Assembly (NCBI GenBank): GCA_964035015.1
Contig: OZ036005.1
Location: forward strand, 4,251,714 to 4,315,713
Length of the DNA: 64,000 nt
Origin: Corallium rubrum
Lineage: Eukaryota; Cnidaria; Anthozoa; Scleralcyonacea; Coralliidae
Direction: 5' to 3'
Shown: piece by piece, positions 1 to 64,000 of the stretch
How the letters are laid out: every line of letters begins with the position of its first letter
Numbering within the stretch: position 1 is the first letter of the stretch
Made by a program: the position numbers and the translations under genes
The notes under the pieces: model-generated
The model's input: the letters and a program-made list of their open reading frames with translations, nothing else
What the model was told of the DNA's origin: nothing
Database searches by the model: none

Positions 1-2363
1 TCTAACACACCGTTTGCTTCTTCTGCGTTTATTTTATCTAACCACATTAGCGCTACAACACTTTGATTAGCGCGCCCTCTATACCCGCTAGCAGGTATGA
101 TTCCGACACATTTGTCTCTTAAAAAATTCATGCGAAATACTTTTAACGTCAAACTCGCTATGGTAATACATTCTGTGTCGTAAAAAGGGATGACGCCCGA
201 AGTTTCACGCATAAACATAGCAAATTTAACGCACCCTTTTCGTAAAATATCGACATCCGAGCTACAGTAATAATACATTTCTTCTTCAAATACATATTGT
301 TTTTCTTTTTTTTTCAAATACCATTTTTCAAATTCAACTTTTGTTTTCTCCTCCATATTTTCAAGGTCGAAATAATCACGCGCAACAATACACCCTACAT
401 AGGATAAATCTGTAAATTTATACGGATGAAATCCCTTCGTTAATTCTTCAAGACCCATTGTTTCTGGAATTTTGGACAATTTCATATGTAAAAATGAATA
501 GCTATCGAAAAAAGTTATTTTTTTATCAGGGATTTTCAACATCATTATTTTACAACCATTCATTATAGTGTCAGGGTAAATTTTTTTTTCATTAATGAGA
601 TATTGAAAAATAAAAATTGTGTCAAACCGCCCACCATTATGCGCTAGCCAAACAGAATTTTCTTGTGCTAATAGAAAATCGCATAATTCCTCTACGGTAT
701 TATCTCCTTGAAAAACAAATTCACGTTTTCCACAGCAAGGTTGAATATTATCACTCGCAATGTAATTTTTACTTTTTTTAAACTCGATATTTTCACATTT
801 ACGACACACTTTTTGCACGACGCAATAATACGGTACCATTAATTTATTCTCGTCAACGCGCGTTTCAAAATCAAAAAAAAATAAAGTAGGTTGTTCAACT
901 TCTTTGTTTTTTTTCACGGGTTTCATATAACAAAAATGCGTTTTATCCCTATAGTCGTTACAGTGGTAACAAAACTGTTTGTTACACTCGTGCTTTTTTA
1001 CATTCTTTGCAGAAAAAAAACGAAATCGGGGGACAATCTTATTGCAAGTTTGGCAAAAAAATAAGTAACTACACGGTGTTAATTTCCCGTGGTTACCTTG
1101 TTGAGGAGGAAAAACACGATTTGTTAAATGAGCTAAAAAACATTTATTATTATAAAATAAAATATTACAATTAGAACACTCAATTTTGCAGTCGATGACG
1201 AGACGGCATTTAGATTGTTCATAGCAACGTTGACATGTCAACTGGTTATAACATATATGCGTATCTTTACGCTCATGATTTAAGTGATAATTCATGCATC
1301 TAACGCAAAATTTGCTCGGCGGTAACTTCGAAAACTTAACCATGCTTAAAACGACATCGTAATGTTTATTATTTAGCCACAAACAAACAATATCGTTGGT
1401 TAACTTAATTAAATTACCTTCTTTATCGCATCGCGAATCATACACTATGTCGTTATCAAATTGATCCGAATATACTACTAAATCAACACCCTGTTGTTTA
1501 AGAAAATTCTGATAAACACCGTCGTAATGTTTTGACCCCACACAACATCCTTCAACTATCCCGCATTTGTCATAAATCTCACGAACCTCATCAATAGTGT
1601 ACAGTGTATCGACAGCTGTGTGTGGGGATCTTTCCATATGCACATAGCGCGTGTCTTTTTTTAACCACGACAAACCCACTAGTAAACTAACTGCGAAGCA
1701 ACAATTTTTAATGATTTTGTTTAATCCGTCACACACAATGGAAAAAACACCCATCCGTTGATCGCGACCGTATTTTTCCACATTTTTACCCCCACCACCC
1801 TCATCATCATCGCCACCCATCCCACTACCTAATTGCCGATATATTTTTTTTTTACCCAATTGTTTTTGGGTTTTTTTATTTTTATTATACGTATGTGGAA
1901 AAGTTTGAATTACCACGTTTGATTCCCACCCGTCAGCGATCAACGTACGGTTGCTTTGCATGATTTTTTCAAAAATATTTAGTAAGAAGTTGACGTTAAA
2001 ATCTTTAAGTTGAAGAACAGCAGTTGAAAAATAAGATTTTGGTGCGTGTGAAAAAATAAAACGTACATAATCATTCTCTGAACTTGTAGACGCTCGAGCT
2101 ACATTCAGTAAGTAAGTAAACACTATACGTAACGATTGAATAAAGGCGATAAAATTCATACCCGATTTTCGCGCAATCGAAACGTGTAGTGTTTTTTGAG
2201 AAAATTTAAATTTTTCATTATAGCTAGAGTCGATAGTATTAGTTTTACAATCTTCTTCAACCCTTTTTCCATCATCTTTTCCTTTTTTTTTACGTTTTTC
2301 TAGTAACTCCCTTAATTCACTCACATCTTCATTTGTAAACACATAGGGTTTTTTTTCAGCCAT
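1..2363 (-). CDS. POLB: protein-primed family B DNA polymerase (partial, runs off the window)
   Basis: Replicates the linear element DNA with a terminal-protein primer, as in adenoviruses and Polintons. About 787 codons are open from the ATG at 2363 to the window edge without a stop. An N-terminal stretch of about 200 residues is followed by a Cys/His-rich zinc-finger-like region (about residues 350-470). The 3'-5' exonuclease motifs follow: ExoI FFDFETR (near nt 880), ExoII LAHNGGRFDT (near nt 630) and ExoIII YCSSDVDIL (near nt 260). The palm motifs lie outside the window. In this copy the N-terminal segment is in frame with the exonuclease domain, whereas the same junction is frameshifted in element B. 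Its 5' end overlaps a small upstream ORF by 8 nt. Confidence 0.93.
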   Translation of the reverse strand, partial: MAEKKPYVFTNEDVSELRELLEKRKKKGKDDGKRVEEDCKTNTIDSSYNEKFKFSQKTLHVSIARKSGMNFIAFIQSLRIVFTYLLNVARASTSSENDYVRFIFSHAPKSYFSTAVLQLKDFNVNFLLNIFEKIMQSNRTLIADGWESNVVIQTFPHTYNKNKKTQKQLGKKKIYRQLGSGMGGDDDEGGGGKNVEKYGRDQRMGVFSIVCDGLNKIIKNCCFAVSLLVGLSWLKKDTRYVHMERSPHTAVDTLYTIDEVREIYDKCGIVEGCCVGSKHYDGVYQNFLKQQGVDLVVYSDQFDNDIVYDSRCDKEGNLIKLTNDIVCLWLNNKHYDVVLSMVKFSKLPPSKFCVRCMNYHLNHERKDTHICYNQLTCQRCYEQSKCRLVIDCKIECSNCNILFYNNKCFLAHLTNRVFPPQQGNHGKLTPCSYLFFCQTCNKIVPRFRFFSAKNVKKHECNKQFCYHCNDYRDKTHFCYMKPVKKNKEVEQPTLFFFDFETRVDENKLMVPYYCVVQKVCRKCENIEFKKSKNYIASDNIQPCCGKREFVFQGDNTVEELCDFLLAQENSVWLAHNGGRFDTIFIFQYLINEKKIYPDTIMNGCKIMMLKIPDKKITFFDSYSFLHMKLSKIPETMGLEELTKGFHPYKFTDLSYVGCIVARDYFDLENMEEKTKVEFEKWYLKKKEKQYVFEEEMYYYCSSDVDILRKGCVKFAMFMRETSGVIPFYDTECITIASLTLKVFRMNFLRDKCVGIIPASGYRGRANQSVVALMWLDKINAEEANGVL

Positions 2364-2532
2364 TTCTTCTTTTACTTCTAAAAAAAAAAGGAAATTTTCT
2401 TTTCTCTTTTTCTTCTTCTTCTTTTACTTCACTACTGCCATCAACGCGATCGATTACAACGTTTTCTGAATCACGTATATTTATACAATTAAATGTAAAA
2501 AAGGGTTTATCTTTAGAACACATTTCTCCCAT
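2356..2532 (-). CDS. small ORF overlapping the polymerase start
   Basis: A 58-codon ATG ORF starting MGEMCSKDKPFF, whose TGA stop overlaps the ATG of the polymerase by 8 nt. The same arrangement and sequence occur in element B (37618-37785, 55 residues), which supports it as a real short gene. It ends in an acidic then Phe/Arg-rich tail. No family is recognised. The tight overlap suggests co-transcription and possibly coupled translation with the polymerase. Confidence 0.55.
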   Translation of the reverse strand: MGEMCSKDKPFFTFNCINIRDSENVVIDRVDGSSEVKEEEEKEKRKFPFFFRSKRRNG

Positions 2533-2625
2533 TTTTAAAAAAACTAAAAAAAAACACTAAAAAAAATAAAATAAAAACAGCAACGAGTTTAGTTTTAGTT
2601 TAGTTTAGTTTTAACCCAACCTCCA

Positions 2626-2964
2626 ATGGATTACGATCAAATTCACATTGAAGTTTATTTAAAAAATAAAGAAAACGGACATACTCACATTGGCTACGAA
2701 ATTGTCGATAATGATGCAGAAATATTATTTTCTCCTTTTATCTTACAAGACTGTCTTAAAGAATTTCAAAATAACGAAGGAAAACAATTAATATTTATTT
2801 CAAGTTTTGAATTAACGCAACGGTTTAATGATATGCGTCAAATAATATTAGACATACCTTCAGATATATTGTATAAGATAGAATGTTTAATAAAATTTAT
2901 CACAAAAAGAGAAAAAATAGAAAATAACCAGGATCTCTACATAGGAATAAGAACAATATTCTAA
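2626..2964 (+). CDS. conserved Polinton protein, unknown function
   Basis: 112 residues, starting MDYDQIHIEVYL. ATG 2626 aligns with 37509 in element B, where the gene occupies 37171-37509 on the minus strand. It is divergent from the polymerase across a 93-nt AT-rich gap holding TTTAGTTTAG repeats that may be the shared promoter. It lies 19 nt upstream of the SET gene in the same direction. The fold looks mixed alpha/beta with no cysteine motif or signal peptide. No function can be assigned. Confidence 0.75.
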   Translation: MDYDQIHIEVYLKNKENGHTHIGYEIVDNDAEILFSPFILQDCLKEFQNNEGKQLIFISSFELTQRFNDMRQIILDIPSDILYKIECLIKFITKREKIENNQDLYIGIRTIF

Positions 2965-2983
2965 AAAAAAAAAAAAATAAAAA

Positions 2984-3553
2984 ATGGTTAAACAAGGGGT
3001 GAATAGAGGTGGTCGAATAATGAGTTTAAATTCACAAAATGTACGTGCTGTTTTACAATGTCGAAGCTTTACGTTAAAAAGAAAACGATGTCGAAAAAGA
3101 ACAGCGCACACACATAAATGTTGGATTCATTTAGCAAAAGAAGATAACTTACGTGTTAAAAAATCACGGATTCCAAACGCAGGCAAAGGGTTGTACGCTT
3201 GGAAAAAACCTTTTAGACGCAATACTAACGTCGCTACGTACACAGGTGAAAGAACCACGGTAAAACGTATGGATCGAAAATACGGTGATAAAACAATTGC
3301 ACAATATAGCTTGTGCGATGGTCCCCGTCACTGCGTCGATGCGTATAAATCAACCGATGGAGCGCCTCGATTTTGTAATGATGCAAAAGGATCGCGGTAT
3401 AAAAATAACGCTTGTTTTACAGGAACAACAAAATACAATAATCGATTTAAATTACAAACAACTGCGGGTATAAAACCCCATCAGGAAATTTTTGCCGACT
3501 ACGGTGACGAATACTGGCCACGTGGATACTTTAAAAAACGCAAAAATGAGTAG
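2984..3553 (+). CDS. SET-domain protein (putative lysine methyltransferase)
   Basis: 189 residues. The N-terminal 50 residues are strongly basic with Cys/His (CRSFTLKRKRCRK, AHTHKC), possibly nucleic-acid or zinc binding. The SET core follows: SRIPNAGKGLYAW (61-73), YTGER (86-90), the RFCNDAKGS...NNACF cofactor/substrate segment (129-145) and EIFADYGDEYW (168-178) with the C-terminal Tyr motif. The known role of the family is methylation of lysines, often on histones; a viral copy could act on host chromatin or on the basic virion proteins encoded next door. The element B homologue is at 36569-37156. An internal ATG at residue 13 is an alternative start. Confidence 0.88.
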   Translation: MVKQGVNRGGRIMSLNSQNVRAVLQCRSFTLKRKRCRKRTAHTHKCWIHLAKEDNLRVKKSRIPNAGKGLYAWKKPFRRNTNVATYTGERTTVKRMDRKYGDKTIAQYSLCDGPRHCVDAYKSTDGAPRFCNDAKGSRYKNNACFTGTTKYNNRFKLQTTAGIKPHQEIFADYGDEYWPRGYFKKRKNE

Positions 3554-3710
3554 AATCCGGAGAAACACAGGATTTCGAGGAAAAAAAAGACAAAGAGGTG
3601 GTGGTAAAAAAATTCAAAAAGTAGTGAAAATTATGAAAGATTTGGAATCCACCAAAAACAAAATTATAAGAAAAATAAAAAACGGAACGATGAAAGTGAA
3701 AAAATTTTAA
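3546..3710 (+). pseudogene. small basic QxGG protein (premature stop)
   Basis: ATG 3546 overlaps the 3' end of the SET gene by 8 nt. The product is 54 residues of mostly Arg/Lys with KKRQRGGG, resembling adenovirus core (pVII/mu-like) polypeptides. A TAA in a T/A homopolymer ends it at 3710, but the same frame stays open to about 3803 and contains two QFGG sites and a basic tail. Element B (36294-36572) lacks this stop but is frameshifted shortly after. Each copy therefore appears broken at a different point. The DNA-binding core role is inferred from composition only. Confidence 0.6.
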
Positions 3711-3903
3711 AAAAAACAATTTGGCGGTCTGGTGCAACCGGATGTAGACACATTTCAGCAATTTGGTGGAAGAATGGCACCAAAAAAATATTATTTAAAA
3801 TAATTTTTTAAAAATAATATAACAAAAAAATTCAAAATAAATAAATTATAAAAAAACAAAGAAAACGCGTAGTCTTATATTTTTTATTTTTTTATTTTTT
3901 TTT

Positions 3904-4543
3904 TTAAAAAAATTATCGGAATAAATTACATGTGTTTCATACATTACATAAGGTAAATTCCCTATTCCATATTTTACACCTTTTTTTGTTTTAATGTCTT
4001 CTGTAAATTTAATATGCTAAAGTAAAATTAAATCGTCGTCTCGGCATAAATCATATTTTAAATTGTCAAATTTAACTGAACTTGAAAACATAGGTAAACT
4101 AAAATACTCGTTTTTTGAATCTCGAGGAATTATTTGATCCGATGATATATAGTTCGCAACATAAGGAGTAGTTACTTTCAACAAATCTTTATTTACTTGA
4201 AGTATCGTGAAGAAAATATTCCCATTTTCTTGACCATTACATTTTTAGAAATTTTTATTTCGATAGAATTAATAATTTTTCTTTTTTCCCACTCATTTAC
4301 ATCGGGGGTGCGCGTTAATGAAAATGGATAGGCATTTTGAAAGAGTACTCCTGAATTTATAGATGTGAAAGTAATGACTCTCGTTTTCTCATTAACATAA
4401 GGATCGATAATAGCGCCTTGACGCGCACTTTGTTCTCGAAAATGATATTTGCCGTCGGCACGTTTCACGGGTATTTTCCCATACTCGTCTGCTGAATGAA
4501 ACCAAAAACGCGGGTTTTTTATAATAATTTTTTTATCAGCCAT
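3904..4543 (-). pseudogene. broken copy of conserved gene (intact at 35573-36214)
   Basis: ATG 4543 opens a 116-codon frame starting MADKKIIIKNPRFWF that ends at 4193 after a frameshift. Downstream, another frame still aligns with the C-terminal half of the 213-residue homologue in element B (35573-36214), with a further in-frame stop near 4020. The start overlaps the 3' end of the nuclease-like gene by 8 nt, as in B. The unbroken protein has no recognised domain; charged residues and an N-terminal aromatic cluster are visible. Confidence 0.8.
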
Positions 4544-5177
4544 AAGAATACAAAATTTTATCTCTTTTTCTTGTGTCGTGTGTTAATTCAGCAACCTTTG
4601 CTGCGAAAAGCCTAACCTCGTATAAAGAACAATGAACATGAACATTACGATGTCTTACATGCTCGTTGCAAATTTTTATATTTTTAAGAAAATATTTAGC
4701 TATTTTTTCATATTTTTCCACACCAAAATGTTCTAAATTTACACATTCCACATCCAATAACGCGCATAAATCAGATTCAATTTTACCTCCTTTATAACCA
4801 AATAAAATCTCAGGTTTACCGCTAAATTTTTTTTTAAATTCGTCTAAAAATTCCGCCTGACTGTAATATCGTGGATTTTTTCGATAATTATATAATCTTA
4901 ACCCGTGAATCTGAAATTGATAACGAATGGTTCGTTTATCTTCTTCATTCATTTTCCCGTAATCTTGAGCATCTTCGATAAAACAATGAAACATTTCATA
5001 TCTCCCACTATCCATATAAATCAACGAGACCTCGCGAAAATAAACGAACGAATTAATGCGATAACATTCACAATCCATAATATGCGTAACATTTTCTAAT
5101 ATCTCTTTTCCTTTTACACCAAATAAATCCGTATGATTTACAACTTTGTTAAACTCGCTATCGTAACACGAATACAT
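4536..5177 (-). CDS. RNase H-fold / Maelstrom-domain-like nuclease candidate
   Basis: 213 residues. The motif series resembles the DEDDh/Maelstrom-type fold: an acidic pair in MDCECYRI (residues 34-41), FGYKGGKIESDL (126-137), CVNLEHFGV (145-153) and C170-x2-H173 ... HCSLYEVRLFA (182-192), matching the Glu-Cys-His-Cys arrangement known for Maelstrom-like domains. Proteins of this fold are RNA-processing exonucleases or lineages that lost catalysis. In an integrated virus it could act on replication intermediates or host small RNAs; that is inference. Homologue in B: 34948-35580. Fold assignment is moderate and rests on motif spacing by eye. Confidence 0.6.
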   Translation of the reverse strand: MYSCYDSEFNKVVNHTDLFGVKGKEILENVTHIMDCECYRINSFVYFREVSLIYMDSGRYEMFHCFIEDAQDYGKMNEEDKRTIRYQFQIHGLRLYNYRKNPRYYSQAEFLDEFKKKFSGKPEILFGYKGGKIESDLCALLDVECVNLEHFGVEKYEKIAKYFLKNIKICNEHVRHRNVHVHCSLYEVRLFAAKVAELTHDTRKRDKILYSYG

Positions 5178-5200
5178 CTTACAACAGAATGATTAAAAAA

Positions 5201-5674
5201 TTAAATATCCATCAATTTATCTTTAAAGTAATCATAATTATCTTCACGTAATTTATGCATGTGCATATCGCATTTTATCATTTTTAATATATTAGTGACA
5301 AGCGTTACATCGTACAAGGGCATGCTCTGTTTAACATCAGTAAGAAAAATATCACGCAGTTCAGTACGGTTTATTTCTTTCATAGCAGCTGCAAGAAACA
5401 GTTCAACTTTTTCTTCCTGTGTGATGACACACCCACACCCGTCGAAATACATCTTGTTGATAGTCTTGCTTAACAGCTCCAAAACACATCGTTCAAACGT
5501 CGCGAGCTCATGTTTCTGTGGCTCTGCTGCTGCTACTGCTGCTGGCGATGATGATGGCGATAATGTCGATGACGAAGGATTATATTCTTCTTCTTCATTC
5601 TTTTGCTTTCTTTTAATCTCCTGGTCAACTACGGCTTTATCAAAATCTGCTGTACATATGAATACACGTTTCAT
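5201..5674 (-). CDS. conserved protein with acidic/Ser-rich linker
   Basis: 157 residues. A short N-terminal block (MKRVFICTADFDKAV) is followed by a charged and Ser/Pro/Ala-rich low-complexity linker (about residues 25-55), then a helical C-terminal domain of about 100 residues with CGCVITQEEKVELF. ATG 5674 overlaps the stop of the upstream zinc-ribbon gene as ATGA, a typical translationally coupled junction. Homologue in B: 34447-34923. Function unknown. Confidence 0.78.
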   Translation of the reverse strand: MKRVFICTADFDKAVVDQEIKRKQKNEEEEYNPSSSTLSPSSSPAAVAAAEPQKHELATFERCVLELLSKTINKMYFDGCGCVITQEEKVELFLAAAMKEINRTELRDIFLTDVKQSMPLYDVTLVTNILKMIKCDMHMHKLREDNYDYFKDKLMDI

Positions 5675-5886
5675 GATAGTAGTACGTCTGTTTCAAATTG
5701 CAAACCCCAACGCTGTTTCCTTTTTATACAATTGCATCGAGAACACGAGACACGTATTCCAATTACTAGTGGCGAAATTCTTCTGCATAAATCACAATAC
5801 ATTATATTCACATCACATTTTCTACACGTAAAATAACACCGCTCAAATCTCACTGTTTGTTGACGACATATTATGCAAAATACCAT
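5671..5886 (-). CDS. small Cys-rich zinc-ribbon-like protein
   Basis: 71 residues with ten cysteines: C4-x2-C7, C17-x3-C21-x2-C24, C31-x2-C34 and C48-x2-C51-x-C53, a pattern expected to bind two zinc ions in a RING or treble-clef-like arrangement. The C-terminus is basic/aromatic (KRKQRWGLQF). Homologue in B: 34232-34447. A third, more diverged relative lies at 28031-28234. A RING-type ubiquitin ligase or transcription factor role is possible but not shown. It overlaps the next gene upstream by 44 nt. Confidence 0.75.
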   Translation of the reverse strand: MVFCIICRQQTVRFERCYFTCRKCDVNIMYCDLCRRISPLVIGIRVSCSRCNCIKRKQRWGLQFETDVLLS

Positions 5887-6112
5887 TTGAAATTTCCTGA
5901 AGTATCACCTGATAATTATCCCAATTCAACAATTCACCGTCTTTTTTTCCTTTTAAAGCGTACGCCGTAATAGCTTGCTGCACGCTGTGATAACTAAGTA
6001 CGTATTTTTTTGTTTGCTCTTTTAAATCACGCATTTTTTGTAAAATTTCAGCACGTTCTTCCTCGTCACTTTTCAAAAATTCACTAGGTTTTTTCTCCTC
6101 GCTACTATTCAT
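5843..6112 (-). CDS. small helical conserved protein
   Basis: 89 residues, highly charged at the N-terminus (SEEKKPSEFLKSDEEER), then predicted helices with the conserved QAITAYALKGKKDGELLNWD. Homologue in B: 34033-34275 (80 residues, lacking the first few). Its 3' end overlaps the zinc-ribbon gene by 44 nt. The 180-nt gap to the divergent gene at 6293 would hold both promoters. Not recognised. Confidence 0.72.
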   Translation of the reverse strand: MNSSEEKKPSEFLKSDEEERAEILQKMRDLKEQTKKYVLSYHSVQQAITAYALKGKKDGELLNWDNYQVILQEISNGILHNMSSTNSEI

Positions 6113-6242
6113 AACGACAGCTTATGTTGTTCTAAGTAAATTAGAAAAAAAAACACGAATTTTTATAATAAACCACCACCGATCAATTATAATTTCTAAT
6201 TTATTTTTTTAAAAAACAAAAAAATGTAGGAATTTATCTGCT

Positions 6243-6270
6243 TTAAAAACGATAAAAAGTCTGTCTACCA
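6243..6270 (+). promoter_or_regulatory. candidate promoter of the 407-residue gene
   Basis: The string TTAAAAACGATAAAAAGTC lies about 40 nt upstream of the ATG at 6293. The element B gene has the related TATAAAAACGGTCAAAGTC at the equivalent place (33893-33915, minus strand). Conservation in otherwise diverged intergenic DNA suggests a TATA-like core promoter. Confidence 0.35.
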
Positions 6271-6292
6271 GCCTTAGAAAAAAAAATTCACG

Positions 6293-7516
6293 ATGAATGA
6301 ACGTTCAGCAAAAGAAAACAGAAAACGCAAGCGTGTTGAAGAAGAAGAAGAAGAAGAAGAAGAAACAACTGTCACTGATTTATTAAAAATGGTGCTGATG
6401 TACACGTGTTTTCGTTTTCTTCCCAATCGAGAAATCGGATTGCTGTACTGGTTGATGGGGTTAATGGATATCTACGAAGGGGGGTACATAAGACTAGTTC
6501 CACAACGAAAACAGCAAGAGGAGACGGAGCCTACACGCTGTTGGTGTATCCCGCACCAATATTGGATATACTGTGGTGGAAATGTATTACCCGGTGCTGG
6601 AAAATTACGTCACGTCATCGCAAGAAATGAAGATTATTATATGACAATCCCCTATATGTATGAACAAGGTGAAAACTGGTGTATTTTAAATGAAGGACGT
6701 CATTTAGTATTAGCAAAAGACAATCGACTTATTTATTCATTTTTTCCTAAAAGAGGGTGTCATATATATAATTCTTTTTTTCTCCCTATAATACCCGCGG
6801 ACTTTGAACCATGGCATCGTGAAATTTATCACCGTATAGGTCTTCTAAATAACAATCGCATGCATATACCTTACTCTTTCTGGATATACCGAGGTTGTTG
6901 GAACAGGAAATCGTGCACCTCATTATACGATATATTTGCATATATATATAAAAAGTACGGTGATGAAGGTGTGAGTATAGCAGTCTGTATGTATTGCAAA
7001 TCACCAAATTTTTTCCACCAAGCGCTCAAATGCAAAGACGGCGAGATAAGTGTAAAATTTTTGTTAAATATAGCCTGTTGCTTTATTTGTTTTTGTGAAA
7101 AACACAATCCCCGTGCAATGATTCAGAAACAAACACATACTTACGATGTTTATGATATTATTTCAGAAGAAGAAGAAGGAGACAAAAATCTTGAAATGTG
7201 TTTTTTTGAAAATTGTGAGGAAAAAAATTCATCACATCTAGACACACGTGAATTTGAAATGTTTGATTATGACAGTGTGTCAAAAACATCGATAAAAAAA
7301 ATAAAACAAAACTTAACACATCTTTCAGAACCAGCTATCATGTTAACTAATCTTCAACCAGGTGAATATATATTCACCCAGCAAACAAACAAACACGCAA
7401 TAATTGTCGAATACGGTAACGCCATCAACAACGAGATAATAAGTTTTATTCGTAAATTCTTTAAATCTATATATGTTTCCGATAATTTTATTAGTTATTT
7501 ACATAAATTACTCTAA
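6293..7516 (+). CDS. 407-residue conserved Polinton protein, family 1
   Basis: Starts with a basic/acidic low-complexity tail (KRKRVEEEEEEEE), then a long domain with PNREIGLLYWLMG (about residues 44-56), many aromatic residues, CFICFCEKHNPRAM (about 262-275) and FENCEEKNSSHLDT. The same architecture is seen in the paralogue at 16232-17326 (RYMGLLYWITG, FYCENHNPLGV, YKNCKKKCAIHLD), so each element encodes two diverged copies of one family. The homologue in B is 32636-33862. The Cys/His clusters could bind metal. No outside family recognised. Confidence 0.82.
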   Translation: MNERSAKENRKRKRVEEEEEEEEETTVTDLLKMVLMYTCFRFLPNREIGLLYWLMGLMDIYEGGYIRLVPQRKQQEETEPTRCWCIPHQYWIYCGGNVLPGAGKLRHVIARNEDYYMTIPYMYEQGENWCILNEGRHLVLAKDNRLIYSFFPKRGCHIYNSFFLPIIPADFEPWHREIYHRIGLLNNNRMHIPYSFWIYRGCWNRKSCTSLYDIFAYIYKKYGDEGVSIAVCMYCKSPNFFHQALKCKDGEISVKFLLNIACCFICFCEKHNPRAMIQKQTHTYDVYDIISEEEEGDKNLEMCFFENCEEKNSSHLDTREFEMFDYDSVSKTSIKKIKQNLTHLSEPAIMLTNLQPGEYIFTQQTNKHAIIVEYGNAINNEIISFIRKFFKSIYVSDNFISYLHKLL

Positions 7517-8104
7517 TATATCTTTCAAATTAAGCAACATATGCAAATGTGATTTTCTATCTTCAAAAACACGTTGACCTTTTTTACATTGCAATATTTC
7601 TAGTTGCTCACATAACATTTTATGTTGTTTAAAAGACTTTACCCCACACGTTAAATTATTTCTCAATATAGCGTGTAAAGCTTTTCCCACACGTCCATTA
7701 CCATCACCAAACGGATGTATATATTCGAATATATAATATATTCGTGTAGGTATCAAATTCAACACGTCATCACTCTCAACTCTAATTCTACGATAATGTT
7801 CATCTAATAATTCCATGTATAATTCTATATAGTCAGGCGCTGGTGGTATGTGATTGCCGCAATATCTGTAATTTATGGAATATTCACCCTCATTGTAATT
7901 TTTCATGCTACGCTTATGTAAATAAACGCATATCTCACTTATTTGCATTTGTTCTCGATCTGATTTTTTTAACCGGTAAAAATCGCTTAATCCCCGTGCA
8001 TATTTTGCACACTTGTAAAAAAAAAACAAATCCTCTTCGTCTTCTTCCATGAGTACAACATAATAGGAAAATATTTTGATTCTTAAATGATGTTCCCAAT
8101 TCAT
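7508..8104 (-). CDS. Fic-domain protein (putative AMPylating enzyme)
   Basis: 198 residues from ATG 8104. The catalytic Fic loop HPFGDGNGR lies at residues 130-138, preceded by TRIYYIFEYI, as in Fic/DOC proteins that transfer AMP or other nucleotide phosphates to Ser/Thr/Tyr of targets. The usual final Arg of HxFx(D/E)GNGRxxR is Lys (GRVGK). No clear (S/T)xxxE(G/N) inhibitory helix is seen, so regulation is unclear. It is convergent with the 6293 gene with 9 nt overlap. The homologue in B, 32051-32644, is very similar. Horizontal origin from bacteria or host is possible. A role in host manipulation is inferred. Confidence 0.88.
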   Translation of the reverse strand: MNWEHHLRIKIFSYYVVLMEEDEEDLFFFYKCAKYARGLSDFYRLKKSDREQMQISEICVYLHKRSMKNYNEGEYSINYRYCGNHIPPAPDYIELYMELLDEHYRRIRVESDDVLNLIPTRIYYIFEYIHPFGDGNGRVGKALHAILRNNLTCGVKSFKQHKMLCEQLEILQCKKGQRVFEDRKSHLHMLLNLKDILE

Positions 8105-8445
8105 TTCGTCGATAGACCCCAATAAGCGGAATCAAAGTTCACGTCGATGCAGCAATCTTTGAGATGTTGACACGTGATTCTTGTAATATCTCTAATAAAA
8201 AATTCCTGGTTTTTTTCTACACCTTCAAAAAACACGATTAGCAACGAATAATACGCAATAATATCCCCGATAGTACAACGTTGAATCCCTTTGTAAATAT
8301 CCAGGAATTGCTCCTTCGAAATATTAGCGGATATATTTTGAAGTAGTTGTCTTTGTATAGAAATGCATTCTTTAATTTTTCCCTCAAATTTTTCCCGCCG
8401 CGTAAGAACACCGCTTTTATTCACCTCCTCTATTATAAATTCCAT
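8101..8445 (-). CDS. small conserved protein upstream of Fic
   Basis: 114 residues starting MEFIIEEVNKSGV, mainly helical, with ISKEQFLDIYK and TIGDIIAYYSLLIVFFEGVEKN. It overlaps the Fic start by 4 nt (ATGA type), so the two are probably co-expressed. In Fic toxin-antitoxin systems a small helical partner sits next to Fic; whether this is such a partner is an inference, since no inhibitory motif is obvious. Homologue in B: 31615-32031, with an extended tail. Confidence 0.72.
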   Translation of the reverse strand: MEFIIEEVNKSGVLTRREKFEGKIKECISIQRQLLQNISANISKEQFLDIYKGIQRCTIGDIIAYYSLLIVFFEGVEKNQEFFIRDITRITCQHLKDCCIDVNFDSAYWGLSTK

Positions 8446-8630
8446 TTTTTAAAAAATAACACAAACAAGCGTTTTATACCCTCTTTTTTATTTACATTAC
8501 ATTTAAAATTCCAAACAAAAAAAACTATTTAAAACTTATCTCATTACATCTTAACCCAAAACTAGATATCAAATTTTTTAAAATACAAATTTAAATCAAA
8601 TTTAAAAAAATCCCGAAAAAAATACCAAAT

Positions 8631-9106
8631 TTAAATTTTACTTTTTTTGGTGGATTTATCCGGTAATAAATATCTCGCTGCAATCAATTCTAGCGTTGCT
8701 AGCTTATCTTTTAAGCTAACTAATTTTGTTATTTTTTTTTGTTTATCATTGTAAATATATTTTAATTCTTTAAATTTATTTTCAGCCGTCACAATTATAT
8801 CTTTATCAAACCTATTTAGTATACCGTATGTGTCTATAAGAATATCCTTTTTTTTGAAAACAAGCGTTCGTCTATAGTTTCTCTTATCAGCGTGTTCTTC
8901 TAGTCTATCACGTTCCACTTCATTGTATGCTTGCTTCAAAATATCGATATTTTTTCCCTGAGGTCGAACCGCCGCTGTTTGAGTCGGACGAGATTCCAAG
9001 GTTGGTGTTGGGAAGATATAATTGAAAATATCTTCGTCAGTGGTAGAAGCATCAGCAGCAATACATGTGGCGACGCTCTCACCAACAACTTCTACTTTAT
9101 CACCTT
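8631..9106 (-). pseudogene. C-terminal part of a coiled-coil gene, fused to microsatellite
   Basis: The last about 155 codons align with the C-terminal half of the 30618-31478 gene of element B: TAAVRPQGK, RLEEHADKRNYRR and TAENKFKELKYIYN are shared. Upstream of about 9106 the homology stops and the frame continues only as simple Glu/Lys/Arg repeats encoded by the microsatellite, so the N-terminal half has been lost here or lies elsewhere. This marks the left side of the inversion breakpoint between A and B. Confidence 0.8.
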
Positions 9107-9934
9107 CTTCTTCTTCTTCTTCTTCTTCTTCTTCTTCTTCTTCTTCTTCTTCTTCTTCTTCTTCTTCTTCTTCTTCTTCTTCTTCTTCTTCTTCTTTCTT
9201 CTTTCTTCTTTCTTCTTTCTTCTTTCTTCTTTCTTCTTTCTTCTTTCTTCTTTCTTCTTTCTTCTTTCTTCTTTCTTCTTTCTTCTTTCTTCTTTCTTCT
9301 TTCTTCTTTCTTCTTTCTTCTTTCTTCTTTCTTCTTTCTTCTTTCTTCTTTCTTCTTTCTTCTTTCTTCTTTCTTCTTTCTTCTTTCTTCTTTCTTCTTT
9401 CTTCTTTCTTCTTTCTTCTTTCTTCTTTCTTCTTTCTTCTTTCTTCTTTCTTCTTTCTTCTTTCTTCTTTCTTCTTTCTTCTTTCTTCTTTCTTCTTTCT
9501 TCTTTCTTCTTTCTTCTTTCTTCTTTCTTCTTTCTTCTTTCTTCTTTCTTCTTTCTTCTTTCTTCTTTCTTCTTTCTTCTTTCTTCTTTCTTCTTTCTTC
9601 TTTCTTCTTTCTTCTTTCTTCTTTCTTCTTTCTTCTTTCTTCTTTCTTCTTTCTTCTTTCTTCTTTCTTCTTTCTTCTTTCTTCTTTCTTCTTTCTTCTT
9701 TCTTCTTTCTTCTTTCTTCTTTCTTCTTTCTTCTTTCTTCTTTCTTCTTTCTTCTTTCTTCTTTCTTCTTTCTTCTTTCTTCTTTCTTCTTTCTTCTTTC
9801 TTCTTTCTTCTTTCTTCTTTCTTCTTTCTTCTTTCTTCTTTCTTCTTTCTTCTTTCTTTTTCTTTTTTCTTTTTCTTTTCTTTTTTTTTTTTCTTCTTTT
9901 CTTTTTCTTTTTTTTTTCTTTTTTCTTTTTTTTT

Positions 9935-9985
<51 letters not shown>

Positions 9986-10380
9986 CCTTTTTTTTCTTTT
10001 TTTCCTTTTTTTTTTTTTTCTTTTTTTCTTTTTTTCTTTTTTTCTTTTTTTTCTTTTTTTCTTTTTTTCTTTTTTTCTTTTTCTTCTTCTTCTTTTTTTC
10101 TTCTTTTTTTCTTCTTTTTTTCTTTTTCTTCTTCTTTTTCTTCTTCTTTTTCTTCTTCTTTTTCTTCTTTTTCTTCTTTTTCTTCTTTTTCTTCTTTTTC
10201 TTCTTTTTCTTCTTTTTCTTCTTTTTCTTCTTTTTCTTCTTTTTCTTCTTTTTCTTCTTTTTCTTCTTTTTCTTCTTTTTCTTCTTTTTCTTCTTTTTCT
10301 TCTTTTTCTTCTTTTTCTTCTTTTTCTTCTTTTTCTTCTTTTTCTTCTTTTTCTTCTTTTTCTTCTTTTTCTTCTTTTTC
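9103..10380. repeat. 1.28-kb polypyrimidine microsatellite (TTC, TTTCTTC, TTTTTCTTC blocks)
   Basis: Three ordered blocks are visible: pure (TTC)n at 9103-9194, a very regular 7-bp (TTTCTTC)n array of about 95 units at about 9190-9856, an irregular T-rich stretch with long T runs (9857-10135), and a 9-bp (TTTTTCTTC)n array to 10380. All six frames are open across it, giving artefactual Glu/Lys or Phe/Ser ORFs. Such polypurine/polypyrimidine mirror tracts can form triplex (H-) DNA. Element B has only about 50 nt of (TTC)n at the matching site (45143-45196). Confidence 0.98.
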
Positions 10381-10614
10381 AAGCAAATATCGACGCTACT
10401 GGATGAACGATAATATGTTCTTTATTTAAATGTGTTTTTTTATCAATTATATTTCCTGACCGTATAGTTTTAATTATTTTTTTTTTTTTTGAATTTCCGT
10501 TAGCTTTTTCCATGGCGAGAATTAACACGTTAATGAGTATGTTTTTTTATTTCTCAAAAATTTATACGTCACCGACGAGAATTAACACGGTGTTTTTTTT
10601 ATTTTCTCAGAAAT

Positions 10615-11925
10615 TTATACGTCATATAACAAACGCGCTGGTGTTTTCATACCGACTTTTATTTCATTACGAAATTCACCGATGAAGAAAATGTTTCCCG
10701 CAGGAGTATCGACTGAGAAATTCATGTGGACGTTAACAACTCCGCTGGGGCGATTGGGTAACACTTTCAAATGTGTGTCGGAATTTGTAGTTAAATCGAA
10801 AGCTAAAACCGCATATCCGGTTATAAATTGCTGATAAGTCATCGGCATTTCAGAATGATTTCTATTAAGAACATTGCGTAATTGCTCGTATGCTTCAACT
10901 GAATTTTCTATCGTTCCAACAGACACGCTATTTACTGTGACGTTTACATTTGAATAGTTCTCCCATTCGAAATTAAACACATTCGTCCCCATAGTACCGG
11001 CAAAATTGTTACGTCTCAGGAACACGATAAATAAACGAACAGGGCATGATCCATTAAACACATCGTTTTCTATATGCGTTCTTCGAAGAGCAGCTATTGC
11101 CGACGTTACCGTGCGAAATGTTGTCGAATAATATCGAGCTTCTTGCGAATCAGTGACAAACGCTGTGTTTAAAGCTTGGGTCAACTGGTCTTTTGGTTTG
11201 TAAACAGGTATTCGTATATGTAAATCTTCTAACGACATTCTCATAACAGCAAAATCTGCATCCGCGTGATTCGCACCCATGAAAAGGAGTGCGTAGGGTG
11301 CTCTTACATATTTTAGTTCCAGTTTGAAAGCTGACGGTAAAAAAACTTCACCGCCCGATTCGCTAAAACACGGTAGATCAATTTTATCAATAAGTTGTAC
11401 TTGGGCTATATTGTTCGTAAGAGCACGTCTATTTACACTCGCCACGTTATTTCCTTGAACGGTATCCATTTCTCCAGCGGTATCAAAATATCCGCAATTT
11501 ATTTGTGGTGAATCTTTATACATTTTTGGCGTTTCACGGGTAAGAATTTTTATATACGCTGCAAGAAAATTAAAATTACTAGCAGGCGTAATTAAACATT
11601 CATTAATCTTCAATTCTGCAGAGCGCCACATAGTACGCAAAGGAAAGCCTGGAGGTGTAAAATTAGCGTTTGCCACAAGAGCAGCAGCACCATTTCGTAG
11701 TGATATTTTTGCGTACATTCTCGCTTCACTTGTTTTTATTAATCCGACATTATTTCCCTGTCGTTTAAATGTGTACGCATCTGCAAAAGGTGTGTTGGGA
11801 ACAGGGTGTATTACATCGACACGGTTTTCCGTAAAAAGATCGTTAAAAGGTGTTGGTTTAAATAACTGTAAAGGTTTTGAAAATAATGTCTCGTGTTGAT
11901 CGACCTCTTGATCATGGGTATCCAT
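10615..11925 (-). CDS. MCP: major capsid protein (double jelly-roll type)
   Basis: 436 residues, intact. It matches the Polinton capsid protein style: N-terminal TLFSKPLQLFKPTPFNDLF, YTFKRQGNNVGLIKT, TMWRSAELKINECLITP and C-terminal SGVVNVHMNFSVDTPAGN-IFFIGEFRNEIKVG. These proteins form the icosahedral shell of adenovirus-like particles. It is the most downstream gene of the minus-strand virion/integration cluster (10615-15749). The element B copy (45435-46755) carries a 1-nt frameshift. The start ATG is preceded by an A-rich tract. Confidence 0.9.
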   Translation of the reverse strand: MDTHDQEVDQHETLFSKPLQLFKPTPFNDLFTENRVDVIHPVPNTPFADAYTFKRQGNNVGLIKTSEARMYAKISLRNGAAALVANANFTPPGFPLRTMWRSAELKINECLITPASNFNFLAAYIKILTRETPKMYKDSPQINCGYFDTAGEMDTVQGNNVASVNRRALTNNIAQVQLIDKIDLPCFSESGGEVFLPSAFKLELKYVRAPYALLFMGANHADADFAVMRMSLEDLHIRIPVYKPKDQLTQALNTAFVTDSQEARYYSTTFRTVTSAIAALRRTHIENDVFNGSCPVRLFIVFLRRNNFAGTMGTNVFNFEWENYSNVNVTVNSVSVGTIENSVEAYEQLRNVLNRNHSEMPMTYQQFITGYAVLAFDLTTNSDTHLKVLPNRPSGVVNVHMNFSVDTPAGNIFFIGEFRNEIKVGMKTPARLLYDV

Positions 11926-11946
11926 TTTTAAAAAAAAAAAAATAAA

Positions 11947-12096
11947 TTAAATATTAACTTTAAGAATTCCCTTTGTCGTGTCCAATAACTTCGGCAAAAA
12001 CATACCAAGTGCCATACCCGCACCAAACCCTCTGCCTTTTTGTTGTTTTCTTTTTGTTTTTCTTCGTTTTTTTATTTTTTTTCTATTGCGTGCCAT
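11947..12096 (-). CDS. small basic/hydrophobic virion-like peptide
   Basis: 49 residues from ATG 12096: a highly basic N-terminus (MARNRKKIKRR...KQQKGRG) followed by a glycine/hydrophobic segment (FGAGMALGMFLPKLLD). An identical-length ORF exists in element B at 46767-46916. Composition recalls adenovirus pX/pVI-type minor virion peptides, which bind DNA or membranes after protease cleavage. It sits between the capsid gene and the 12217 gene on the same strand. Confidence 0.7.
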   Translation of the reverse strand: MARNRKKIKKRRKTKRKQQKGRGFGAGMALGMFLPKLLDTTKGILKVNI

Positions 12097-12216
12097 ACTA
12101 CCGGCAATAAAACAAATCGAATAATGTTTTTTTTTTTGACAAACATATTATTAATATCAAATTAAAATTTTTTTTTTTGAAATTTTTTTACATTTTTTAT
12201 AATAAAGGTAAAAAAA

Positions 12217-12483
12217 TTATCTATTTAAAAGACGTAAAAGTTCAGGATGTAAAGTATCTTTTTTTCTTTTTTTTGTAGGTTTTACATAATTTTGTTCATG
12301 TTTTTCATCCATATTAGGAGGTAGTCCCACACGACCATTGAGTAAAATTTCTCCTTTAGTCTGTTTTGTTTCTTGTTTGATTACAAAATAATCCCGATTA
12401 TAGCCGCCGCCATTTCTTCTTCCATTTAATAAATCCAAATAGTCTTTTTCATCTAATTGTGATGTTTTCTTCTTATTGTTCAT
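12217..12483 (-). CDS. small conserved protein of the capsid cluster
   Basis: 88 residues from ATG 12483 (MNNKKKTSQLDEKDY). Conserved blocks: GRRNGGGYNR, YFVIKQETKQTKGE, LLNGRVGLPPNMDE and a basic tail with TLHPELLRLLNR. Homologue in B: 47036-47302. The stop of the upstream gene lies 14 nt before the ATG. The GGG and NGR-VG sites could be protease targets, but this is a guess. Not recognised. Confidence 0.7.
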   Translation of the reverse strand: MNNKKKTSQLDEKDYLDLLNGRRNGGGYNRDYFVIKQETKQTKGEILLNGRVGLPPNMDEKHEQNYVKPTKKRKKDTLHPELLRLLNR

Positions 12484-12496
12484 CTTTTTTCTCTTG

Positions 12497-12976
12497 TCAA
12501 ACCTCTTCAAACAAATTCAATATGACCGTAATTTCTTCATCACGCATTCTTTTATCACTATCTTTTTCATATACAATAAAAAATTGGACTTTTTTTTCCA
12601 TAGTGTTTGATAATAATATTAACGGTAATTTTTTTTTAGATTCTGTTTTTTTAGGGTTTTTTTCATCATGAAATAATAATAAACGTTTAGACAATAAGAT
12701 GTGCTGATCAGCTGGAGATGATATCCCCAAATAATAATTATTCAAATATGTTAAATTTTCAATTTTTTTAGAATCATTATTGGTCTGAATATTAGAAAAA
12801 TCTAATTTTCTGCGAAATAATAAACGAAAATTTCCTCGAGTGTTTTTACATTCTATAGAATTTAAATTCCATAATACGTTCTTATCACCATATGAAAAAG
12901 ACGAAAAAGGAAATGAAATTTCATGGTAAACCATTTCCAACCTATTTTCTTTCACTTTAAGACGAAATTTAAGCAT
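12497..12976 (-). CDS. conserved protein next to minor capsid
   Basis: 159 residues (MLKFRLKVKENRLE), mostly beta-strand-like, with HEISFPFSSFSYGD, VLWNLNSIECKN and MEKKVQFFIVYEKD. ATG 12976 overlaps the stop of the minor capsid gene by 8 nt. Homologue in B: 47316-47792. Position and beta-rich look suggest a virion component such as a spike or cement protein, but no family is recognised. Confidence 0.72.
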   Translation of the reverse strand: MLKFRLKVKENRLEMVYHEISFPFSSFSYGDKNVLWNLNSIECKNTRGNFRLLFRRKLDFSNIQTNNDSKKIENLTYLNNYYLGISSPADQHILLSKRLLLFHDEKNPKKTESKKKLPLILLSNTMEKKVQFFIVYEKDSDKRMRDEEITVILNLFEEV

Positions 12977-13925
12977 AATGAACTACGCCTTCGATGCTGA
13001 CAGTTCCCGAATCAAAGGGTACTTTAACACCTGCAGCGTCTTTTAATGCAATATGTAACGAAGAAATACACGCTTTTTTAAATTTTCTTTTAACCGGTAT
13101 AGATGGAGTATAAATAATTAATTCACCATTCCCCTTTCCTTGTTCGCTCCAACGAAGCGGTACTGTAGAAACAAGTTCAGCAGATGAGTCGCCAATAAAA
13201 CTTCTTTCAAGTTCATCACAATAAATAAACATTTTATCTAACCCGTCAGATATGTCGGGTAAATGATCTGCTACAACCGATTGTGTTATATCATAAACTG
13301 CGGTGTGCTTATTTGCTTGTTTAAATGAAAAAATATCATCCGCAAACCCTAGCATAAAAGCTAATTTCTTAGAAATTTTCAATGTAATATAAATACGAAA
13401 ATTCGCAGTCTTTCCCGCCGATAATGATTTAGTTGACATATGATAGTAATCAACATTTTCCCCATCATATGCTACCGGCTTACCATGGAGGGCAATCCAT
13501 GCGGATTCTTGATTCACCCAATATTCGCACCATACATTCGCGGCTATTTTTACTTTACCACCCGATGTTAACATAAATGCTAAATCGTATTCATTTAAAG
13601 CGTTATTTAAATACCGCAATAAATTTTCTAAAGTATAGCACCCCTCTGGAATGATGAAGTTATCGGTAGTCATGGTTATTTTGCTGCTCACATCTTTATC
13701 ATCTGCTATACTATACTTATAATCAACAAACTCATTTTTTAAATTAAACCAACAAGAATCATCAGCGATATTTTTCGTCGTTCCCGGGTAAGAAATTTCT
13801 GTTAATTCAAAAAACGCATCGTGATTTATTGCGTCAATCGGTTCGGCTAATTTCATTTCAAATTGATTCGTGTAATTTACCCCTCCCTCATCTGAAACAG
13901 TATTGCTTAAAATTTGCAAATTCAT
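12969..13925 (-). CDS. mCP: minor capsid (penton-like) protein
   Basis: 318 residues. The N-terminal block NLQILSNTV...YTNQFEMKLAEPI followed by FFELTEISYPGTTKNI is the typical signature of the metazoan Polinton minor capsid/penton protein (single jelly roll). Later blocks include LENLLRYLNNALNEYD and LDKMFIYCDELERSFIGDSSAELV. It presumably occupies the five-fold vertices. It overlaps the integrase stop by 4 nt (ATGA). Homologue in B: 47785-48732. Confidence 0.83.
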   Translation of the reverse strand: MNLQILSNTVSDEGGVNYTNQFEMKLAEPIDAINHDAFFELTEISYPGTTKNIADDSCWFNLKNEFVDYKYSIADDKDVSSKITMTTDNFIIPEGCYTLENLLRYLNNALNEYDLAFMLTSGGKVKIAANVWCEYWVNQESAWIALHGKPVAYDGENVDYYHMSTKSLSAGKTANFRIYITLKISKKLAFMLGFADDIFSFKQANKHTAVYDITQSVVADHLPDISDGLDKMFIYCDELERSFIGDSSAELVSTVPLRWSEQGKGNGELIIYTPSIPVKRKFKKACISSLHIALKDAAGVKVPFDSGTVSIEGVVHYA

Positions 13926-14830
13926 AATTGTTGTAATTCTTCGCGATAAAATATCCCCGTGATTTTTTCGTCGTTTAAATCCACCAATTCATACGTCACG
14001 GGGTCCGTTACAAATACTTTTCTGATTTTAAATTTTTCGTTCGTCCAACGCCGTAGACTGCTTTTCTCAAAAATATTCGTTTTTCCACGTGCTATTCGCA
14101 CAAGCGTTCCTTCTTTCAACACGTTTTTAGTAAAAGTGACGGGTGATATCATCTTACGTAATAATATATTTTTAATTTTTTTTTGTTTTTTATCCTCACG
14201 ATAAAGCTCGTGGGGTGTGGCACCACCCAAACTTTTATGCGGTGAATTATTGTATCTTTCGAGAATTATGCGAAAATAAGAATAATAATCAAAACCGCCC
14301 GTCAACGTTAAAACACGACGTACCATTATTTTTAAAGTTTGAATTACTCTTTCGACGTGAGAGGCTTTAATTTCTCGATTGAACGTATGAAAAACTTCAA
14401 AATTGTATTTTTTACTCAAAGTTTTACGAATTATTTGAAATTCTGATCCTTCATCGCATTGAATTTTTTTAGGAATACCATCTTTTTTTAAAATTTTTTC
14501 CATTTTTTCTGCTGTATTTTTCGCCGTTTTTTTCTTTAAAAATTCCACCCACACGTAACGCGAATATACATCAATACACACAAGCCAATAACGAAATTGA
14601 CGATTAAATCTCGCCAAATCTTTATTTTCTGCTAAATCAATTTCCCACTGATCATTCTTATCACTCACATGAATATTTAATCGTCTATATTTTTTTCTAG
14701 CCAATTTATGTTGTTTATATTTTTCTAATTGTTCCGATTCTAACGTTTCTCCTTTTAGAAGTCGCGATGCTTTTTTAATAAAATCCTCAGTAAACACGGT
14801 TGCACCCGTCTTTTTTTTTTTCTTCACCAT
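13922..14830 (-). CDS. INT: rve-family integrase
   Basis: 302 residues. The retroviral integrase core has the catalytic triad D65 (WEIDLAE), D126 (QCDEGSEF) and E160 (SHVERVIQTLK), with the linking YWLVCIDVYSRYVWVEF strand. Downstream NNSPHKSLGGATPHELY and a small C-terminal beta domain (VFVTDPVTYELVDL) follow. It inserts the element by strand transfer at the AGT...ACT termini and leaves 5-6 bp target duplications. The recombinase is intact in both elements (B: 48729-49625), the best conserved gene of the pair. Confidence 0.95.
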   Translation of the reverse strand: MVKKKKKTGATVFTEDFIKKASRLLKGETLESEQLEKYKQHKLARKKYRRLNIHVSDKNDQWEIDLAENKDLARFNRQFRYWLVCIDVYSRYVWVEFLKKKTAKNTAEKMEKILKKDGIPKKIQCDEGSEFQIIRKTLSKKYNFEVFHTFNREIKASHVERVIQTLKIMVRRVLTLTGGFDYYSYFRIILERYNNSPHKSLGGATPHELYREDKKQKKIKNILLRKMISPVTFTKNVLKEGTLVRIARGKTNIFEKSSLRRWTNEKFKIRKVFVTDPVTYELVDLNDEKITGIFYREELQQL

Positions 14831-14879
14831 CTTCTTTTTCTCTTTTTTTCTATATAGAAGAAATTACAAATATTTCTTA

Positions 14880-15749
14880 TCAGTCCCTGAACTGTTCAAC
14901 AATATGTCTGATATGTTCAAAACCATCAGTGTTTATAAGACTGACAAAATCTACTTTATCAGCTGCTTTTAAACTCTCATTCATCTCATTATATCTACAA
15001 ATACAATCTTCTAAGCTTAGATTTTTCGACTCCGAAAAAAAATAAATTAATTCAGCTAAAGCAAACGGATTTAATTTATTCATAATACACTCTACACCCA
15101 ACTCACACGCTACTATTTGTTCTTCGTGGACATTTTTCTTTTTCTTCGACGGCGCTGGTGTTGTCGTTGTGCTTGTTGATTTAGCACCACCCTTTCTTTT
15201 TTTTCCACTAGCATTCCCACACACGTCATGATGAAAGCGGCTCAACTGGGTAGCGATGTCTGATAATGAGTCGGTTTTCTTAAAAGAAAAACTCCCCCAT
15301 TCGTCTTCCCACGCTTCTTCTTCTTCTCCAATCGTTTCCTCAGGATCCGCTGGTGCTTCATTATCATCAAATGATAAATCATCGGGAATGATCTGAACTT
15401 TTTTTTGCGTAACTAATTCGCCGGTTCCAAACTCACTAGAACGTAGTACCAGACGAACCTCGTCATTTTTGTAATTTCGATAACTCGAAATCACAATATG
15501 AACATGTTCACTCCAGTTAAAGTGACCATTAGCTTGTTGTATGACATTAACCAACTCGGGAATCGAATCCATCTCCAATTCCATCATCGATTGCATGATA
15601 AACTTTACACATGCTTTACTCGTCGGATATGCTTTTGCCAAAATCGGTTTGCTATTCTTCTTTTGAAGAGCCACCACTTTTTGCGATAAATCCGCGTACT
15701 TTTGAAGTACGCGTTCGTTGCTCAAATGTTGTTTTAAATATAATTCCAT
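14880..15749 (-). CDS. conserved 289-residue protein with acidic linker
   Basis: An N-terminal domain of about 120 residues (MELYLKQHLSNERVLQKYAD ... WSEHVHIVISSYRNYKN), then an acidic stretch with EEEEAWEDEWGSFSFKK, a basic Ser/Thr patch with KKKKN, and a C-terminal helical part (LSLEDCICRYNEMN). Homologue in B: 49658-50533. The patch could be a nuclear localisation signal. It is the first gene upstream of the integrase, same strand. Not recognised. Confidence 0.75.
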   Translation of the reverse strand: MELYLKQHLSNERVLQKYADLSQKVVALQKKNSKPILAKAYPTSKACVKFIMQSMMELEMDSIPELVNVIQQANGHFNWSEHVHIVISSYRNYKNDEVRLVLRSSEFGTGELVTQKKVQIIPDDLSFDDNEAPADPEETIGEEEEAWEDEWGSFSFKKTDSLSDIATQLSRFHHDVCGNASGKKRKGGAKSTSTTTTPAPSKKKKNVHEEQIVACELGVECIMNKLNPFALAELIYFFSESKNLSLEDCICRYNEMNESLKAADKVDFVSLINTDGFEHIRHIVEQFRD

Positions 15750-15886
15750 ACCCGTCGTGATGATAAAAAAAATTTTGGATAACTGTGTTTGAACACAACT
15801 GATGATTTGGCTTGGTTTGGTTCACTACCTGACGGTTAATGACAAAAAGATCTTAATCGTACTCTGCTTTTATAATGATATTTTAA

Positions 15887-16165
15887 TCAGCGTATAAAAT
15901 AATGATTTTTTATACATTCATCTACTTCATTTGTAAAATCATGCATTCTACTCAAACCCCAATAATATTTATGCGGAAGAGTTGGTACACCCACGGGTTC
16001 AAAAATAACTTTATCACAACCTTTTCTAAAATAATCTTTTTCCAAACCAATTATTTTAAATTCATATAACGAATTAATTAACAAGTATAATTGCTCAGAC
16101 TGAATCGGTTTTGCATAAATTTCACCTGTATTAATTCTACGAAGAATATCGGTATTAATACGCAT
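15887..16165 (-). CDS. small protein, YYWGL family
   Basis: 92 residues (MRINTDILRRINTGEIYAKP...). It contains FKIIGLEKDYFRKGCDKVIFE and LPHKYYWGLSRMHDFTNEVD. Related order of blocks, I-x2-L/V-x-D-Y/F-F then V-I/V-F/Y-F then Y-W, is seen in the genes at 18639, 19503 and 21441 and their B homologues, so this looks like one paralogous family. Homologue in B: 50649-50933. Function unknown. Confidence 0.7.
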   Translation of the reverse strand: MRINTDILRRINTGEIYAKPIQSEQLYLLINSLYEFKIIGLEKDYFRKGCDKVIFEPVGVPTLPHKYYWGLSRMHDFTNEVDECIKNHYFIR

Positions 16166-16231
16166 TTTTTCATAGAATTCTTTTATTTATTTTTTTTACA
16201 GATATTTAAATTTATTCTATTAAAAAACAAA

Positions 16232-17408
16232 CTACTGTTCATCACTAAGCTGAGTGATAATGTTTTGATCATTAGGTAAAATAAAGTTTATATACCGTTG
16301 TTTACACATACTTGGATCCCGAGAACGTACATGAATTAAAGAGTATAAATTTTTTGTTCTTAATTCAAAATATCCATAAGCACGCCAATCGTTCAATACT
16401 GGATGTACATAGTCGCGAGAATATTTTCTATAATTTCTCACTTTTTTTTTAAAAACATATATAGAATCTTTTAATTTATCTAAATGAATCGCACACTTTT
16501 TCTTACAATTTTTATACATGCAAATTTCCCGTGTTCTATACATATAATTACAATAAAAATAATTTTCCGCATTACCATCAATTCTATCCAATTCCCATTC
16601 TAAATTTTTCTCAATAAACGTTGTTATCGCCTCAATTGAATACTCTGTTTTTCTTTTAACCAATAACACACCCAAAGGATTATGATTTTCACAATAAAAT
16701 AGAAAAATTATCACTAACGTATATAACAATTCGATATCAAAACAAGCAAGACTTGTAAACACACTCATAAAAATATCAGGTGCAATAGTGAACAAGTAAT
16801 ACGCCGCCATGAAAACTCTTTCACCATGTTTTAAATTAATCGCGATTAATAATTGTCGTAGTGAGTCATTTAACGGGTAAAGTACTTCACCCGTCACACT
16901 ATTTACACAGTATAATTTATGCTGATACATATACGCGTGTCCTCTTTCCTCAACGAAGGAAATATGCATAAAATAAGAGTGTCTGGAATAAAAATCAACA
17001 CCGCAATTACGGTCTCGCTTCAACATCACACCGTCTCTCAATGTTCGATACACACACCATCCATCACCGGTCTTCTTCGGTAATAAATATTCCCAACCAT
17101 TCTCTAAAATAACATAATCCATATTCGTGTCCTTGTACAAATATGTCCCGCTATGAAATGAGTAATCTATGTCATCCATTTCTTCTTCTTCTTCACGCAA
17201 TGGTCTTCTCTTAATTCCCAATATATAATCACCCTCGTAGTAATCTAACACACCGGTTATCCAATACAACAACCCCATATAACGTGATGAAAAACGTCTC
17301 ATTTCGGGTATTATGCAAAGCAACATTTTTAAGGATAGGGTAGTAGTTGCAGCATTCAGCTTCAACGCTGTTCGTTTTCACACGACCGGTATGATCGCGT
17401 TTCGACAT
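16232..17408 (-). pseudogene. family 1 paralogue (N-terminal frameshift)
   Basis: The long frame 16232-17326 starts at an internal ATG (MLLCIIPEMRRFSSRYMG). The expected start is at 17408 (MSKRDHTGRVK), aligned with 52196 in element B, but a 1-nt difference near 17355 separates the two frames. The rest keeps the family signatures GLLYWITG, FLFYCENHNPLGV and YKNCKKKCAIHLD shared with the gene at 6293. The internal ATG could still give a near full-length product (about 364 residues). Confidence 0.75.
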
Positions 17409-17529
17409 TGTTTTGAATCAAAAAAAATCTTTCTTAATTTTTTTAACATATTTTCAAAAAATGCAAATTTTTTTTAATAAATACCCTCCTCAGACGGGTT
17501 TTTTCAAACAACAGCACAAAAACAAAAAA

Positions 17530-18021
17530 ATGGCAACTATCGTCAGCAGCAGCAGCTGTAGCAGCAAAGTCACTATTATTGATGAGAATGAGAAACATAC
17601 GTCTGTTGCGTACCGTGCAATAGTGAGTAACGCGTGGTGGTCTTTTTTAAACAAGCAAAATGGACCGATGGGTCTGTATAAAAGAGCTAAACTGGGGTTC
17701 TTTAGAATGCTGATAGACAAATTACGATATCAACCTTCTGTAGATTTTTATATCGATTCTTACGGAATTGGTATGATGGGGGAATCGGAGGAGAGTAAAG
17801 AACAACGTCGCAAGAAATTTAGTTTAATGTGGGCGACCGGGAAATATATCACTGATTTCGAGGCGACATTATTATGGTGTGATGTGTGGGACGACGCGGT
17901 CAGTGACAGCGAATTGGCCAACACCGTGTTCAATGTACACCCCGAAACTCGAGAACACTTTACACCAGAAAAAGTAGAACGTTGTTTTGAAAAAGTTTAT
18001 TGTCAGATTAAAGATATGTGA
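17530..18021 (+). CDS. conserved protein, unknown
   Basis: 163 residues from ATG 17530 (MATIVSSSSC). A serine-rich start is followed by HTSVAYRAIVSNAWWSFL, FYIDSYGIGMMGES and DFEATLLWCDVWDD with NVHPETREHF. Divergent from the 16232-17408 gene with an AT-rich 120-nt promoter gap. Homologue in B: 52330-52815. Helical, Trp-rich; no family recognised. Confidence 0.72.
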   Translation: MATIVSSSSCSSKVTIIDENEKHTSVAYRAIVSNAWWSFLNKQNGPMGLYKRAKLGFFRMLIDKLRYQPSVDFYIDSYGIGMMGESEESKEQRRKKFSLMWATGKYITDFEATLLWCDVWDDAVSDSELANTVFNVHPETREHFTPEKVERCFEKVYCQIKDM

Positions 18022-18177
18022 ATAACAACTAACATTAAAAGATGAACGAACGAAATATTTTATTATCACATGTAACTCTAATCAGCTAAAAAAATGTTTC
18101 ACAAGAGAAAGTTCTCTTCTAATGTTTATAAAATTGTTTTTTGTTGAATGATGTTTCTTTATCCCACCGTAATGTTT

Positions 18178-18393
18178 TTATTTCGTTGGTTTCTTTTCCT
18201 CGTAGACTTCCTCCCGTATAAAATAAATTCCCTTGAAGTTCTTTGCCTCACGGGACTTCTTCACTATGTATCTTGTTTCTCCATTTTTTCTCTTCCAAGA
18301 TGTCTTTTGTATCCACCACTCACCATCTACTAACCAATCTTCAACGACCACGTCATTTTTTAGCGTAGTGACATTATAATAGCAATCGTTCAT
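18178..18393 (-). CDS. small Trp-rich basic protein
   Basis: 71 residues starting MNDCYYNVTTLKND, with VVEDWLVDGEWWIQKTSWKRKNGETRYIVKK, a compact beta-like pattern. Homologue in B: 52977-53222 with the same core but a different tail (KPQQDYRG). The two tails diverge after EEVYEEKK. Unknown role. Confidence 0.62.
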   Translation of the reverse strand: MNDCYYNVTTLKNDVVVEDWLVDGEWWIQKTSWKRKNGETRYIVKKSREAKNFKGIYFIREEVYEEKKPTK

Positions 18394-18638
18394 CTTGGTG
18401 TTCCGATTTTGGATTCTCCCAGAGATCGTTTAAATCACATTAACTAACTAATCGTTGACGACGTCGTCACCAAGTTTTATGTTCTAGATTTTTTTTCCCA
18501 TATGTATGACACTTAGTCGTTACTACGCGACAAAACAAACAAATCTTAACAATGTTTATTTTTTCTGGTTCTAGATTTTTTCCATCACGTTCCAACACTT
18601 AGTCGTTACTACGCAACAAACAAACAAAACGTTTGTTC
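18394..18638. other. intergenic, short repeats
   Basis: AT-rich spacer. The string TTCTAGATTTTTT plus ACACTTAGTCGTTACTACGC occurs twice (near 18482-18530 and 18570-18616), and one related copy is at 53340-53380 in element B. No ORF is supported. Confidence 0.5.
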
Positions 18639-18950
18639 TTACACTAAAATACAAGTGCATGTTTGTTCTGGATCTTTCCACATTTCCTGCGTTGTATACC
18701 TGTTTATATGTAGTTTTAAATCAAAAATCAATCCGGGATTAACCACTTCCGTCCAATAATGAACGTACTTCATTCTTTTCTTAACTTGTGGTGATAAATT
18801 AATCACGTTAAAATAAACTACAGCTTTACCCGCATGAAAAAAGTCTTCTTTCACACAAATAACTTTCAGATATGTAGCATAACACTGCTTCAACTCGGTA
18901 TATATTTGATTGTACGGTATATATTTTCTTCTTATAATATGCTCACCCAT
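18639..18950 (-). CDS. small protein, YW family
   Basis: 103 residues (MGEHIIRRKYIPYNQIYTELK). Blocks YATYLKVICVKEDFF, AVVYFNVINLS and YVHYWTEVVNPGLIFDLKLH parallel those of the 54351 and 15887 genes. ATG 18950 overlaps the preceding gene's stop by one base (TGATG). Homologue in B: 53447-53764. Confidence 0.68.
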   Translation of the reverse strand: MGEHIIRRKYIPYNQIYTELKQCYATYLKVICVKEDFFHAGKAVVYFNVINLSPQVKKRMKYVHYWTEVVNPGLIFDLKLHINRYTTQEMWKDPEQTCTCILV

Positions 18951-19144
18951 CAGGCTGCTCTTATCTTATCTTTTCTTTTATTTAACAATTTCACAAGCGA
19001 AGAAAAAATCCTTTTAAACTCTTCGCTCTCTTCCATACGCGTTATATCTGCAGACAACTGCTCAATGGAATAATCATTGGGGATAAATTCATCGTCGTCT
19101 GAATAATTATCAGAAATAGATTTCTCATACTCTTTCCTCTCCAT
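18950..19144 (-). CDS. small acidic/basic protein
   Basis: 64 residues: acidic N-terminus (ISDNYSDDDEF), a central helix (EQLSADITRMEESEEFKRIFSSLV) and a basic C-terminus (LNKRKDKIRAA). Coupled by TGATG to the next gene. The B homologue 53764-53979 has a longer Asp run. Confidence 0.65.
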   Translation of the reverse strand: MERKEYEKSISDNYSDDDEFIPNDYSIEQLSADITRMEESEEFKRIFSSLVKLLNKRKDKIRAA

Positions 19145-19502
19145 ACCGTACTAAAAAAAAAACGGGTAAATTTTGTATTCTTAAGGGAAATTTGTGTATT
19201 TAATTGATTCTGAGGAAGAAAAAAAAACGGTAAAATTTTGGTATTCTTTGGATTAAAGGGAAAATTTTGTATTCCTCCCAGTTTTTCGATTGTCACTCAT
19301 TTTTTTCTATGAATAAATAAATTATCCATTTTTCCGGTTTCGAATGTCAATCATTTCTTTGCCATGAATAAATTTCCCCATCCGGTTTCGAATGTCAATC
19401 ATATTCATGTGAATAACTTAATAAAAAAAATTCTTAGACTCACGTTTTTCTGTAACAACGTTTTTATTTAATTACAACGTTTTTATTTAATTCATTCTTT
19501 GA
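19145..19502. repeat. intergenic degenerate repeats
   Basis: No gene is seen. Two motifs recur: GGTAAAATTTTGGTATTC-like strings (19164-19275) and CCGGTTTCGAATGTCAATCA (19340-19400, about three copies). The second also occurs in element B at 54147-54316; the first resembles 28890-29155. They may be promoter or terminator elements for the flanking small genes. Confidence 0.5.
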
Positions 19503-19815
19503 TCACAGCAGAACGCATTTTTGTAATATTCCCCTTTTTCTTTTCCATATCTTCTGCGGTGTCATGTGTGTGTTTACATATTTCATATAATCACAAGTAT
19601 TTCTAAATTTATCAACAAGTGTCCAATATCCCATTCGTGGTGTTTCTGATTTATAAGATAAATTAACGGTGTCAAAAAAAATAACGTCTTCCATATAATG
19701 AAATTAATCTTCTACCACACAAGCAACTTTAAGATAAGTCCCGCAACATTCTTTTAACATAGGATATATATCATCAAATTCAATAAACTTTCGTTTACTA
19801 AAACTTTCGTTTACT
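19503..19815 (-). pseudogene. broken YW-family gene
   Basis: Homologous to the intact 110-residue gene at 54351-54683. The 3' part (19503-19694) stays open with MEDVIFFDTVNLSYKSE and YWTLVDKFRNTCDYMKY. Just upstream a TAA replaces a sense codon (near 19705), and the N-terminus is further disturbed by a short duplication of AGTAAACGAAAGTTT near 19800. Confidence 0.7.
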
Positions 19816-19905
19816 ATTATTCTCCCGTAATTTCTGAACGAAAAATTCCGCCGTTTCACATATCAATTTGTCAAGAAGCAACGTCGCGCCCGTACCCTCT
19901 GACAT
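19800..19905 (-). pseudogene. remnant of the 54673-54927 gene
   Basis: ATG 19905 starts a sequence matching the first about 30 residues of the 84-residue B protein (LLLDKLI-ETAEFFVQKL). The C-terminal about 150 nt are deleted, joining it directly to the neighbouring gene's start. Confidence 0.65.
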
Positions 19906-19948
19906 CTCTCTAGCAATAAAGCAACAAATGGAATTTTCTAATCTTTTA

Positions 19949-20155
19949 TTACAACGATCCCAATATCGTTAACAAATAAAAAATCTCCGCAAACCCAACT
20001 AAAAATACATTTCTATCAGGATAATCACAAAGAAAAAAATAATAAAAGCTTAGAAAAAAAAGTTTCTCACAAACAAAGAATACAAACATGTTCGATATAC
20101 GTTCTTTTATCAGCATATACACCTCAAGTTCATCTATTAACCCGCGTCTGTTCAT
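19949..20155 (-). CDS. small hydrophobic membrane protein
   Basis: 68 residues. After a charged start (MNRRGLIDELEVYML) come two hydrophobic stretches, MFVFFVCEKLFFLSFYYFFL and NVFLVGFAEIFYLLTILG, likely membrane spans or a hairpin. Starts with ATGA overlap of the preceding gene's stop. Homologue in B: 54972-55187. Could be a viroporin-like or envelope protein; inference only. Confidence 0.6.
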   Translation of the reverse strand: MNRRGLIDELEVYMLIKERISNMFVFFVCEKLFFLSFYYFFLCDYPDRNVFLVGFAEIFYLLTILGSL

Positions 20156-20535
20156 TCTCTAGTAACAGCCGTCACCCCTAAGTGTTCAACTTGAAAGTTC
20201 AATACCCGAGTATCAATCCCGTATTCGGCACACCTTTTATCCACACGTATTTTTAGCTTAGCGTTAGCTAATCCCGTCTCTTCTTTAACAATCTGTAAAA
20301 TTTCATCCGGTGTTGTTATTACTTTTATGCCTTCTTCATTCTCCAGGATTTTACTAACAGCTTGTTCTTCTCCTTTTCTTTCGTACAATGAAACGATGCA
20401 CCACTTCTCGGGAGATTCACCAATTTCTATCAACCTTTTCTCAACACATAATGCTAACTCGTTGTTAATATTCGCCGTTTCGTCAGCCACAATCGTTTCA
20501 ATAATGCTTCTAAGTATATGATGTTGTTGTGTCAT
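20152..20535 (-). CDS. conserved small protein
   Basis: 127 residues from ATG 20535 (MTQQHHILRSIIETIV). Alpha/beta pattern with EKRLIEIGESPEKW, LENEEGIKVITTPDEILQIV and LKIRVDKRCAEYGID. Homologue in B: 55159-55572. Unknown. Confidence 0.68.
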   Translation of the reverse strand: MTQQHHILRSIIETIVADETANINNELALCVEKRLIEIGESPEKWCIVSLYERKGEEQAVSKILENEEGIKVITTPDEILQIVKEETGLANAKLKIRVDKRCAEYGIDTRVLNFQVEHLGVTAVTRE

Positions 20536-20703
20536 TCTTATAATCTTTAGGTGTTTAGAGTTTGTGCAACACCCCCCACCCCCCACTTCCTTTAAATAAT
20601 ACACGTCAACAACATTACTTCATTTAAATTTCAAAAAAAATTTTTTATTTAATTAACATAACCACTTGATACCCAAATCACACAAAAAAAACCCTAATTT
20701 TTT

Positions 20704-21177
20704 TTAAAAATTAAATTGTTTAAGATCTTTCCAATTCGATATATAAATCACGTTATGTACATAGCTGTTATAATTGCAATGATCAAATAATTGTTGTTCC
20801 TTAAATTTAACGCTACATGTCTTCACCACCGACAAACATTTCCTAATAAGAAAATAACGTTCTTTCCATTGTGTTGGTAATGGATCATCTATCCACTGAC
20901 ACGCTTTCATCATTACCATTGCTATTTCTCGAAGATCTCTTTCTTCGTTCGTGGGTAGAAACGTATAGATCTGTGGAAGAATCCTCAACATCGCAATTAT
21001 GACGGGTTGAAAACTAATTAAATATTCCATTAGAGTATTAGAATTAGCATTGGTGATAGAATTACACTTTGCCATACGATCTTCTGTTATGCAAATTCGT
21101 GTAGAAAGACTGCTCAGCAATTCATTCAACCTCTTCTCCAAATCGTCTTGCTTAAGCAGTTCAGATTGAAAATTCAT
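20704..21177 (-). CDS. conserved helical protein
   Basis: 157 residues, all-helical look, with LNELLSSLSTRI, LMEYLISFQPVIIAMLRILPQIYTF and AMVMMKACQWIDDPLPTQWKERY. It overlaps the upstream zinc-finger-like gene as ATGA. Homologue in B: 55695-56183. Unknown. Confidence 0.7.
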   Translation of the reverse strand: MNFQSELLKQDDLEKRLNELLSSLSTRICITEDRMAKCNSITNANSNTLMEYLISFQPVIIAMLRILPQIYTFLPTNEERDLREIAMVMMKACQWIDDPLPTQWKERYFLIRKCLSVVKTCSVKFKEQQLFDHCNYNSYVHNVIYISNWKDLKQFNF

Positions 21178-21410
21178 TTTTTGTCATACGAAGAATATAT
21201 GTTCTCGTTAAATAGTTTTCTACAAAAAACTGTCAAAGGTTTATTATTAATTCTCGGTAGAGATCGTAAACACATGGGATGTTTTCTTATAATACAACAA
21301 TGAAGAGGACAACGTATACACCATTTATAATAGTTTTCTTTCGACGACCATGTAGTGAGTAACTTCGAACAATTTTCATTCTCCACGTTAACTTCGAACA
21401 ATTTTTTCAT
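21174..21410 (-). CDS. small Cys/His-rich protein
   Basis: 78 residues with WCIRCPLHCCIIRKHPMC (CxxC-x-x-HCC...H...C), a probable zinc-binding knuckle, and a basic region RSLPRINNKPL. Homologue in B: 56167-56430. It overlaps the downstream gene by 4 nt. Possible nucleic-acid-binding regulator. Confidence 0.65.
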   Translation of the reverse strand: MKKLFEVNVENENCSKLLTTWSSKENYYKWCIRCPLHCCIIRKHPMCLRSLPRINNKPLTVFCRKLFNENIYSSYDKK

Positions 21411-21440
21411 TCTCTACCCTTACCCTTCTGCTGCTGCTCC

Positions 21441-21752
21441 TCAAAAGATTTCATATAAGATAATATTTGCGTGTTCCACTTTGCAATAAATTGTGTCTCT
21501 AATTTCATCAAATTGTTTAACGCCTACACCCCAATAATGTCTCTCATAGGGAATAGTACATTCCTCATCTGAATATATGGGTAGAAGAACTTTACGTGAC
21601 ACCTCGCTATTGTCGTTTAAAAGCGGTTCACTCACCCTTATTCCTTTAACACGTAGTCGCTCACTACCCCCTATTAATAAGGGTATGACTTCGTCGAGCA
21701 TCATCACTAGGCAACCGTAATACCTGTATACGGGTACGAATCGGTAAGGCAT
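21441..21752 (-). CDS. small protein, YYWG family
   Basis: 103 residues (MPYRFVPVYRYYGCLVMML), with VLLPIYSDEECTIPYERHYWGVGVKQFDEI matching the YYWGL block of the 15887 gene. Last minus-strand gene before the TIR. Homologue in B: 56411-56755. Confidence 0.68.
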   Translation of the reverse strand: MPYRFVPVYRYYGCLVMMLDEVIPLLIGGSERLRVKGIRVSEPLLNDNSEVSRKVLLPIYSDEECTIPYERHYWGVGVKQFDEIRDTIYCKVEHANIILYEIF

Positions 21753-21783
21753 TTTTTCACGTCTTGTTTAAACCAAGGTCACA

Positions 21784-21927
21784 ATGCGGTATAAAAAAAA
21801 AAATATAAAACATAAAAATAAGAAAAGGAGAAAATGTTGTACTGGTATAAAAACGAAAAATAATACAAAAATACGTCAAAAAGGTGGCAAGTGGTGGCAT
21901 AAATTTAATAATGATTGGTTTTCTTAA
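21784..21927 (+). CDS. tiny basic QKGG protein
   Basis: 47 residues starting MRYKKKNIKHKNKKRRKCC, containing IRQKGGKWWHKF. The B equivalent at 56775-56906 shares the MRYKK...KNKKRR start and CCT but has KKGN in place of QKGG. Composition is that of a DNA-condensing core peptide. Confidence 0.5.
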   Translation: MRYKKKNIKHKNKKRRKCCTGIKTKNNTKIRQKGGKWWHKFNNDWFS

Positions 21928-22025
21928 TTATTATTTTTACTAATATATAACATTCTTAGCATATTTCAAGTATTCATCTATTCGTTCAACAAGAGAGAAA
22001 AAACGAAAACGAAACTTTGTTCAAC

Positions 22026-22154
22026 ATGACCCTAGAGAGAAAACGAAAAAAAAAAAGAAAAAATTTTAGAAGAAAAAAAACTAATAAAATAAAATATTCT
22101 GGAACAAAAATGCGTCAGAAAGGTAGCGGACCCTGGTGGCATTTTGACTGGTGA
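22026..22154 (+). CDS. tiny basic protein ending WWHFDW
   Basis: 42 residues from ATG 22026: MTLERKRKKKRKN..., MRQKGSGPWWHFDW at the end. The element B remnant at 57022-57150 ends identically but has lost its ATG. Lies just inside the right TIR. Confidence 0.5.
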   Translation: MTLERKRKKKRKNFRRKKTNKIKYSGTKMRQKGSGPWWHFDW

Positions 22155-22344
22155 TAAAAAAAAAATTAAAAATTGTAATTTTTTACTATTAATAAACATT
22201 CTTTACAATTTCTGTGGGTTTTTTTATTCTAATTTAAAAAAAAATATTACTAATAATCATACGTATAAGCTTTCACAATCACTTCAACCCGGCTATCGAG
22301 AGCGGTACATCCGGTGCTACTGCTATACTACCGCTCCGTCACGA

Positions 22345-22678
22345 ACTCTTCGCGCGAAAAAACATACACATACAAGCAGACAACACACACACACACAGAA
22401 CAATAAACCACCACCACACACCACCCAATCTCCTCCTCTCCCCAACTCAAAACCACCCACCCACCCCCAAAAAAAACACCCCATACCCCTCCTAAAAAAC
22501 AATATGCTAATGAAGAGAGCCAACACCTACTCTCGATCTCCCCCCGGCCAAAATTATGCTAATTTTATACATCATCGATGCTGATTGGCTAATGAAAAAA
22601 ATACTGCAATCTGATTGGTTAAAAACTAGTGCCAGACCCCAACACATAAAAAAAAATATATCTTTCTCCACCACTACT
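22345..22678. repeat. right terminal inverted repeat of element A
   Basis: The last about 180 nt (AATATGCTAATGAAGAGAGCC ... ACTAGTGCCAG ... CCACTACT) match the right TIR of B (57776-57957) and, inverted, its left TIR. The outer half is C/A-rich with CACACA and CCCACCC tracts. The end ACTACT fits the AG...CT termini known for Polintons. Confidence 0.88.
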
Positions 22679-22804
22679 AAAACGTCGCCACCTGCAGAAA
22701 ATACGCAAATTCAGTCGGACGACAGCTAAATTATACTTATTTGCCACCTGCCCTATGTATATGCAGACATACAATATGCAAATTACTGACAATTCCTCTA
22801 ATTG
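22679..22804. other. flank between elements, no gene seen
   Basis: Sequence directly right of element A. It starts AAAACG, which should be part of the target duplication of A. No ORF or repeat recognised. Confidence 0.5.
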
Positions 22805-23239
22805 CTAAAAATCGATCAACGCATACATCTTTATAGTTTTACTCTGGTGAGGAATCTGAAGGTTCGGGTTTTTGCAAACTTCTGAGTTTTCCTCTTCCTT
22901 TTCTGACTCTTTCCTCTCTCTCTTTACCAAAGGTTTAAGTCTGACCCGTTTCTCCCGTCTCTTCTTCCGAACTCTTCTATCAAGCTCCCGTCTGTCTAGC
23001 TCCAACTTAGCGATTCGTCCGACGCTCTCACAAATGAGGGGCAAGTTCTCAGTAAACTCCTGAGCTTGACGAAGATTATCTTTAGTTGTTGTAGTTAGGT
23101 TGCCTAGAAAAGTGTCGATGTTAAATTGCACGTCACCAAGACCAATACCACCTAAGTCACTGATCTTCTCTCTTATTTCCTTGATTCTTTCAGCATATCC
23201 ATCTCTGCGTGAACGTAGTTGTCGTAACGTTTCAGGCAT
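22805..23239 (-). CDS. unrecognised coiled-coil-like basic ORF
   Basis: 144 residues from ATG 23239 (MPETLRQLRSRRDGYAERI). A helical N-terminus with regularly spaced Arg/Glu is followed by RVRKKRREKRVRLKPLVKRERKESEKEEE, a nuclear-signal-like basic run. It may be a gag-like or host exon fragment; GTG-initiated frames upstream run through a 30-bp tandem repeat and are not trusted. Confidence 0.4.
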   Translation of the reverse strand: MPETLRQLRSRRDGYAERIKEIREKISDLGGIGLGDVQFNIDTFLGNLTTTTKDNLRQAQEFTENLPLICESVGRIAKLELDRRELDRRVRKKRREKRVRLKPLVKRERKESEKEEENSEVCKNPNLQIPHQSKTIKMYALIDF

Positions 23240-23280
23240 ATTGATCCTTCCGAAGCACACGACTTTTCCACAGACCACTT

Positions 23281-23421
23281 CACAAAATGTGTACACTTCA
23301 CTGACTCCCACATAAAATGTGTACACTTCACTGACTTCCACACAAAATGTGTACACGTCACTGACTTCCACATAAAATGTGTACACGTCACTGACTCCCA
23401 CATAAAATGTGTACACGTCAC
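23281..23421. repeat. 30-bp tandem repeat, nearly five units
   Basis: Units begin at 23281, 23311, 23341, 23371 and 23401 with the pattern CAYAAAATGTGTACACKTCA followed by CTGACTYCCA. Because 30 is divisible by three, the minus strand reads as a 10-residue repeat (VYTFYVEVSD). No spacers, so not CRISPR. Confidence 0.92.
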
Positions 23422-23429
23422 AGCCTCTT

Positions 23430-23964
23430 TGCTCGCCCCATTTTTCTTTGGGAGAAAAAAAGTAACTGGAAAAATTATTTCAGGCGTCGTTCGGCTGCCA
23501 ATAATTGTGAAAGGTGATGGGTCTGGTGATTGGATCTAGGGGTTTGACAAGGGGGGTGCCGTTGGTTAGGACTGTAAAGTAGGACGCTATTCATCGATGA
23601 CTGGGGAAAGTGATGCAACCTATGACTTCTGCCGGTGACTTGGGAAGGTAACATAGCCGGCGACTGGATCCAGGGGGTTATGATTCACATCATGCCAAAA
23701 CCTAGCCGGTCGCCTGGACTAATGGATTTCGCTAGGTGTCTGACCAAGGGAGCGGACTTCTCTGTAACCATCACTGTGACTAACCCTCATAGATTGCCCT
23801 TTACCCACACCTAACCCCTCATGCCTTCAGCCTTCGGGTGCCATAAGACCCAGGCGCATACCAAGGGTGGAGAAAATGATTGTCTTGAGAGACGGTACAA
23901 CCTCCAAATAGCCATCTATGAAAAAGTGATATAACCGGCGATTTCCAGGTTTTGGGAAAGTGTG
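23430..23964. other. GC-richer unassigned DNA
   Basis: No ORF is supported. Degenerate strings GGTGACTTGGGAAGG, GGCGACTGGATCCAGGGGG and GATGACTGGGGAAAG recur about every 60-100 nt, suggesting an old minisatellite or part of an unidentified repeat. It ends where homology to the X element SET gene starts. Confidence 0.4.
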
Positions 23965-24566
23965 CTGGTACCCCCATATCCTATACTACTGCCGTCGATT
24001 TCATCCTCGACGATTTTCCAGACCTCTTCGGTCAGCTCTGGCTGTCCGTTCTCCGATTTCTCCTTGATCTTCCTGAGCGATTCAAGTACCCTGGGCTGGT
24101 TTGCGAAACGACCTAAATTGTTTCCATTTTCCACTTCGGCGTCGAACCACATTTTCTTCCTCGGGATGTACATAGCGTAGTGACGCGAGCTACCGCTGTT
24201 GTTTATTTCGGCTTCTGTGATGGCGTGATCGGCGTACAGACAAAGATGAGAAGCTTTATCTATTAATGCATGCTGTTTCAGGAACAGTCCATGGCCAGCG
24301 TTGGGGATGCTGCTTTTCGCCTTGAAGCACTTGCTTTCGAAATGTAACATGCACGGAACCATTCTGAAGAAGAAATTGTCCCCGTCTTGACTTTCTGGCC
24401 ACTCCACGTCACATTCGTCTTCAACTGGGGCGTTGTCCGAGGTTGGCTTCCATTGGATCTCTGGTTGAGTTGGAGGATCGAGGATAGGTCTGTAGTCTTT
24501 GTAGACGTCAGGCTTCGTCGACCATTGCCACCTTACCTCCCATGGCCTGTATGGACTGGTGAACAC
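23965..24566 (-). pseudogene. X-element SET-domain gene, truncated copy
   Basis: Nearly identical to 61184-61755. It keeps SSIPNAGHGLFLK (SET N-motif) and NNLGRFANQPRVL, but homology stops at 23965 before the C-terminal Tyr motif present in the other copy. The N-terminal part (YRPWEVRWQWSTKPDV) is specific to this element. Minus strand, downstream of the nuclease-like gene. Confidence 0.8.
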
Positions 24567-24723
24567 CTCTTTGGGTAGGTTTGAATATGCCTCGCTTCTT
24601 CACGATGGCATCGCGCATTTTGGAGTCAATCGCTTCGTCTATCCCTGTAGTGTAATAGGAGAGCGTGAATCCTTCCGATGCGAGCTTTTAGGCCAGATTG
24701 GAGACATCACCGGCAGCGTTCTC
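24567..24723 (-). other. spacer between X-element SET and nuclease genes
   Basis: Shares over 150 nt with 61756-61925 in the second X copy (e.g. AGTGTAATAGGAGAGCGTG), confirming both copies had the same gene order. Possibly intronic: no ATG-initiated frame is convincing here. Confidence 0.5.
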
Positions 24724-25077
24724 TTAGACGATGTTCGCTAGCCGTCTGCGATAGATACCCATAGGCAAGCGTGGTTCACCTTTGGAATCTCTCTCAACGT
24801 GTAGCGAAACTAATTTGGCCTCGAATACCATCTGTCTGGCGGCGCGAAGTGCTTCGATCCCGATGTGTCTGGTCGCAAACGTTGTCATTGTTGTCGAAGT
24901 CGGGTCGGATTGCTTGTATATGCGTACCGAGTATTCTGTTTCCGGAGCGTCGCAGTTTCTCATGCGAACCCTGACGTGGTCATGGTGCGTTGATAAGGGC
25001 GACAGTTCGTGGCTGTGGTCTGTCAGCGTGATCTCGGCCGAATCAGCGTCGTACAAGTGCAGGGAATCTTTCGGCAC
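24724..25077 (-). CDS. staphylococcal-nuclease-like (SNase) domain protein, partial
   Basis: About 117 residues. VRVRMRNCDAPETEY matches the V-R-(L/M)-R-x-x-D-A-P-E-T core of SNase/thermonuclease domains, with the later helix ALRAARQMVFEAKLVSL and DSKGEPRLPMGIY in the usual order. SNase enzymes cut DNA/RNA using Ca2+ and an Arg-Glu-Arg set; the first Arg and the E of APET are present. No ATG at its 5' end; it likely begins at a spliced exon. In the second X copy only a remnant remains (about 61925-61975). Confidence 0.65.
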   Translation of the reverse strand: MPKDSLHLYDADSAEITLTDHSHELSPLSTHHDHVRVRMRNCDAPETEYSVRIYKQSDPTSTTMTTFATRHIGIEALRAARQMVFEAKLVSLHVERDSKGEPRLPMGIYRRRLANIV

Positions 25078-25116
25078 GTTAATCAGGTCTGGTAAGGCTA
25101 CCGGACCTGATTAACG
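25077..25116. repeat. perfect hairpin at the nuclease gene 5' end
   Basis: CGTTAATCAGGTC at 25077-25089 is the exact reverse complement of GACCTGATTAACG at 25104-25116, with an inner GGTA/TACC pair. It directly adjoins the (TA)n tract and could be an element terminus or a regulatory hairpin. Confidence 0.8.
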
Positions 25117-25121
25117 GACGC

Positions 25122-25194
<73 letters not shown>

Positions 25195-25216
25195 ATATTA
25201 TATATATATATATATG
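25122..25216. repeat. (TA)n microsatellite
   Basis: About 95 nt of alternating TA with two short TATTATA interruptions. Confidence 0.98.
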
Positions 25217-25331
25217 TATAAGAACTGACGCGATGTTGACAGTAGGGAGCTCTAGCTTTGACTTAGAGTACGAGGACAGCCGCAAATTTAAATAGAATAC
25301 TTCAGCAGAAAAAACACCGTAGTCGTACATG
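25217..25331. other. left flank of Polinton B with candidate target duplication
   Basis: Ends in ACATG (25327-25331) next to the TIR start AGTAGTCATG. The same ACATG begins at 57958 after the right TIR, giving a 5-bp target duplication. The flank should be continuous with 57963 onward in the uninterrupted X element. Confidence 0.6.
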
Positions 25332-25655
25332 AGTAGTCATGTAACAATGTATATTTTTTTTAATGTGTTGGGGCCTGGCACTAGTTTTTAACCAATCAGA
25401 TTGCAGTATTTTTTTCATTAGCCAATCAGCGTCGATCATGTGTGTAATTAGCATAATTTTGGCCGGGGGGTGTTCGAGAGTGGGTGTTGGCTCTCTTCAT
25501 TAGCATGTTGTTTTTTTAGGAGGGGTGGGGGTGGTTTTTTTTTGGGGGTGGGTGGGGTGTGGTGCGAGGAGGTGTGTTGTATGGGTGGTGTGTGTGTGTG
25601 GTGTGTGTTTTTTTTTTCTTGTGGTTTATTGTTCTGCGTGCGTGTGTTGTGTGCG
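25332..25655 (+). repeat. left terminal inverted repeat of element B
   Basis: Reverse complement of 57633-57957 with few differences. Contains GTTGGGGCCTGGCACTAG, AACCAATCAGATTGCAG (two CCAAT/ATTGG-type boxes, AACCAATCAG and AGCCAATCAG), CCGGGGGGTG and G/T-rich tracts. The CCAAT boxes may act as promoter elements for terminal transcription. Confidence 0.95.
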
Positions 25656-25880
25656 GATTGGTGGTTGTATTGATTTATTATCATAACAATACAAACACCG
25701 ACACATGCAACATTTATAATAATATGAATATCGCAAATATCGGTGCTGTTTTGATAAGCGATGTTTCTTCTCAGCAGCAGCAGTAGTAGTAGTGCTACAC
25801 CAGATGTATCGTTCTCGCTAGTCATGCTGAAGTGATTGTGAAATCTTAATCGCGTGATTATTTAGCGATATTTTTTATGT
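25656..25880. other. spacer inside left TIR, no gene seen
   Basis: AT-rich DNA with AGCAGCAGCAGTAGTAGTAG near 25774-25793. No supported ORF. It leads into the hairpin array. Confidence 0.5.
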
Positions 25881-25947
25881 AAATGAAGATGTAGAAAAAA
25901 AAGGGAATTAGTAATTCTTTAAAGTTTGTATCTAAAACATCTTTATC
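25881..25947 (+). ncRNA. hairpin H1
   Basis: AATGAAGATGT pairs with ACATCTTTAT; the inner part GGAATTAGTAATTCTT extends the stem. Confidence 0.5.
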
Positions 25948-26025
25948 CATTTTTTAAAAAAATCTTTTTTTTTTTGGTTTCTTTTGATGATTGTGAAATT
26001 TTAGACGTGTGAATAATATATGTAA

Positions 26026-26084
26026 ATGAAGTTTTAGCAAAGACGGATAGCAGTAAATACTTGCCGTTCTTGCTAAAGCTTCAT
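26026..26084 (+). ncRNA. hairpin H2
   Basis: 5' arm ATGAAGTTTTAGCAAAGACG pairs with 3' arm CGTTCTTGCTAAAGCTTCAT around a 17-nt loop; only one true mismatch apart from G-U pairs. Sister of H3. Confidence 0.7.
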
Positions 26085-26322
26085 CTAAAATATTTATTGT
26101 AATCTTCCATTCTTGTAAGTCTATCCAACAGTCTTTCTTTCTTTCTTTCTTTCTTTCTTTGACTTCTTCACATCAGTTTTAAAGTTTTCTTTAGGAGACC
26201 CAGAGCACAGAAAAAAAAAAAAAAAAATGTGATTTTTTTGCGCGTTGGTTCACCAAGAGAAAAAGCTTTGTCTTCGTTTTTTATACGTCTTTAGCAACAT
26301 GTGAATAATAATATATATGTAA

Positions 26323-26381
26323 ATGACGTTTCACCAAAGACGGATAGCAGTAAATACTCACCGTTCTTGGTAAAGCTTCAT
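26323..26381 (+). ncRNA. hairpin H3
   Basis: Same size and loop as H2. CACCAAAGACGG pairs with CCGTTCTTGGTA; the G-C pair of H2 (AGCAA/TTGCT) is C-G here (ACCAA/TTGGT), a compensatory change. Confidence 0.7.
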
Positions 26382-26435
26382 CTAAAATATTTATTGTAAT
26401 CTTCCATTCTTGTAAAAAAACTATTTTTTCTTACG

Positions 26436-26481
26436 GAAATACCATCACACAGAATTATGAAATTTTGTGTGTTAGTATTTC
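26436..26481 (+). ncRNA. hairpin H4
   Basis: GAAATACCATCACACA pairs with TGTGTGTTAGTATTTC, two mismatched positions. Confidence 0.6.
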
Positions 26482-26583
26482 GAGAGAATAGTAGTAGCAG
26501 CATAGGGTGTGTTTGCTAAAAGGACATCTTGTTTTTCTTCTTCTTTATCACCAGCTGAAGAATATCTTTTGTGTTTGAAAATA

Positions 26584-26649
26584 CTATGAGGACATTATGA
26601 AAAAGCTATATAATTATAATATATCTTTTATCGTAATGTTTTCAAATAG
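26584..26649 (+). ncRNA. hairpin H5
   Basis: GAGGACATTATG...AAAAG pairs with CTTTTATCGTAATGTTTTC with a small bulge; AT-rich loop. Confidence 0.5.
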
Positions 26650-26705
26650 CAATCCTTTTCTTCTTCGTCGTCTCTGTAAAGAATATCTTTTGTGTTTGAA
26701 AAATA

Positions 26706-26781
26706 CTATTGAAATACTAGTATAAAGAAGAAGACTAATAGCTAGTTTTACAAGTCTTCTTTTATCATAGTGTTTCAATAG
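26706..26781 (+). ncRNA. hairpin H6
   Basis: Long stem: CTATTGAAATACTA...AGAAGACT pairs with AGTCTTCTTTTAT...GTTTCAATAG, about 29 positions per arm, 17-nt loop. One of the best folds. Confidence 0.7.
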
Positions 26782-26836
26782 CAAGCCTTTTCTTCTTCTT
26801 CTTCTTCTTCTTCGTCGTCTTGTGCTTGAAATATTA

Positions 26837-26889
26837 TCGAAATACTATCTGAAATAGTATTTGAAATCCTATTTGAAATTGTATTTCAA
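26837..26889 (+). ncRNA. hairpin H7
   Basis: TCGAAATACTATCTGAAATA pairs imperfectly with TATTTGAAATTGTATTTCAA; built from a repeated GAAATA motif, so weaker evidence. Confidence 0.4.
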
Positions 26890-26932
26890 CAACATAGTAG
26901 CAGCGATGTGTGTCTTTTTTTTCGATATTTGG

Positions 26933-26981
26933 GATAAAGTTTTAAAAAAATAATGGTATCACTATTTTTTAAAGCTTTATC
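26933..26981 (+). ncRNA. hairpin H8
   Basis: GATAAAGTTTTAAAAAAATA pairs with TATTTTTTAAAGCTTTATC; one bulge, very short loop. Confidence 0.6.
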
Positions 26982-27046
26982 TAAAATATTGTTTCTTTTC
27001 ATCATTATTGTAATCTTCTTCCTCCATGCTAATGAGTAATGTTAAA

Positions 27047-27117
27047 TAAATAAAGCTTTGGAAAAGAAAGGTCGATCTATTAAATGATAGACAAGTTCTT
27101 TGCCAAAGAGTCATTTA
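27047..27117 (+). ncRNA. hairpin H9
   Basis: TAAATAAAGCTTTGGAAAAG pairs with CTTTGCCAAAGAGTCATTTA; inner GATCTATT/AATGATAGAC adds pairs. Confidence 0.6.
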
Positions 27118-27154
27118 AATAAATCATCTTCCTGTTCTTGTAAATTTCTTTTTT

Positions 27155-27226
27155 GTCTTTAGCAACATGATGAAAGAAGAGAGACCAGCTAGACAAGACT
27201 TTCTTTTATCATCACGTGTTCAAGAC
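27155..27226 (+). ncRNA. hairpin H10
   Basis: GTCTTTAGCAACATGATGA pairs with TCATCACGTGTTCAAGAC with few mismatches; purine-rich loop. Confidence 0.6.
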
Positions 27227-27290
27227 CAATATTCTCGTCGTCTTTTCTTTCTTTAATTTCTTTTGTAATCCTCCATAAACGAAGACAACA

Positions 27291-27353
27291 GGCGAAAACC
27301 TTTCAAGAAAGTGCCAGAGATATTCCGGCAGACTTTTTCCAAAGGTTTTTACC
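27291..27353 (+). ncRNA. hairpin H11
   Basis: GGCGAAAACCTTTCAAGAAA pairs with TTTTTCCAAAGGTTTTTACC; the stem continues with GTGCC/GGCAG. Confidence 0.65.
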
Positions 27354-27452
27354 ACATTTGTTTCTCCTTGTGGTTTCTTTCATCATCATCATCATCATTA
27401 TTGTAATCTTCCATAAACGAGGCGAAAAAAAGCTTTGAAAACAGATCGTGAG

Positions 27453-27500
27453 ACTAGAGAAGGAACGGATATCGCTATCGATACACGTTCCTTCTTTACC
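27453..27500 (+). ncRNA. hairpin H12
   Basis: AGAGAAGGAACG pairs with CGTTCCTTCTTT; inner GATATCGCTATCGATAC may fold further. Confidence 0.5.
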
Positions 27501-27845
27501 CTCGCAATTTGTAATCTTCCTCCCTATGTCTCTCCTTTGTTCTTTTCATTGTAATTATCTTCCCTCCAAAAGCGCTGGAAATGACGGAGTAACCAAGACA
27601 CCATCAGAACCAGAGCTTTGCGAAGGAAGCGCTGGCAAAGATGGTAACCAAGTGCACTGTCAGAGTTGTCTTTTCGGAAGCTTCCAAAAAAAAAAAATTA
27701 GTCTTCTCCGTTACAAGAACAAATGAATAATTATGTCAAGTACTATCCATTCATACTTGTAAATGAGATAAAAAAATAATCTGTTCCGTTTCTTCTTTTT
27801 TTTTCATCCATGTTTCTTCTCAGTTCTTGAAGCAACCAAATAATT
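27501..27845. other. array spacer with direct repeat
   Basis: No good hairpin found. AGCGCTGGAAATGACGG and AGCGCTGGCAAAGATGG form an imperfect direct repeat (27571 and 27628). A short plus-strand ORF here is not supported. Confidence 0.4.
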
Positions 27846-27904
27846 AGTGCCTTCGTCAATTCTGTTGCTTCTTTATGAAAGCATCAGATATTGACGAAGC
27901 CGCC
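27846..27904 (+). ncRNA. hairpin H13
   Basis: GTGCCTTCGTCAATTCTGTT pairs with the 3' arm ending ATATTGACGAAGCCGCC; loop near CTTTATGAA. Very regular stem. Confidence 0.7.
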
Positions 27905-27955
27905 ATTTAAAAAAATAAATCAATGGAATCTTTATCTCTTGGTGGTAATATATAT

Positions 27956-28020
27956 AAATGAAGCTTTACGAAAAGATGGTAATCAGTAAATGATAACCAT
28001 TTTCTCTTAGAGCTTTATTT
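27956..28020 (+). ncRNA. hairpin H14
   Basis: AAATGAAGCTTTACGAAAAG pairs with TTTTCTCTTAGAGCTTTATT and ATGGTAA with TAACCAT; related to H2/H3. Confidence 0.65.
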
Positions 28021-28030
28021 AAATATTTTT

Positions 28031-28234
28031 TTATTCATTAAAATATTTTTTACGCCAACGTTCTTGTCTATTTTTACAATCGCATCTGTAGTAGATTTTA
28101 CATATGACATCTTTGGGATAATTTCTTCGGCAAAAATCACAAAATACTTCATAAACATCACATTCACGGCACGTATAATATAACATGTGATTCACATTTT
28201 GAATTTGATTATTGCATCTGTAACAATCATTCAT
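28031..28234 (-). CDS. third zinc-ribbon-like small protein
   Basis: 67 residues, MNDCYRCNNQIQN..., with CxxC, CRECDVYEVFCDFC and CDC clusters spaced as in the zinc-ribbon protein at 34232-34447, and the same tail type (NRQERWRKK). It is isolated from that gene by 6 kb and embedded between hairpins H14 and H15. Confidence 0.7.
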   Translation of the reverse strand: MNDCYRCNNQIQNVNHMLYYTCRECDVYEVFCDFCRRNYPKDVICKIYYRCDCKNRQERWRKKYFNE

Positions 28235-28278
28235 GGTGACGACGACGACGATCTCTCATTTACAAGAATAAAAAGAGG

Positions 28279-28322
28279 ACCCAGACAGCCTTATTTTTAC
28301 ACCTGTAAATAAGAGCATGGGT
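28279..28322 (+). ncRNA. hairpin H15
   Basis: CTTATTTTTACA pairs with TGTAAATAAG with outer ACCCA/TGGGT; short and less certain. Confidence 0.4.
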
Positions 28323-28402
28323 TAGCATTCAACATGCTCAGCATTCAACGTATCTGAAGAATCCATTTGTTCTTCTGGTCGTGCCAGGGTACGTATGACA
28401 CA

Positions 28403-28459
28403 TCGTCAGAGAGTCAATTTAAAGAGTTGTTAACACTCTTTACGTTTTCTCTCTGACGA
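28403..28459 (+). ncRNA. hairpin H16
   Basis: TCGTCAGAGAG pairs with CTCTCTGACGA and TTTAAAGAGT with ACTCTTTACG; internal loop of about 5 nt. Confidence 0.65.
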
Positions 28460-28532
28460 AGGGTCTTCGTTTGCACGATCTTTTCTTTCTTCTTCTTTAT
28501 TCCAATTTAAGAGTGTTTTTTTAAGCTCTCTC

Positions 28533-28580
28533 AATGAATTCCCGACGTCAAATTATGTAAACTTGATGACGGAATTCATT
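28533..28580 (+). ncRNA. hairpin H17
   Basis: AATGAATTCCCGACGTCAA pairs with TTGATGACGGAATTCATT; 11-nt loop ATTATGTAAAC. Followed by CAGCTAGCTAACCTACACC. Confidence 0.7.
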
Positions 28581-28642
28581 CAGCTAGCTAACCTACACCA
28601 GATTTCTTCTTTTCCAATTGAGGAGTGTTTTTAAGTTCTCTC

Positions 28643-28691
28643 AATGAATTCCACACATCAAATTATGTAAACTTGCTGTACGGAATTCATT
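28643..28691 (+). ncRNA. hairpin H18 (duplicate of H17)
   Basis: Same stem ends and identical loop as H17, with the same CAGCTAGCTAA downstream; the mid-stem bases differ on both arms. Confidence 0.65.
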
Positions 28692-28740
28692 CAGCTAGCT
28701 AATCTACACCAGATTTCTTCTTCTTCAATACATCAAACCT

Positions 28741-28857
28741 ATGGGTAACGCAAAAATTGTATTTGACGATTTACGACAAAGAAATACAATTAAACGATAC
28801 TCACCCACCACGCTCTGGAAAGCGATGTTCTTCTATGCACTTCAAAAAAACACATGA
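28741..28857 (+). CDS. possible 38-residue ORF
   Basis: MGNAKIVFDDLRQRNTIKRY... with a basic/aromatic C-terminus. MGNA would suit N-myristoylation. No homologue in the window, so doubtful. Confidence 0.25.
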   Translation: MGNAKIVFDDLRQRNTIKRYSPTTLWKAMFFYALQKNT

Positions 28858-28879
28858 CTGCTCTTAAAAAAGTATTTAT

Positions 28880-29160
28880 TTATATTTCTGGGGAAAACGG
28901 TGAAATGTCGATTCCTAGTATTTAGGTAAAAATTACGTATTCCTATAATAATTGGATTCTGGGAAAAACGGTGAAATTTCGATTCTTAGTGAAAAAAAAT
29001 ATGTTAATTGGTTCTGAGAAAAGTAATATTTATATAATTCTGGGAAGAAAAAAAAAACGGTGAAATTTCGTATTCTTAGTAAATAGGTAAAAATTACGTA
29101 TTCCTATGGTTGTGGGTGAAGTAAAATATGGGTAAAACGGTGAAATTTTATTGACAAGCG
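28880..29160. repeat. degenerate repeats of about 60-90 nt
   Basis: GGTGAAATTTCG(TA)TTCTTAGT plus AAATTACGTATTCCTAT recur about four times (28898, 28966, 29059 and 29137). Similar to 19164-19275 in element A. The rest of the gap to 29470 shows no supported gene. Confidence 0.6.
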
Positions 29161-29470
29161 AATTTTAGCGAGCATAGTCGGAATGGAGTCGGAGTCGGAG
29201 ATGACATTGGGAATAATACGGGTGATAATGAAAGATAGGAAGAGTGCTGAACGTAGAGCTTTATTTATGCAACCCTTAGCGGCACGGGAATGGGTATACG
29301 CGAGGGAGAAAAAAAACACCTTACAACACATGAATTGTGAGTGATTTAAGCAAAAATCTGCTTTTTTCAGTAAATGTATGCGTTATTTTAACTGATGTCA
29401 TGAATAATTTAAAAAAAATAACCTGTATAAATTTGATCACGACTCGATTTGATTCATATTGAGCCTGAAG

Positions 29471-29806
29471 ATGATTTTTTTCTGGTGCATATTGTTCTTT
29501 TTTACAGCATTACCTAGCGTTGCTGGTGATCCAGAATGTTGTTATTGCGATTACGACAAGTCCCGCGTTTATCATATATCACATGGTGATGGTGAGAGTA
29601 AGCAGTTACTTGTCACGGATGTAAATGAGCTGAAGGATTGCGAGACGAAGAAGGATGGAAGCGATTACGACAAGTCCCGCGTTTATCATATATCACATGG
29701 TGATGGTGAGAGTAAGCAGCTACTTGTCACGGATGTAAGTGAGCTGAAGGATTGCGAGAAGAAGAAGGAAGGAATTTCAGAAGGAACAAACAAAGACAAA
29801 CAATGA
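29471..29806 (+). CDS. secreted protein with two 38-residue repeats
   Basis: 111 residues from ATG 29471. A clear signal peptide (MIFFWCILFFFTALPSVAG) is followed by DPECCYC and two almost identical modules (DYDKSRVYHISHGDGESKQL..., residues about 27-64 and 65-102) encoded by a 114-bp direct repeat (from 29549 and 29663). The C-terminus is Lys/Glu-rich. Secretion is inferred; no family recognised. Not seen in element A's visible part. Confidence 0.65.
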   Translation: MIFFWCILFFFTALPSVAGDPECCYCDYDKSRVYHISHGDGESKQLLVTDVNELKDCETKKDGSDYDKSRVYHISHGDGESKQLLVTDVSELKDCEKKKEGISEGTNKDKQ

Positions 29807-29831
29807 ATTATGAACAAAGTTTATTAATGAA

Positions 29832-30287
29832 CTATGAACAAAGTTTATTAATGTCATCTAATGTTGTTAGTTTATCAAAATTTGATGAAAGTGATTTTAG
29901 ACGTGCATATTCCACTGTCGGTAGACTTTCTAGTTCTCTGTGTAAAAAATGTTTAGGTACACGTGTCAATAAAGCATAATCCTTTAAAGCAATTGTCTCT
30001 TTTGATAAAGCGTGTTGTAGACAACTTGGGAAGATGCAGCAAACACCCGGATCGCAACTCGTTGAGGTTAAAGCAAATATATGTGGAATCTCGTCACATT
30101 TTTTAACACAGCATTCTTCTATATCCTCCCTTAATGTTGATATACTCCATAGTCGCTTAGCAACAGGATAAATAAACTTCAATAGATCTTCGCGCGTATA
30201 CTCAACATCATAACCCTTTTTCAGCAGTTGTTGCCTTAAGTATAACAATGTATTCAAACCAGTTTCTTCTTCTTCTTTTTCGGCCAT
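29832..30287 (-). CDS. conserved-looking protein, unknown
   Basis: 151 residues from ATG 30287 (MAEKEEEETGLNTLLYLRQQ). Many cysteines in the middle (ECCVKKCDE, CDPGVCCIFPSCLQH) suggest metal binding. Convergent with the secreted protein gene. The element A counterpart would be outside the window. Confidence 0.6.
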   Translation of the reverse strand: MAEKEEEETGLNTLLYLRQQLLKKGYDVEYTREDLLKFIYPVAKRLWSISTLREDIEECCVKKCDEIPHIFALTSTSCDPGVCCIFPSCLQHALSKETIALKDYALLTRVPKHFLHRELESLPTVEYARLKSLSSNFDKLTTLDDINKLCS

Positions 30288-30320
30288 TTTTTGTTCGTCA
30301 CAGGTAAAATTCGTATACAC

Positions 30321-30617
30321 ACAAAATAGAACACTTCAAAATATTTAAGTCATCAGCTAAAAAAAATGTTAATTTTGTCAAGTGTTTATTTTGGGAGCAG
30401 CATGTTAATTTTTTCAAGTGGTTATTCGGAGGAAGGGATGTTAATTTTTTTCAAGTGTTCTGGGAAAAAAAAAAGTTGGGAATTAAATATTTCATTCGTG
30501 ATGATAATTTTTAGACACGCGACCATTGGATGAGAAACTTAATTAGTTAGGAAATATGCAGCTATATAAACGTGAAAAAAATTAAAATAGTCATTTTTGA
30601 AAAGAAAGTTGATAGGT
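30321..30617 (+). promoter_or_regulatory. upstream region with ATGTTAATTTT repeats
   Basis: ATGTTAATTTT followed by CAAGTG occurs three times (30366, 30402 and 30439). TATATAAACGTG near 30573 could be the TATA box of the 30618 gene. Confidence 0.4.
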
Positions 30618-31478
30618 ATGGATGAATTTTACAAATTTGCCATGGAGAACAAGGTCGACATGAAGGAAATAATGAGGCTACAATCCGAAAGAATCGCGAA
30701 AGAAGAACGAGCAGCAGCAGCCGAGTTGAAACGCAAACAACATCTCGCGAGATTAGAAAGGGAACGGGCTGCTGCGATCGAGAATTATCGATTAAAGGAT
30801 AGGTGGGACAGCGTCTCTTCGACTCCTTCGATACTCGCTTCTTCTTCGACGATACTACCCGTCTCTTCGACCCCTTCGACGATGCCGGCTATTTCTTTGC
30901 TTCCTTCCATGTGCGAAATTTACAACGAAATGAGCGCTGCTGACAACATCCCGAATTTATCACCTTTATCTGGTTGTGGTGGTGGTAGTGATTCACCCAA
31001 CGCATTTGTGGATGAAGTTAACGACAACAACGACGACGCCGCCGTAGAAGTTATTGATGAGAGTTCTCAACAGCTAGCTACATCCAACCTTTTCAAATAT
31101 ATATATACATCACCCGTGGTGGAATCTCCTCAAACAGCGGCTGTACGACCTCAGGGGAAAAGTATCGAAGTTTTGAGGGAGGCATACATGGATTTGGAAC
31201 GAGGTAGATTAGAAGAACACGTAGACAAGAGAAATTATAGACGATCACTTTTTTTAAAAAAAAAGGAACAAATAGTAGAATCATACGGTATACTTAGTAG
31301 ACTTGATAACGACATTGTAGTAACGGCTGAAAATAAATTTAAAGAATTGAAATTTATTTACAACGAAAAACAAGAATATTTAACGCATTTAGTCACTGTA
31401 AAAGAGAAATTAGCAACGCTTGAAATGATCGCATCCAGATATATATTATTAGATAAAGCTAGCAACAAAAAAAAGTAA
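30618..31478 (+). CDS. coiled-coil / low-complexity protein
   Basis: 286 residues from ATG 30618. The N-terminal coiled coil is Arg/Ala/Glu-rich (RIAKEERAAAAELKRKQH), followed by a Ser/Thr/Pro-rich linker (VSSTPS repeats), an Asn/Asp tract and a conserved C-terminal helical domain starting near TAAVRPQGKS. The C-terminal domain is the part kept in element A at 8631-9106; here the whole gene is intact. Possibly a scaffold-like virion or regulatory protein; unproven. Confidence 0.75.
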   Translation: MDEFYKFAMENKVDMKEIMRLQSERIAKEERAAAAELKRKQHLARLERERAAAIENYRLKDRWDSVSSTPSILASSSTILPVSSTPSTMPAISLLPSMCEIYNEMSAADNIPNLSPLSGCGGGSDSPNAFVDEVNDNNDDAAVEVIDESSQQLATSNLFKYIYTSPVVESPQTAAVRPQGKSIEVLREAYMDLERGRLEEHVDKRNYRRSLFLKKKEQIVESYGILSRLDNDIVVTAENKFKELKFIYNEKQEYLTHLVTVKEKLATLEMIASRYILLDKASNKKK

Positions 31479-31614
31479 AAGTAAGTTTAAGATGAAAAAT
31501 TTTTTGTGTATTTTTTTGGGTAACCTAGTTTGAAATTTGTAATGAGATGTAAATAAAGGGTTATATATATTATTGACGTTTGTTGTGTATGTTACTTTTT
31601 TTTTTAAAATAAAA

Positions 31615-32031
31615 ATGGAATTTATAATAGAGGAGGTGAATAAAAGCGGGGTTTTTACACCAGATGGTACATTTGAGAAAAAAATTAAAGAAAACATTTC
31701 TATACAAAGACAATTATTAAAAAATATATCCCTTAATATCTCGAAGGAGCAATTCTTGGATATTTACAAAAAGATTCAACGTTATACTATCGGGGATATT
31801 ATCGCATATTATTCGTTGTTAATAGTGTTTTTTGAAGGTGTAGAGAAAAACCAGGAATTATTTATTCGTGATATTACAAAAATCACGTGTCAACATCTTA
31901 AAGATTGTTGTCTCGACGTGAACTTTGACAACGCTTATTGGGGTGTAACGACAACGAAATTTCAAAGGAGCAACTCCTGGGTAAAGATACTATCGGGGAT
32001 ATTATCGCATATCGTTGCTAATTGCGTTTGA
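31615..32031 (+). CDS. small protein upstream of Fic, altered C-terminus
   Basis: 138 residues. The first about 108 residues match the 114-residue gene 8101-8445. At about 31966 a 70-nt fragment of its own sequence (AAGGAGCAA-TCCTGG, ACTATCGGGGATATTATCGC) is repeated, giving a new tail and separating the stop from Fic, which in A it overlaps. Confidence 0.7.
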   Translation: MEFIIEEVNKSGVFTPDGTFEKKIKENISIQRQLLKNISLNISKEQFLDIYKKIQRYTIGDIIAYYSLLIVFFEGVEKNQELFIRDITKITCQHLKDCCLDVNFDNAYWGVTTTKFQRSNSWVKILSGILSHIVANCV

Positions 32032-32050
32032 AGGAGGAGGACGAAGAGAA

Positions 32051-32644
32051 ATGGATTGGGAACATCATTTAAGAATCAAAATATTTTCTTATTACACCGT
32101 ACTCATGGAGGAAAACGAAGAGAATTTGTTTTTTTTTTACAAGTGTGCAAAATATGCACGGGGATTAAGTGATTTTTACCGTTTAAAAAAATCAGATCGA
32201 GACCAAATGCAAATAAGTGAGATATGCGTTTATTTACATAAGCGTTGCATGAAAAATTACAGCGCGGGGAAATATTCTCTAAATTACAGATTTTGCGGTA
32301 ATCACAATCCACCAGCGCCTGACTATATAGAATTATACATGGAATTATTAGATGAACATTATCGTAGAATTAGAATTGAGAGTGACGTATTGAATTTGAC
32401 ACCTACACGAATATATTATATATTCGAATATATACATCCGTTTGGTGATGGTAATGGACGCGTGGGAAAAGCTTTACACGCTATATTGAGAAATAATTTA
32501 ACGTGCGGTGTAAAGTCTTTTAAACAACATAAAATGTTATGCGAACAACTAGAAATATTACAATGTAAAAAAGGTCAACGTGTTTTTGAAGATAGAAAAT
32601 CACATCTGCATACGTTACTTAATTTGAAAGATATATTAGAGTAG
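32051..32644 (+). CDS. Fic-domain protein
   Basis: 197 residues from ATG 32051 (MDWEHHLRIKIF). Fic loop HPFGDGNGRVGK as in the A copy, conserved including the Lys in place of the last Arg. One residue shorter than A (ESDVLN against ESDDVLN). Convergent with 32636-33862, overlapping by 9 nt. Its retention in both copies with an intact loop indicates selection. Confidence 0.88.
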   Translation: MDWEHHLRIKIFSYYTVLMEENEENLFFFYKCAKYARGLSDFYRLKKSDRDQMQISEICVYLHKRCMKNYSAGKYSLNYRFCGNHNPPAPDYIELYMELLDEHYRRIRIESDVLNLTPTRIYYIFEYIHPFGDGNGRVGKALHAILRNNLTCGVKSFKQHKMLCEQLEILQCKKGQRVFEDRKSHLHTLLNLKDILE

Positions 32645-33862
32645 TTTCTGTAAATAATTAATAAAATTATCGCTACGATATACGGAGGGAAAGAAATTAC
32701 GAATAAAAGTCAGCATGGTCTCGTTGACGCCGCTCATGTACTCGACAGTTATTGCGTGTGTTGTTGTTGGATACGTGAACACATATTCACTGGGTGTAAA
32801 ATTGGATAATATGACTTTTGGTTCTGTTATTGTTGTTAAGTTTTGTTTTATTATTTTTTTGATCGATTTTTTTGACACAGTATCATAATCAAACATTTCA
32901 AATTCTTGTGTGTCTAACCGTGATGAATTTTTTTCCTCACAATCGTCCAAAAAGCACATTTCATAATCTATATCTTCCTCTAATTCCTCTTTTGAAATAA
33001 TATCATAAATATCGTAAATATACGATTGTTTCTGAATCATCGCGCGGGGATTGTGTTTCTCACAAAAACAAACAAAGCAACAGGTTAAATTTAACAAAAA
33101 TCGTACACTTATTTCACCGTCTTTGCATTTAAGTGCTTGGTGGAAAAAATTCGGTGATTTACAATACAGATATACCGCTATAGTTACGCCTACATCACCG
33201 TACTTTCCATGTATGTATACGAATACGTCGTATAATGAAATACATGTTTTGTTGTTCCAACAACCACGATATATCCAGAAAGAGTAGGGTGTATGCATGC
33301 GGTTGTTATTTAGAAAAGCTATACGGTGATAAATTTCAGTGTGCCATGGCTCAAAGTCGGCTGGTATTATAGGAAAAAAAAAAGAATTATATATATGACA
33401 TCCTCTTTTGGGAAAAAATGAATAAATAAATCGTCGATCTCTTACTAATACTATATGACGTCCTTCATTTATAACACACCAGTTTCTATCGTGTTCATAC
33501 ATATAGGGAATTGTCATATAAAATTGTTCATTTCTCGCGATGACGTGACGTAATTTTCCACACCCGGGTAATACATTCCCACCATAGTATGTCCAAAAGT
33601 GATATGGAATACACCAACAAACTGTGGGGTTGGCGTCGGGGTCTTCTTGTAGTTGTGGAACTAGTCTTATGTAACCCCCTTCGTAGATATTCACTAACCC
33701 CATCAACCAGTACAGCAATCCAATTTCTCGGTTGGGGAAAAAACGAAAACATGTGTACAACAGCACGCTTCTTAATAATTCACTTATAGTTGTTTCTTTT
33801 GAACGTTTACTGTCTTCATTTATTTCATCTTTTTCTTCTTCGTCTCTTTGGCGTTTACTCAT
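32636..33862 (-). CDS. family 1 protein, 408 residues
   Basis: Homologue of 6293-7516: FFPNREIGLLYWLMG, FVCFCEKHNPRAM, LDDCEEKNSSRLD. The N-terminus is charged (MSKRQRDEEEKDE). Paralogue within the same element: 51003-52196. Divergent from 34033 across a 170-nt gap. Confidence 0.82.
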   Translation of the reverse strand: MSKRQRDEEEKDEINEDSKRSKETTISELLRSVLLYTCFRFFPNREIGLLYWLMGLVNIYEGGYIRLVPQLQEDPDANPTVCWCIPYHFWTYYGGNVLPGCGKLRHVIARNEQFYMTIPYMYEHDRNWCVINEGRHIVLVRDRRFIYSFFPKRGCHIYNSFFFPIIPADFEPWHTEIYHRIAFLNNNRMHTPYSFWIYRGCWNNKTCISLYDVFVYIHGKYGDVGVTIAVYLYCKSPNFFHQALKCKDGEISVRFLLNLTCCFVCFCEKHNPRAMIQKQSYIYDIYDIISKEELEEDIDYEMCFLDDCEEKNSSRLDTQEFEMFDYDTVSKKSIKKIIKQNLTTITEPKVILSNFTPSEYVFTYPTTTHAITVEYMSGVNETMLTFIRNFFPSVYRSDNFINYLQKLL

Positions 33863-33892
33863 CGTGAATATTTTTTGTTGTCTACGGTTAGA

Positions 33893-33915
33893 ACGGACTT
33901 TGACCGTTTTTATAA
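33893..33915 (-). promoter_or_regulatory. candidate promoter of 32636-33862
   Basis: TATAAAAACGGTCAAAGTCC on the minus strand, about 30-50 nt before the ATG, conserved with 6243-6270. Confidence 0.4.
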
Positions 33916-34032
33916 TTTAATTTCTCCAATTTGAATCTCTGGGTTTTTTTTTAAACAAAATTATTATAATTAGTAGGGTATAAAAAAACTGGGTTTTTTT
34001 TTTTATATACTTATTTTAAAACAAACATCATC

Positions 34033-34275
34033 ATGAATACATCCAAAAGCGATGAGGAAGAGCGTGCTGAAATTTTACAAAAAATGCGTGATTTAAAAGA
34101 GTTAACTACAAAATATGTTATTAGTTATCGCAGCGTGCAGCAAGCTATGACGGCGTACGCTTTAAAAGGAAAAAAAGACAGTGAATTGTTGAATTGGGAT
34201 CATTACCGCACGATACTTCAGGAAATTTCAAATGATGTTTTGCATAATATGCCGTCAACAAACAGTGGGGATTGA
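34033..34275 (+). CDS. small helical conserved protein
   Basis: 80 residues (MNTSKSDEEERAEIL). Matches 5843-6112 with QAMTAYALKGKKDSELLNWD. Overlaps the next ORF by 44 nt. Confidence 0.72.
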   Translation: MNTSKSDEEERAEILQKMRDLKELTTKYVISYRSVQQAMTAYALKGKKDSELLNWDHYRTILQEISNDVLHNMPSTNSGD

Positions 34276-34447
34276 ACGGTGTTATTTTACGTGTAGAAAA
34301 TGTGATGTGAATATAATGTATTGTGATTTATGCAGAAGAATTTCTCCATTAGTAATTGGAATACGTGTCTCGTGTTCTCGATGCGTTTGTATAAAAAGGA
34401 AACAACGGTGGGGTTTGCAATTTGACAGAGACGACGTGTTATTATGA
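34232..34447 (+). CDS. small Cys-rich zinc-ribbon-like protein
   Basis: 71 residues; same ten-cysteine pattern as 5671-5886 (CIIC, CYFTCRKC, YCDLC, CSRCVC). Stop overlaps the start of the following gene. Confidence 0.75.
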   Translation: MMFCIICRQQTVGIERCYFTCRKCDVNIMYCDLCRRISPLVIGIRVSCSRCVCIKRKQRWGLQFDRDDVLL

Positions 34448-34923
34448 TGAAACGTTCATTCATATGTACAGCAGATTTTGATAAAGCCGTGTCTATGCAG
34501 GATGCTAGAAGAAAGCAAAAGAAAGAAGACGAAGAAGCAGAAGAAGATCCCACGTCGACATTATCACCATCCTCATCACCGCTAGCAGTAGCCGAACTAG
34601 AAATACACCCTCAAGAGATCACCACGTATGAACGGTGTATTTTGGAGTTAATAAACAAGAAGATCAACAAGGTGTATTTTGATGCCTGTGGTTGTGTTAT
34701 TACACAGGAAGAAAAAGTCAAGCTGTTTCTCGCAACCGCTTTGAAAGAACTAGATCGTGAAGAACTGCGTCGCAATTTTCTCGAAGATCTTAAACAAGCC
34801 GTACCAAACTATGATATAACGCTTACCTCTAATATATTAAAAATGATTAGATGTGACACGCACATGCGTCAATTATGTGAAGATAATTATCATTATTTTA
34901 AAGATAAATTGCTGGATTTTTAA
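34447..34923 (+). CDS. conserved protein with acidic/Ser linker
   Basis: 158 residues (ATG 34447; a second ATG at 34444 is also possible). MKRSFICTADFDKAV, a charged linker with EEDPTSTLSPSSSP, then CGCVITQEEKVKLF. Homologue of 5201-5674. Confidence 0.77.
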   Translation: MKRSFICTADFDKAVSMQDARRKQKKEDEEAEEDPTSTLSPSSSPLAVAELEIHPQEITTYERCILELINKKINKVYFDACGCVITQEEKVKLFLATALKELDREELRRNFLEDLKQAVPNYDITLTSNILKMIRCDTHMRQLCEDNYHYFKDKLLDF

Positions 34924-34947
34924 TTTTTTTTGTCATTCTGCTGTAAG

Positions 34948-35580
34948 ATGTATTCGCGTTATGATAACGAGTTTAACAAAATTGTAAATCATACAGATTT
35001 ATTTGGTGTAAAAGGAGAAGAGATATTAAAAAATGTCACGCATATTATGGATTGTGAATGTTATCGCATTAATTCGTTGGTTTATTTTCGCGAGGTTTCG
35101 TTGATTTATATGGACAGTGGGAAATACGAAATGTTTCATTGTTTTATTGAAGACGCTCAAGATTACGTGAAAATGACTAAAGCCGATAAACGCACTATTT
35201 ACCATCAATTTCAGATTCACGGGTTAAAATTATATAATTATCGAAAAAATCCACGATATTACAATCAAGCGGAATTTTTAGACGAATTTAAAAAAAAATT
35301 TAGTGGTAGACCCGAGATTTTATTTGGTTATAAAGGGGGTAAAATTGAATCTGATTTATGCGCGTTAACGGGTGTGGACTGTGTAAATTTAGAACATTTT
35401 GGCGTGGTAAAATATGAAAAATTAGTTAGATATTTTCTTAAAGATATAAAGGTATGCAAGGAACATGTAAAACATAATGTTCATTGTTCTTTATACGAGG
35501 TTAGGCTTTTCGCAGCACAGGTTGCCGAGTTAACACACGACAGAAAAAAAAGAGATAAAATTTTGCATTCCTATGGCTGA
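34948..35580 (+). CDS. RNase H-fold / Maelstrom-domain-like nuclease candidate
   Basis: 210 residues from ATG 34948. All motif blocks of the A copy are kept: MDCECYRI, FGYKGGKIESDL, CVNLEHFGV and C-x2-H...HCSLYEVRLFA, with only three residues fewer near HVKHNVH. The invariance of these blocks against drift elsewhere supports a functional site. Confidence 0.6.
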   Translation: MYSRYDNEFNKIVNHTDLFGVKGEEILKNVTHIMDCECYRINSLVYFREVSLIYMDSGKYEMFHCFIEDAQDYVKMTKADKRTIYHQFQIHGLKLYNYRKNPRYYNQAEFLDEFKKKFSGRPEILFGYKGGKIESDLCALTGVDCVNLEHFGVVKYEKLVRYFLKDIKVCKEHVKHNVHCSLYEVRLFAAQVAELTHDRKKRDKILHSYG

Positions 35581-36214
35581 TAAAAAAATTATTATAAAAA
35601 ATCCGCGTTTTTGGTTTCATTCAGTAGACGAGTATGGAAAAACACCGGCGAAACGTCCCAACCACGAGTATCATTTTCGAGAACAAAGTGCACGTCAAGG
35701 GGCTATTATCGAACCTTATGTTAATGAGAAAACGAGAGCTATTACTTTTACATCTATAAATTCAGGCTTGAAACATCAAAATGCGTATCCATTTTCTTTA
35801 ACGCGCACTCCCGATTTAAATGCGTGGGAAAAAAGAAAAATAATTGATTCTATAGAAATTAAAATTTCTAAAAATGTGCAGAGTGAAGAAAATGGTAGTA
35901 TTTTCTTCACTATACTTCAAGTAGAAAAAGCTTTGCTAAAAGTAACTACTCCTTATGTTGCGAACCATATAACATCGGATCAAATAATCCCCCGAAATTC
36001 AAAAGACGCATATTTTAGTTTACCTATGTTTTCAAGTTCAGTTAAAATGGAGAATTTAAAATATGATTTATCTCGAGACGACGATTTAATTTTACTTCAA
36101 CATATTGAATTTAAAGAATTCATTAAAACGAAAAAGAATGTAAAATACGGTGTAGCTCACCTACCTTACGTAACGTATGAAACATGTGTAATTTATTCCG
36201 ATAATTTTTTTTAA
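35573..36214 (+). CDS. conserved 213-residue protein
   Basis: Intact here, broken in A (3904-4543). Starts MADKKIIIKNPRFWF and overlaps the nuclease gene by 8 nt. Beta-rich central part (AITFTSINSG, NAYPFSLTRTPD) and a C-terminal LPMFSSS...YDLSRDDDLILL. Could be a virion protein; no family recognised. Confidence 0.75.
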   Translation: MADKKIIIKNPRFWFHSVDEYGKTPAKRPNHEYHFREQSARQGAIIEPYVNEKTRAITFTSINSGLKHQNAYPFSLTRTPDLNAWEKRKIIDSIEIKISKNVQSEENGSIFFTILQVEKALLKVTTPYVANHITSDQIIPRNSKDAYFSLPMFSSSVKMENLKYDLSRDDDLILLQHIEFKEFIKTKKNVKYGVAHLPYVTYETCVIYSDNFF

Positions 36215-36293
36215 AAATAAAGATTTGTTGAAACCAACAAAAAAAAAAACTACATCTTTGTTTTTTTTCTCTATAATTTATTTTGATTTTTAT

Positions 36294-36572
36294 TTATATT
36301 TTTTTTAAAATTATTTTAAATAATATTTTTTGGGTGCCATTCTCCCACCAAATTGTTGATATGTGTCTACACTCGGCTTGCACCAAACCACCAAATTGTT
36401 TTTTTTTAAATTTCTTCACTTTCACTACCCCGTTTTTTATTTTCTTTAAAATCTTGTTTTTGGTGGTTTGAAAATCTTTCATAATATTCATGACTTTTTG
36501 AATTTTTTTACCACGACCACCTCTTTGTCTTTTTTTTCCTCGAAAACCCGTGTTTCTCCGGTTTCTACTCAT
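36294..36572 (-). pseudogene. small basic QxGG protein, frameshifted tail
   Basis: Starts MSRNRRNTGFRGKKRQRGG; includes QFGGLVQ. After about residue 65 the frame differs from the A copy, which has QFGG and a Lys/Tyr tail, owing to one extra base; the present tail looks random. ATG overlaps the SET stop by 4 nt. Confidence 0.55.
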
Positions 36573-37156
36573 TTTTTTTTCGTTTTATAATTAATTTTAT
36601 TACTTTTTAAAGTAGCACGCGGCCAGTATTCGTCACCGTAGTCGGCAAAAATTTCCTGATGGGGTTTTATACCCGCGGTTGCATGTAATTTAAATCGATT
36701 ATTGTGTTTAGTTGTTCCTGTAAAACAAGCGTTATTTTTATGTCGCGACCCCTTCGCATCATTACAGAATCGAGCCGCTCCATCCGTTGATTTATAAGCA
36801 TCGACACAGTGACGGGGACCATCGCATAAGCTATATTGTGCGATTGTTTTAGCACCGTATTTTCGATCCATACGTTTTACTGTGGTTCTTTCACCTGTGT
36901 ACGTAGAGACGGGTGTATCGCGTCTAAAAGGTTTTTTCCAAGCGTACAGCCCTTTGCCTGCGTTTGGAATCTGTGATTTTTTAACACGTAAGTTATCTTC
37001 TTTTGCTAGATGAATCCAACATTTATGCGTGTGAGCTGTTCTTTTTCGACATCGTTTTCTTTTTAACGTGAAGCTTCGACATTGTAAAACAGCGCGTACA
37101 TTTTGCGAAATTAAACTCATTTTTCGACCACCTCTATTCACACCTTGTTTAACCAT
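36569..37156 (-). CDS. SET-domain protein
   Basis: 195 residues; SQIPNAGKGLYAW, RFCNDAKGSRHKNNACF and EIFADYGDEYWPR as in 2984-3553. Tail differs after WPR (extra Lys/Asn). Gene order with 37171-37509 is conserved. Confidence 0.88.
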   Translation of the reverse strand: MVKQGVNRGGRKMSLISQNVRAVLQCRSFTLKRKRCRKRTAHTHKCWIHLAKEDNLRVKKSQIPNAGKGLYAWKKPFRRDTPVSTYTGERTTVKRMDRKYGAKTIAQYSLCDGPRHCVDAYKSTDGAARFCNDAKGSRHKNNACFTGTTKHNNRFKLHATAGIKPHQEIFADYGDEYWPRATLKSNKINYKTKKK

Positions 37157-37170
37157 TTTTTTATTTTTTT

Positions 37171-37509
37171 TTAGAATATTGTTCTTATTCCCATGTAAAG
37201 ATCCTGGTTATTTTCTATTTTCTCTCTCTTTGTGATAAATTTTATTAAACATTCTATCTTATACAATATATCTGAAGGTATGTGTAATATTTTTTTTCGC
37301 ATATCATTAAAGCGTTGCGTTAATTCAAAACTTGAAATAAATATTAATTGTTTTCCTTCGTTATTTTGAAATTCTTGAAGACAGTCTTGTAAGATAAAAG
37401 GAGAGAATAATATTTCTTCATCATTATCGAGAATTTCATATCCCATGTAAGTATGTTCGTTTTCTTTATTTCTTAAATAAACCTCGATGTGAATGTGGCC
37501 GTAATCCAT
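37171..37509 (-). CDS. conserved Polinton protein, unknown
   Basis: 112 residues from ATG 37509 (MDYGHIHIEVYLRN), the same length as 2626-2964; the frame extends upstream to 37566 but A supports the inner start. Confidence 0.75.
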   Translation of the reverse strand: MDYGHIHIEVYLRNKENEHTYMGYEILDNDEEILFSPFILQDCLQEFQNNEGKQLIFISSFELTQRFNDMRKKILHIPSDILYKIECLIKFITKREKIENNQDLYMGIRTIF

Positions 37510-37617
37510 GCTTGCGTGGTAATTACTAAAAAAACAAAACCTGTCACTGTTTGTTATATGTATCATTTATTTATTTTTATTTTTTTTTTTAATTTTAGTT
37601 TTTTTTTTGAAAAAAAA

Positions 37618-37785
37618 ATGGGTGAAATGTGTTCTAAAGATAAACCCTTTTTTACATTTAACTGTATAAATATACGTGATTCAGAAAACGTAGTGATCGA
37701 TCGTGTTGATGGTGAAGTAAAAAACGAAGAAGAAGAGAGAAGAAAATTTCCTTTTTTTTTTAGAAGTAAAAGAAAAAATGGCTGA
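37618..37785 (+). CDS. small ORF overlapping the polymerase frame
   Basis: 55 residues, MGEMCSKDKPFFTFNC, ending FFFRSKRKNG with 8 nt overlap of the next ATG. Same arrangement as 2356-2532. Confidence 0.55.
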   Translation: MGEMCSKDKPFFTFNCINIRDSENVVIDRVDGEVKNEEEERRKFPFFFRSKRKNG

Positions 37786-38344
37786 AAAAAACCCTTATGT
37801 GTTTACAGATGAAGATGTGAGTGAATTAAGGGCATTATTAGAAGAACGTAAAAAAAGAGGAGATGAAAAAAGAGTTGAAGAAGATTTTAAAACTAATATT
37901 ATAAGTTCTTCTTATAATGAAAAATTTAAATTTTCTCAAAAAACACTACACGTTTCGATTGCGCGAAAATCAGGTATGAATTTTATTGCCTTCATTCATT
38001 CGTTACGTGTAGTGTTTACTTACTTGCTGAATGTAGCTCGAGCGTCTACAAGTTCAGAGAATGATTACGTGCGTTTTATTTTCTCACACGCTCCAAAATC
38101 TTATTTTTCAACCGCTGTTCTTCAACTTAAAGATTTTAACGTCAATTTTTTATTAAATATTTTTGAAAAAATGATGCAGAGCAACCGTGCGTTGATCGCT
38201 GACGGGTGGGAATCAAACGTGGTAATTCAGACTTTTCCCCACACGTATAATAAAAATAAAAAAACAACAAACAATTGGGCAGAAAAAGAATATATCAGCA
38301 ATTGGGCAGCGGAGGTGGCGATGATGATGAGGGGGCGGTGGTAA
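37778..38344 (+). pseudogene. polymerase N-terminal segment, separated by frameshift
   Basis: 188 codons (MAEKNPYVFTDEDVSEL). In element A this segment is in frame with the polymerase; here three small deletions totalling 5 nt between 38253 and 38340, relative to A, shift the frame, leading to a TAA at 38344. It may still be made as a separate polypeptide. Confidence 0.75.
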
Positions 38345-38375
38345 AAATGTGGAAAAATACGGTCGCGATCAACGC

Positions 38376-41300
38376 ATGGGTGTTTTTTCCATAGTGTGTG
38401 ATGGGTTAAACAAAATCATTAAAAATTGTTGCTTCGCAGTTAGTTTATTAGCGGGTTTATCGTGGTTAAAAAAAGACAGGCGGTATGTGCAAATGGAAAG
38501 ATCCCCACATACAGCTGTCGATACACTGTACACTATTGATGAGGTTCGTGATATTTATGACAAATGCGGTATAGTTGAAGGATGTTGTGTAGGGGGTAAA
38601 CATTACGGGGGTATTTATCAGAATTTTCTTAAACGGCAGGGTGTTGATTTAGTAGTATATTCGGATCAATTTGATAACGATATAGTGTATGATTCGCGAT
38701 GCGATAAAGAGGGTAATTTAATTAAGTTAACCAACAACATTGTTTGTTTGTGGCTAAATAATAAACATTACGATGTCGTTTTAAGCATGGTTAAATTTTC
38801 GAAGTTACCCCCGAGCAAATTTTGCGTGAAATGCATGAATTATTACTTAAATCATGAGCGTAAAGACACGCATATGTGCCATAATCATTTGACATGCCAA
38901 CGTTGCTATGAACAATCTGAATGTCATCGCACCATCGACTGCAAAATTGAGTGTTCCAATTGTAACATTTTATTTTATAATAATAAATGTTTTTTAGCTC
39001 ATTTGTCGAACCGTGTTTTTTTCCCTCAACAGGGTAATTACGGAAAATTAACACCGTGTAGTTACTTATTTTTTTGCCAAACTTGCGCTAAGATTGTACC
39101 GCGTTTTCGTTTTTTTTCTGCGAAGAATACGAAAAAGCATGATTGTAATAAGCAGTTTTGTCACCACTGCAACGACTATAAGGATAAAACGCATTTTTGT
39201 TATATGAAAACCGTGAAAACAAACAAACAAAGTAAACAACCTACTTTATTTTTTTTTGATTTTGAAACGCGCGTCGATGAGAATAAGTTAATGGTTCCGT
39301 ATTATTGCGTTGTGCAAAAAGTGTGTCGTAAATGTGAAAATATTGAGTTTAAAAAAAGTAAAAAACACATCGCGAGTGATAATATTCAACCTTGCTGTGG
39401 AAGACGTGAATTTGTTTTTCAAGGGAGCGATACTGTAAAGGAATTATGCGAGTTTCTATTAGCACAAGATAATTCTGTTTGGTTAGCGCATAATGGGGGG
39501 CGATTTGACACTATTTTTATTTTTCAATATCTCATTAATGAGAAAAAAATTTACCCTGACACTATAATGAATGGTTGTAAAATAATGATGTTGAAAATCC
39601 CTGATAAGAAAATAACTTTTTTCGATAGCTATTCATTTTTACACATGAAATTGTCTAAAATTCCAGAAACAATGGGTCTTGAGGAATTAACGAAGGGATT
39701 TCATCCGTATAAATTTACAGATTTATCCTATGTAGGGGATATTGTACCGCGTGATTATTTCGATCTTGAAAATATGGAGGAGAAAACAAAAGCTAAATTT
39801 GAAGAATGGTATTTGAAAAAAAAAGAAAAACCATATGTATTTGAAGAAGAAATGTATTATTACTGTAGCTCGGACGTCGATATTTTACGAAAAGGATGCA
39901 TTAAATTCGCTATGTTTATGCGTGATACTTCTGGCGTCGTCCCTTTTTACGACACAGAATGTATCACCATAGCAAGTCTGACGTTAAAAGTATTTCGTAT
40001 GAATTTTTTAAGAGACAAATGTGTCGGAATCATACCCGCTAGCGGGTATAGGGGTCGTGCTAATCAAAGTGTTGTAGCGCTAATGTGGCTAGATAAAATA
40101 AACGCAGAAGAAGCAAACGGTGCGTTAGAGTATAAATGTTCGCGAAATGGTGAAAAGCAAATTTTGGGTCGTTATGTCGACGGTTTTTACGAGAACACCG
40201 TCTATCAATTTCACGGTTGCTATTTTCACGGGTGCGCGAAATGTTATTATCCCTACGAAACGAATCGTTTAAATAATACGAAATTTACGCATCTTAACGC
40301 GGCGACAAAAAAATTCACGCATGACATGGAAAAAGCCGGTTATAAAGTAATAGAAAAATGGGAATGTGATTTTCAAGAAGAATGTAAATTCACGAAAAAA
40401 AATATAATTGAAAAAAAGATTTTTTACAGCGCTTATCTTCCGTTAGAAGTAAGAGATGCGCTTTACGGTGGGCGAACATCACCTGTTTGCTTATTTAAAA
40501 ACACAAACACGGATGAAAAAATTAATTACGATGATTTCACATCTTTATACCCCTACGTTCAAAAAGCCAACAAATTCCCCGTCGGTCATCCAACGATATA
40601 TATTAAAGAAGAATGTGAGCGTGTGAAAATAGCTGAAGTATTCGGTTTAGTAAAATGCCGTATTTTACCGCCGCAACACCTGTATTTTCCCGTTTTACCC
40701 GTGCGTCTTAACGACCGGTTAATATTTCCTTTGTGTCACGCGTGTGCAAGCAAAATTCAATTAACACCGTGTACGCATAACGAAGATGAACGGTGTATTT
40801 CGGGGACCTGGTCTAGTGTAGAAGTAAATAAAGCTATTGAAAAAGGTTACAAAATCATGGAAACTTATGAAATTTACCATTACCCGCGTCAGGAGAGAAT
40901 TTTTCAAGAGTTTGTAAATTGTTTTTTAAAAATAAAACAGGAGGCGAGCGGTTTTCCCGACGAATGTTATGACGGCGATAAAAATCTAATCGATTCCGAA
41001 GTTGATAAATATATCGCTGACTACTATAGGAACGAGGGTATTTTATTAGAAAAACAGAAGATAGCCTATAATCCGGGTTTACGAGCTACAGCGAAAAATA
41101 TATTAAATTCACTTTGGGGTAAATTTGCACAAAACGATAATAATACAAAAGTCGATTTTTTATCCGATTACCACGAATTATTAAGACTAGCGAACGATCC
41201 GAATGTAGATTTAACTTCGACTGATTTTGTTAACGAAAACACCTTACGTGTCACTTATCAAAAAACCGATGTCGTTACTACCCCGTTAAGAACGGGTAAC

Positions 41301-41795
41301 GTAGTTATTGCGAGTTTTGTCACAGCCTACGCGCGCTTGAAATTGTACGAGTTGATCGATAGCTTAGGCGAACGTGTTTTGTATTTTGACACCGACTCCG
41401 TAATTTACACGAGTAAAACTAGCGACGTAACGGTTAAGAGAGGGAATTATCTGGGTGATTTAACAAACGAGTTAAAAAAAAATGAATGGATCACTCAATT
41501 TTGCGCGACAGGTCCGAAATCGTATTCGTACCGAACAAATTTAGATAACGAAATTGTGCACATAAAGGGTTTTAGTTTAACCAATGAAAAAATAAAAAAA
41601 CAGTTAAATTTTGAATCATTAAAAAATTGCGTCGAAGATAAATCGCAGCTGATTAAAATTAAATATACAGATAAAATAACACGCGATAAAATCAACCATA
41701 TTTTCACCGCAGACGAAGAGAAAAAATTCACTTTCACTTTTAACAAACGTGTAGCTAAAAATAATTTTTACACCGTTCCTTATGGTTTTTTGTAG
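38376..41795 (+). CDS. POLB: protein-primed family B DNA polymerase
   Basis: 1139 residues from ATG 38376 (the frame opens at 38349 without ATG). Cys/His-rich finger region (about 38800-39190), exonuclease motifs FFDFETR (near 39255), LAHNGGRFDT (near 39490) and YCSSDVDIL (near 39865), then palm motifs DDFTSLYPYVQ (near 40530), LNSLWGKFAQ (near 41105) and LYFDTDSVIY (near 41380). All catalytic aspartates of motifs A and C are present. It lacks the upstream about 190 residues seen in A (37778-38344). Confidence 0.93.
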   Translation: MGVFSIVCDGLNKIIKNCCFAVSLLAGLSWLKKDRRYVQMERSPHTAVDTLYTIDEVRDIYDKCGIVEGCCVGGKHYGGIYQNFLKRQGVDLVVYSDQFDNDIVYDSRCDKEGNLIKLTNNIVCLWLNNKHYDVVLSMVKFSKLPPSKFCVKCMNYYLNHERKDTHMCHNHLTCQRCYEQSECHRTIDCKIECSNCNILFYNNKCFLAHLSNRVFFPQQGNYGKLTPCSYLFFCQTCAKIVPRFRFFSAKNTKKHDCNKQFCHHCNDYKDKTHFCYMKTVKTNKQSKQPTLFFFDFETRVDENKLMVPYYCVVQKVCRKCENIEFKKSKKHIASDNIQPCCGRREFVFQGSDTVKELCEFLLAQDNSVWLAHNGGRFDTIFIFQYLINEKKIYPDTIMNGCKIMMLKIPDKKITFFDSYSFLHMKLSKIPETMGLEELTKGFHPYKFTDLSYVGDIVPRDYFDLENMEEKTKAKFEEWYLKKKEKPYVFEEEMYYYCSSDVDILRKGCIKFAMFMRDTSGVVPFYDTECITIASLTLKVFRMNFLRDKCVGIIPASGYRGRANQSVVALMWLDKINAEEANGALEYKCSRNGEKQILGRYVDGFYENTVYQFHGCYFHGCAKCYYPYETNRLNNTKFTHLNAATKKFTHDMEKAGYKVIEKWECDFQEECKFTKKNIIEKKIFYSAYLPLEVRDALYGGRTSPVCLFKNTNTDEKINYDDFTSLYPYVQKANKFPVGHPTIYIKEECERVKIAEVFGLVKCRILPPQHLYFPVLPVRLNDRLIFPLCHACASKIQLTPCTHNEDERCISGTWSSVEVNKAIEKGYKIMETYEIYHYPRQERIFQEFVNCFLKIKQEASGFPDECYDGDKNLIDSEVDKYIADYYRNEGILLEKQKIAYNPGLRATAKNILNSLWGKFAQNDNNTKVDFLSDYHELLRLANDPNVDLTSTDFVNENTLRVTYQKTDVVTTPLRTGNVVIASFVTAYARLKLYELIDSLGERVLYFDTDSVIYTSKTSDVTVKRGNYLGDLTNELKKNEWITQFCATGPKSYSYRTNLDNEIVHIKGFSLTNEKIKKQLNFESLKNCVEDKSQLIKIKYTDKITRDKINHIFTADEEKKFTFTFNKRVAKNNFYTVPYGFL

Positions 41796-41840
41796 AGAGT
41801 TCAATTAAATGGCGCTGTAATACCCTTTCAACACCCGTTT

Positions 41841-42479
41841 ATGTTAACATTATGCGGTCCGTCGCAGTGTGGTAAAACATTTTGGCTTTACAAATTAGTA
41901 CAATCCATCGAGAGCATGATAACACCTTTAATCGATAAAGTTTTGTTTCTATACACGTCTTATCAACCCCTGTACAGTGAGATCGAACGCGTGGGGAAAG
42001 AAAAAAATCTGGAAATTGAATTTATTGAGTGTACTAAAGGGATCCCGAAGGCAGCTGATTTGCAAACTAATTTAAATGATAATACTTTAGTAATTTTAGA
42101 CGATCTTATGACCGTTGCTGCTTCTTCGAAAAAAAATTTAACTAATTTGAATAACTTTGCGTGTCGTGACGCCCATCATAAAAATATTAGTGTTATTTTT
42201 GTATGTCAAAATTTAATGTACGGCGATGGTAAATTACGCAACTCACGTGTCAATAGTCAATATCATTTAATGTTTAAAAATTTAGCCGATGTTAGAAATA
42301 TGTATACTATTGCCGATAATAAAAAAATAAATCGTGAAGTATTCACATCTATTTTAGATGATGTAAATAAAGACCCTTATGGTTATTTATTATTTGATAA
42401 CGCGGCAAATAGTTATGAAAATACTCGCGTACGCACTAATATATTCCCCGGTGAAAATACATTAATTTATAACGTGTAA
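41841..42479 (+). CDS. ATP: A32/FtsK-like genome-packaging ATPase
   Basis: 212 residues. Walker A GPSQCGKT at residues 6-13 and Walker B VILDDLM at 84-90, then VIFVCQNLMYGDG and the conserved NSQYHLMF. Pumps DNA into the capsid in Polintons and NCLDV. Unusually, the first ATG leaves only five residues before Walker A, and the frame is the polymerase frame, open from its TAG stop (41793) onward; a non-ATG start, readthrough or spliced start is possible. Confidence 0.9.
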   Translation: MLTLCGPSQCGKTFWLYKLVQSIESMITPLIDKVLFLYTSYQPLYSEIERVGKEKNLEIEFIECTKGIPKAADLQTNLNDNTLVILDDLMTVAASSKKNLTNLNNFACRDAHHKNISVIFVCQNLMYGDGKLRNSRVNSQYHLMFKNLADVRNMYTIADNKKINREVFTSILDDVNKDPYGYLLFDNAANSYENTRVRTNIFPGENTLIYNV

Positions 42480-42546
42480 TTATTTTTTTCTTAATAAAAA
42501 ATTTAAAAAAAATTGTTTTGCTTGTTATTGTTCATTCTAATACAAG

Positions 42547-42771
42547 ATGCGACGGCGAAAACAACGTCGTCAATTAGGGGGTTTTTACGATGCTTTTCGT
42601 GCGAAACAAACAAAACAACTGAATCAATTAGGGGGTTTTTACGATGCTTTTCGTGCGAAACAAACAAATCAACTGAAATATTTATACCGCAAGAAAAAAA
42701 AACAAAGAGGTAGTGGCGTCAGACCGCGGAAACGAACAGTTGGTAAAATTCCGTATAGCTCCGACTGGTAG
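42547..42771 (+). CDS. small basic protein with duplicated QLGG module
   Basis: 74 residues. MRRRKQRRQLGGFYDAFRAK, then the 18-residue module QLGGFYDAFRAKQTKQLN again, encoded by a 54-bp direct repeat (42571-42624 and 42625-42678), and a basic tail. Looks like a protease-processed virion core peptide. Confidence 0.65.
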   Translation: MRRRKQRRQLGGFYDAFRAKQTKQLNQLGGFYDAFRAKQTNQLKYLYRKKKKQRGSGVRPRKRTVGKIPYSSDW

Positions 42772-42912
42772 ATGGGCAGAACAAAAAAAAGGCAGAAAAC
42801 GAGATTTATTAAAAAAAGAAAACAAAAAAAACAAATAAAAGGGCAGAAAGGAGGTTTCATAAGACTATTTATGCCCGATTCAATCCTCCCTAAAGAGTTT
42901 CGACGACGTTAA
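42772..42912 (+). CDS. 46-residue basic QKGG protein
   Basis: ATG directly follows the TAG of the previous gene. MGRTKKRQKTRFIKKRKQKK, then IKGQKGGFIRLF and an Arg-rich end. Shares the Q-x-G-G signature with its neighbours. Confidence 0.55.
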   Translation: MGRTKKRQKTRFIKKRKQKKQIKGQKGGFIRLFMPDSILPKEFRRR

Positions 42913-42930
42913 TTCGAAAAAAAAAAAAAA

Positions 42931-43215
42931 ATGTCTAAGCAAAAAGGTGGTCTTCCTTTAATGCCGAAATCAGTCAGAAGAAGATGGTTTGGACAAAAAG
43001 GGGGGTCAACTGTTTACGCACCCGGTATGCGTGGGTACTGGGGGTATTCCCCATACCCTATGCAAAGAGGTGAGGGGTTGAAAAAAAGACAAAGAGGAAC
43101 AAAAAGACAAAGAGGAGGTGTTTTGAAAAAAAGACAAAGAGGAGTAAAAAAAAGACAAAAAGGAGGGTTTGGGGGATTGTTAGCTATAGCGAGTGTGCTT
43201 GGAGGAATATTTTAA
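42931..43215 (+). CDS. basic QxGG repeat protein with hydrophobic C-terminus
   Basis: 94 residues. KQKGGLPLMPKSVRRRWFGQ at the start, four (K)RQRG/RQKG repeats, and a C-terminal GGFGGLLAIASVLGGIF amphipathic/hydrophobic segment. Comparable in plan to adenovirus pX or pVI (basic DNA-binding plus membrane-active part). Last plus-strand virion gene before the convergent protease. Confidence 0.7.
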   Translation: MSKQKGGLPLMPKSVRRRWFGQKGGSTVYAPGMRGYWGYSPYPMQRGEGLKKRQRGTKRQRGGVLKKRQRGVKKRQKGGFGGLLAIASVLGGIF

Positions 43216-43233
43216 TGTAAAAAAAAAATTTTT

Positions 43234-43836
43234 TTATTTAATAAAAGACTCTGTAAAACTACGACAACATTGTTGATTTTCTTCTTTACTTTTACATTTT
43301 TTAACTATTAATTTATCGATTATATCACCAAATCTAACATCGATTTTTTTTTTTAAATTTATTTCGTTATTTATTTTTATTTTATTGTTTTTCCATTTCC
43401 ACCAGTGATTAGCATTTTCTATGTTTTTGCATTTTTCGTATAAATATAATAAACTCCAATAACCACAAGTATACGTTATTTTTGATTGTAATTGACGTTT
43501 CTGTACGTAAATAAATTTCTTTTGTGTTTTTTTTGCATATTTCAACCAATAATCGCGACGATAAAAATCGACTGACTTTGCAAAACTATCAAAAAAATAC
43601 ATTTTATCCCCGCTCAACCAAATAGCTACCCAATGGCGACCATCGGCGTCACTTTCATCCGTATTCCATATCCAACAACAATTTTTTGTTATATTTTTAG
43701 GCAATACGTCTGCTGGAAAAGCGCCCAAAAAATATTTTTTTAATATAACATTTTCAGACGCTAGCTTTTCAATTTCGTTAGTGTACAGAAAACGTTTTAA
43801 AAAACATACGAATTTACATTTTTTTCCATCCCTCAT
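43234..43836 (-). CDS. PRO: adenain-like cysteine protease
   Basis: 200 residues. Catalytic order H68 (GRHWVAIWL), D83 (YFFDSF), Q near 115-117 and C124 (TCGYWSLLYL) fits the adenovirus protease (C5) / Ulp1-like fold used in Polintons to mature virion proteins. The C-terminus is Lys/Asn-rich. Expected substrates are the neighbouring QxGG proteins. Confidence 0.88.
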   Translation of the reverse strand: MRDGKKCKFVCFLKRFLYTNEIEKLASENVILKKYFLGAFPADVLPKNITKNCCWIWNTDESDADGRHWVAIWLSGDKMYFFDSFAKSVDFYRRDYWLKYAKKTQKKFIYVQKRQLQSKITYTCGYWSLLYLYEKCKNIENANHWWKWKNNKIKINNEINLKKKIDVRFGDIIDKLIVKKCKSKEENQQCCRSFTESFIK

Positions 43837-43845
43837 TTTTTTTTT

Positions 43846-44091
43846 TTAATCAGATAATCTACCACGAGCTTTTGCACGTTGTTGAGCAAATTTCAATTTG
43901 GGATTAGTATCGAAAATTGAACTTCCTTTTTGTTTTTTTATCGTCGGTGCATCAAAGAAAAGGTCTGTTACTGATGAACTTCCTGTTGCTGATGAACTTT
44001 CTGTCTCACCCTCCGTTGTATCGCCGGATTCGTATTGTTTTGAAGTGTAGTGATTTCTCAATACAGTATTTTTAATGATGCTAGCAGGCAT
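43846..44091 (-). CDS. small Ser/Thr-rich protein
   Basis: 81 residues: MPASIIKNTVLRNHYTS, a Ser/Thr/Glu-rich middle (TTEGETESSSATGSSSV) and a basic C-terminus (KFAQQRAKARGRLSD). Starts within the end of the 44058-44606 gene. Unknown. Confidence 0.5.
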   Translation of the reverse strand: MPASIIKNTVLRNHYTSKQYESGDTTEGETESSSATGSSSVTDLFFDAPTIKKQKGSSIFDTNPKLKFAQQRAKARGRLSD

Positions 44092-44606
44092 ATTTTTTTT
44101 TTTTTTAAGTATTTTAAAGCAACTCTTCGTTCATTAATGTTTAACATAAATTGTTTACTCGCGTTGTGTGATAAATCATATATTAAATCTGCACGATTAA
44201 TGCTTTTATTACCCATTTGAAGAGTGTTGGTTTTCAGTCCTTTTTTATTTAAAAATTCTATTATTTTTCTTTCACTAGGTGTTTTTGTTTCTTGACTTTC
44301 TTTTTCCTTCTTGTCCGTATCTGTTTTGTCCGTATCTGTTTTTGTTTCATCATCATCCCCTCCAGTAGCCGTTAAATTGTCGGCTTTACGTTTGAGAGCA
44401 TTTTTTTGTTTTAAAAAACTCACTACGCTTTCACCGGAGTGTTTGTTTTGTCTAACAGCGTTTTCCATCGCTTCCTTTTTTTCTTCCAACTGAAATTCAT
44501 CTTGTTTTTTTATTCCTTGAAGTAGTTTCTTATTTTCATGATCGTTTTTTAAATATTCAAACATCTCGTTCAATTTAACAGCATCAACTAATTGTAATTT
44601 ATTCAT
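44058..44606 (-). CDS. charged helical protein
   Basis: 182 residues from ATG 44606 (MNKLQLVDAVKLNEMFEYL). Acidic/Thr-rich middle (DDDETKTDTDKTDTDKKE) and a C-terminal domain NKKGLKTNTLQMGNKSINR. Overlaps the stop of 44599-44847 by 8 nt. Possible scaffold-type protein. Confidence 0.6.
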   Translation of the reverse strand: MNKLQLVDAVKLNEMFEYLKNDHENKKLLQGIKKQDEFQLEEKKEAMENAVRQNKHSGESVVSFLKQKNALKRKADNLTATGGDDDETKTDTDKTDTDKKEKESQETKTPSERKIIEFLNKKGLKTNTLQMGNKSINRADLIYDLSHNASKQFMLNINERRVALKYLKKKKICLLASLKILY

Positions 44607-44847
44607 TTTCTTTTTCAAATTTACTTAAAAATTTAACCGCTCTTTCAAATACAAGGCTAAGACAATGATCCTCGCATAACATGATCTTAAGATCATTTGA
44701 ATTAATTTTTCCGCATGCCATTTTTTTAAGTAAATACAAATAATCGTCGCTGCATTTTATCGGAATTCTTTTTTCCACAATATTTTTGGCTAAAAGTAAT
44801 ATCTTTTTTTTTAAATTTTCATCGTATAATTTATGTTTTTTAATCAT
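44599..44847 (-). CDS. small helical protein
   Basis: 82 residues (MIKKHKLYDENLKKKILLLA) with CGKINSNDLKIMLCEDHC. Tightly coupled to the downstream ORF. Counterpart in A lies outside the window. Confidence 0.6.
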   Translation of the reverse strand: MIKKHKLYDENLKKKILLLAKNIVEKRIPIKCSDDYLYLLKKMACGKINSNDLKIMLCEDHCLSLVFERAVKFLSKFEKENE

Positions 44848-44898
44848 ATTTACTTTAAAAAATTCTCTAACCGAAGGGATGAATTTTTTTTTATTTTT

Positions 44899-44980
44899 TT
44901 ATTTTTTTTTTTTCAACAACTGATGATATAATATTAATGATTTTAACATGCCCGTCTCATTTTCATCATCATCGTCGTCG

Positions 44981-45032
<52 letters not shown>

Positions 45033-45258
45033 TATCATCATCACCATCGTCATCACTTTCAGACATCAACTCATTTTCTGAAAAACCAGATAAGTCGTGT
45101 TTTTCTATTTTTTTCTTTTTTTTTCTTTTTTCATTTTCTTCTTTTTCTTCTTCTTCTTCTTCTTCTTCTTCTTCTTCTTCTTCTTCTTCTTCTTCTTGTT
45201 TTTTTTTTCTTTTTTCTTCTTCTTTTTTCTTTATTTTTTTACATCCATTTTCAAGCAA
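44899..45258 (-). CDS. acidic Glu/Asp-tract ORF, start uncertain
   Basis: Encoded partly by (TTC)n and (ATC)n microsatellites: KKKEEEK..., a Glu tract, IEKHDLSGFSENELMSESDD, an Asp tract and ENETGMLKSLILYHQLLKKKK. No ATG near the 5' end; an in-frame TAG lies six codons upstream of the first usable codon. The non-repeat parts look coding. The boundary sequence GCAAAT-TCGACGCTACTGG is shared with A at 10383, marking the rearrangement site. Confidence 0.4.
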
Positions 45259-45434
45259 ATTTCGACGCTACTGGATGAACTATAATATGTTCTTTATTTA
45301 AATGTATTTTTTTATCAATTATATTTCCTGGGTGTATAGTTTTAATTATTATTTTTGTTTTTGACTTCCCGTTAGTTTTTTCCATGGTGAGAATTAAAAA
45401 CGGAATGAGTATGTTTTTTTAGTAACTCATAAAT

Positions 45435-46755
45435 TTATACATCGTATAACAAACGCGCAGGTGTTTTCATTCCGACTTTTATTTCATTACGAAATTCGCC
45501 AATGTAGAATATGTTTCCCGCAGCCGTATCGACTGAGAAATTCATGTGAACGTTAACAACACCGCTGGGTCGATTCGGTAGCACTTTTAAATGTGAGTCG
45601 GAATTTGTAGTTAAATCGAAAGCTAAAACCGCATATCCATTTATAAATTGATTGTAAGTTATCGGCATTTCAGAATGATCTCTATTAAGAACATTGCGTA
45701 ATTGCTCGTATGCTTCAACTGAATTTTCTATCGTTCCAATAGACACGCTATTTACTGTGACGTTTACATTTGAATAATTCTCCCATTGAAAATTAAACAC
45801 GTTAGTACCCATAGTACCAGCAAAATTGTCACGTCTCACATACACGATAAATAAACGAACAGGGCATGATCCATTAAACACATCGTTTTCTATATGCGTT
45901 CTTCGAACAGCAGCTATTGATGCCGTCACCGTGCGGAATGTTGTCGAATAATATCGCGCTTCTTGCGAATCAGTGACAAACGCTGTATTTAAAGCGTTAG
46001 CCAACTGGTCTTTGGGCTTGTAAACAGGTACGCGTATATGAAATTCTTCTATTGACATTCTCATAGCAGCAAACTGTGCATCCGCGTGATTCGCACCCAT
46101 GAAAAGGAGCGTGTAGGGCTGCTCTTACATATTTTAGCTCCAGTTTAAAAGCTGACGGAATAAAAACTTCACCACCCGCATCGCTGAAACACGGTAGATC
46201 AATTTTATCAATAAGTTGTACTGCGGGTTGATTGTTTGTAAGATTACGTCTACTCACCATCCCCACGTTATTTCCCAGAATGGTCTGCATCTGACTATGG
46301 CTGTCAAAATAACCGCAATTTATTTGCGGTGAATCTTTATACATTTTAGGCGTTTCACGGGTAAGAATTTTCAAATACGCCGAAAGGAAATTAAAATTAG
46401 AAGCAGGTGTAATTAAACATTCATTAATCTTCAATTCTGCAGAGCGCCACATAGTACGCAAAGGAAAGGCGGGCGGTACAAATCTAGCGTTTGCAATAAT
46501 AGCACCGGCAGCATTTCGTATTGACATTTTTACATACATTCTTGCATCACTTGTTTTTATTAACCCCACATTATTTCCCTGTCGTTTAAATGTGTACGCA
46601 TCTGCATAAGCAGTATTAGGAATGGGGTGTATCACATCAATACGCTTATCCGTAAAAAGATCGTTAAAAGGCGATGATTTAAATAACTGTAAAGGTTTTG
46701 AATATAATGTCTCGTGTTGATCGACTTCTTGTTCATGACCATCGCGGGTAGACAT
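45435..46755 (-). pseudogene. MCP: major capsid protein gene with 1-nt frameshift
   Basis: Two overlapping frames (46755-45997 and 46100-45435) together cover the 436-residue capsid protein of A. The shift is near 46110, where an extra base lies in the GCGTGTAGGG stretch. Both halves otherwise align well with A, so the break seems recent or could be a sequencing artefact. Confidence 0.85.
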
Positions 46756-46766
46756 ATTTTTTTTTT

Positions 46767-46916
46767 TTAAATGTTAACTTTAAGAATTCCCTTTGTCGTG
46801 TCCAATAACTTCGGCAAAAACATACCAAGTGCCATACCCGCCCCAAAACCCCGACCTTTTTGTTGTTTTCTTTTTGGTTTTCTTCGTCTTTTTATTTTTT
46901 TTCTATTGCGTGCCAT
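46767..46916 (-). CDS. small basic/hydrophobic virion-like peptide
   Basis: 49 residues, MARNRKKIKRRRKPKRKQQK then GFGAGMALGMFLPKLLD; near identical to 11947-12096 and stronger conserved than average, which supports function. Confidence 0.7.
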   Translation of the reverse strand: MARNRKKIKRRRKPKRKQQKGRGFGAGMALGMFLPKLLDTTKGILKVNI

Positions 46917-47035
46917 ACTATCAGCGTATAAAAACCCGAACGAAATGATTTTTTTATAAAACAACACACGATATTTATAATATCAAATTAAATATTTTTT
47001 TTTATTTTTTTTTTTTTTGAAAAATTTTTTTTTTT

Positions 47036-47302
47036 TTATCTATTTAAAATACGTAAAAGTTCAGGATGTAATGTATCTTTTTTTCTTTTTTTTGCAGGTT
47101 TTACATAATTTTTTTCATGTTGTTCATCCATATTAGGAGGTAGCCCCACGCGACCATTGAGTAAAATTTCTCCTTTAGTTTGTTTTGTTTCTTGTTTGAT
47201 TACAAAATAATTTCGATTATATCCCCCGCCATTTCTTCTTCCATGTAATAATTCCAAATAGTCTTTTTCATCTAATTGTGATGTTTTCTTCTTTGCATTC
47301 AT
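47036..47302 (-). CDS. small conserved protein of the capsid cluster
   Basis: 88 residues (MNAKKKTSQLDEKDY). GRRNGGGYNR and LLNGRVGLPPNMDE conserved with 12217-12483. Confidence 0.7.
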   Translation of the reverse strand: MNAKKKTSQLDEKDYLELLHGRRNGGGYNRNYFVIKQETKQTKGEILLNGRVGLPPNMDEQHEKNYVKPAKKRKKDTLHPELLRILNR

Positions 47303-47315
47303 TTTTTTTTTCTCT

Positions 47316-47792
47316 TTACACACCCTCTTCAAACAAATTCAAAGTGACCGTAATTTCTTCATCACGCGTTCTTTTATCTTTTTCATATACAATAAAAAAT
47401 TGGACTTTTTTTTCCATAGTGTTTGTTAATAACATTAACGGTAGTTTTTTTTTAACTACCGAAATTTTAGGATTTTTTTCATCATAAAATAATAATAAAC
47501 GTTTAGGTAATAACATATGCTGAACAGCTGGTGATGACACAGCGCTATCATCATGATTTGAATATGTTAGATTTTCAATTTTTTTTGTATCCCTATCTGA
47601 CGGAAGACCAGAAAAATCTAATTTTCTGCAATATAATAAACGAAAATTTCCTTGAATATTTTTACATTCTATAGAATTTAAATTCCATAATACGTTGTTA
47701 TCACCATATGAAAAAGACGAAAAAGGAAATGAAATTTCTTTGCTTTGTATTACCAATGCATTTTCGTGCGCTTTCAGATGGAATTTAAGCAT
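47316..47792 (-). CDS. conserved protein next to minor capsid
   Basis: 158 residues; ISFPFSSFSYGD, VLWNLNSIECKN and MEKKVQFFIVYEKD as in 12497-12976, with a variable middle part. ATG overlaps the minor capsid stop by 8 nt. Confidence 0.72.
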   Translation of the reverse strand: MLKFHLKAHENALVIQSKEISFPFSSFSYGDNNVLWNLNSIECKNIQGNFRLLYCRKLDFSGLPSDRDTKKIENLTYSNHDDSAVSSPAVQHMLLPKRLLLFYDEKNPKISVVKKKLPLMLLTNTMEKKVQFFIVYEKDKRTRDEEITVTLNLFEEGV

Positions 47793-48732
47793 AATGAACT
47801 ACACCTTCGATGCTAACAGTTCCCGAATCAAAGGGTACTTTAACACCCACACTATCTTTTAACGTAATATGTAACGAAGAAATAAACGCTTTTTTAAATT
47901 TTCTTCTAACCGGTACAGATGGCGTGTAACTAATTAGCTCGCCATTCCCTTTTCCTTGTTCGCTCCAACGAATCGGTATTGTAGAAATAAGTTCAGTAGA
48001 TGAATCACCAATAAAACTTCTTTCAAGTTCATCACAATAAATAAACATTTTATCTAATCCATCAGATATGTCGGGTAAATGATCTGCTACACGCGTGAAT
48101 GTTGTATCATAAACTATACCCTTTTTGATTTTAAATTCAAATAATTCATCCACAAACCCTAGCATAAAAGCTAATTTTTTAGAAATTCTAAAATACAAAT
48201 AAACATAATATTCCGCATTTTTACCGTTTATTAACTTAGTTGACATATGATAATAACCAGCATCTTTCCCATCATATCCTTTTGGTTTTCCCCCGACAGT
48301 AATTGAAGGGTTTTGTTCATTTACCCAATATTCGGTTGATACATTCGCGGTTATTTTTACTTTACCACCCGATGTTAACGTAAATGCTACATCGTATTCA
48401 TTTAAAACGTTATTTAAATACCGCAATAAATTTTCTAAAGTATAGTGACCCTGTGGAATAATGAAATTATCGCTTTTCACCTCCATACTGCAAATCACGT
48501 ATTTATCATCTGCTTTACTATATTTCCATTGATAATAGTCATTTTCAAAATTAAACCAACAAGAATCATCAGCAATATTTTTCGTCGTTCCCGGGTAAGA
48601 AATTTCTGTTAATTCAAAAAACGCGTCGTGATTTATTGCATCGATCGGTTCGGCTAATTTCATTTCAAATTGATTCGTATAATTAACCTCTCCATCTTCT
48701 GCAACAGTATTGCTTAAAATTTGCAAATTCAT
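47785..48732 (-). CDS. mCP: minor capsid (penton-like) protein
   Basis: 315 residues; conserved N-terminal LAEPIDAINHDAFFELTEISYP and C-terminal LDKMFIYCDELERSFIGDSS, variable centre (about residues 70-200), the pattern expected of a surface-exposed protein. Homologue of 12969-13925. Confidence 0.83.
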   Translation of the reverse strand: MNLQILSNTVAEDGEVNYTNQFEMKLAEPIDAINHDAFFELTEISYPGTTKNIADDSCWFNFENDYYQWKYSKADDKYVICSMEVKSDNFIIPQGHYTLENLLRYLNNVLNEYDVAFTLTSGGKVKITANVSTEYWVNEQNPSITVGGKPKGYDGKDAGYYHMSTKLINGKNAEYYVYLYFRISKKLAFMLGFVDELFEFKIKKGIVYDTTFTRVADHLPDISDGLDKMFIYCDELERSFIGDSSTELISTIPIRWSEQGKGNGELISYTPSVPVRRKFKKAFISSLHITLKDSVGVKVPFDSGTVSIEGVVHYA

Positions 48733-49625
48733 ATTGTTTGTAATTCTTCGCGATAAAATATCCCCGTGATTTTTTCACCGTTTAAATCCACCAATTCATA
48801 CGTCACGGGATCCGTTACAAATACTTTTTTGATTTTAAATTTTTCGTCCGTCCAACGGCGTAGACTGCTTTTCTCAAAAATATTCGTTTTTCCACGCGCT
48901 ATTCGCACAAGCGTTCCTTCTTTCAACACGTTTTTAGTAAAAGTGACGGGCGAGATCATCTTACGTAGTAATATATTTTTAATTTTTTTTTGTTTTTTAT
49001 CTTCACGATAAAGCTCGTGGGGTGTGGCGCCACCCAAACTTTTATGCGGTGAATTATTATATCTTTCGAGAATTATGCGAAAATAAGAATAATAATCAAA
49101 ACTATCCGTCAACGTTAAAACACGACGAACCATTGTTTTTAAAGTTTGAATTACTCTTTCGACATGCGAGGCTTTAATTTCTCGATTGAACGTGTGAAAA
49201 ACCTCAAAACCATATTTTTTACTCAAAGTTTTACGAATTATTTGAAATTCCGATCCTTCGTCACACTGAATTTTCTTAGGCACGCCATCTTTTTTTAAAA
49301 TTTTTTCCATTTTTTCAGCTGTATTTTTTGCCGTTTTCTTTTTTAAAAACTCCACCCACGCATAACGCGAATAGACATCAATACACACAAGCCAATAACG
49401 AAATTGACGATTAAATCTCGCCAAATCTTTATTTTCTGCTAAATCAATTTCCCACTGTTCATTCTTTTCACTCACATGTATATTTAAACGTCTATATTTT
49501 TTTCTAGTCAGTTTATGTTGTTTATATTTTTCTAATTGTTCCAATTCTAACGTTTCTCCTTTTAAAAGTCGCGATGCTTTTTTAATGAAATCTTCAGTAA
49601 ATACAGTCTTTTTTTTTCTTCCCAT
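48729..49625 (-). CDS. INT: rve-family integrase
   Basis: 298 residues; catalytic WEIDLAE, QCDEGSEF and SHVERVIQTLK intact, GGATPHELYRED conserved. About 95 percent identical to the A enzyme by eye. Lacks three residues of the Lys-rich N-terminus. Confidence 0.95.
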   Translation of the reverse strand: MGRKKKTVFTEDFIKKASRLLKGETLELEQLEKYKQHKLTRKKYRRLNIHVSEKNEQWEIDLAENKDLARFNRQFRYWLVCIDVYSRYAWVEFLKKKTAKNTAEKMEKILKKDGVPKKIQCDEGSEFQIIRKTLSKKYGFEVFHTFNREIKASHVERVIQTLKTMVRRVLTLTDSFDYYSYFRIILERYNNSPHKSLGGATPHELYREDKKQKKIKNILLRKMISPVTFTKNVLKEGTLVRIARGKTNIFEKSSLRRWTDEKFKIKKVFVTDPVTYELVDLNGEKITGIFYREELQTI

Positions 49626-49657
49626 CTCTGAAAGAATAATTATAAAAAAAAAATACT

Positions 49658-50533
49658 TTAACGTAATTGTTCAACCATACGTCTGATCTCTTCAAACCCC
49701 TCTGTGTTTATAAGACTGACAAAATCTACTTTAGCATCTGCATTTAAACCCCCATTCATTTCATCATTATATCTACAAATACAATCTTCTACGCTTAGAC
49801 TTTTATCGATACTGCAAAAATAAATTAATTCAGCGGCGGCAAACATATTTATGGGTATTACACACTGTTCATTCTTCTTCTTCTCCCCCGACTCACATTG
49901 TTCTTCGTTTTTCTTCTTCTTCGATGTTACTGTTGTGCTTGTTGATTTATTAGTAGCAGTAGGCGCCTTTCTTTTTTTCCCACCAGCATTCCCGCACACA
50001 TCGTGATGAAAACGACTCAACTGGGTAGCGATCTCTGTTAACGAATCGTTTTTCTTAAAAGAAAAACTCCCCCATTCGTCTTCCCACGACACGGTTTCTT
50101 CTTCTGATACAGCAGCAACCACCACTGGTGTTTCTTCACCATCGTCATCGAATGTTAAATCTTCATCGGGAACGACCTGTATTTTTCTTTGCAAAACTAA
50201 TTCGCCGGTTCCAAATTCGCTACTACGCAACACCAGACGCATCTCGTCATTTTTGTAATTTCGATAAGTCGAAATCACAATGAGAACATGTTCACTCCAA
50301 TTGAAGTAACCGTTAGCTTGCTGTATAACGTTAACCAACGGGGGGATCGAATCCAACTCCACCTCCATCATCGATTGCATGGTAAATTTTGCACACGCTT
50401 TACTCGTCGGGAATACTTTCGCTAAAATCGCTTTATTATTCTTCTTTTGAAGAGCCACCACCTTTTGCGTTAAATCCGCGTACTTTTGAAGTACGCGCTC
50501 GTTACCCACGTGTTGTTTTAAATATAATTCCAT
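49658..50533 (-). CDS. conserved protein with acidic linker
   Basis: 291 residues; MELYLKQHVGNERVLQKYAD, WEDEWGSFSFKK and LSVEDCICRYNDEMN conserved with 14880-15749, linker diverged. Confidence 0.75.
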   Translation of the reverse strand: MELYLKQHVGNERVLQKYADLTQKVVALQKKNNKAILAKVFPTSKACAKFTMQSMMEVELDSIPPLVNVIQQANGYFNWSEHVLIVISTYRNYKNDEMRLVLRSSEFGTGELVLQRKIQVVPDEDLTFDDDGEETPVVVAAVSEEETVSWEDEWGSFSFKKNDSLTEIATQLSRFHHDVCGNAGGKKRKAPTATNKSTSTTVTSKKKKNEEQCESGEKKKNEQCVIPINMFAAAELIYFCSIDKSLSVEDCICRYNDEMNGGLNADAKVDFVSLINTEGFEEIRRMVEQLR

Positions 50534-50648
50534 TGTGATAAGAAAATTTTAGCGTTTGTTTGTTTGGGGAGCTCGTCTCCTGAGTTCCAGAGGGTATTTA
50601 ATGATAATGATCAAATCTTTGCTTTGCCTTTTATAATATTTTTTTTAA

Positions 50649-50933
50649 TTAACGTATAAAATAATGATTTTTAATATATTCATCGACTTCATTTGTAAAA
50701 TCATGCGATCTACTCAACCCCCAATAATATTTATGCGGAAGAGTCGGCTCGCCCACGGGTTCAAAAATAACTTTATCACAACCTTTTCTAAAATAATCTT
50801 TTTCCAAACCAATTATTTTAAAATCATATGACGAATTAATTAACAGGTATAATTGCTCAGACTGAATCGGTTTTGCATAAATTTCACCCGTATTAATTTT
50901 ACGGAGAATATCGATATTAACACACAGTTTCAT
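50649..50933 (-). CDS. small protein, YYWGL family
   Basis: 94 residues; FKIIGLEKDYFRKGCDKVIFE and LPHKYYWGLSRSHDF match 15887-16165. Confidence 0.7.
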   Translation of the reverse strand: MKLCVNIDILRKINTGEIYAKPIQSEQLYLLINSSYDFKIIGLEKDYFRKGCDKVIFEPVGEPTLPHKYYWGLSRSHDFTNEVDEYIKNHYFIR

Positions 50934-51002
50934 TAAAGTTCTTTTTTATTTTTTTTACAGATATTTAAATTATTTCTAATTAAAAAACAAACAAACTACT
51001 GT

Positions 51003-52196
51003 TCAACTAAGCTGAGTGATAATGTTTTGATCGTTGGGTAATATAAAATTTATATATCGGATTTTACAATAACTTGAGTCCGTAGTACGTATACGAATGG
51101 TAGAGGATAACTTCTTTGTTTTTAAATCAACAAATCCATAACCCCGCCAATCGTCCAATACCGTATGTACATAATCGCGAGAATATTTTCTATAATTTCT
51201 CGCTTTTTTTTCAAAAACGTAAACAGAGTCTTTTAATTTATCTAAATGAGTTGCGCACTTTTTTTTACAATTCTTATACATGCAAATTTCACGTGTTCTA
51301 TACATATAATTACAATAAAAAGAATTATTCTCATCACCATCAATTTTATCCAATTCCCATTCTAAATTTTTCTCAATAAACGTTATTATCGTCGAAATTG
51401 AATACTCTGTTTTCCTTTCAGACAATAACACACCCGAGGGATTATGATCTTCACAATAAAATAGAAAAATTATCACTAACGTATATAACAAGTCGACATC
51501 AAAACTAGCGTAGGATATAAACACACTCATAAAAATATCAGGCGCTATAGTAAATAAGTAATACGTCGCCATGAAAATTCTTTCGCCATACTTTAAATTA
51601 ATCGTGAGTAAGAATTCCCGTAGGGAGTCATTTAACGGGTAGAGTACTTCGCCGGTCACACTATTTACACAATATAATTTATGCTGATACAACGCTTTCA
51701 AACATTCTAGGCAATATTGAGTTAACACTTCTTCCTCATCGAAAGAAATATGCATAAAATAAGAATGTCTAGAATAAAAATTAACATTGCCGCCACCACG
51801 ATGTCGCTTCAACATTACACCGTCTCTCAATGTTCGATACACACACCATTCACGACTAGCGACCTTGGGTAATAAATATTCCCATCCATTTTCTAGAATA
51901 ACATAACCCGTATTCGTATCCTTGTACAAGTATGCACAGCTATGAAATAAATAGTCTATGTCATCAGAATCTTCCTCTTTTTCTTCACGCAACGACCTTC
52001 TCTTAATTCCCGATATATATTTTCCCTCGTAGTGATCTAACACACCGCACAACCAGTACAACAACCCCATATAACGTGATGAAAACCGTCTCATTTCCGG
52101 TACTATGCAAAGCAACATTTTTAAAGAAATAGTAGTTGCACGATCAGTTTCAACGCTGTTGATTTTCACACGTCCGGTATGATCGCGTTTCGACAT
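51003..52196 (-). CDS. family 1 paralogue, 397 residues, intact
   Basis: Starts MSKRDHTGRVKINSVE. RYMGLLYWLCG, FLFYCEDHNPSGV and YKNCKKKCATHLD. Intact version of the frameshifted 16232-17408. Has an insert ECLKALYQHKLYC relative to A. Paralogue of 32636-33862. Confidence 0.8.
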   Translation of the reverse strand: MSKRDHTGRVKINSVETDRATTISLKMLLCIVPEMRRFSSRYMGLLYWLCGVLDHYEGKYISGIKRRSLREEKEEDSDDIDYLFHSCAYLYKDTNTGYVILENGWEYLLPKVASREWCVYRTLRDGVMLKRHRGGGNVNFYSRHSYFMHISFDEEEVLTQYCLECLKALYQHKLYCVNSVTGEVLYPLNDSLREFLLTINLKYGERIFMATYYLFTIAPDIFMSVFISYASFDVDLLYTLVIIFLFYCEDHNPSGVLLSERKTEYSISTIITFIEKNLEWELDKIDGDENNSFYCNYMYRTREICMYKNCKKKCATHLDKLKDSVYVFEKKARNYRKYSRDYVHTVLDDWRGYGFVDLKTKKLSSTIRIRTTDSSYCKIRYINFILPNDQNIITQLS

Positions 52197-52329
52197 CGTT
52201 TTGACTCAAATCTTTTTTTCTTAATTTTTAAATATATTTTTTTCAAAATGCAAATTTTTTTAACAAATATAAATAAACCCGCAATCGCAAGATTTCAAAC
52301 AAACAAACAAACTCAAGCAACGAAGAAAA

Positions 52330-52815
52330 ATGGCAAATGATGACGCTATTTTTATTAGTGAGCGCAGACACACGTCTATTGCGTACCGTTCAATAGTGGG
52401 TAACGCGTGGTGGAGTTTTTTAAGCAAACAAAATGCAACGATGGGGGCGTTTAGCAACGCTAAACTACCTTTCTATAAATCGTTGTTAGACAAATTACGA
52501 TATCAACATAATCTCGATTTTTATGTCGATTCTTGCGGTTATGGTATGGTGGGCGATTCGCAAGAGCAAAGAAACCAGCGTCACGAAAAGTATATCTTGT
52601 TAAGCCACGTCGAAACTCTTATCACGGGATTCGAGGCGTCGTTATTATGGTGTGATGTGTGGGATACTACAGTCAGCGCCAACGAATTTGCAAACATCGT
52701 GTACAATGTACATCCCGAAACTCGAGACTACTTTAAACCAACAACAACAGAATGTTGTTGTGAACACGTTTCTTGCAAAATTAAAAATGAAGACGAACAA
52801 CCTAAACATGAATGA
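52330..52815 (+). CDS. conserved protein, unknown
   Basis: 161 residues (MANDDAIFISERRHTSIAYR). NAWWSFLSKQN, GFEASLLWCDVWD and NVHPETRDYF conserved with 17530-18021; C-terminal Cys cluster ECCCEHVSC differs. Confidence 0.72.
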   Translation: MANDDAIFISERRHTSIAYRSIVGNAWWSFLSKQNATMGAFSNAKLPFYKSLLDKLRYQHNLDFYVDSCGYGMVGDSQEQRNQRHEKYILLSHVETLITGFEASLLWCDVWDTTVSANEFANIVYNVHPETRDYFKPTTTECCCEHVSCKIKNEDEQPKHE

Positions 52816-52976
52816 AGATGAACAAAATTTATTTCTCACATGTAACTACTACTAAAACCATTCACGATATTAGTTTGTTATACTTTATAGTTCACGATAG
52901 TTCTTAAACGACTTTCTCTAATGTTTATAAAATTAAAATGTTTCTCTTTTAAACAGTGTTCTTCAATTGTCTTTCA

Positions 52977-53222
52977 TCAACGTGGCGCAATTGTTGTTCC
53001 CCGATAGTCCTGCTGCGGCTTCTTTTCTTCGTAAACTTCGTCCCTCAGGAAATAGATCTCCTTAAAATTCTTAGCCTCACGGGACTTTTTGACCAGATAT
53101 CGCTGCTCGCCGTTCGCTCTCTTCCAACTTGTCTTCCGCACCCACCACTCGTTGTTCACCACCCAGTCCTCAACGAGCACATCGTTCTTCATCGTGGTGA
53201 CGTTGTAGTAATAGTCATTCAT
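52977..53222 (-). CDS. small Trp-rich basic protein
   Basis: 81 residues from ATG 53222 (MNDYYYNVTTMKND). VEDWVVNNEWWVRKTSWKRA and KNFKEIYFLRDEVYEEKKP shared with 18178-18393. Local GC content is higher than in its neighbours. Confidence 0.62.
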   Translation of the reverse strand: MNDYYYNVTTMKNDVLVEDWVVNNEWWVRKTSWKRANGEQRYLVKKSREAKNFKEIYFLRDEVYEEKKPQQDYRGTTIAPR

Positions 53223-53446
53223 CCTGTCGTTCGTGTGTGCTTGCTTGCTGATGTTATAAGATAGATATTTTATCAACGTCGTCAACGAGTTTTATAATTT
53301 CTAAATTTTTTTACCCACTTAAGAATGTTTATTTTTCAGCTTTCTAGATCAACGTCCCGACACTTATCGTTACTACGCAACAAAACAAACACGTTCTCTA
53401 CCCACTTGGTCGGTCTACACGTCAAAACAAACAAAACTGTTTGTTC

Positions 53447-53764
53447 TCACACTAAAATACAAGTGCATGTTTGTCGCGCTGGATCTTTCCACACTTCCTG
53501 TGCCGTATATCTGTTTACATGTAGTTTTAATTCCAAAATCAAACCGGGATCAACAACTGTTGTCCAATAATGAACGTACTTCATTCTTTTCTTAGCTTGA
53601 CTAGATAAATTAACCACGTTAAAATAAACCACAGCTTCACCCGTTTTAAAAACATCTTCTTTCACACTAATAACTTTCAAATATGTAGCATGACACTGGC
53701 TCAACTCGGGATATATTTGTTTGAAAGTGATATATTTTCTTCTTATAATGTGGATGTCGTCCAT
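53447..53764 (-). CDS. small protein, YW family
   Basis: 105 residues (MDDIHIIRRKYITFKQIYPE); CHATYLKVISVKEDVF, VVYFNVVNLSSQ and YVHYWTTVVDPG. Coupled to the 53764 gene by TGATG. Confidence 0.68.
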   Translation of the reverse strand: MDDIHIIRRKYITFKQIYPELSQCHATYLKVISVKEDVFKTGEAVVYFNVVNLSSQAKKRMKYVHYWTTVVDPGLILELKLHVNRYTAQEVWKDPARQTCTCILV

Positions 53765-53979
53765 CAGGCTGCTCTTATCTTATCTTTTCTTTTATTCAGA
53801 CGTTTTATAACGGAAGAAAATACCCTTTTAAATTCTTCACTCCTTTCCATACGTGTTATATCTGCATGCATCTGCTCTAGAGCCTGCTCATTTACATTGA
53901 ATTCATCATCATCATCATCATCATCGTCTGTATCTGAATAATTATCGTAACTAGGTTTCTCATACTCCTTCCTCTCCAT
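53764..53979 (-). CDS. small acidic/basic protein
   Basis: 71 residues; Asp run DTDDDDDDDDEF from a (ATC)n tract, then HADITRMERSEEFKRVFSSV and LNKRKDKIRAA. Homologue of 18950-19144. Confidence 0.65.
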   Translation of the reverse strand: MERKEYEKPSYDNYSDTDDDDDDDDEFNVNEQALEQMHADITRMERSEEFKRVFSSVIKRLNKRKDKIRAA

Positions 53980-54350
53980 AGCCTTTCGAAACTAAAACAA
54001 ATAATTCTTAGGAAGAATATATAATTTTTCCCTTCACCCTAAGAATTACAAATTTCATTTTTTTTACACCCGGAATCAATTAAAAAAACACACAAAAAAA
54101 TTTTTTCCCAGTTTTTTTCTATGAATAAATAAATAATCCCTTTTTTTCCGGTTTCGAAAAGGAAATGTTCAATCAATTCAGTTTCGAAAAGGAAACTGTT
54201 GAATGAATAAATTATTCCTTTTCCGGTTTCGAATGTCAATCAAAGGGAATTATGTTGAATAAATAAAAAAACACACCCTTTCCGCTTTCGAATGCCAATC
54301 ATCAATTTCATTCCGGTTTCGATTTTCGTTTATTTATTTTAATTCTTTGA
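53980..54350. repeat. intergenic degenerate repeats
   Basis: CCGGTTTCGAA motif about five times between 54147 and 54316 with AATAAATAA spacers; related to 19340-19400. No gene supported. Confidence 0.5.
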
Positions 54351-54683
54351 TTACATTACAATACATTTTTGTAATAACCCATCCCTTTTTTTTTTCCATA
54401 TCTTCGGCGGTGTCTGTGTGTTTACATAGTTCATATAATCACAAGTATTTCTAAACTTATCAACTAGTGTCCAATAATATATATATTCCATTCGTGGTAT
54501 TTCTGAATTATAAGATAAATTAACAGCGTCAAAAAAAATAACGTCTTCCATATAATGAAAATAATCATTTAATACATCAACGATTTTAAGATAAGTCGCA
54601 CAACATTCTTTTAACGTAGGATATATATCGTCAAATTCAATAAACTTTCGTTTACTAAGTCCTCTTGAGACGTCATTCTCCAT
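54351..54683 (-). CDS. small protein, YW family
   Basis: 110 residues (MENDVSRGLSKRKFIEFDDI). CCATYLKIVDVLNDYFHYME, VIFFDAVNLSYNSE and YYWTLVDKFRN. Broken in A (19503-19815). Overlaps the next gene by 11 nt. Confidence 0.68.
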   Translation of the reverse strand: MENDVSRGLSKRKFIEFDDIYPTLKECCATYLKIVDVLNDYFHYMEDVIFFDAVNLSYNSEIPRMEYIYYWTLVDKFRNTCDYMNYVNTQTPPKIWKKKRDGLLQKCIVM

Positions 54684-54927
54684 CGAGAATTTGCTTTAGC
54701 AATATATGTCTTCGTAAGTCCTTCAAATAGTCTTTATGAATTTTTTCACGCACTTTCTGTCTTTCGCGCAATATCGCGTCAATATGTAGCCACACAGCAG
54801 TATGTAAATAAACGTCTCCTTCGAAGTTATTCTCCCGTAGCTTCTGAACAAAAAATTCCGCCGTTTCACCTATCAATTTATCAAGAAGCAACGTCGGTGT
54901 ACACCCGACATCCGTACCCTCTGACAT
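54673..54927 (-). CDS. small conserved protein
   Basis: 84 residues (MSEGTDVGCTPTLLLDKLIG), helical, ending KDYLKDLRRHILLKQILDGE. Only a 5' remnant survives in A. Confidence 0.62.
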   Translation of the reverse strand: MSEGTDVGCTPTLLLDKLIGETAEFFVQKLRENNFEGDVYLHTAVWLHIDAILRERQKVREKIHKDYLKDLRRHILLKQILDGE

Positions 54928-54971
54928 CTCTCTAGCAATAAAGCAACAAATGAGATTTTCTAATCTTTTTA

Positions 54972-55187
54972 TTAGTACAACGAACCCAAACAGGTTATCA
55001 AATAAAAAATCTCCGCAAACCCAACTAAAAATACGTTTCTATCAAAATAATTACCACAAAGAAAAAAATAATAAAAAGTTAGAAAGAACAGTTTTTCACA
55101 AATGAAAAAAACAAACATGTTCGCTATACGTTTTTTTATTAGCATATATACAGCAAGTTCATCCATTAGATTCAGATGTCTGTTCAT
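54972..55187 (-). CDS. small hydrophobic membrane protein
   Basis: 71 residues from ATG 55187 (MNRHLNLMDELAVYML). Two hydrophobic stretches MFVFFICEKLFFLTFYYFFL and NVFLVGFAEIFYLI; homologue of 19949-20155. Overlaps the next gene by 29 nt. Confidence 0.6.
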   Translation of the reverse strand: MNRHLNLMDELAVYMLIKKRIANMFVFFICEKLFFLTFYYFFLCGNYFDRNVFLVGFAEIFYLITCLGSLY

Positions 55188-55572
55188 CGTATCTAACGGC
55201 ACACCCCACCGAAATGTGTTCGACCTGAAAGTTCAATTGGTCAATATCAAACCCTTGTTCGGCGCACTTATTATCCACACGTATTTTTAACGTAGCGTTA
55301 GCTATCGCCGTCTCTTCTTTAAGAATCTGTAAAATTCGCGGAGGTACTGTTGTTATTCGTAGCCCTTCTTCATTCTCTAAAACTTTGCAAAGATCTAGTT
55401 CACAACCTTTCCTGCTATAAAACGAAACGACGTTCCAGTTCTCGGGAGATTCCCCAATATCTAGCAACCTTTTGTCAATGCTTGATACCAACTCTTTGTT
55501 GATAATCGCCGTTTCGTCCCCCACAATCGTTTCAACAACGTTTCTAGCCTTGTCTTGTTTATCTTGCTGCAT
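55159..55572 (-). CDS. conserved small protein
   Basis: 137 residues from ATG 55572 (MQQDKQDKARNVVETIVG). LLDIGESPENWNVV and LKIRVDNKCAEQGFD match 20152-20535. Confidence 0.68.
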   Translation of the reverse strand: MQQDKQDKARNVVETIVGDETAIINKELVSSIDKRLLDIGESPENWNVVSFYSRKGCELDLCKVLENEEGLRITTVPPRILQILKEETAIANATLKIRVDNKCAEQGFDIDQLNFQVEHISVGCAVRYDEQTSESNG

Positions 55573-55694
55573 TCTTACATTTTTTAGAGGGTGCACACTC
55601 CGTGCTGCTCCTTAAGTAAACTAACACACATCACTTCAATTTTAAAAAAATTATTTATTTATTTAATTAACATAATCACACAAAAAAAATGAAA

Positions 55695-56183
55695 TTAACA
55701 ATTACACGGTGAAAAATTAAATTGTTTAAGATCGTTCCAATTCGATATATAAATTACGTTACGTACATAACCCTTATATTTGCAAAAATCGAATAATTGT
55801 TGTTCCTTAAATTTAACGCTGCACGTCTTCACCGACGACAAACATTTCCTAATCAAAAAATAACGTTCTTTCCATTGTGTTGGCGGTGGATCATCTACCC
55901 ACTGGCACGCTTTCATCATTACCATCGCTATTTCTCGAAGATCTCTTTCTTCGTTCATGGGTAGAAACGTATAGATGTGGGGGAGAATCCTCAACATCGG
56001 TATGATGTCAGATTGAAAACTAATTAAATATTCCATTAGGAGATTAGCATCAGCATTGGTGATAGAATTACACTTTGCCATACGATATTCTACCATGTAA
56101 ATACGTGTAGAAAGACTGCTCAGCAATTCATTCAACCTCTTCTCTAAGTCGCCTTGCTTAAGCTGTTCAGGTTGAAAATTCAT
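55695..56183 (-). CDS. conserved helical protein
   Basis: 162 residues; LNELLSSLSTRI, LMEYLISFQSDIIPMLRIL and KACQWVDDPPPTQWKERY match 20704-21177; five extra C-terminal residues. Confidence 0.7.
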   Translation of the reverse strand: MNFQPEQLKQGDLEKRLNELLSSLSTRIYMVEYRMAKCNSITNADANLLMEYLISFQSDIIPMLRILPHIYTFLPMNEERDLREIAMVMMKACQWVDDPPPTQWKERYFLIRKCLSSVKTCSVKFKEQQLFDFCKYKGYVRNVIYISNWNDLKQFNFSPCNC

Positions 56184-56430
56184 TTTTTTTTTTTTGGTTA
56201 TACGAAGAATATATGTTCTCGTTAAATAGTTTTCTGCAGAAAATTGTCAAGGGTTTATTATTAATTCTCGGTAGAGATCGTAAACACATAGAATGTTGTC
56301 TTATAATACAACAATGAAGAGGACAACGTATACACCATTTATAATAGTTTTTTATCGACGAGACGTGTAACTTCGAACAATTTTCATTCACCACGTATAC
56401 GCGAACAGACTCACTTCGACCAATTTTCAT
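56167..56430 (-). CDS. small Cys/His-rich protein
   Basis: 87 residues from ATG 56430; WCIRCPLHCCIIRQHSMC as in 21174-21410. Confidence 0.65.
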   Translation of the reverse strand: MKIGRSESVRVYVVNENCSKLHVSSIKNYYKWCIRCPLHCCIIRQHSMCLRSLPRINNKPLTIFCRKLFNENIYSSYNQKKKNEFST

Positions 56431-56755
56431 TGCTTTCCTCAAAAGCTTTCATATAAGCAAGGATTTGCGTATTCCACTTCGTAATAGGTTGTGTGTCTTT
56501 AATTTCTTCAAATCGTTTAACATCTACACCCCAATAATGATTCTCATAAGCGATAGTACATTCCTCATCGATATATATAGGCAGAAGAACTTTACGTGAC
56601 TCGTTGTCGCTATTTGAAAGCGGCTCACACACCCTTACTCCTTTAACGCGTAGTTGTAGGTCACTACCACCGCATATCAATAGGGGTATTACTTCGTCAA
56701 GCATCATCACTAAACACCCATAATACTTGTATACAGGTACGAATCGGTAAGGCAT
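56411..56755 (-). CDS. small protein, YYWG family
   Basis: 114 residues from ATG 56755 (MPYRFVPVYKYYGCLVMML); VLLPIYIDEECTIAYENHYWGVDV. Homologue of 21441-21752; overlaps the next gene by 20 nt. Confidence 0.68.
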   Translation of the reverse strand: MPYRFVPVYKYYGCLVMMLDEVIPLLICGGSDLQLRVKGVRVCEPLSNSDNESRKVLLPIYIDEECTIAYENHYWGVDVKRFEEIKDTQPITKWNTQILAYMKAFEESNENWSK

Positions 56756-56774
56756 TCTTTCTAACACGAGTTAC

Positions 56775-56906
56775 AATGCGCTATAAAAAAAATTATAAAA
56801 CAAAAAATAAGAAAAGGAGGGAAAAAATATGTTGTACAAAAACTAAAAAAACACGGAAGAAAGGTAATCTGTTTAACATAAAAAACGAATCAAAAAAGGC
56901 TGGGTA
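56775..56906 (+). CDS. tiny basic protein
   Basis: 43 residues, MRYKKNYKTKNKKRREKICC; the A relative is 21784-21927. Divergent from the 56411-56755 gene by 19 nt. Confidence 0.45.
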
Positions 56907-57021
56907 AATTTTTGATTTTTTAGTAATACATTAAAAAAAAAAGCCAAATTCTTTTAAAAAAATACTTTAAATACATTAACACAAGAATTACTAATTACAC
57001 GTTTTTTTTCTTTGTTCAAAC

Positions 57022-57150
57022 ATAATCGTAAAAGGTAAATCAATACGACAGAAAGGTTCCAAAAAAAAAATTAAAAGTCAAAAAGGTGGATTTTGGCCAA
57101 GAGAAAAATTTCAAAAAGGTGGTGCACCCTGGTGGCATTTTGACTGGTGA
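57022..57150 (+). pseudogene. remnant of the WWHFDW small basic protein
   Basis: In-frame IRQKGSK, SQKGGFWPREKFQKGG and PWWHFDW with TGA at 57148, but no ATG between it and the preceding stop near 56992. The A version (22026-22154) has an ATG. Confidence 0.55.
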
Positions 57151-57374
57151 TAAAAAAACTAAAATATGTATAAATAAACATTCTTTTCAAACATTTTTTT
57201 TTCTATGTTTTTTTTTTATTCTAATTTAAAAAATTATATTACTAAATAATCATACGTATAAGAATTCACAATCACTTCAACTTGCCTCTCGACAGCGTTA
57301 CATCCCGTGTTCCCGTCTCTCTCTTCTCGATGCATGAACTCTTCGCGAAGAAACACGTTGTGTTTTTTATTGGT
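57151..57374. other. spacer before right TIR
   Basis: AATAATCATACGTATAAG and TTCACAATCACTTCAAC are shared with 22253-22289 in A. No gene seen. Confidence 0.5.
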
Positions 57375-57418
57375 TGAAATGTAGTCTGAAACGTTTCACC
57401 GTCACAGATCACATTTCA
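57375..57418 (-). ncRNA. hairpin R1 near right TIR
   Basis: TGAAATGTAGTCTG pairs imperfectly with CAGATCACATTTCA around ACGTTTCACC. Absent from element A's right end. Confidence 0.45.
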
Positions 57419-57500
57419 GCTCTAAAAAAACATGATGACTATGAACAAGAAACTCAAGCATCCTTTACTACGTAAAAAACAAAGAAAGAAGAAAGAAAAG

Positions 57501-57571
57501 TCATCTCTTCAGCACTCATGATATCACAATAATATCATCGAATATTATTGTGTTTGAATGCTGCAAAGATG
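57501..57571 (-). ncRNA. hairpin R2 near right TIR
   Basis: Long stem of about 30 pairs: inner CACAATAATAT with ATATTATTGTG is perfect; the outer CTCTTCAGCACTCA pairs with TGAATGCTGCAAAGA. On the minus strand it is preceded and followed by the array spacer strings (GCTTTATCTAAAATAT), showing it belongs to the same family as H1-H18. Confidence 0.65.
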
Positions 57572-57632
57572 ATAAACAATCACGTGAAGGATTACAACAG
57601 AAGATATTTTAGATAAAGCTTGCACATACAAA

Positions 57633-57957
57633 CGCACACAACACACGCACGCAGAACAATAAACCACAAGAAAAAAAAAACACACACCACACACACACAC
57701 CACCCATACAACACACCTCCTCGCACACACACGCCCCACCCACCCCAAAAAAAACACCCCCACCCCTCCTAAAAAAACAATATGCTAATGAAGAGAGCCA
57801 ACACCCACTCTCGAACACCCCCCGGCCAAAATTATGCTAATTACACACATGATCGACGCTGATTGGCTAATGAAAAAAATACTGCAATCTGATTGGTTAA
57901 AAACTAGTGCCAGGCCCCAACACATTAAAAAAAATATACATTGTTACATGACTACTA
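57633..57957 (-). repeat. right terminal inverted repeat of element B
   Basis: Reverse complement of 25332-25655. Ends CATGACTACT followed by ACATG. Confidence 0.95.
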
Positions 57958-58039
57958 CATGTAGTCAAAGCCAAACTTCCCTGATATCTCAAACAACACC
58001 TTTTTTTCTTGCGCGGAAAGATGAAGAAAAAATTCTTAC

Positions 58040-59101
58040 CTGTTGTAGTTTTGGTCAAACTCCACAACGCTCTTGCACTTCTCACAGGCACACTTTGTCA
58101 ACGCGTCTATGTATTCTTTGTAGATTTGGGTGTTCAGATCGTCTTGTAACTTCTCCACGGTCGCCTGCATGTTTCCCCGGCTTTTGTTCACTGCTTCTTT
58201 CACCATGGTGCCCGCGAAATGTTGTATGCAGTTCGTTACTCCGTTTGGTATGCTCAGCACACGTAGAAGCTGTTCGCGGAATCGTTTTTGCCCGGGATCG
58301 CCACTGGCCTCGACGCAGTCGTTCCAGATACTTCCTAATGCTTGCGTGAGACGCCCGTCTAATTTTCCCCAATTGTCCATTAGCGTCCAGAATAGATGGA
58401 GCTCGTCGCTTGTCGGTGGCATATCTTTTCCCGCGCCGCACATTTCCTGAATCATCTGGACGCGCTTATGCCCAGCCGGCCATGACGTCTGCATTTGTAA
58501 CGGTCGTCGCGGTTCGGGCGGGGTTTTTTTGGGAGCCGTGTGCTTTCTGGACGCAGTGGTCGGCGTTTTAGTGCTGCTGCTTTTCGTCGGCTTCGATTTT
58601 GGCGCGATCTTTGTAGGCGGTCCCTTCCGAGATGCATCGGTTTCAGCCGTTCGCTTTCGCGAGACGAATTCTTTACTGGAACGTTGGTGTTCTTGCCGAC
58701 GTGTCACCTTTTGCTTTCGTTGACATCCGGGTTTACCAGTTCCGAGCCCTTTCGTCGCAGTAGTTTTGGCACTTTTGCTGCTCTCACCGGTCGACGAAGT
58801 CGTAGGTGCAGTCCCTGTTACGTCCGGGACGTCAACCAAACTTTGGTTCATCTGCTGCCTAGCGAAGAAACCTGGTAGAAAAATGAGACGCGAGCAATTA
58901 GAATCGCCTAAGCGTTTAAAAACGCAAGTTACGAACTGAATTTTTACCTGTAGTACGATTAAACAATGAAACATAAAATTGTTGCACGAATTCCAGAACT
59001 TCTTGTAACGTATCGTTTTGACCATCCAATGTTAACAGGTTGTCCCGAACAGATTTGAATATATTCTGCAAGTTCTGCAAGTACCGCGTGCTTGCGTTCA
59101 T
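58040..59101 (-). CDS. X-element gene X, copy 1 (two exons)
   Basis: Exon 1 59101-58948 (ATG at 59101, MNASTRYLQNLQNIFKSV) and exon 2 58871-58040, with donor CAG-GTAAAA and acceptor CTACCAG-G flanking a 76-nt intron in consistent phase, and another donor ACAG-GTAAGA at 58040. Exon 2 has a Ser/Thr/Lys/Pro-rich basic region (residues about 75-200) then a helical domain HLFWTLMDNWGKLDGRLTQA ending with CACEKCKSVVEFD. The following exon would lie beyond the Polinton insertion, left of 25331. Function unknown. Confidence 0.7.
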
Positions 59102-59104
59102 GGC

Positions 59105-59541
59105 GAACGAATGAACGGAAACAGCTTTGGCGAGCGGCTTTTATCACCGTTGGTGACGTAATTATTAAGAACTTAAAATAGTGAACAAGTACATACGCAA
59201 TAGCTTAATCTTTGAAGTGGATTTAGTAGAACATGATATCTGAAACCTAGCTTACGCGCGGTAGATGTCAAAAAGCAAATAAAACCACGCTAACTTTCGA
59301 ATTTCGATCATGCAATTAGTGCTATGTGAGTATGCGGCAACTCGGCAAGCAGGAAACTTTGCAAGTTAAATATGACGTTTTCGCGAGTAACTAAATAAGC
59401 TTAGATAATAGATATCCTTGAATCTTTCCCATTTAATCATGTTAATGTTCTTATTGAATCATTTTATGTTCCCATTGATCATGTTAATGTTCATTTTAAT
59501 GTTTAATTTAAATGAAGTTGAAAATACAAGTTGAAATAATT
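59105..59541 (-). repeat. X-element 5' region (copy 1)
   Basis: Nearly identical to 62650-63089. Carries TGACGTAATTATTAAGAACTT and many TTAATGTTCATT strings. It begins abruptly at 59541 inside the 3' end of the replication-protein gene, so 59541 is a unit boundary. Confidence 0.8.
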
Positions 59542-60936
59542 GTTGGCGGCGTAACAACTTGGAAGCTTTTTTGAACGTCACCTTCTTGTTCACTTTCGGA
59601 ATCGGAGGAGTACTCGACGGCTCCGGTGACTTTTCCATCGGCTTCTTCAAAATGACTAAACACGTCGCGCCAGTACAAAGAATTTAAACACTTCGTGCAC
59701 TTACGCAGGCCATCAAACGCTTTGAGATTGAATAAGAACATACGGTAACTTAAAGCCTGCCTCTCCGTTGGAACCCAACACCAAGGGGCGGAGTTACTAG
59801 ACACAATTAACGGGGCCCTCTTTAACACTGCTGGTTGCTTATTTTTACGGTCGACCTTAACGGCAGACCCTTCAGCGACCTGCTTGAATCGATCCACATT
59901 TTTCGGGTCGATCAACATCTCTTCATTAACATTAACTTGTCTATCCAGACAATCCTCGAAACCAAAAACATCGTTCTTGGTCATCGACCCGAAATCACAA
60001 AATCCATCGCGAGGAGACCTCATAATAAGACTCTTACCAGCGTTACTAGCACCATAGAAAAAAAGACAGTTACGTTTAACCTCTTTCATCATCATCACAA
60101 TGTAGCAAGATCTCTGAAACTCCAATAAATTAATTTTATTGAAGCGACAAATCTTCTTGATCCACCAGTGCGTCTCATGGGCGGTCAAATACCGATCATC
60201 GAAACGCTTCGAAATGAAAGAACAACACTGAATAAAATTCATAGGCATATAGTGATTCCTAAGATAGTCCTCACAATTCCTAATTATAAAATCGCAACGA
60301 GGGTTCATACTAATTTTAAGATAAGTATTCCTCTCAATACTACCGTGTTCATGCCTCTTAAAACAAACATCTTTCCACTCCTGAAAACTAACTGCACCAT
60401 CATTAAGAACCATCTCTACCAACTCACACATCACGCTTCTCTATATAATTCTTCATAGCACTTTCAGACACCTTCTCATTACGATACATACCCTCCCATT
60501 CCGCCAACCAGGGGGGGAGCTTACTTAACACAGATCTAAACTGTCGGGGGGCTTCCGTAATATACTTATACAATCCAAACGGATTTCTTGCAGCCGCATG
60601 AACGTACATAGTCTTTTTAAACTTTGCACTGGCACGACGCATTCGCATATGAAGTCGAAGCCCAGTCGATATTATCAGGGTACCAAACAAACATATGTAA
60701 GTGATTACCATACACACCGTGCCAAGAAGTCTTGTAAGAGAACTTATCAATCGAAAGTTGCATCCATCGATGAAGCGGGTCGGCCAGGTCGGCTTGAATA
60801 ACTAGGCCTTGACATTTATAGTCCTTTGGAACACCAGGTCCGACGTCCAAGACTGGTACGGCTTTTGCCTCAATCGCATCAATCTCCGCTATCGCGTCGA
60901 GGTCGAGAGCTCTTTCCTGGTCGACGGCCATCATAC
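59508..60936 (-). pseudogene. HUH-endonuclease / SF3-helicase replication protein (parvovirus NS1-like), broken
   Basis: Nicks and unwinds DNA in rolling-circle or rolling-hairpin replication in the related families. The 60934-60617 frame has the HUH motif NHLHMFVWY; a second frame (60750-60424) carries ARNPFGLYKYI, a possible catalytic Tyr region; the 60434-59508 frame has the SF3 helicase: Walker A GASNAGKSLI, acidic NEEMLID and sensor motif APLIVSSNSAPW. Frame changes separate these parts and the C-terminus is cut at 59541. A splice acceptor ATTAG-TATG at 60936 may join it to the SET exon upstream. Confidence 0.75.
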
Positions 60937-60954
60937 TAATGAACAGTATATACT

Positions 60955-61755
60955 TTATATACTATATATATAATGGAATGGAATGTATACATACCATATA
61001 TACTGGGCCAACTCATCCGGAAACAATGCATTCGAGTCTCCGCTGATCAGGTTGATCCAGTAGCTCCTTAGTCCGCCATAATTCAGGAACAGTTCCTCTG
61101 GTCTATTCGTTGGATCGAGATTCTTTTTAGCGACGATTACTAGCTGATCTGCTACCTGGCGATATTCGGCGTTACAATGGCCGTCGATTTCATCCTCGAC
61201 GATTTTCCAGACCTCTTCGGTCAGCTCTGGCTGTCCGTTCTCCGATTTCTCCTTGATCTTCCTGAGCGATTCAAGTACCCTGGGCTGGTTTGCGAAACGA
61301 CCTAAATTGTTTCCATTTTCCACTTCGGCGTCGAACCACATTTTCTTCCTCGGGATGTACATAGCGTAGTGACGCGAGCTACCGCTGTTGTTTATTTCGG
61401 CTTCTGTGATGGCGTGATCGGCGTACAGACAAAGATGAGAAGCTTTATCTATTAATGCATGCTGTTTCAGGAACAGTCCATGGCCAGCGTTGGGGATGCT
61501 GCTTTTCGCCTTGAAGCACTTGCTTTCGAAATGTAACATGCACGGAACCAATCTGAAGAAGAAATTGTCCCCGTCTTGACTTTCTCGCCACTCCACGTCA
61601 CATTCGTCTTCAACTGGGGCGTTGTCCGAGGTTGGCTTCCACTGGATCTCTGGTTGAGTTGGAGGATTGAGGATAGGTCTGTAGTCTTTGTAGACGTCAG
61701 GCTTCGTCGACCATTGCCACCTTATCTCCCATGGCCTGTATGGACTGGTGAACAC
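60955..61755 (-). CDS. X-element SET-domain protein, copy 2
   Basis: 266-codon frame. SSIPNAGHGLFLK, a middle NNLGRFANQPRVL and EELFLNYGGLRSYW (the C-terminal Tyr motif) give a complete SET core with an inserted Lys/Glu-rich helix region. A donor ATATG-GTATGT at 60994 suggests splicing, removing the last residues and linking to the acceptor at 60936. The cofactor NH motif is replaced by RFANQ, so activity is uncertain. Confidence 0.75.
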   Translation of the reverse strand: MFTSPYRPWEIRWQWSTKPDVYKDYRPILNPPTQPEIQWKPTSDNAPVEDECDVEWRESQDGDNFFFRLVPCMLHFESKCFKAKSSIPNAGHGLFLKQHALIDKASHLCLYADHAITEAEINNSGSSRHYAMYIPRKKMWFDAEVENGNNLGRFANQPRVLESLRKIKEKSENGQPELTEEVWKIVEDEIDGHCNAEYRQVADQLVIVAKKNLDPTNRPEELFLNYGGLRSYWINLISGDSNALFPDELAQYIWYVYIPFHYIYSI

Positions 61756-61975
61756 CTCTTCGGGTAGGTTTGAATATGCCCCGCTTGTTCACGATGGCAT
61801 CGCGAGTTTTGGAGTCAATCGCATCGTCTATCCCTGTAGTGTAATAGGAGAGCGTGAATCCTTCCGATGCGAGCTTTTAGGCCAGATTGGAGACACAACC
61901 GGCAGCGTTCTCTAAGAAAATGTTCGCTAGCCGTCTGCGAAACTAATTTGGCCTCGAATACCATCTGTCTGGCGG
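61756..61975 (-). pseudogene. spacer and deleted SNase remnant of X copy 2
   Basis: Matches 24567-24845 but lacks 62 nt between two TGCGA repeats (near 61937), and homology to the nuclease stops at the string CTGGCGG, where it joins gene X sequence. Only the RQMVFEAKLVS segment is left. Confidence 0.7.
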
Positions 61976-62644
61976 GCATATCTTTTCGCGCGTCGCACAT
62001 TTCCTGAATGATCTGGACGCGCTTATGCCCAGTCGGCCATGACGTCTGCATTTCTAACGGTCGTCGCGGTTCGGGCGGGGTTTTTTCGGGAGCCGTGTGC
62101 TTTCTGGACGCAGTGGTCGGCGTTTTAGTGCTGCTGCTTTTCGTCGGCCTCGATTTTGGCGCGATCTTTGTAGGCGGTCCCTTCCGCGATGCATCGGTTT
62201 CAGCCGCTCGCTTTCGCGAGACGAATTCTTTACTGGAACGTTGGTGTTCTTGCCGACGTGTCACCTTTTGCTTTCGTTGACATCCGGTTACCAGTTTCGA
62301 GTTTCGTCGCAGTAGTTTTGGCGCTTTTGCTGCTCTCACCGGCCGACGAAGTCCTAGGTGCAGTCCCTGTTACGTCCGGGACGTCAACCAAACTTTCGTT
62401 CATCTGCTGGCTAGCGAAGAAACCTGGTAGAAAAATGAGACGCGAACAATTAGAATCGCCTAAGCGTTTAAAAACGCAAGTTACGAACTGAATTTTTACC
62501 TGTAGAACGATGAAACAATGAAACATAAAATTGTTGCACGACTTCCAGAACTTCTTGTAACGTATCGTTTTGACCATCCAATGTTAACAGGTTTTCCCGA
62601 ACAGATTTGAATATATTCTGTAAGTACCGCTTGCTTGCGTTCAT
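61975..62644 (-). pseudogene. X-element gene X, copy 2 (truncated, frameshifted)
   Basis: Exon 1 62644-62500, 76-nt intron, exon 2 from 62423. Same splice sites as copy 1. A deletion near 62288 shifts the frame, and the conserved helical C-terminal half is missing because of the junction at 61975. Confidence 0.75.
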
Positions 62645-62649
62645 GGCGA

Positions 62650-63089
62650 ACGAATGAATGAGAAACAGCTTTGGCGAGCGGCTTTTATCACCGTTGGTGA
62701 CGTAATTATTAAGAACTTAAAATAGTGAACAAGTACATACGCAATAGCTTAATCTTTGAAGTGGATTTAGTAGAACATGATATCTGAAACCTAGCTTACG
62801 CGCGGTAGATGTCGAAAAGCAATTAAAACCACGCTAACTTTCGAATTTCGATCATGCAATTAGTGCTATGTGAGTATGCGGCAACTCGGCAAGCAGGCAA
62901 CTTTGCAAGTTAAATATGACGTTTTCGCGAGTAACTAAATAAGCTTAGATAATAGATATCCTTGAATCTCTCCCATTTAATCATGTTAATGTTCTTATTG
63001 AATCATTTTATGTTCCCATTGATCATGTTAATGTTCATTTTAATGTTTAATTTAAATGAAGTTGAAAATACAAGTTGAAATAATTGTTG
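62650..63089 (-). repeat. X-element 5' region (copy 2)
   Basis: About 98 percent identical to 59105-59541 by eye; both end with AACAATTATTTC (minus strand), the likely terminus of the X unit. Confidence 0.8.
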
Positions 63090-63106
63090 AATATAAAAAT
63101 GTTTCT

Positions 63107-63746
63107 TTATGATCTCTGAGTGTATTTGGTGGAAGATCGATTTTTCAAGTTCTCAGCCTGCGCTAATCTGTTTTCGAGAGTCTGCTGTTTCTCGGCAATA
63201 CCAGCAACCATGGCGAGCAATTGTGACAATTGGGGTTGGTAGTTGTATCGTTTGGGGGGCCTGCGGGGGGGGGGGGGGGGGGGGGGGGCAGTGTGATTGT
63301 GCACCAGCGGTCGGTCCTTGCCTTTCCTAGCCTTCCACGGCACGGTATCGTTAGGTGAAGGAATCCATTTCGTCGAGCGTTGGGGTTGGGTTATGTTCCA
63401 AAAGTTTAAATTTTACAGTACTTGGAAGGCCTCTCGTGTACTGGCGAGCAATCAACACCTTCTTTGCGTCGGCTGCTAAAGTAGGATCGGCTTTTGCGAG
63501 GAGATTTTCCAGTTCCCACTTATAAACAGCGGGATCCTCGCCTGATCGCAGAGTACGGCGTTCGAATTCCGCATAAAAGTTCTCGCGGTTTGCAGCAGGG
63601 CACATGGACTTATTCAATTCGGCCATGCGGCATATGTAGTACACTGCTCCGCGGGGATAGCGTAAAAATGGCTGGTCGCTCGTCTTCGAAGAAATGCGGC
63701 AGCTTAAGGATTTTGTCGTCACGTTCCTCGGAGCGAATATTCCCAA
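63107..63746 (-). pseudogene. Ty3/Gypsy-like gag fragment
   Basis: The upstream frame (63746-63351) has FYAEFERRTLRSGEDPAVYK and ARQYTRGLPSTVKFKLLEHN, the pattern of retrotransposon Gag capsid domains. The second frame (63343-63107) is Pro-rich because of a 24-nt G run (63265-63288), then helical. Stops separate them; no pol is in the window. Confidence 0.6.
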
Positions 63747-64000
63747 ATGTCAACAAACAAAACAAAAAAACGTACATTTACAACGTTCGCCTGTTTTTGT
63801 CTATTTTCATGTTTTAATTTCTGGAATTTTACATGGTGGCAACTGGTAATTATAGTAAGCAATAATTTGTGGTAAAACCAAAATGGCCCCAGAAAATAAA
63901 CATTGTGTTCCAAAAACCTCTTACCTGTCATATATAAATATGGTGTGGCAGCTTAGTATCACTAATATTTTGTGATTCTGCTAGTATTTTACATGCAAAT
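63747..64000. other. right edge, no gene seen
   Basis: AT-rich DNA with TATAAATATGG near 63933. It could be a 5' leader or LTR of the gag-bearing element, but no repeat partner is visible. Confidence 0.3.

Follow-up and report, generated by a model that had tools for sequence, protein, structure and literature searches.

Several described systems resemble the hairpin locus reported here. The clustered miRNAs of herpesviruses and other large DNA viruses come from paralogous, fast-diverging hairpins of pre-miRNA size in gene-poor zones, and the polycistronic pri-miRNA clusters of animals consist of closely spaced stems of about three turns with a downstream CNNC motif. In adenoviruses, which are regarded as relatives of Polintons, VA RNA keeps Drosha, exportin or Dicer busy. 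Template switching can give birth to miRNAs de novo, as strand-symmetric hairpins with arm-to-arm compensation. Polintons, in turn, are thought to be ancestral to several lineages of eukaryotic DNA viruses. In the 64-kb stretch of DNA analysed here (the window), a Polinton/Maverick-like element, element B, carries a dense array of hairpins with paralogous families, kept pairing and a polar flank motif. The array has the hairpin size, the gene-poor setting, the paralogy and the fast divergence of the viral clusters, but lies in a Polinton beside a TIR and shows no strand preference in folding; with the animal clusters it shares stem length, close spacing and the downstream CNNC.

We interpret the array as a candidate cluster of Polinton-encoded, pri-miRNA-type hairpins, a reading to which we give a probability of about 0.5. 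Transcription of the cluster would start at the left TIR and run inward, the right TIR would hold a small counterpart, and host Drosha/Dicer would cut the hairpins, each being marked for cleavage by its lower stem and a downstream CNNC-type motif, with the small RNA coming from the upper stem. Tandem duplication would have expanded the cluster, the upper stems diverging while still paired. We infer transcription, processing, Argonaute loading and any target of the array; element B may thus make its own small regulatory RNAs.

The features of the element and of the array are collected in Table 1. Element B is flanked by a 5-bp TSD, ACATG (25327-25331 and 57957-57961); the usual Polinton TSD is 6 bp. 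It contains a family B DNA polymerase (38349-41795; PF03175 'organellar and viral', E=2.8e-54) and a retrovirus-like rve integrase (48729-49625; PF00665, E=3.2e-10) with 55 relatives, nine of them named Paramuricea clavata, together with a weak match to an adenovirus-type protease (43234-43836; PF00770, E=0.012, under the curated cut-off). With this predicted polymerase and integrase, its TIR and its TSD, element B can be classed as Polinton/Maverick-like. No Pfam match to packaging ATPase or capsid proteins was found among the element-B ORFs scanned, the Walker A pattern was absent from 14 ORFs of element B and its sister element A, and one neighbouring ORF yielded no protein relatives. The right end of element A, too, has a match to the inner left TIR of element B; the hairpin labelled h2 (25796-25881) is this inner TIR and not a member of the array. 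No relatives' DNA of element B was found in viral_contigs (by PolB or integrase alignment) or in genome_contigs (by integrase alignment), nor were relatives of the array DNA found in the phage collection; these searches covered viruses, phages and prokaryotes, and do not imply absence in eukaryotes.

Table 1. Positions of element B, its ends and its hairpins in the window
Feature	Position	Strand	Basis or remark
Element B, Polinton/Maverick-like	25332-57956	.	TIR, TSD, PolB, rve integrase, weak adenovirus-protease match
Outer left TIR of element B	25332-25655	.	97.6% identity to partner 57956-57633; self-comparison; about 330 bp
Inner, diverged left TIR of element B	25757-25880	.	partner about 57363-57235
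h1	25694-25746	.	between outer and inner TIR; minus strand folds better, -25.4 vs -14.0
Hairpin array h3-h23	25883-28709	.	21 stem-loops; folding and fixed stem-loop rule
h4, family 1	26013-26100	.	paralogy comparison; other members h3, h6 (26308-26397), h11 (26923-26990), h12 (27037-27127), h19 (27949-28027)
Example 3' flank motif CTTC (in ATTGTAATCTTCC)	26104-26107	+	downstream of h4; sequence read
h8, family 2	26587-26644	.	with h9 (26705-26783) and h13 (27155-27226)
Cys-rich ORF, 67 aa	28031-28234	-	in the only large gap of the array; PHROGs search at E<=0.1 without a match
h22	28524-28589	.	tandem duplicate of h23 (28625-28709); not called by fixed rule
R1, right-end hairpin	57356-57438	.	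folding and fixed rule
R2, right-end hairpin	57490-57581	.	folding; not called by fixed rule
Lone family-1-type arm (57604-57621) and flank (57588-57602)	57588-57621	-	no partner arm called

The array begins at the inner edge of the left TIR (about 25880), just inside the left end of element B, and its hairpins have a mean centre spacing of 134 nt (h1-h23). A sequence-only reading had placed about 18 hairpins at 25881-28691, inside the left TIR, in an almost gene-free zone. These limits fit h3-h23, but the count in our list is 21, the outer TIR ends at 25655 and its diverged inner part at about 25880, where the array starts, and the zone is not wholly free of genes, since it holds the Cys-rich ORF. 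For the fold scan, sliding 80-nt windows were compared with 40 dinucleotide shuffles, giving a z value per position on both strands. Values of z<-3 occur at 20-24% of positions, on each strand, in the two 1-kb bins of 26-28 kb, at 10-16% in the bins 25-26 and 28-29 kb, at 8-10% in the 57-58 kb bin at the right end of element B, and at 0-8%, mostly 0-4%, in the remaining 1-kb bins; 36 distinct peaks fall below z=-4, and 19 of these start in 25600-28740. The 25-26 kb bin additionally contains a palindrome outside element B.

One fixed stem-loop rule called 23 stem-loops in 25660-28740 and 69 elsewhere in the window (right-end block left out), whereas the array shuffled 200 times by dinucleotides gave a mean of 2.5 and a maximum of 8. 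The dense hairpin zone of the earlier reading is therefore real, and on both strands the array is far more stable than its dinucleotide-shuffled controls. The rule recovers 19 of the 22 left hairpins (h1 and h3-h23); h5 was called with other partners, and h3 (weak, -11.4) and h22 were missed. Its other three calls lie in the inner TIR (25796-25882), over the small ORF (28129-28215) and at 28733-28817. Chance, low complexity or MITE insertions would be a most improbable explanation, even though runs of T, TCTT and TTC occur in the region: the shuffles refute chance and low complexity as the origin of the array, and the arms, as had been noted before, differ between hairpins outside small paralogous families, unlike copies of one MITE. 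Bacterial-type promoters and terminators over the array occur at close to their shuffled frequency (17 against 12.4, and 2 against 1.2) and were also discarded; they are not relevant to a eukaryote.

The stems measure 22-33 bp, with a median of 29 bp (24 hairpins), and the MFE index is 0.74-1.66 (23 hairpins, h2 included); clustered pri-miRNAs of animals have similar stem length and spacing. Imperfect hairpins of about 30 bp, stable and folding better than shuffled sequence, are a feature of animal-type miRNA genes, and the array has them. Folding prefers neither strand, being better inward in 12 of the 24 hairpins and better outward in 12, and for h1, h10, h17 and h20 the outward strand gives much the more stable fold. 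G-U pairs favouring one strand are a supporting feature of miRNA genes, not a formal criterion; such a bias was not found inside the stems, where G-T stands to A-C as 30 to 36 by strict counting and 54 to 59 by looser counting. A miRNA cluster under long selection on a single strand would not be expected to fold equally well on both, so the description of the array as pre-miRNA-like holds for shape, size, clustering and paralogy, but not in this respect.

Because neither folding nor the ratio of G-T to A-C has a strand preference, an origin at the level of DNA has to be weighed. Template switching, or fold-back of displaced single strands in protein-primed replication, could make and re-perfect hairpins near the end of the element; transcription would be unneeded, and some of the hairpins could be raw material for new miRNAs. 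We regard this origin as possible but rather unlikely. Symmetric DNA mutation predicts the equality of the strands just described, whereas the narrow range of stem lengths and the mean spacing of 134 nt speak against such an origin, as does the sparseness of stem-loops in the rest of elements A and B, which should replicate alike. Template-switch births of miRNAs are, moreover, single events, whereas element B has an array with a polar motif.

Across the 23 listed hairpins, the mean pairing energy is -23.6 for own arms and -8.7 for crossed arms. Diverged paralogues keep their fold energy: of 19 ordered comparisons, in which every copy had been picked as a hairpin, 14 have neutral mutants weaker on one strand or both (P<=0.01). 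Two both-sided compensatory pairs distinguish h4/h6 from h19; as much covariation is reached by 59 of 500 shuffles. The alignment of h4 with h6 further shows a single G-C to C-G swap; compensatory swaps can also arise by template switching, as the DNA-level origin would have it. A covariance model of h4/h6/h19 recovers its own three members, with weak matches to h11, h12 and h15; further matches fall at 2115-2207 (E=0.048), a site in element A, and at 31758-31813 (E=3.5). In family 1, paralogues resemble one another less in the upper stem, where the mature RNA would lie, than in the lower stem, and in this the array differs from animal pri-miRNA clusters. The upper stems of distant members are 0.7-3 SD above shuffled identity, and their own arms are modestly better paired than crossed arms, h3 being unpaired there.

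A fold kept despite divergence, with upper stems so little alike, would also suit a structured RNA decoy, in which transcribed hairpins occupy host Drosha, exportin or Dicer and shape is selected, not sequence. No target excess was found in the window, which agrees with a decoy, but the Drosha-type flank motif described below is no less compatible with processing than with blocking; we consider a decoy unlikely. If transcribed, the array would resemble VA RNA as an element-coded structured RNA entering the small-RNA pathway, although adenoviruses make one or two VA RNAs, pol III products about 160 nt long, and element B has about 20 separate short hairpins, with T-runs between and inside them.

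Added support for the pri-miRNA reading, beyond that of the earlier reading, comes from a CNNC-type motif, mostly CTTC, that recurs on the inward side of the hairpins at the distance where animal pri-miRNAs carry it. In these the downstream CNNC lies some 16-18 nt away from the site of Drosha cleavage. The motif was first noticed by eye, and a first window of 40-50 nt, picked afterwards and one of 40 tests, gave CNNC inward in 16 of 23 hairpins (null 7.9, P=0.002) and outward in 9 of 23 (null 5.6, P=0.067). In a window of 43-51 nt from the loop centre, taken from Drosha geometry though set after the first, CTTC starts inward in 9 of 22 hairpins, R1 and R2 included (null 1.9), and CNNC in 13 of 22 (null 6.0), both P values being printed as 0.000 over 3000 flank shuffles; CTTC is thus absent from 13 of the hairpins and CNNC from nine. 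On the outward side the counts are 0/22 for CTTC and 6/22 for CNNC. The polarity of CTTC and its set distance have no role in a DNA-level origin. By circular shift, the left array alone has CTTC in 7 of 20 (null 1.98, P=0.0052), and 14 control hairpins elsewhere, taken on both strands, have CTTC in 0/28 and CNNC in 8/28. In R1 and R2 the CTTC is in mirrored, inward orientation; the motifs of h1 and R1 are homologous TIR sequence. Among the nine that carry CTTC inward, four hairpins (h1, h12, h22 and R1) fold better outward. Basal UG, a feature of animal miRNA genes, is weakly enriched (20/23 against a null of 15.7, P=0.04, in one of several windows; P=0.10 in a second upstream window).

The TIR gap of element B holds one hairpin at the left end and two at the right, the latter absent from the earlier reading. 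Next to the right-end pair, the lone arm is identical to the 3' arm of h11 at 18 of 18 positions, and its flank matches a left-end spacer at 14 of 15. In sister element A the corresponding gap of the right TIR is nearly empty. That hairpins adjoin both TIRs is consistent with a DNA-level origin, and their near-absence from the gap of element A fits local birth. The position beside both TIRs would also suit folded DNA or RNA elements serving replication, packaging or transcription punctuation by the terminus; this is very unlikely, since one end has some 20 diverse hairpins and the opposite end two, and the sister element is nearly empty there.

No Rfam covariance model matched the 64 kb at its gathering score, and a known Rfam miRNA family was thereby rejected; the best sub-threshold match in the array was to MIR847 (E=0.0043, 28 bits against the 184 needed). 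Near-perfect matches to the two Polintons of the window, A and B, are not in excess. After low-complexity 22-mers had been dropped, 9 of 283 22-mers of the arms matched the rest of the window with at most 4 mismatches, against 16 of 566 shuffled ones, and copying of the arms from the rest of the window was set aside on these counts. At 3 mismatches there were 2/283 real and 0/566 shuffled matches, and one of the two, in h2, matches the inner TIR region.

A more specific form of the pri-miRNA reading, which we put forward tentatively, is a fast-renewing Polinton miRNA cluster, read inward from the TIR, in which a fixed processing cassette of shared lower stem and CNNC would be kept while the upper stem, the putative source of the small RNA, is repeatedly replaced, as an arsenal against host genes or rival elements. 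If the DNA-level origin is true, hairpins would be born here at a natural hot spot, and the locus could help to explain how new miRNAs originate. If the hairpins are processed, element-coded miRNA clusters would extend to Polintons, and a small-RNA layer would be added to the contest of integrated virus-like elements with their animal hosts.

Eighteen or so stem-loops had been noticed near the left end of element B, one of two related Polinton/Maverick-like elements (A and B) found in the window. When the whole window was folded locally and compared with its dinucleotide shuffles, a single stretch was exceptional, on both strands (Table), and 19 of the 36 folding peaks with z<-4 begin within the array stretch. 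A fixed stem-loop rule made 23 calls in the 3.08-kb array, compared with a mean of 2.5 and a maximum of 8 on shuffled versions of it (n=200); 69 further calls were made elsewhere outside the right block. The left hairpins listed here are h1 and h3–h23 (22, numbered left to right, the array being h3–h23), whereas "h2" was dropped as inner sequence of the terminal inverted repeat (TIR). The rule recovers 19 of these 22; it gives h5 different pairing partners and misses h3 and h22. With the right-end hairpins R1 and R2 included (n=24), the stems have 22–33 pairs (median 29). From h1 to h23, the mean centre-to-centre spacing is 134 nt (SD 41, with h2 and the large gap counted). That sole large gap holds a Cys-rich ORF with no match in PHROGs at E<=0.1, so the zone described in the sequence-only reading as almost gene-free does contain one gene candidate.

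Among the products of element B are a family B DNA polymerase and an rve integrase, and it shows a weak adenovirus-protease match; its terminal repeats match at 97.6% across ~330 bp in self-comparison. The closest relatives of its integrase have 75% identity, and nine of 55, the sole ones with a species label, are from the octocoral Paramuricea clavata (51–53%), which makes a marine animal the probable host. Element A, with its right end at ~22.66 kb and its left end beyond the window, has block-wise identities of 76–93% to B. The array had been placed inside the left TIR of B, but in fact begins at the inner edge of that repeat. Between the outer and inner TIR parts lie h1 on the left side of B and, on the right, a block of ~260 bp with R1, R2 and a lone arm of hairpin family 1. 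The matching gap at the right end of A holds short sequence only, and therefore the block was either gained in the line of B or lost in that of A. Pairing is not absent from A, since one fixed-rule call spans its inner TIR, where whole-window folding gave no peak with z<-4.

Table. Positions of features in the window
Feature	Position	Strand	Remarks
A, polymerase-side half	1-8983		inverted relative to B (31129-40129)
CTT-rich repeat	9104-10380		1.3 kb, at junction of inverted half
A, ORF	10615-11925		436 aa; two overlapping shorter ORFs in B, 45435-46755 (-)
A, call across inner TIR	22304-22396
Palindrome	25061-25120		near-perfect, 4-nt loop, beside TA array, outside B; z=-8.1
Element B	25332-57956		flanked by 5-bp duplication ACATG
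B, left TIR, outer	25332-25655
B, left TIR, inner	~25757-25880		diverged
Exceptional folding	25.7-28.7 kb	both
Cys-rich ORF	28031-28234	-	67 aa
AAAACGGTGAAATTTCG variants	28886-29150		directly past array; two copies by computation, more by eye
ORF	29471-29806	+	signal-peptide-like start (by eye), internal 114-bp tandem duplication; one PHROGs match, function unknown, E=0.0006
B, Fic-domain protein	32015-32644	+	PF02661, E=1.1e-10
B, SET-domain protein	36569-37156	-	PF00856, E=2.6e-6
R1	57356-57438
R2	57490-57581
Repeat copies	58418-59545, 61975-63089		96%
Parvovirus NS1-like helicase ORF	59508-60434	-	B flank, between repeat copies; PF01057, E=4.5e-19

By same-orientation similarity, hairpins were grouped into families (h3, h4, h6, h11, h12 and h19, family 1; h8, h9 and h13; h22 and h23; h7 and h10). 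Members of family 1 have in common a lower stem (identity 0.53–0.93, without shuffle control and with borders drawn by eye), and the upper stems of distant members reach 0.49–0.68 versus 0.44–0.57 when shuffled (~0.7–3 SD above), ranges that exclude the recent pair h4-h6 (0.89). When random neutral changes, as many as seen between two paralogues, were introduced, 14 of the 19 ordered comparisons gave mutants with a weaker fold than the copy actually seen, at P<=0.01 for one strand or both (12 for +, 10 for -), the two directions of one pair not being independent and the listing itself selecting hairpins, so that decayed copies would be missing. The remaining five (h4 to h6, h22 to h23, h4 to h12, h19 to h12 and h4 to h11) all run from a stabler to a less stable copy. 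A three-way alignment contains two both-sided changes, a number reached by 59 of 500 shuffles; h4 and h6 also differ by one swapped pair, G-C to C-G.

Animal pri-miRNAs carry a CNNC motif beyond the 3' Drosha cut. Its form CTTC peaks 45–49 nt inward of the loop centre, that is, toward the interior of B (10 instances; next highest 5-nt bin, 5). For starts 43–51 nt inward, omitting h2 as well as h6 and h23, which are duplicates, CTTC occurs in 9/22 hairpins and CNNC in 13/22 (1.9 and 6.0 expected from shuffled flanks), compared with 0/22 and 6/22 on the outward strand and 0/28 and 8/28 in control hairpins elsewhere. In the left array alone, CTTC occurs in 7/20 versus 1.98 expected from circular shifts (P=0.0052), and an earlier, wider look (40–50) had given CNNC in 16/23 inward (P=0.002) and 9/23 outward (P=0.067). 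R1 and R2, neither of which was in the first motif look, both carry CTTC in mirrored orientation; the h1 and R1 cases are homologous TIR sequence. Assuming a pre-miRNA of ~60 nt, CTTC would lie ~13–21 nt past the 3' cut, near the place of CNNC in animals. As judged from sequence, this polar flank is a hint of microprocessor use, independent of fold strength.

No strand preference in folding was found among the 24 hairpins (12 better inward, 12 outward; Wilcoxon P=0.22), and the nine with inward CTTC divide into five that favour the inward fold and four that favour the outward one. One-strand RNA under long selection should give an excess of G-T over A-C mismatches, but the stems have 30 and 36, respectively; with G-T at 70% (an assumed figure), finding at most 30 in 66 would have P=3e-5. 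There are three readings: young hairpins, use of both strands, or DNA that itself makes and mends them. Because of the equal folding of both strands and the lack of G-T excess, an origin in which the DNA itself generates and repairs the hairpins deserves some weight, although we consider it unlikely.

For a miRNA cluster, the most likely course would be that a transcript runs inward from the TIR region across the array and is cleaved by the host microprocessor at every hairpin. The shared lower stem and CNNC flank would then serve as a processing cassette and the variable upper stem as the product. Any targets are putative, and near-perfect matches to the hairpin arms showed no excess elsewhere in the window. 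Clusters of miRNAs are known from viruses, and to our knowledge none has been described in a Polinton. The array of element B is a candidate Polinton miRNA cluster, which may represent a variant on the viral ones.
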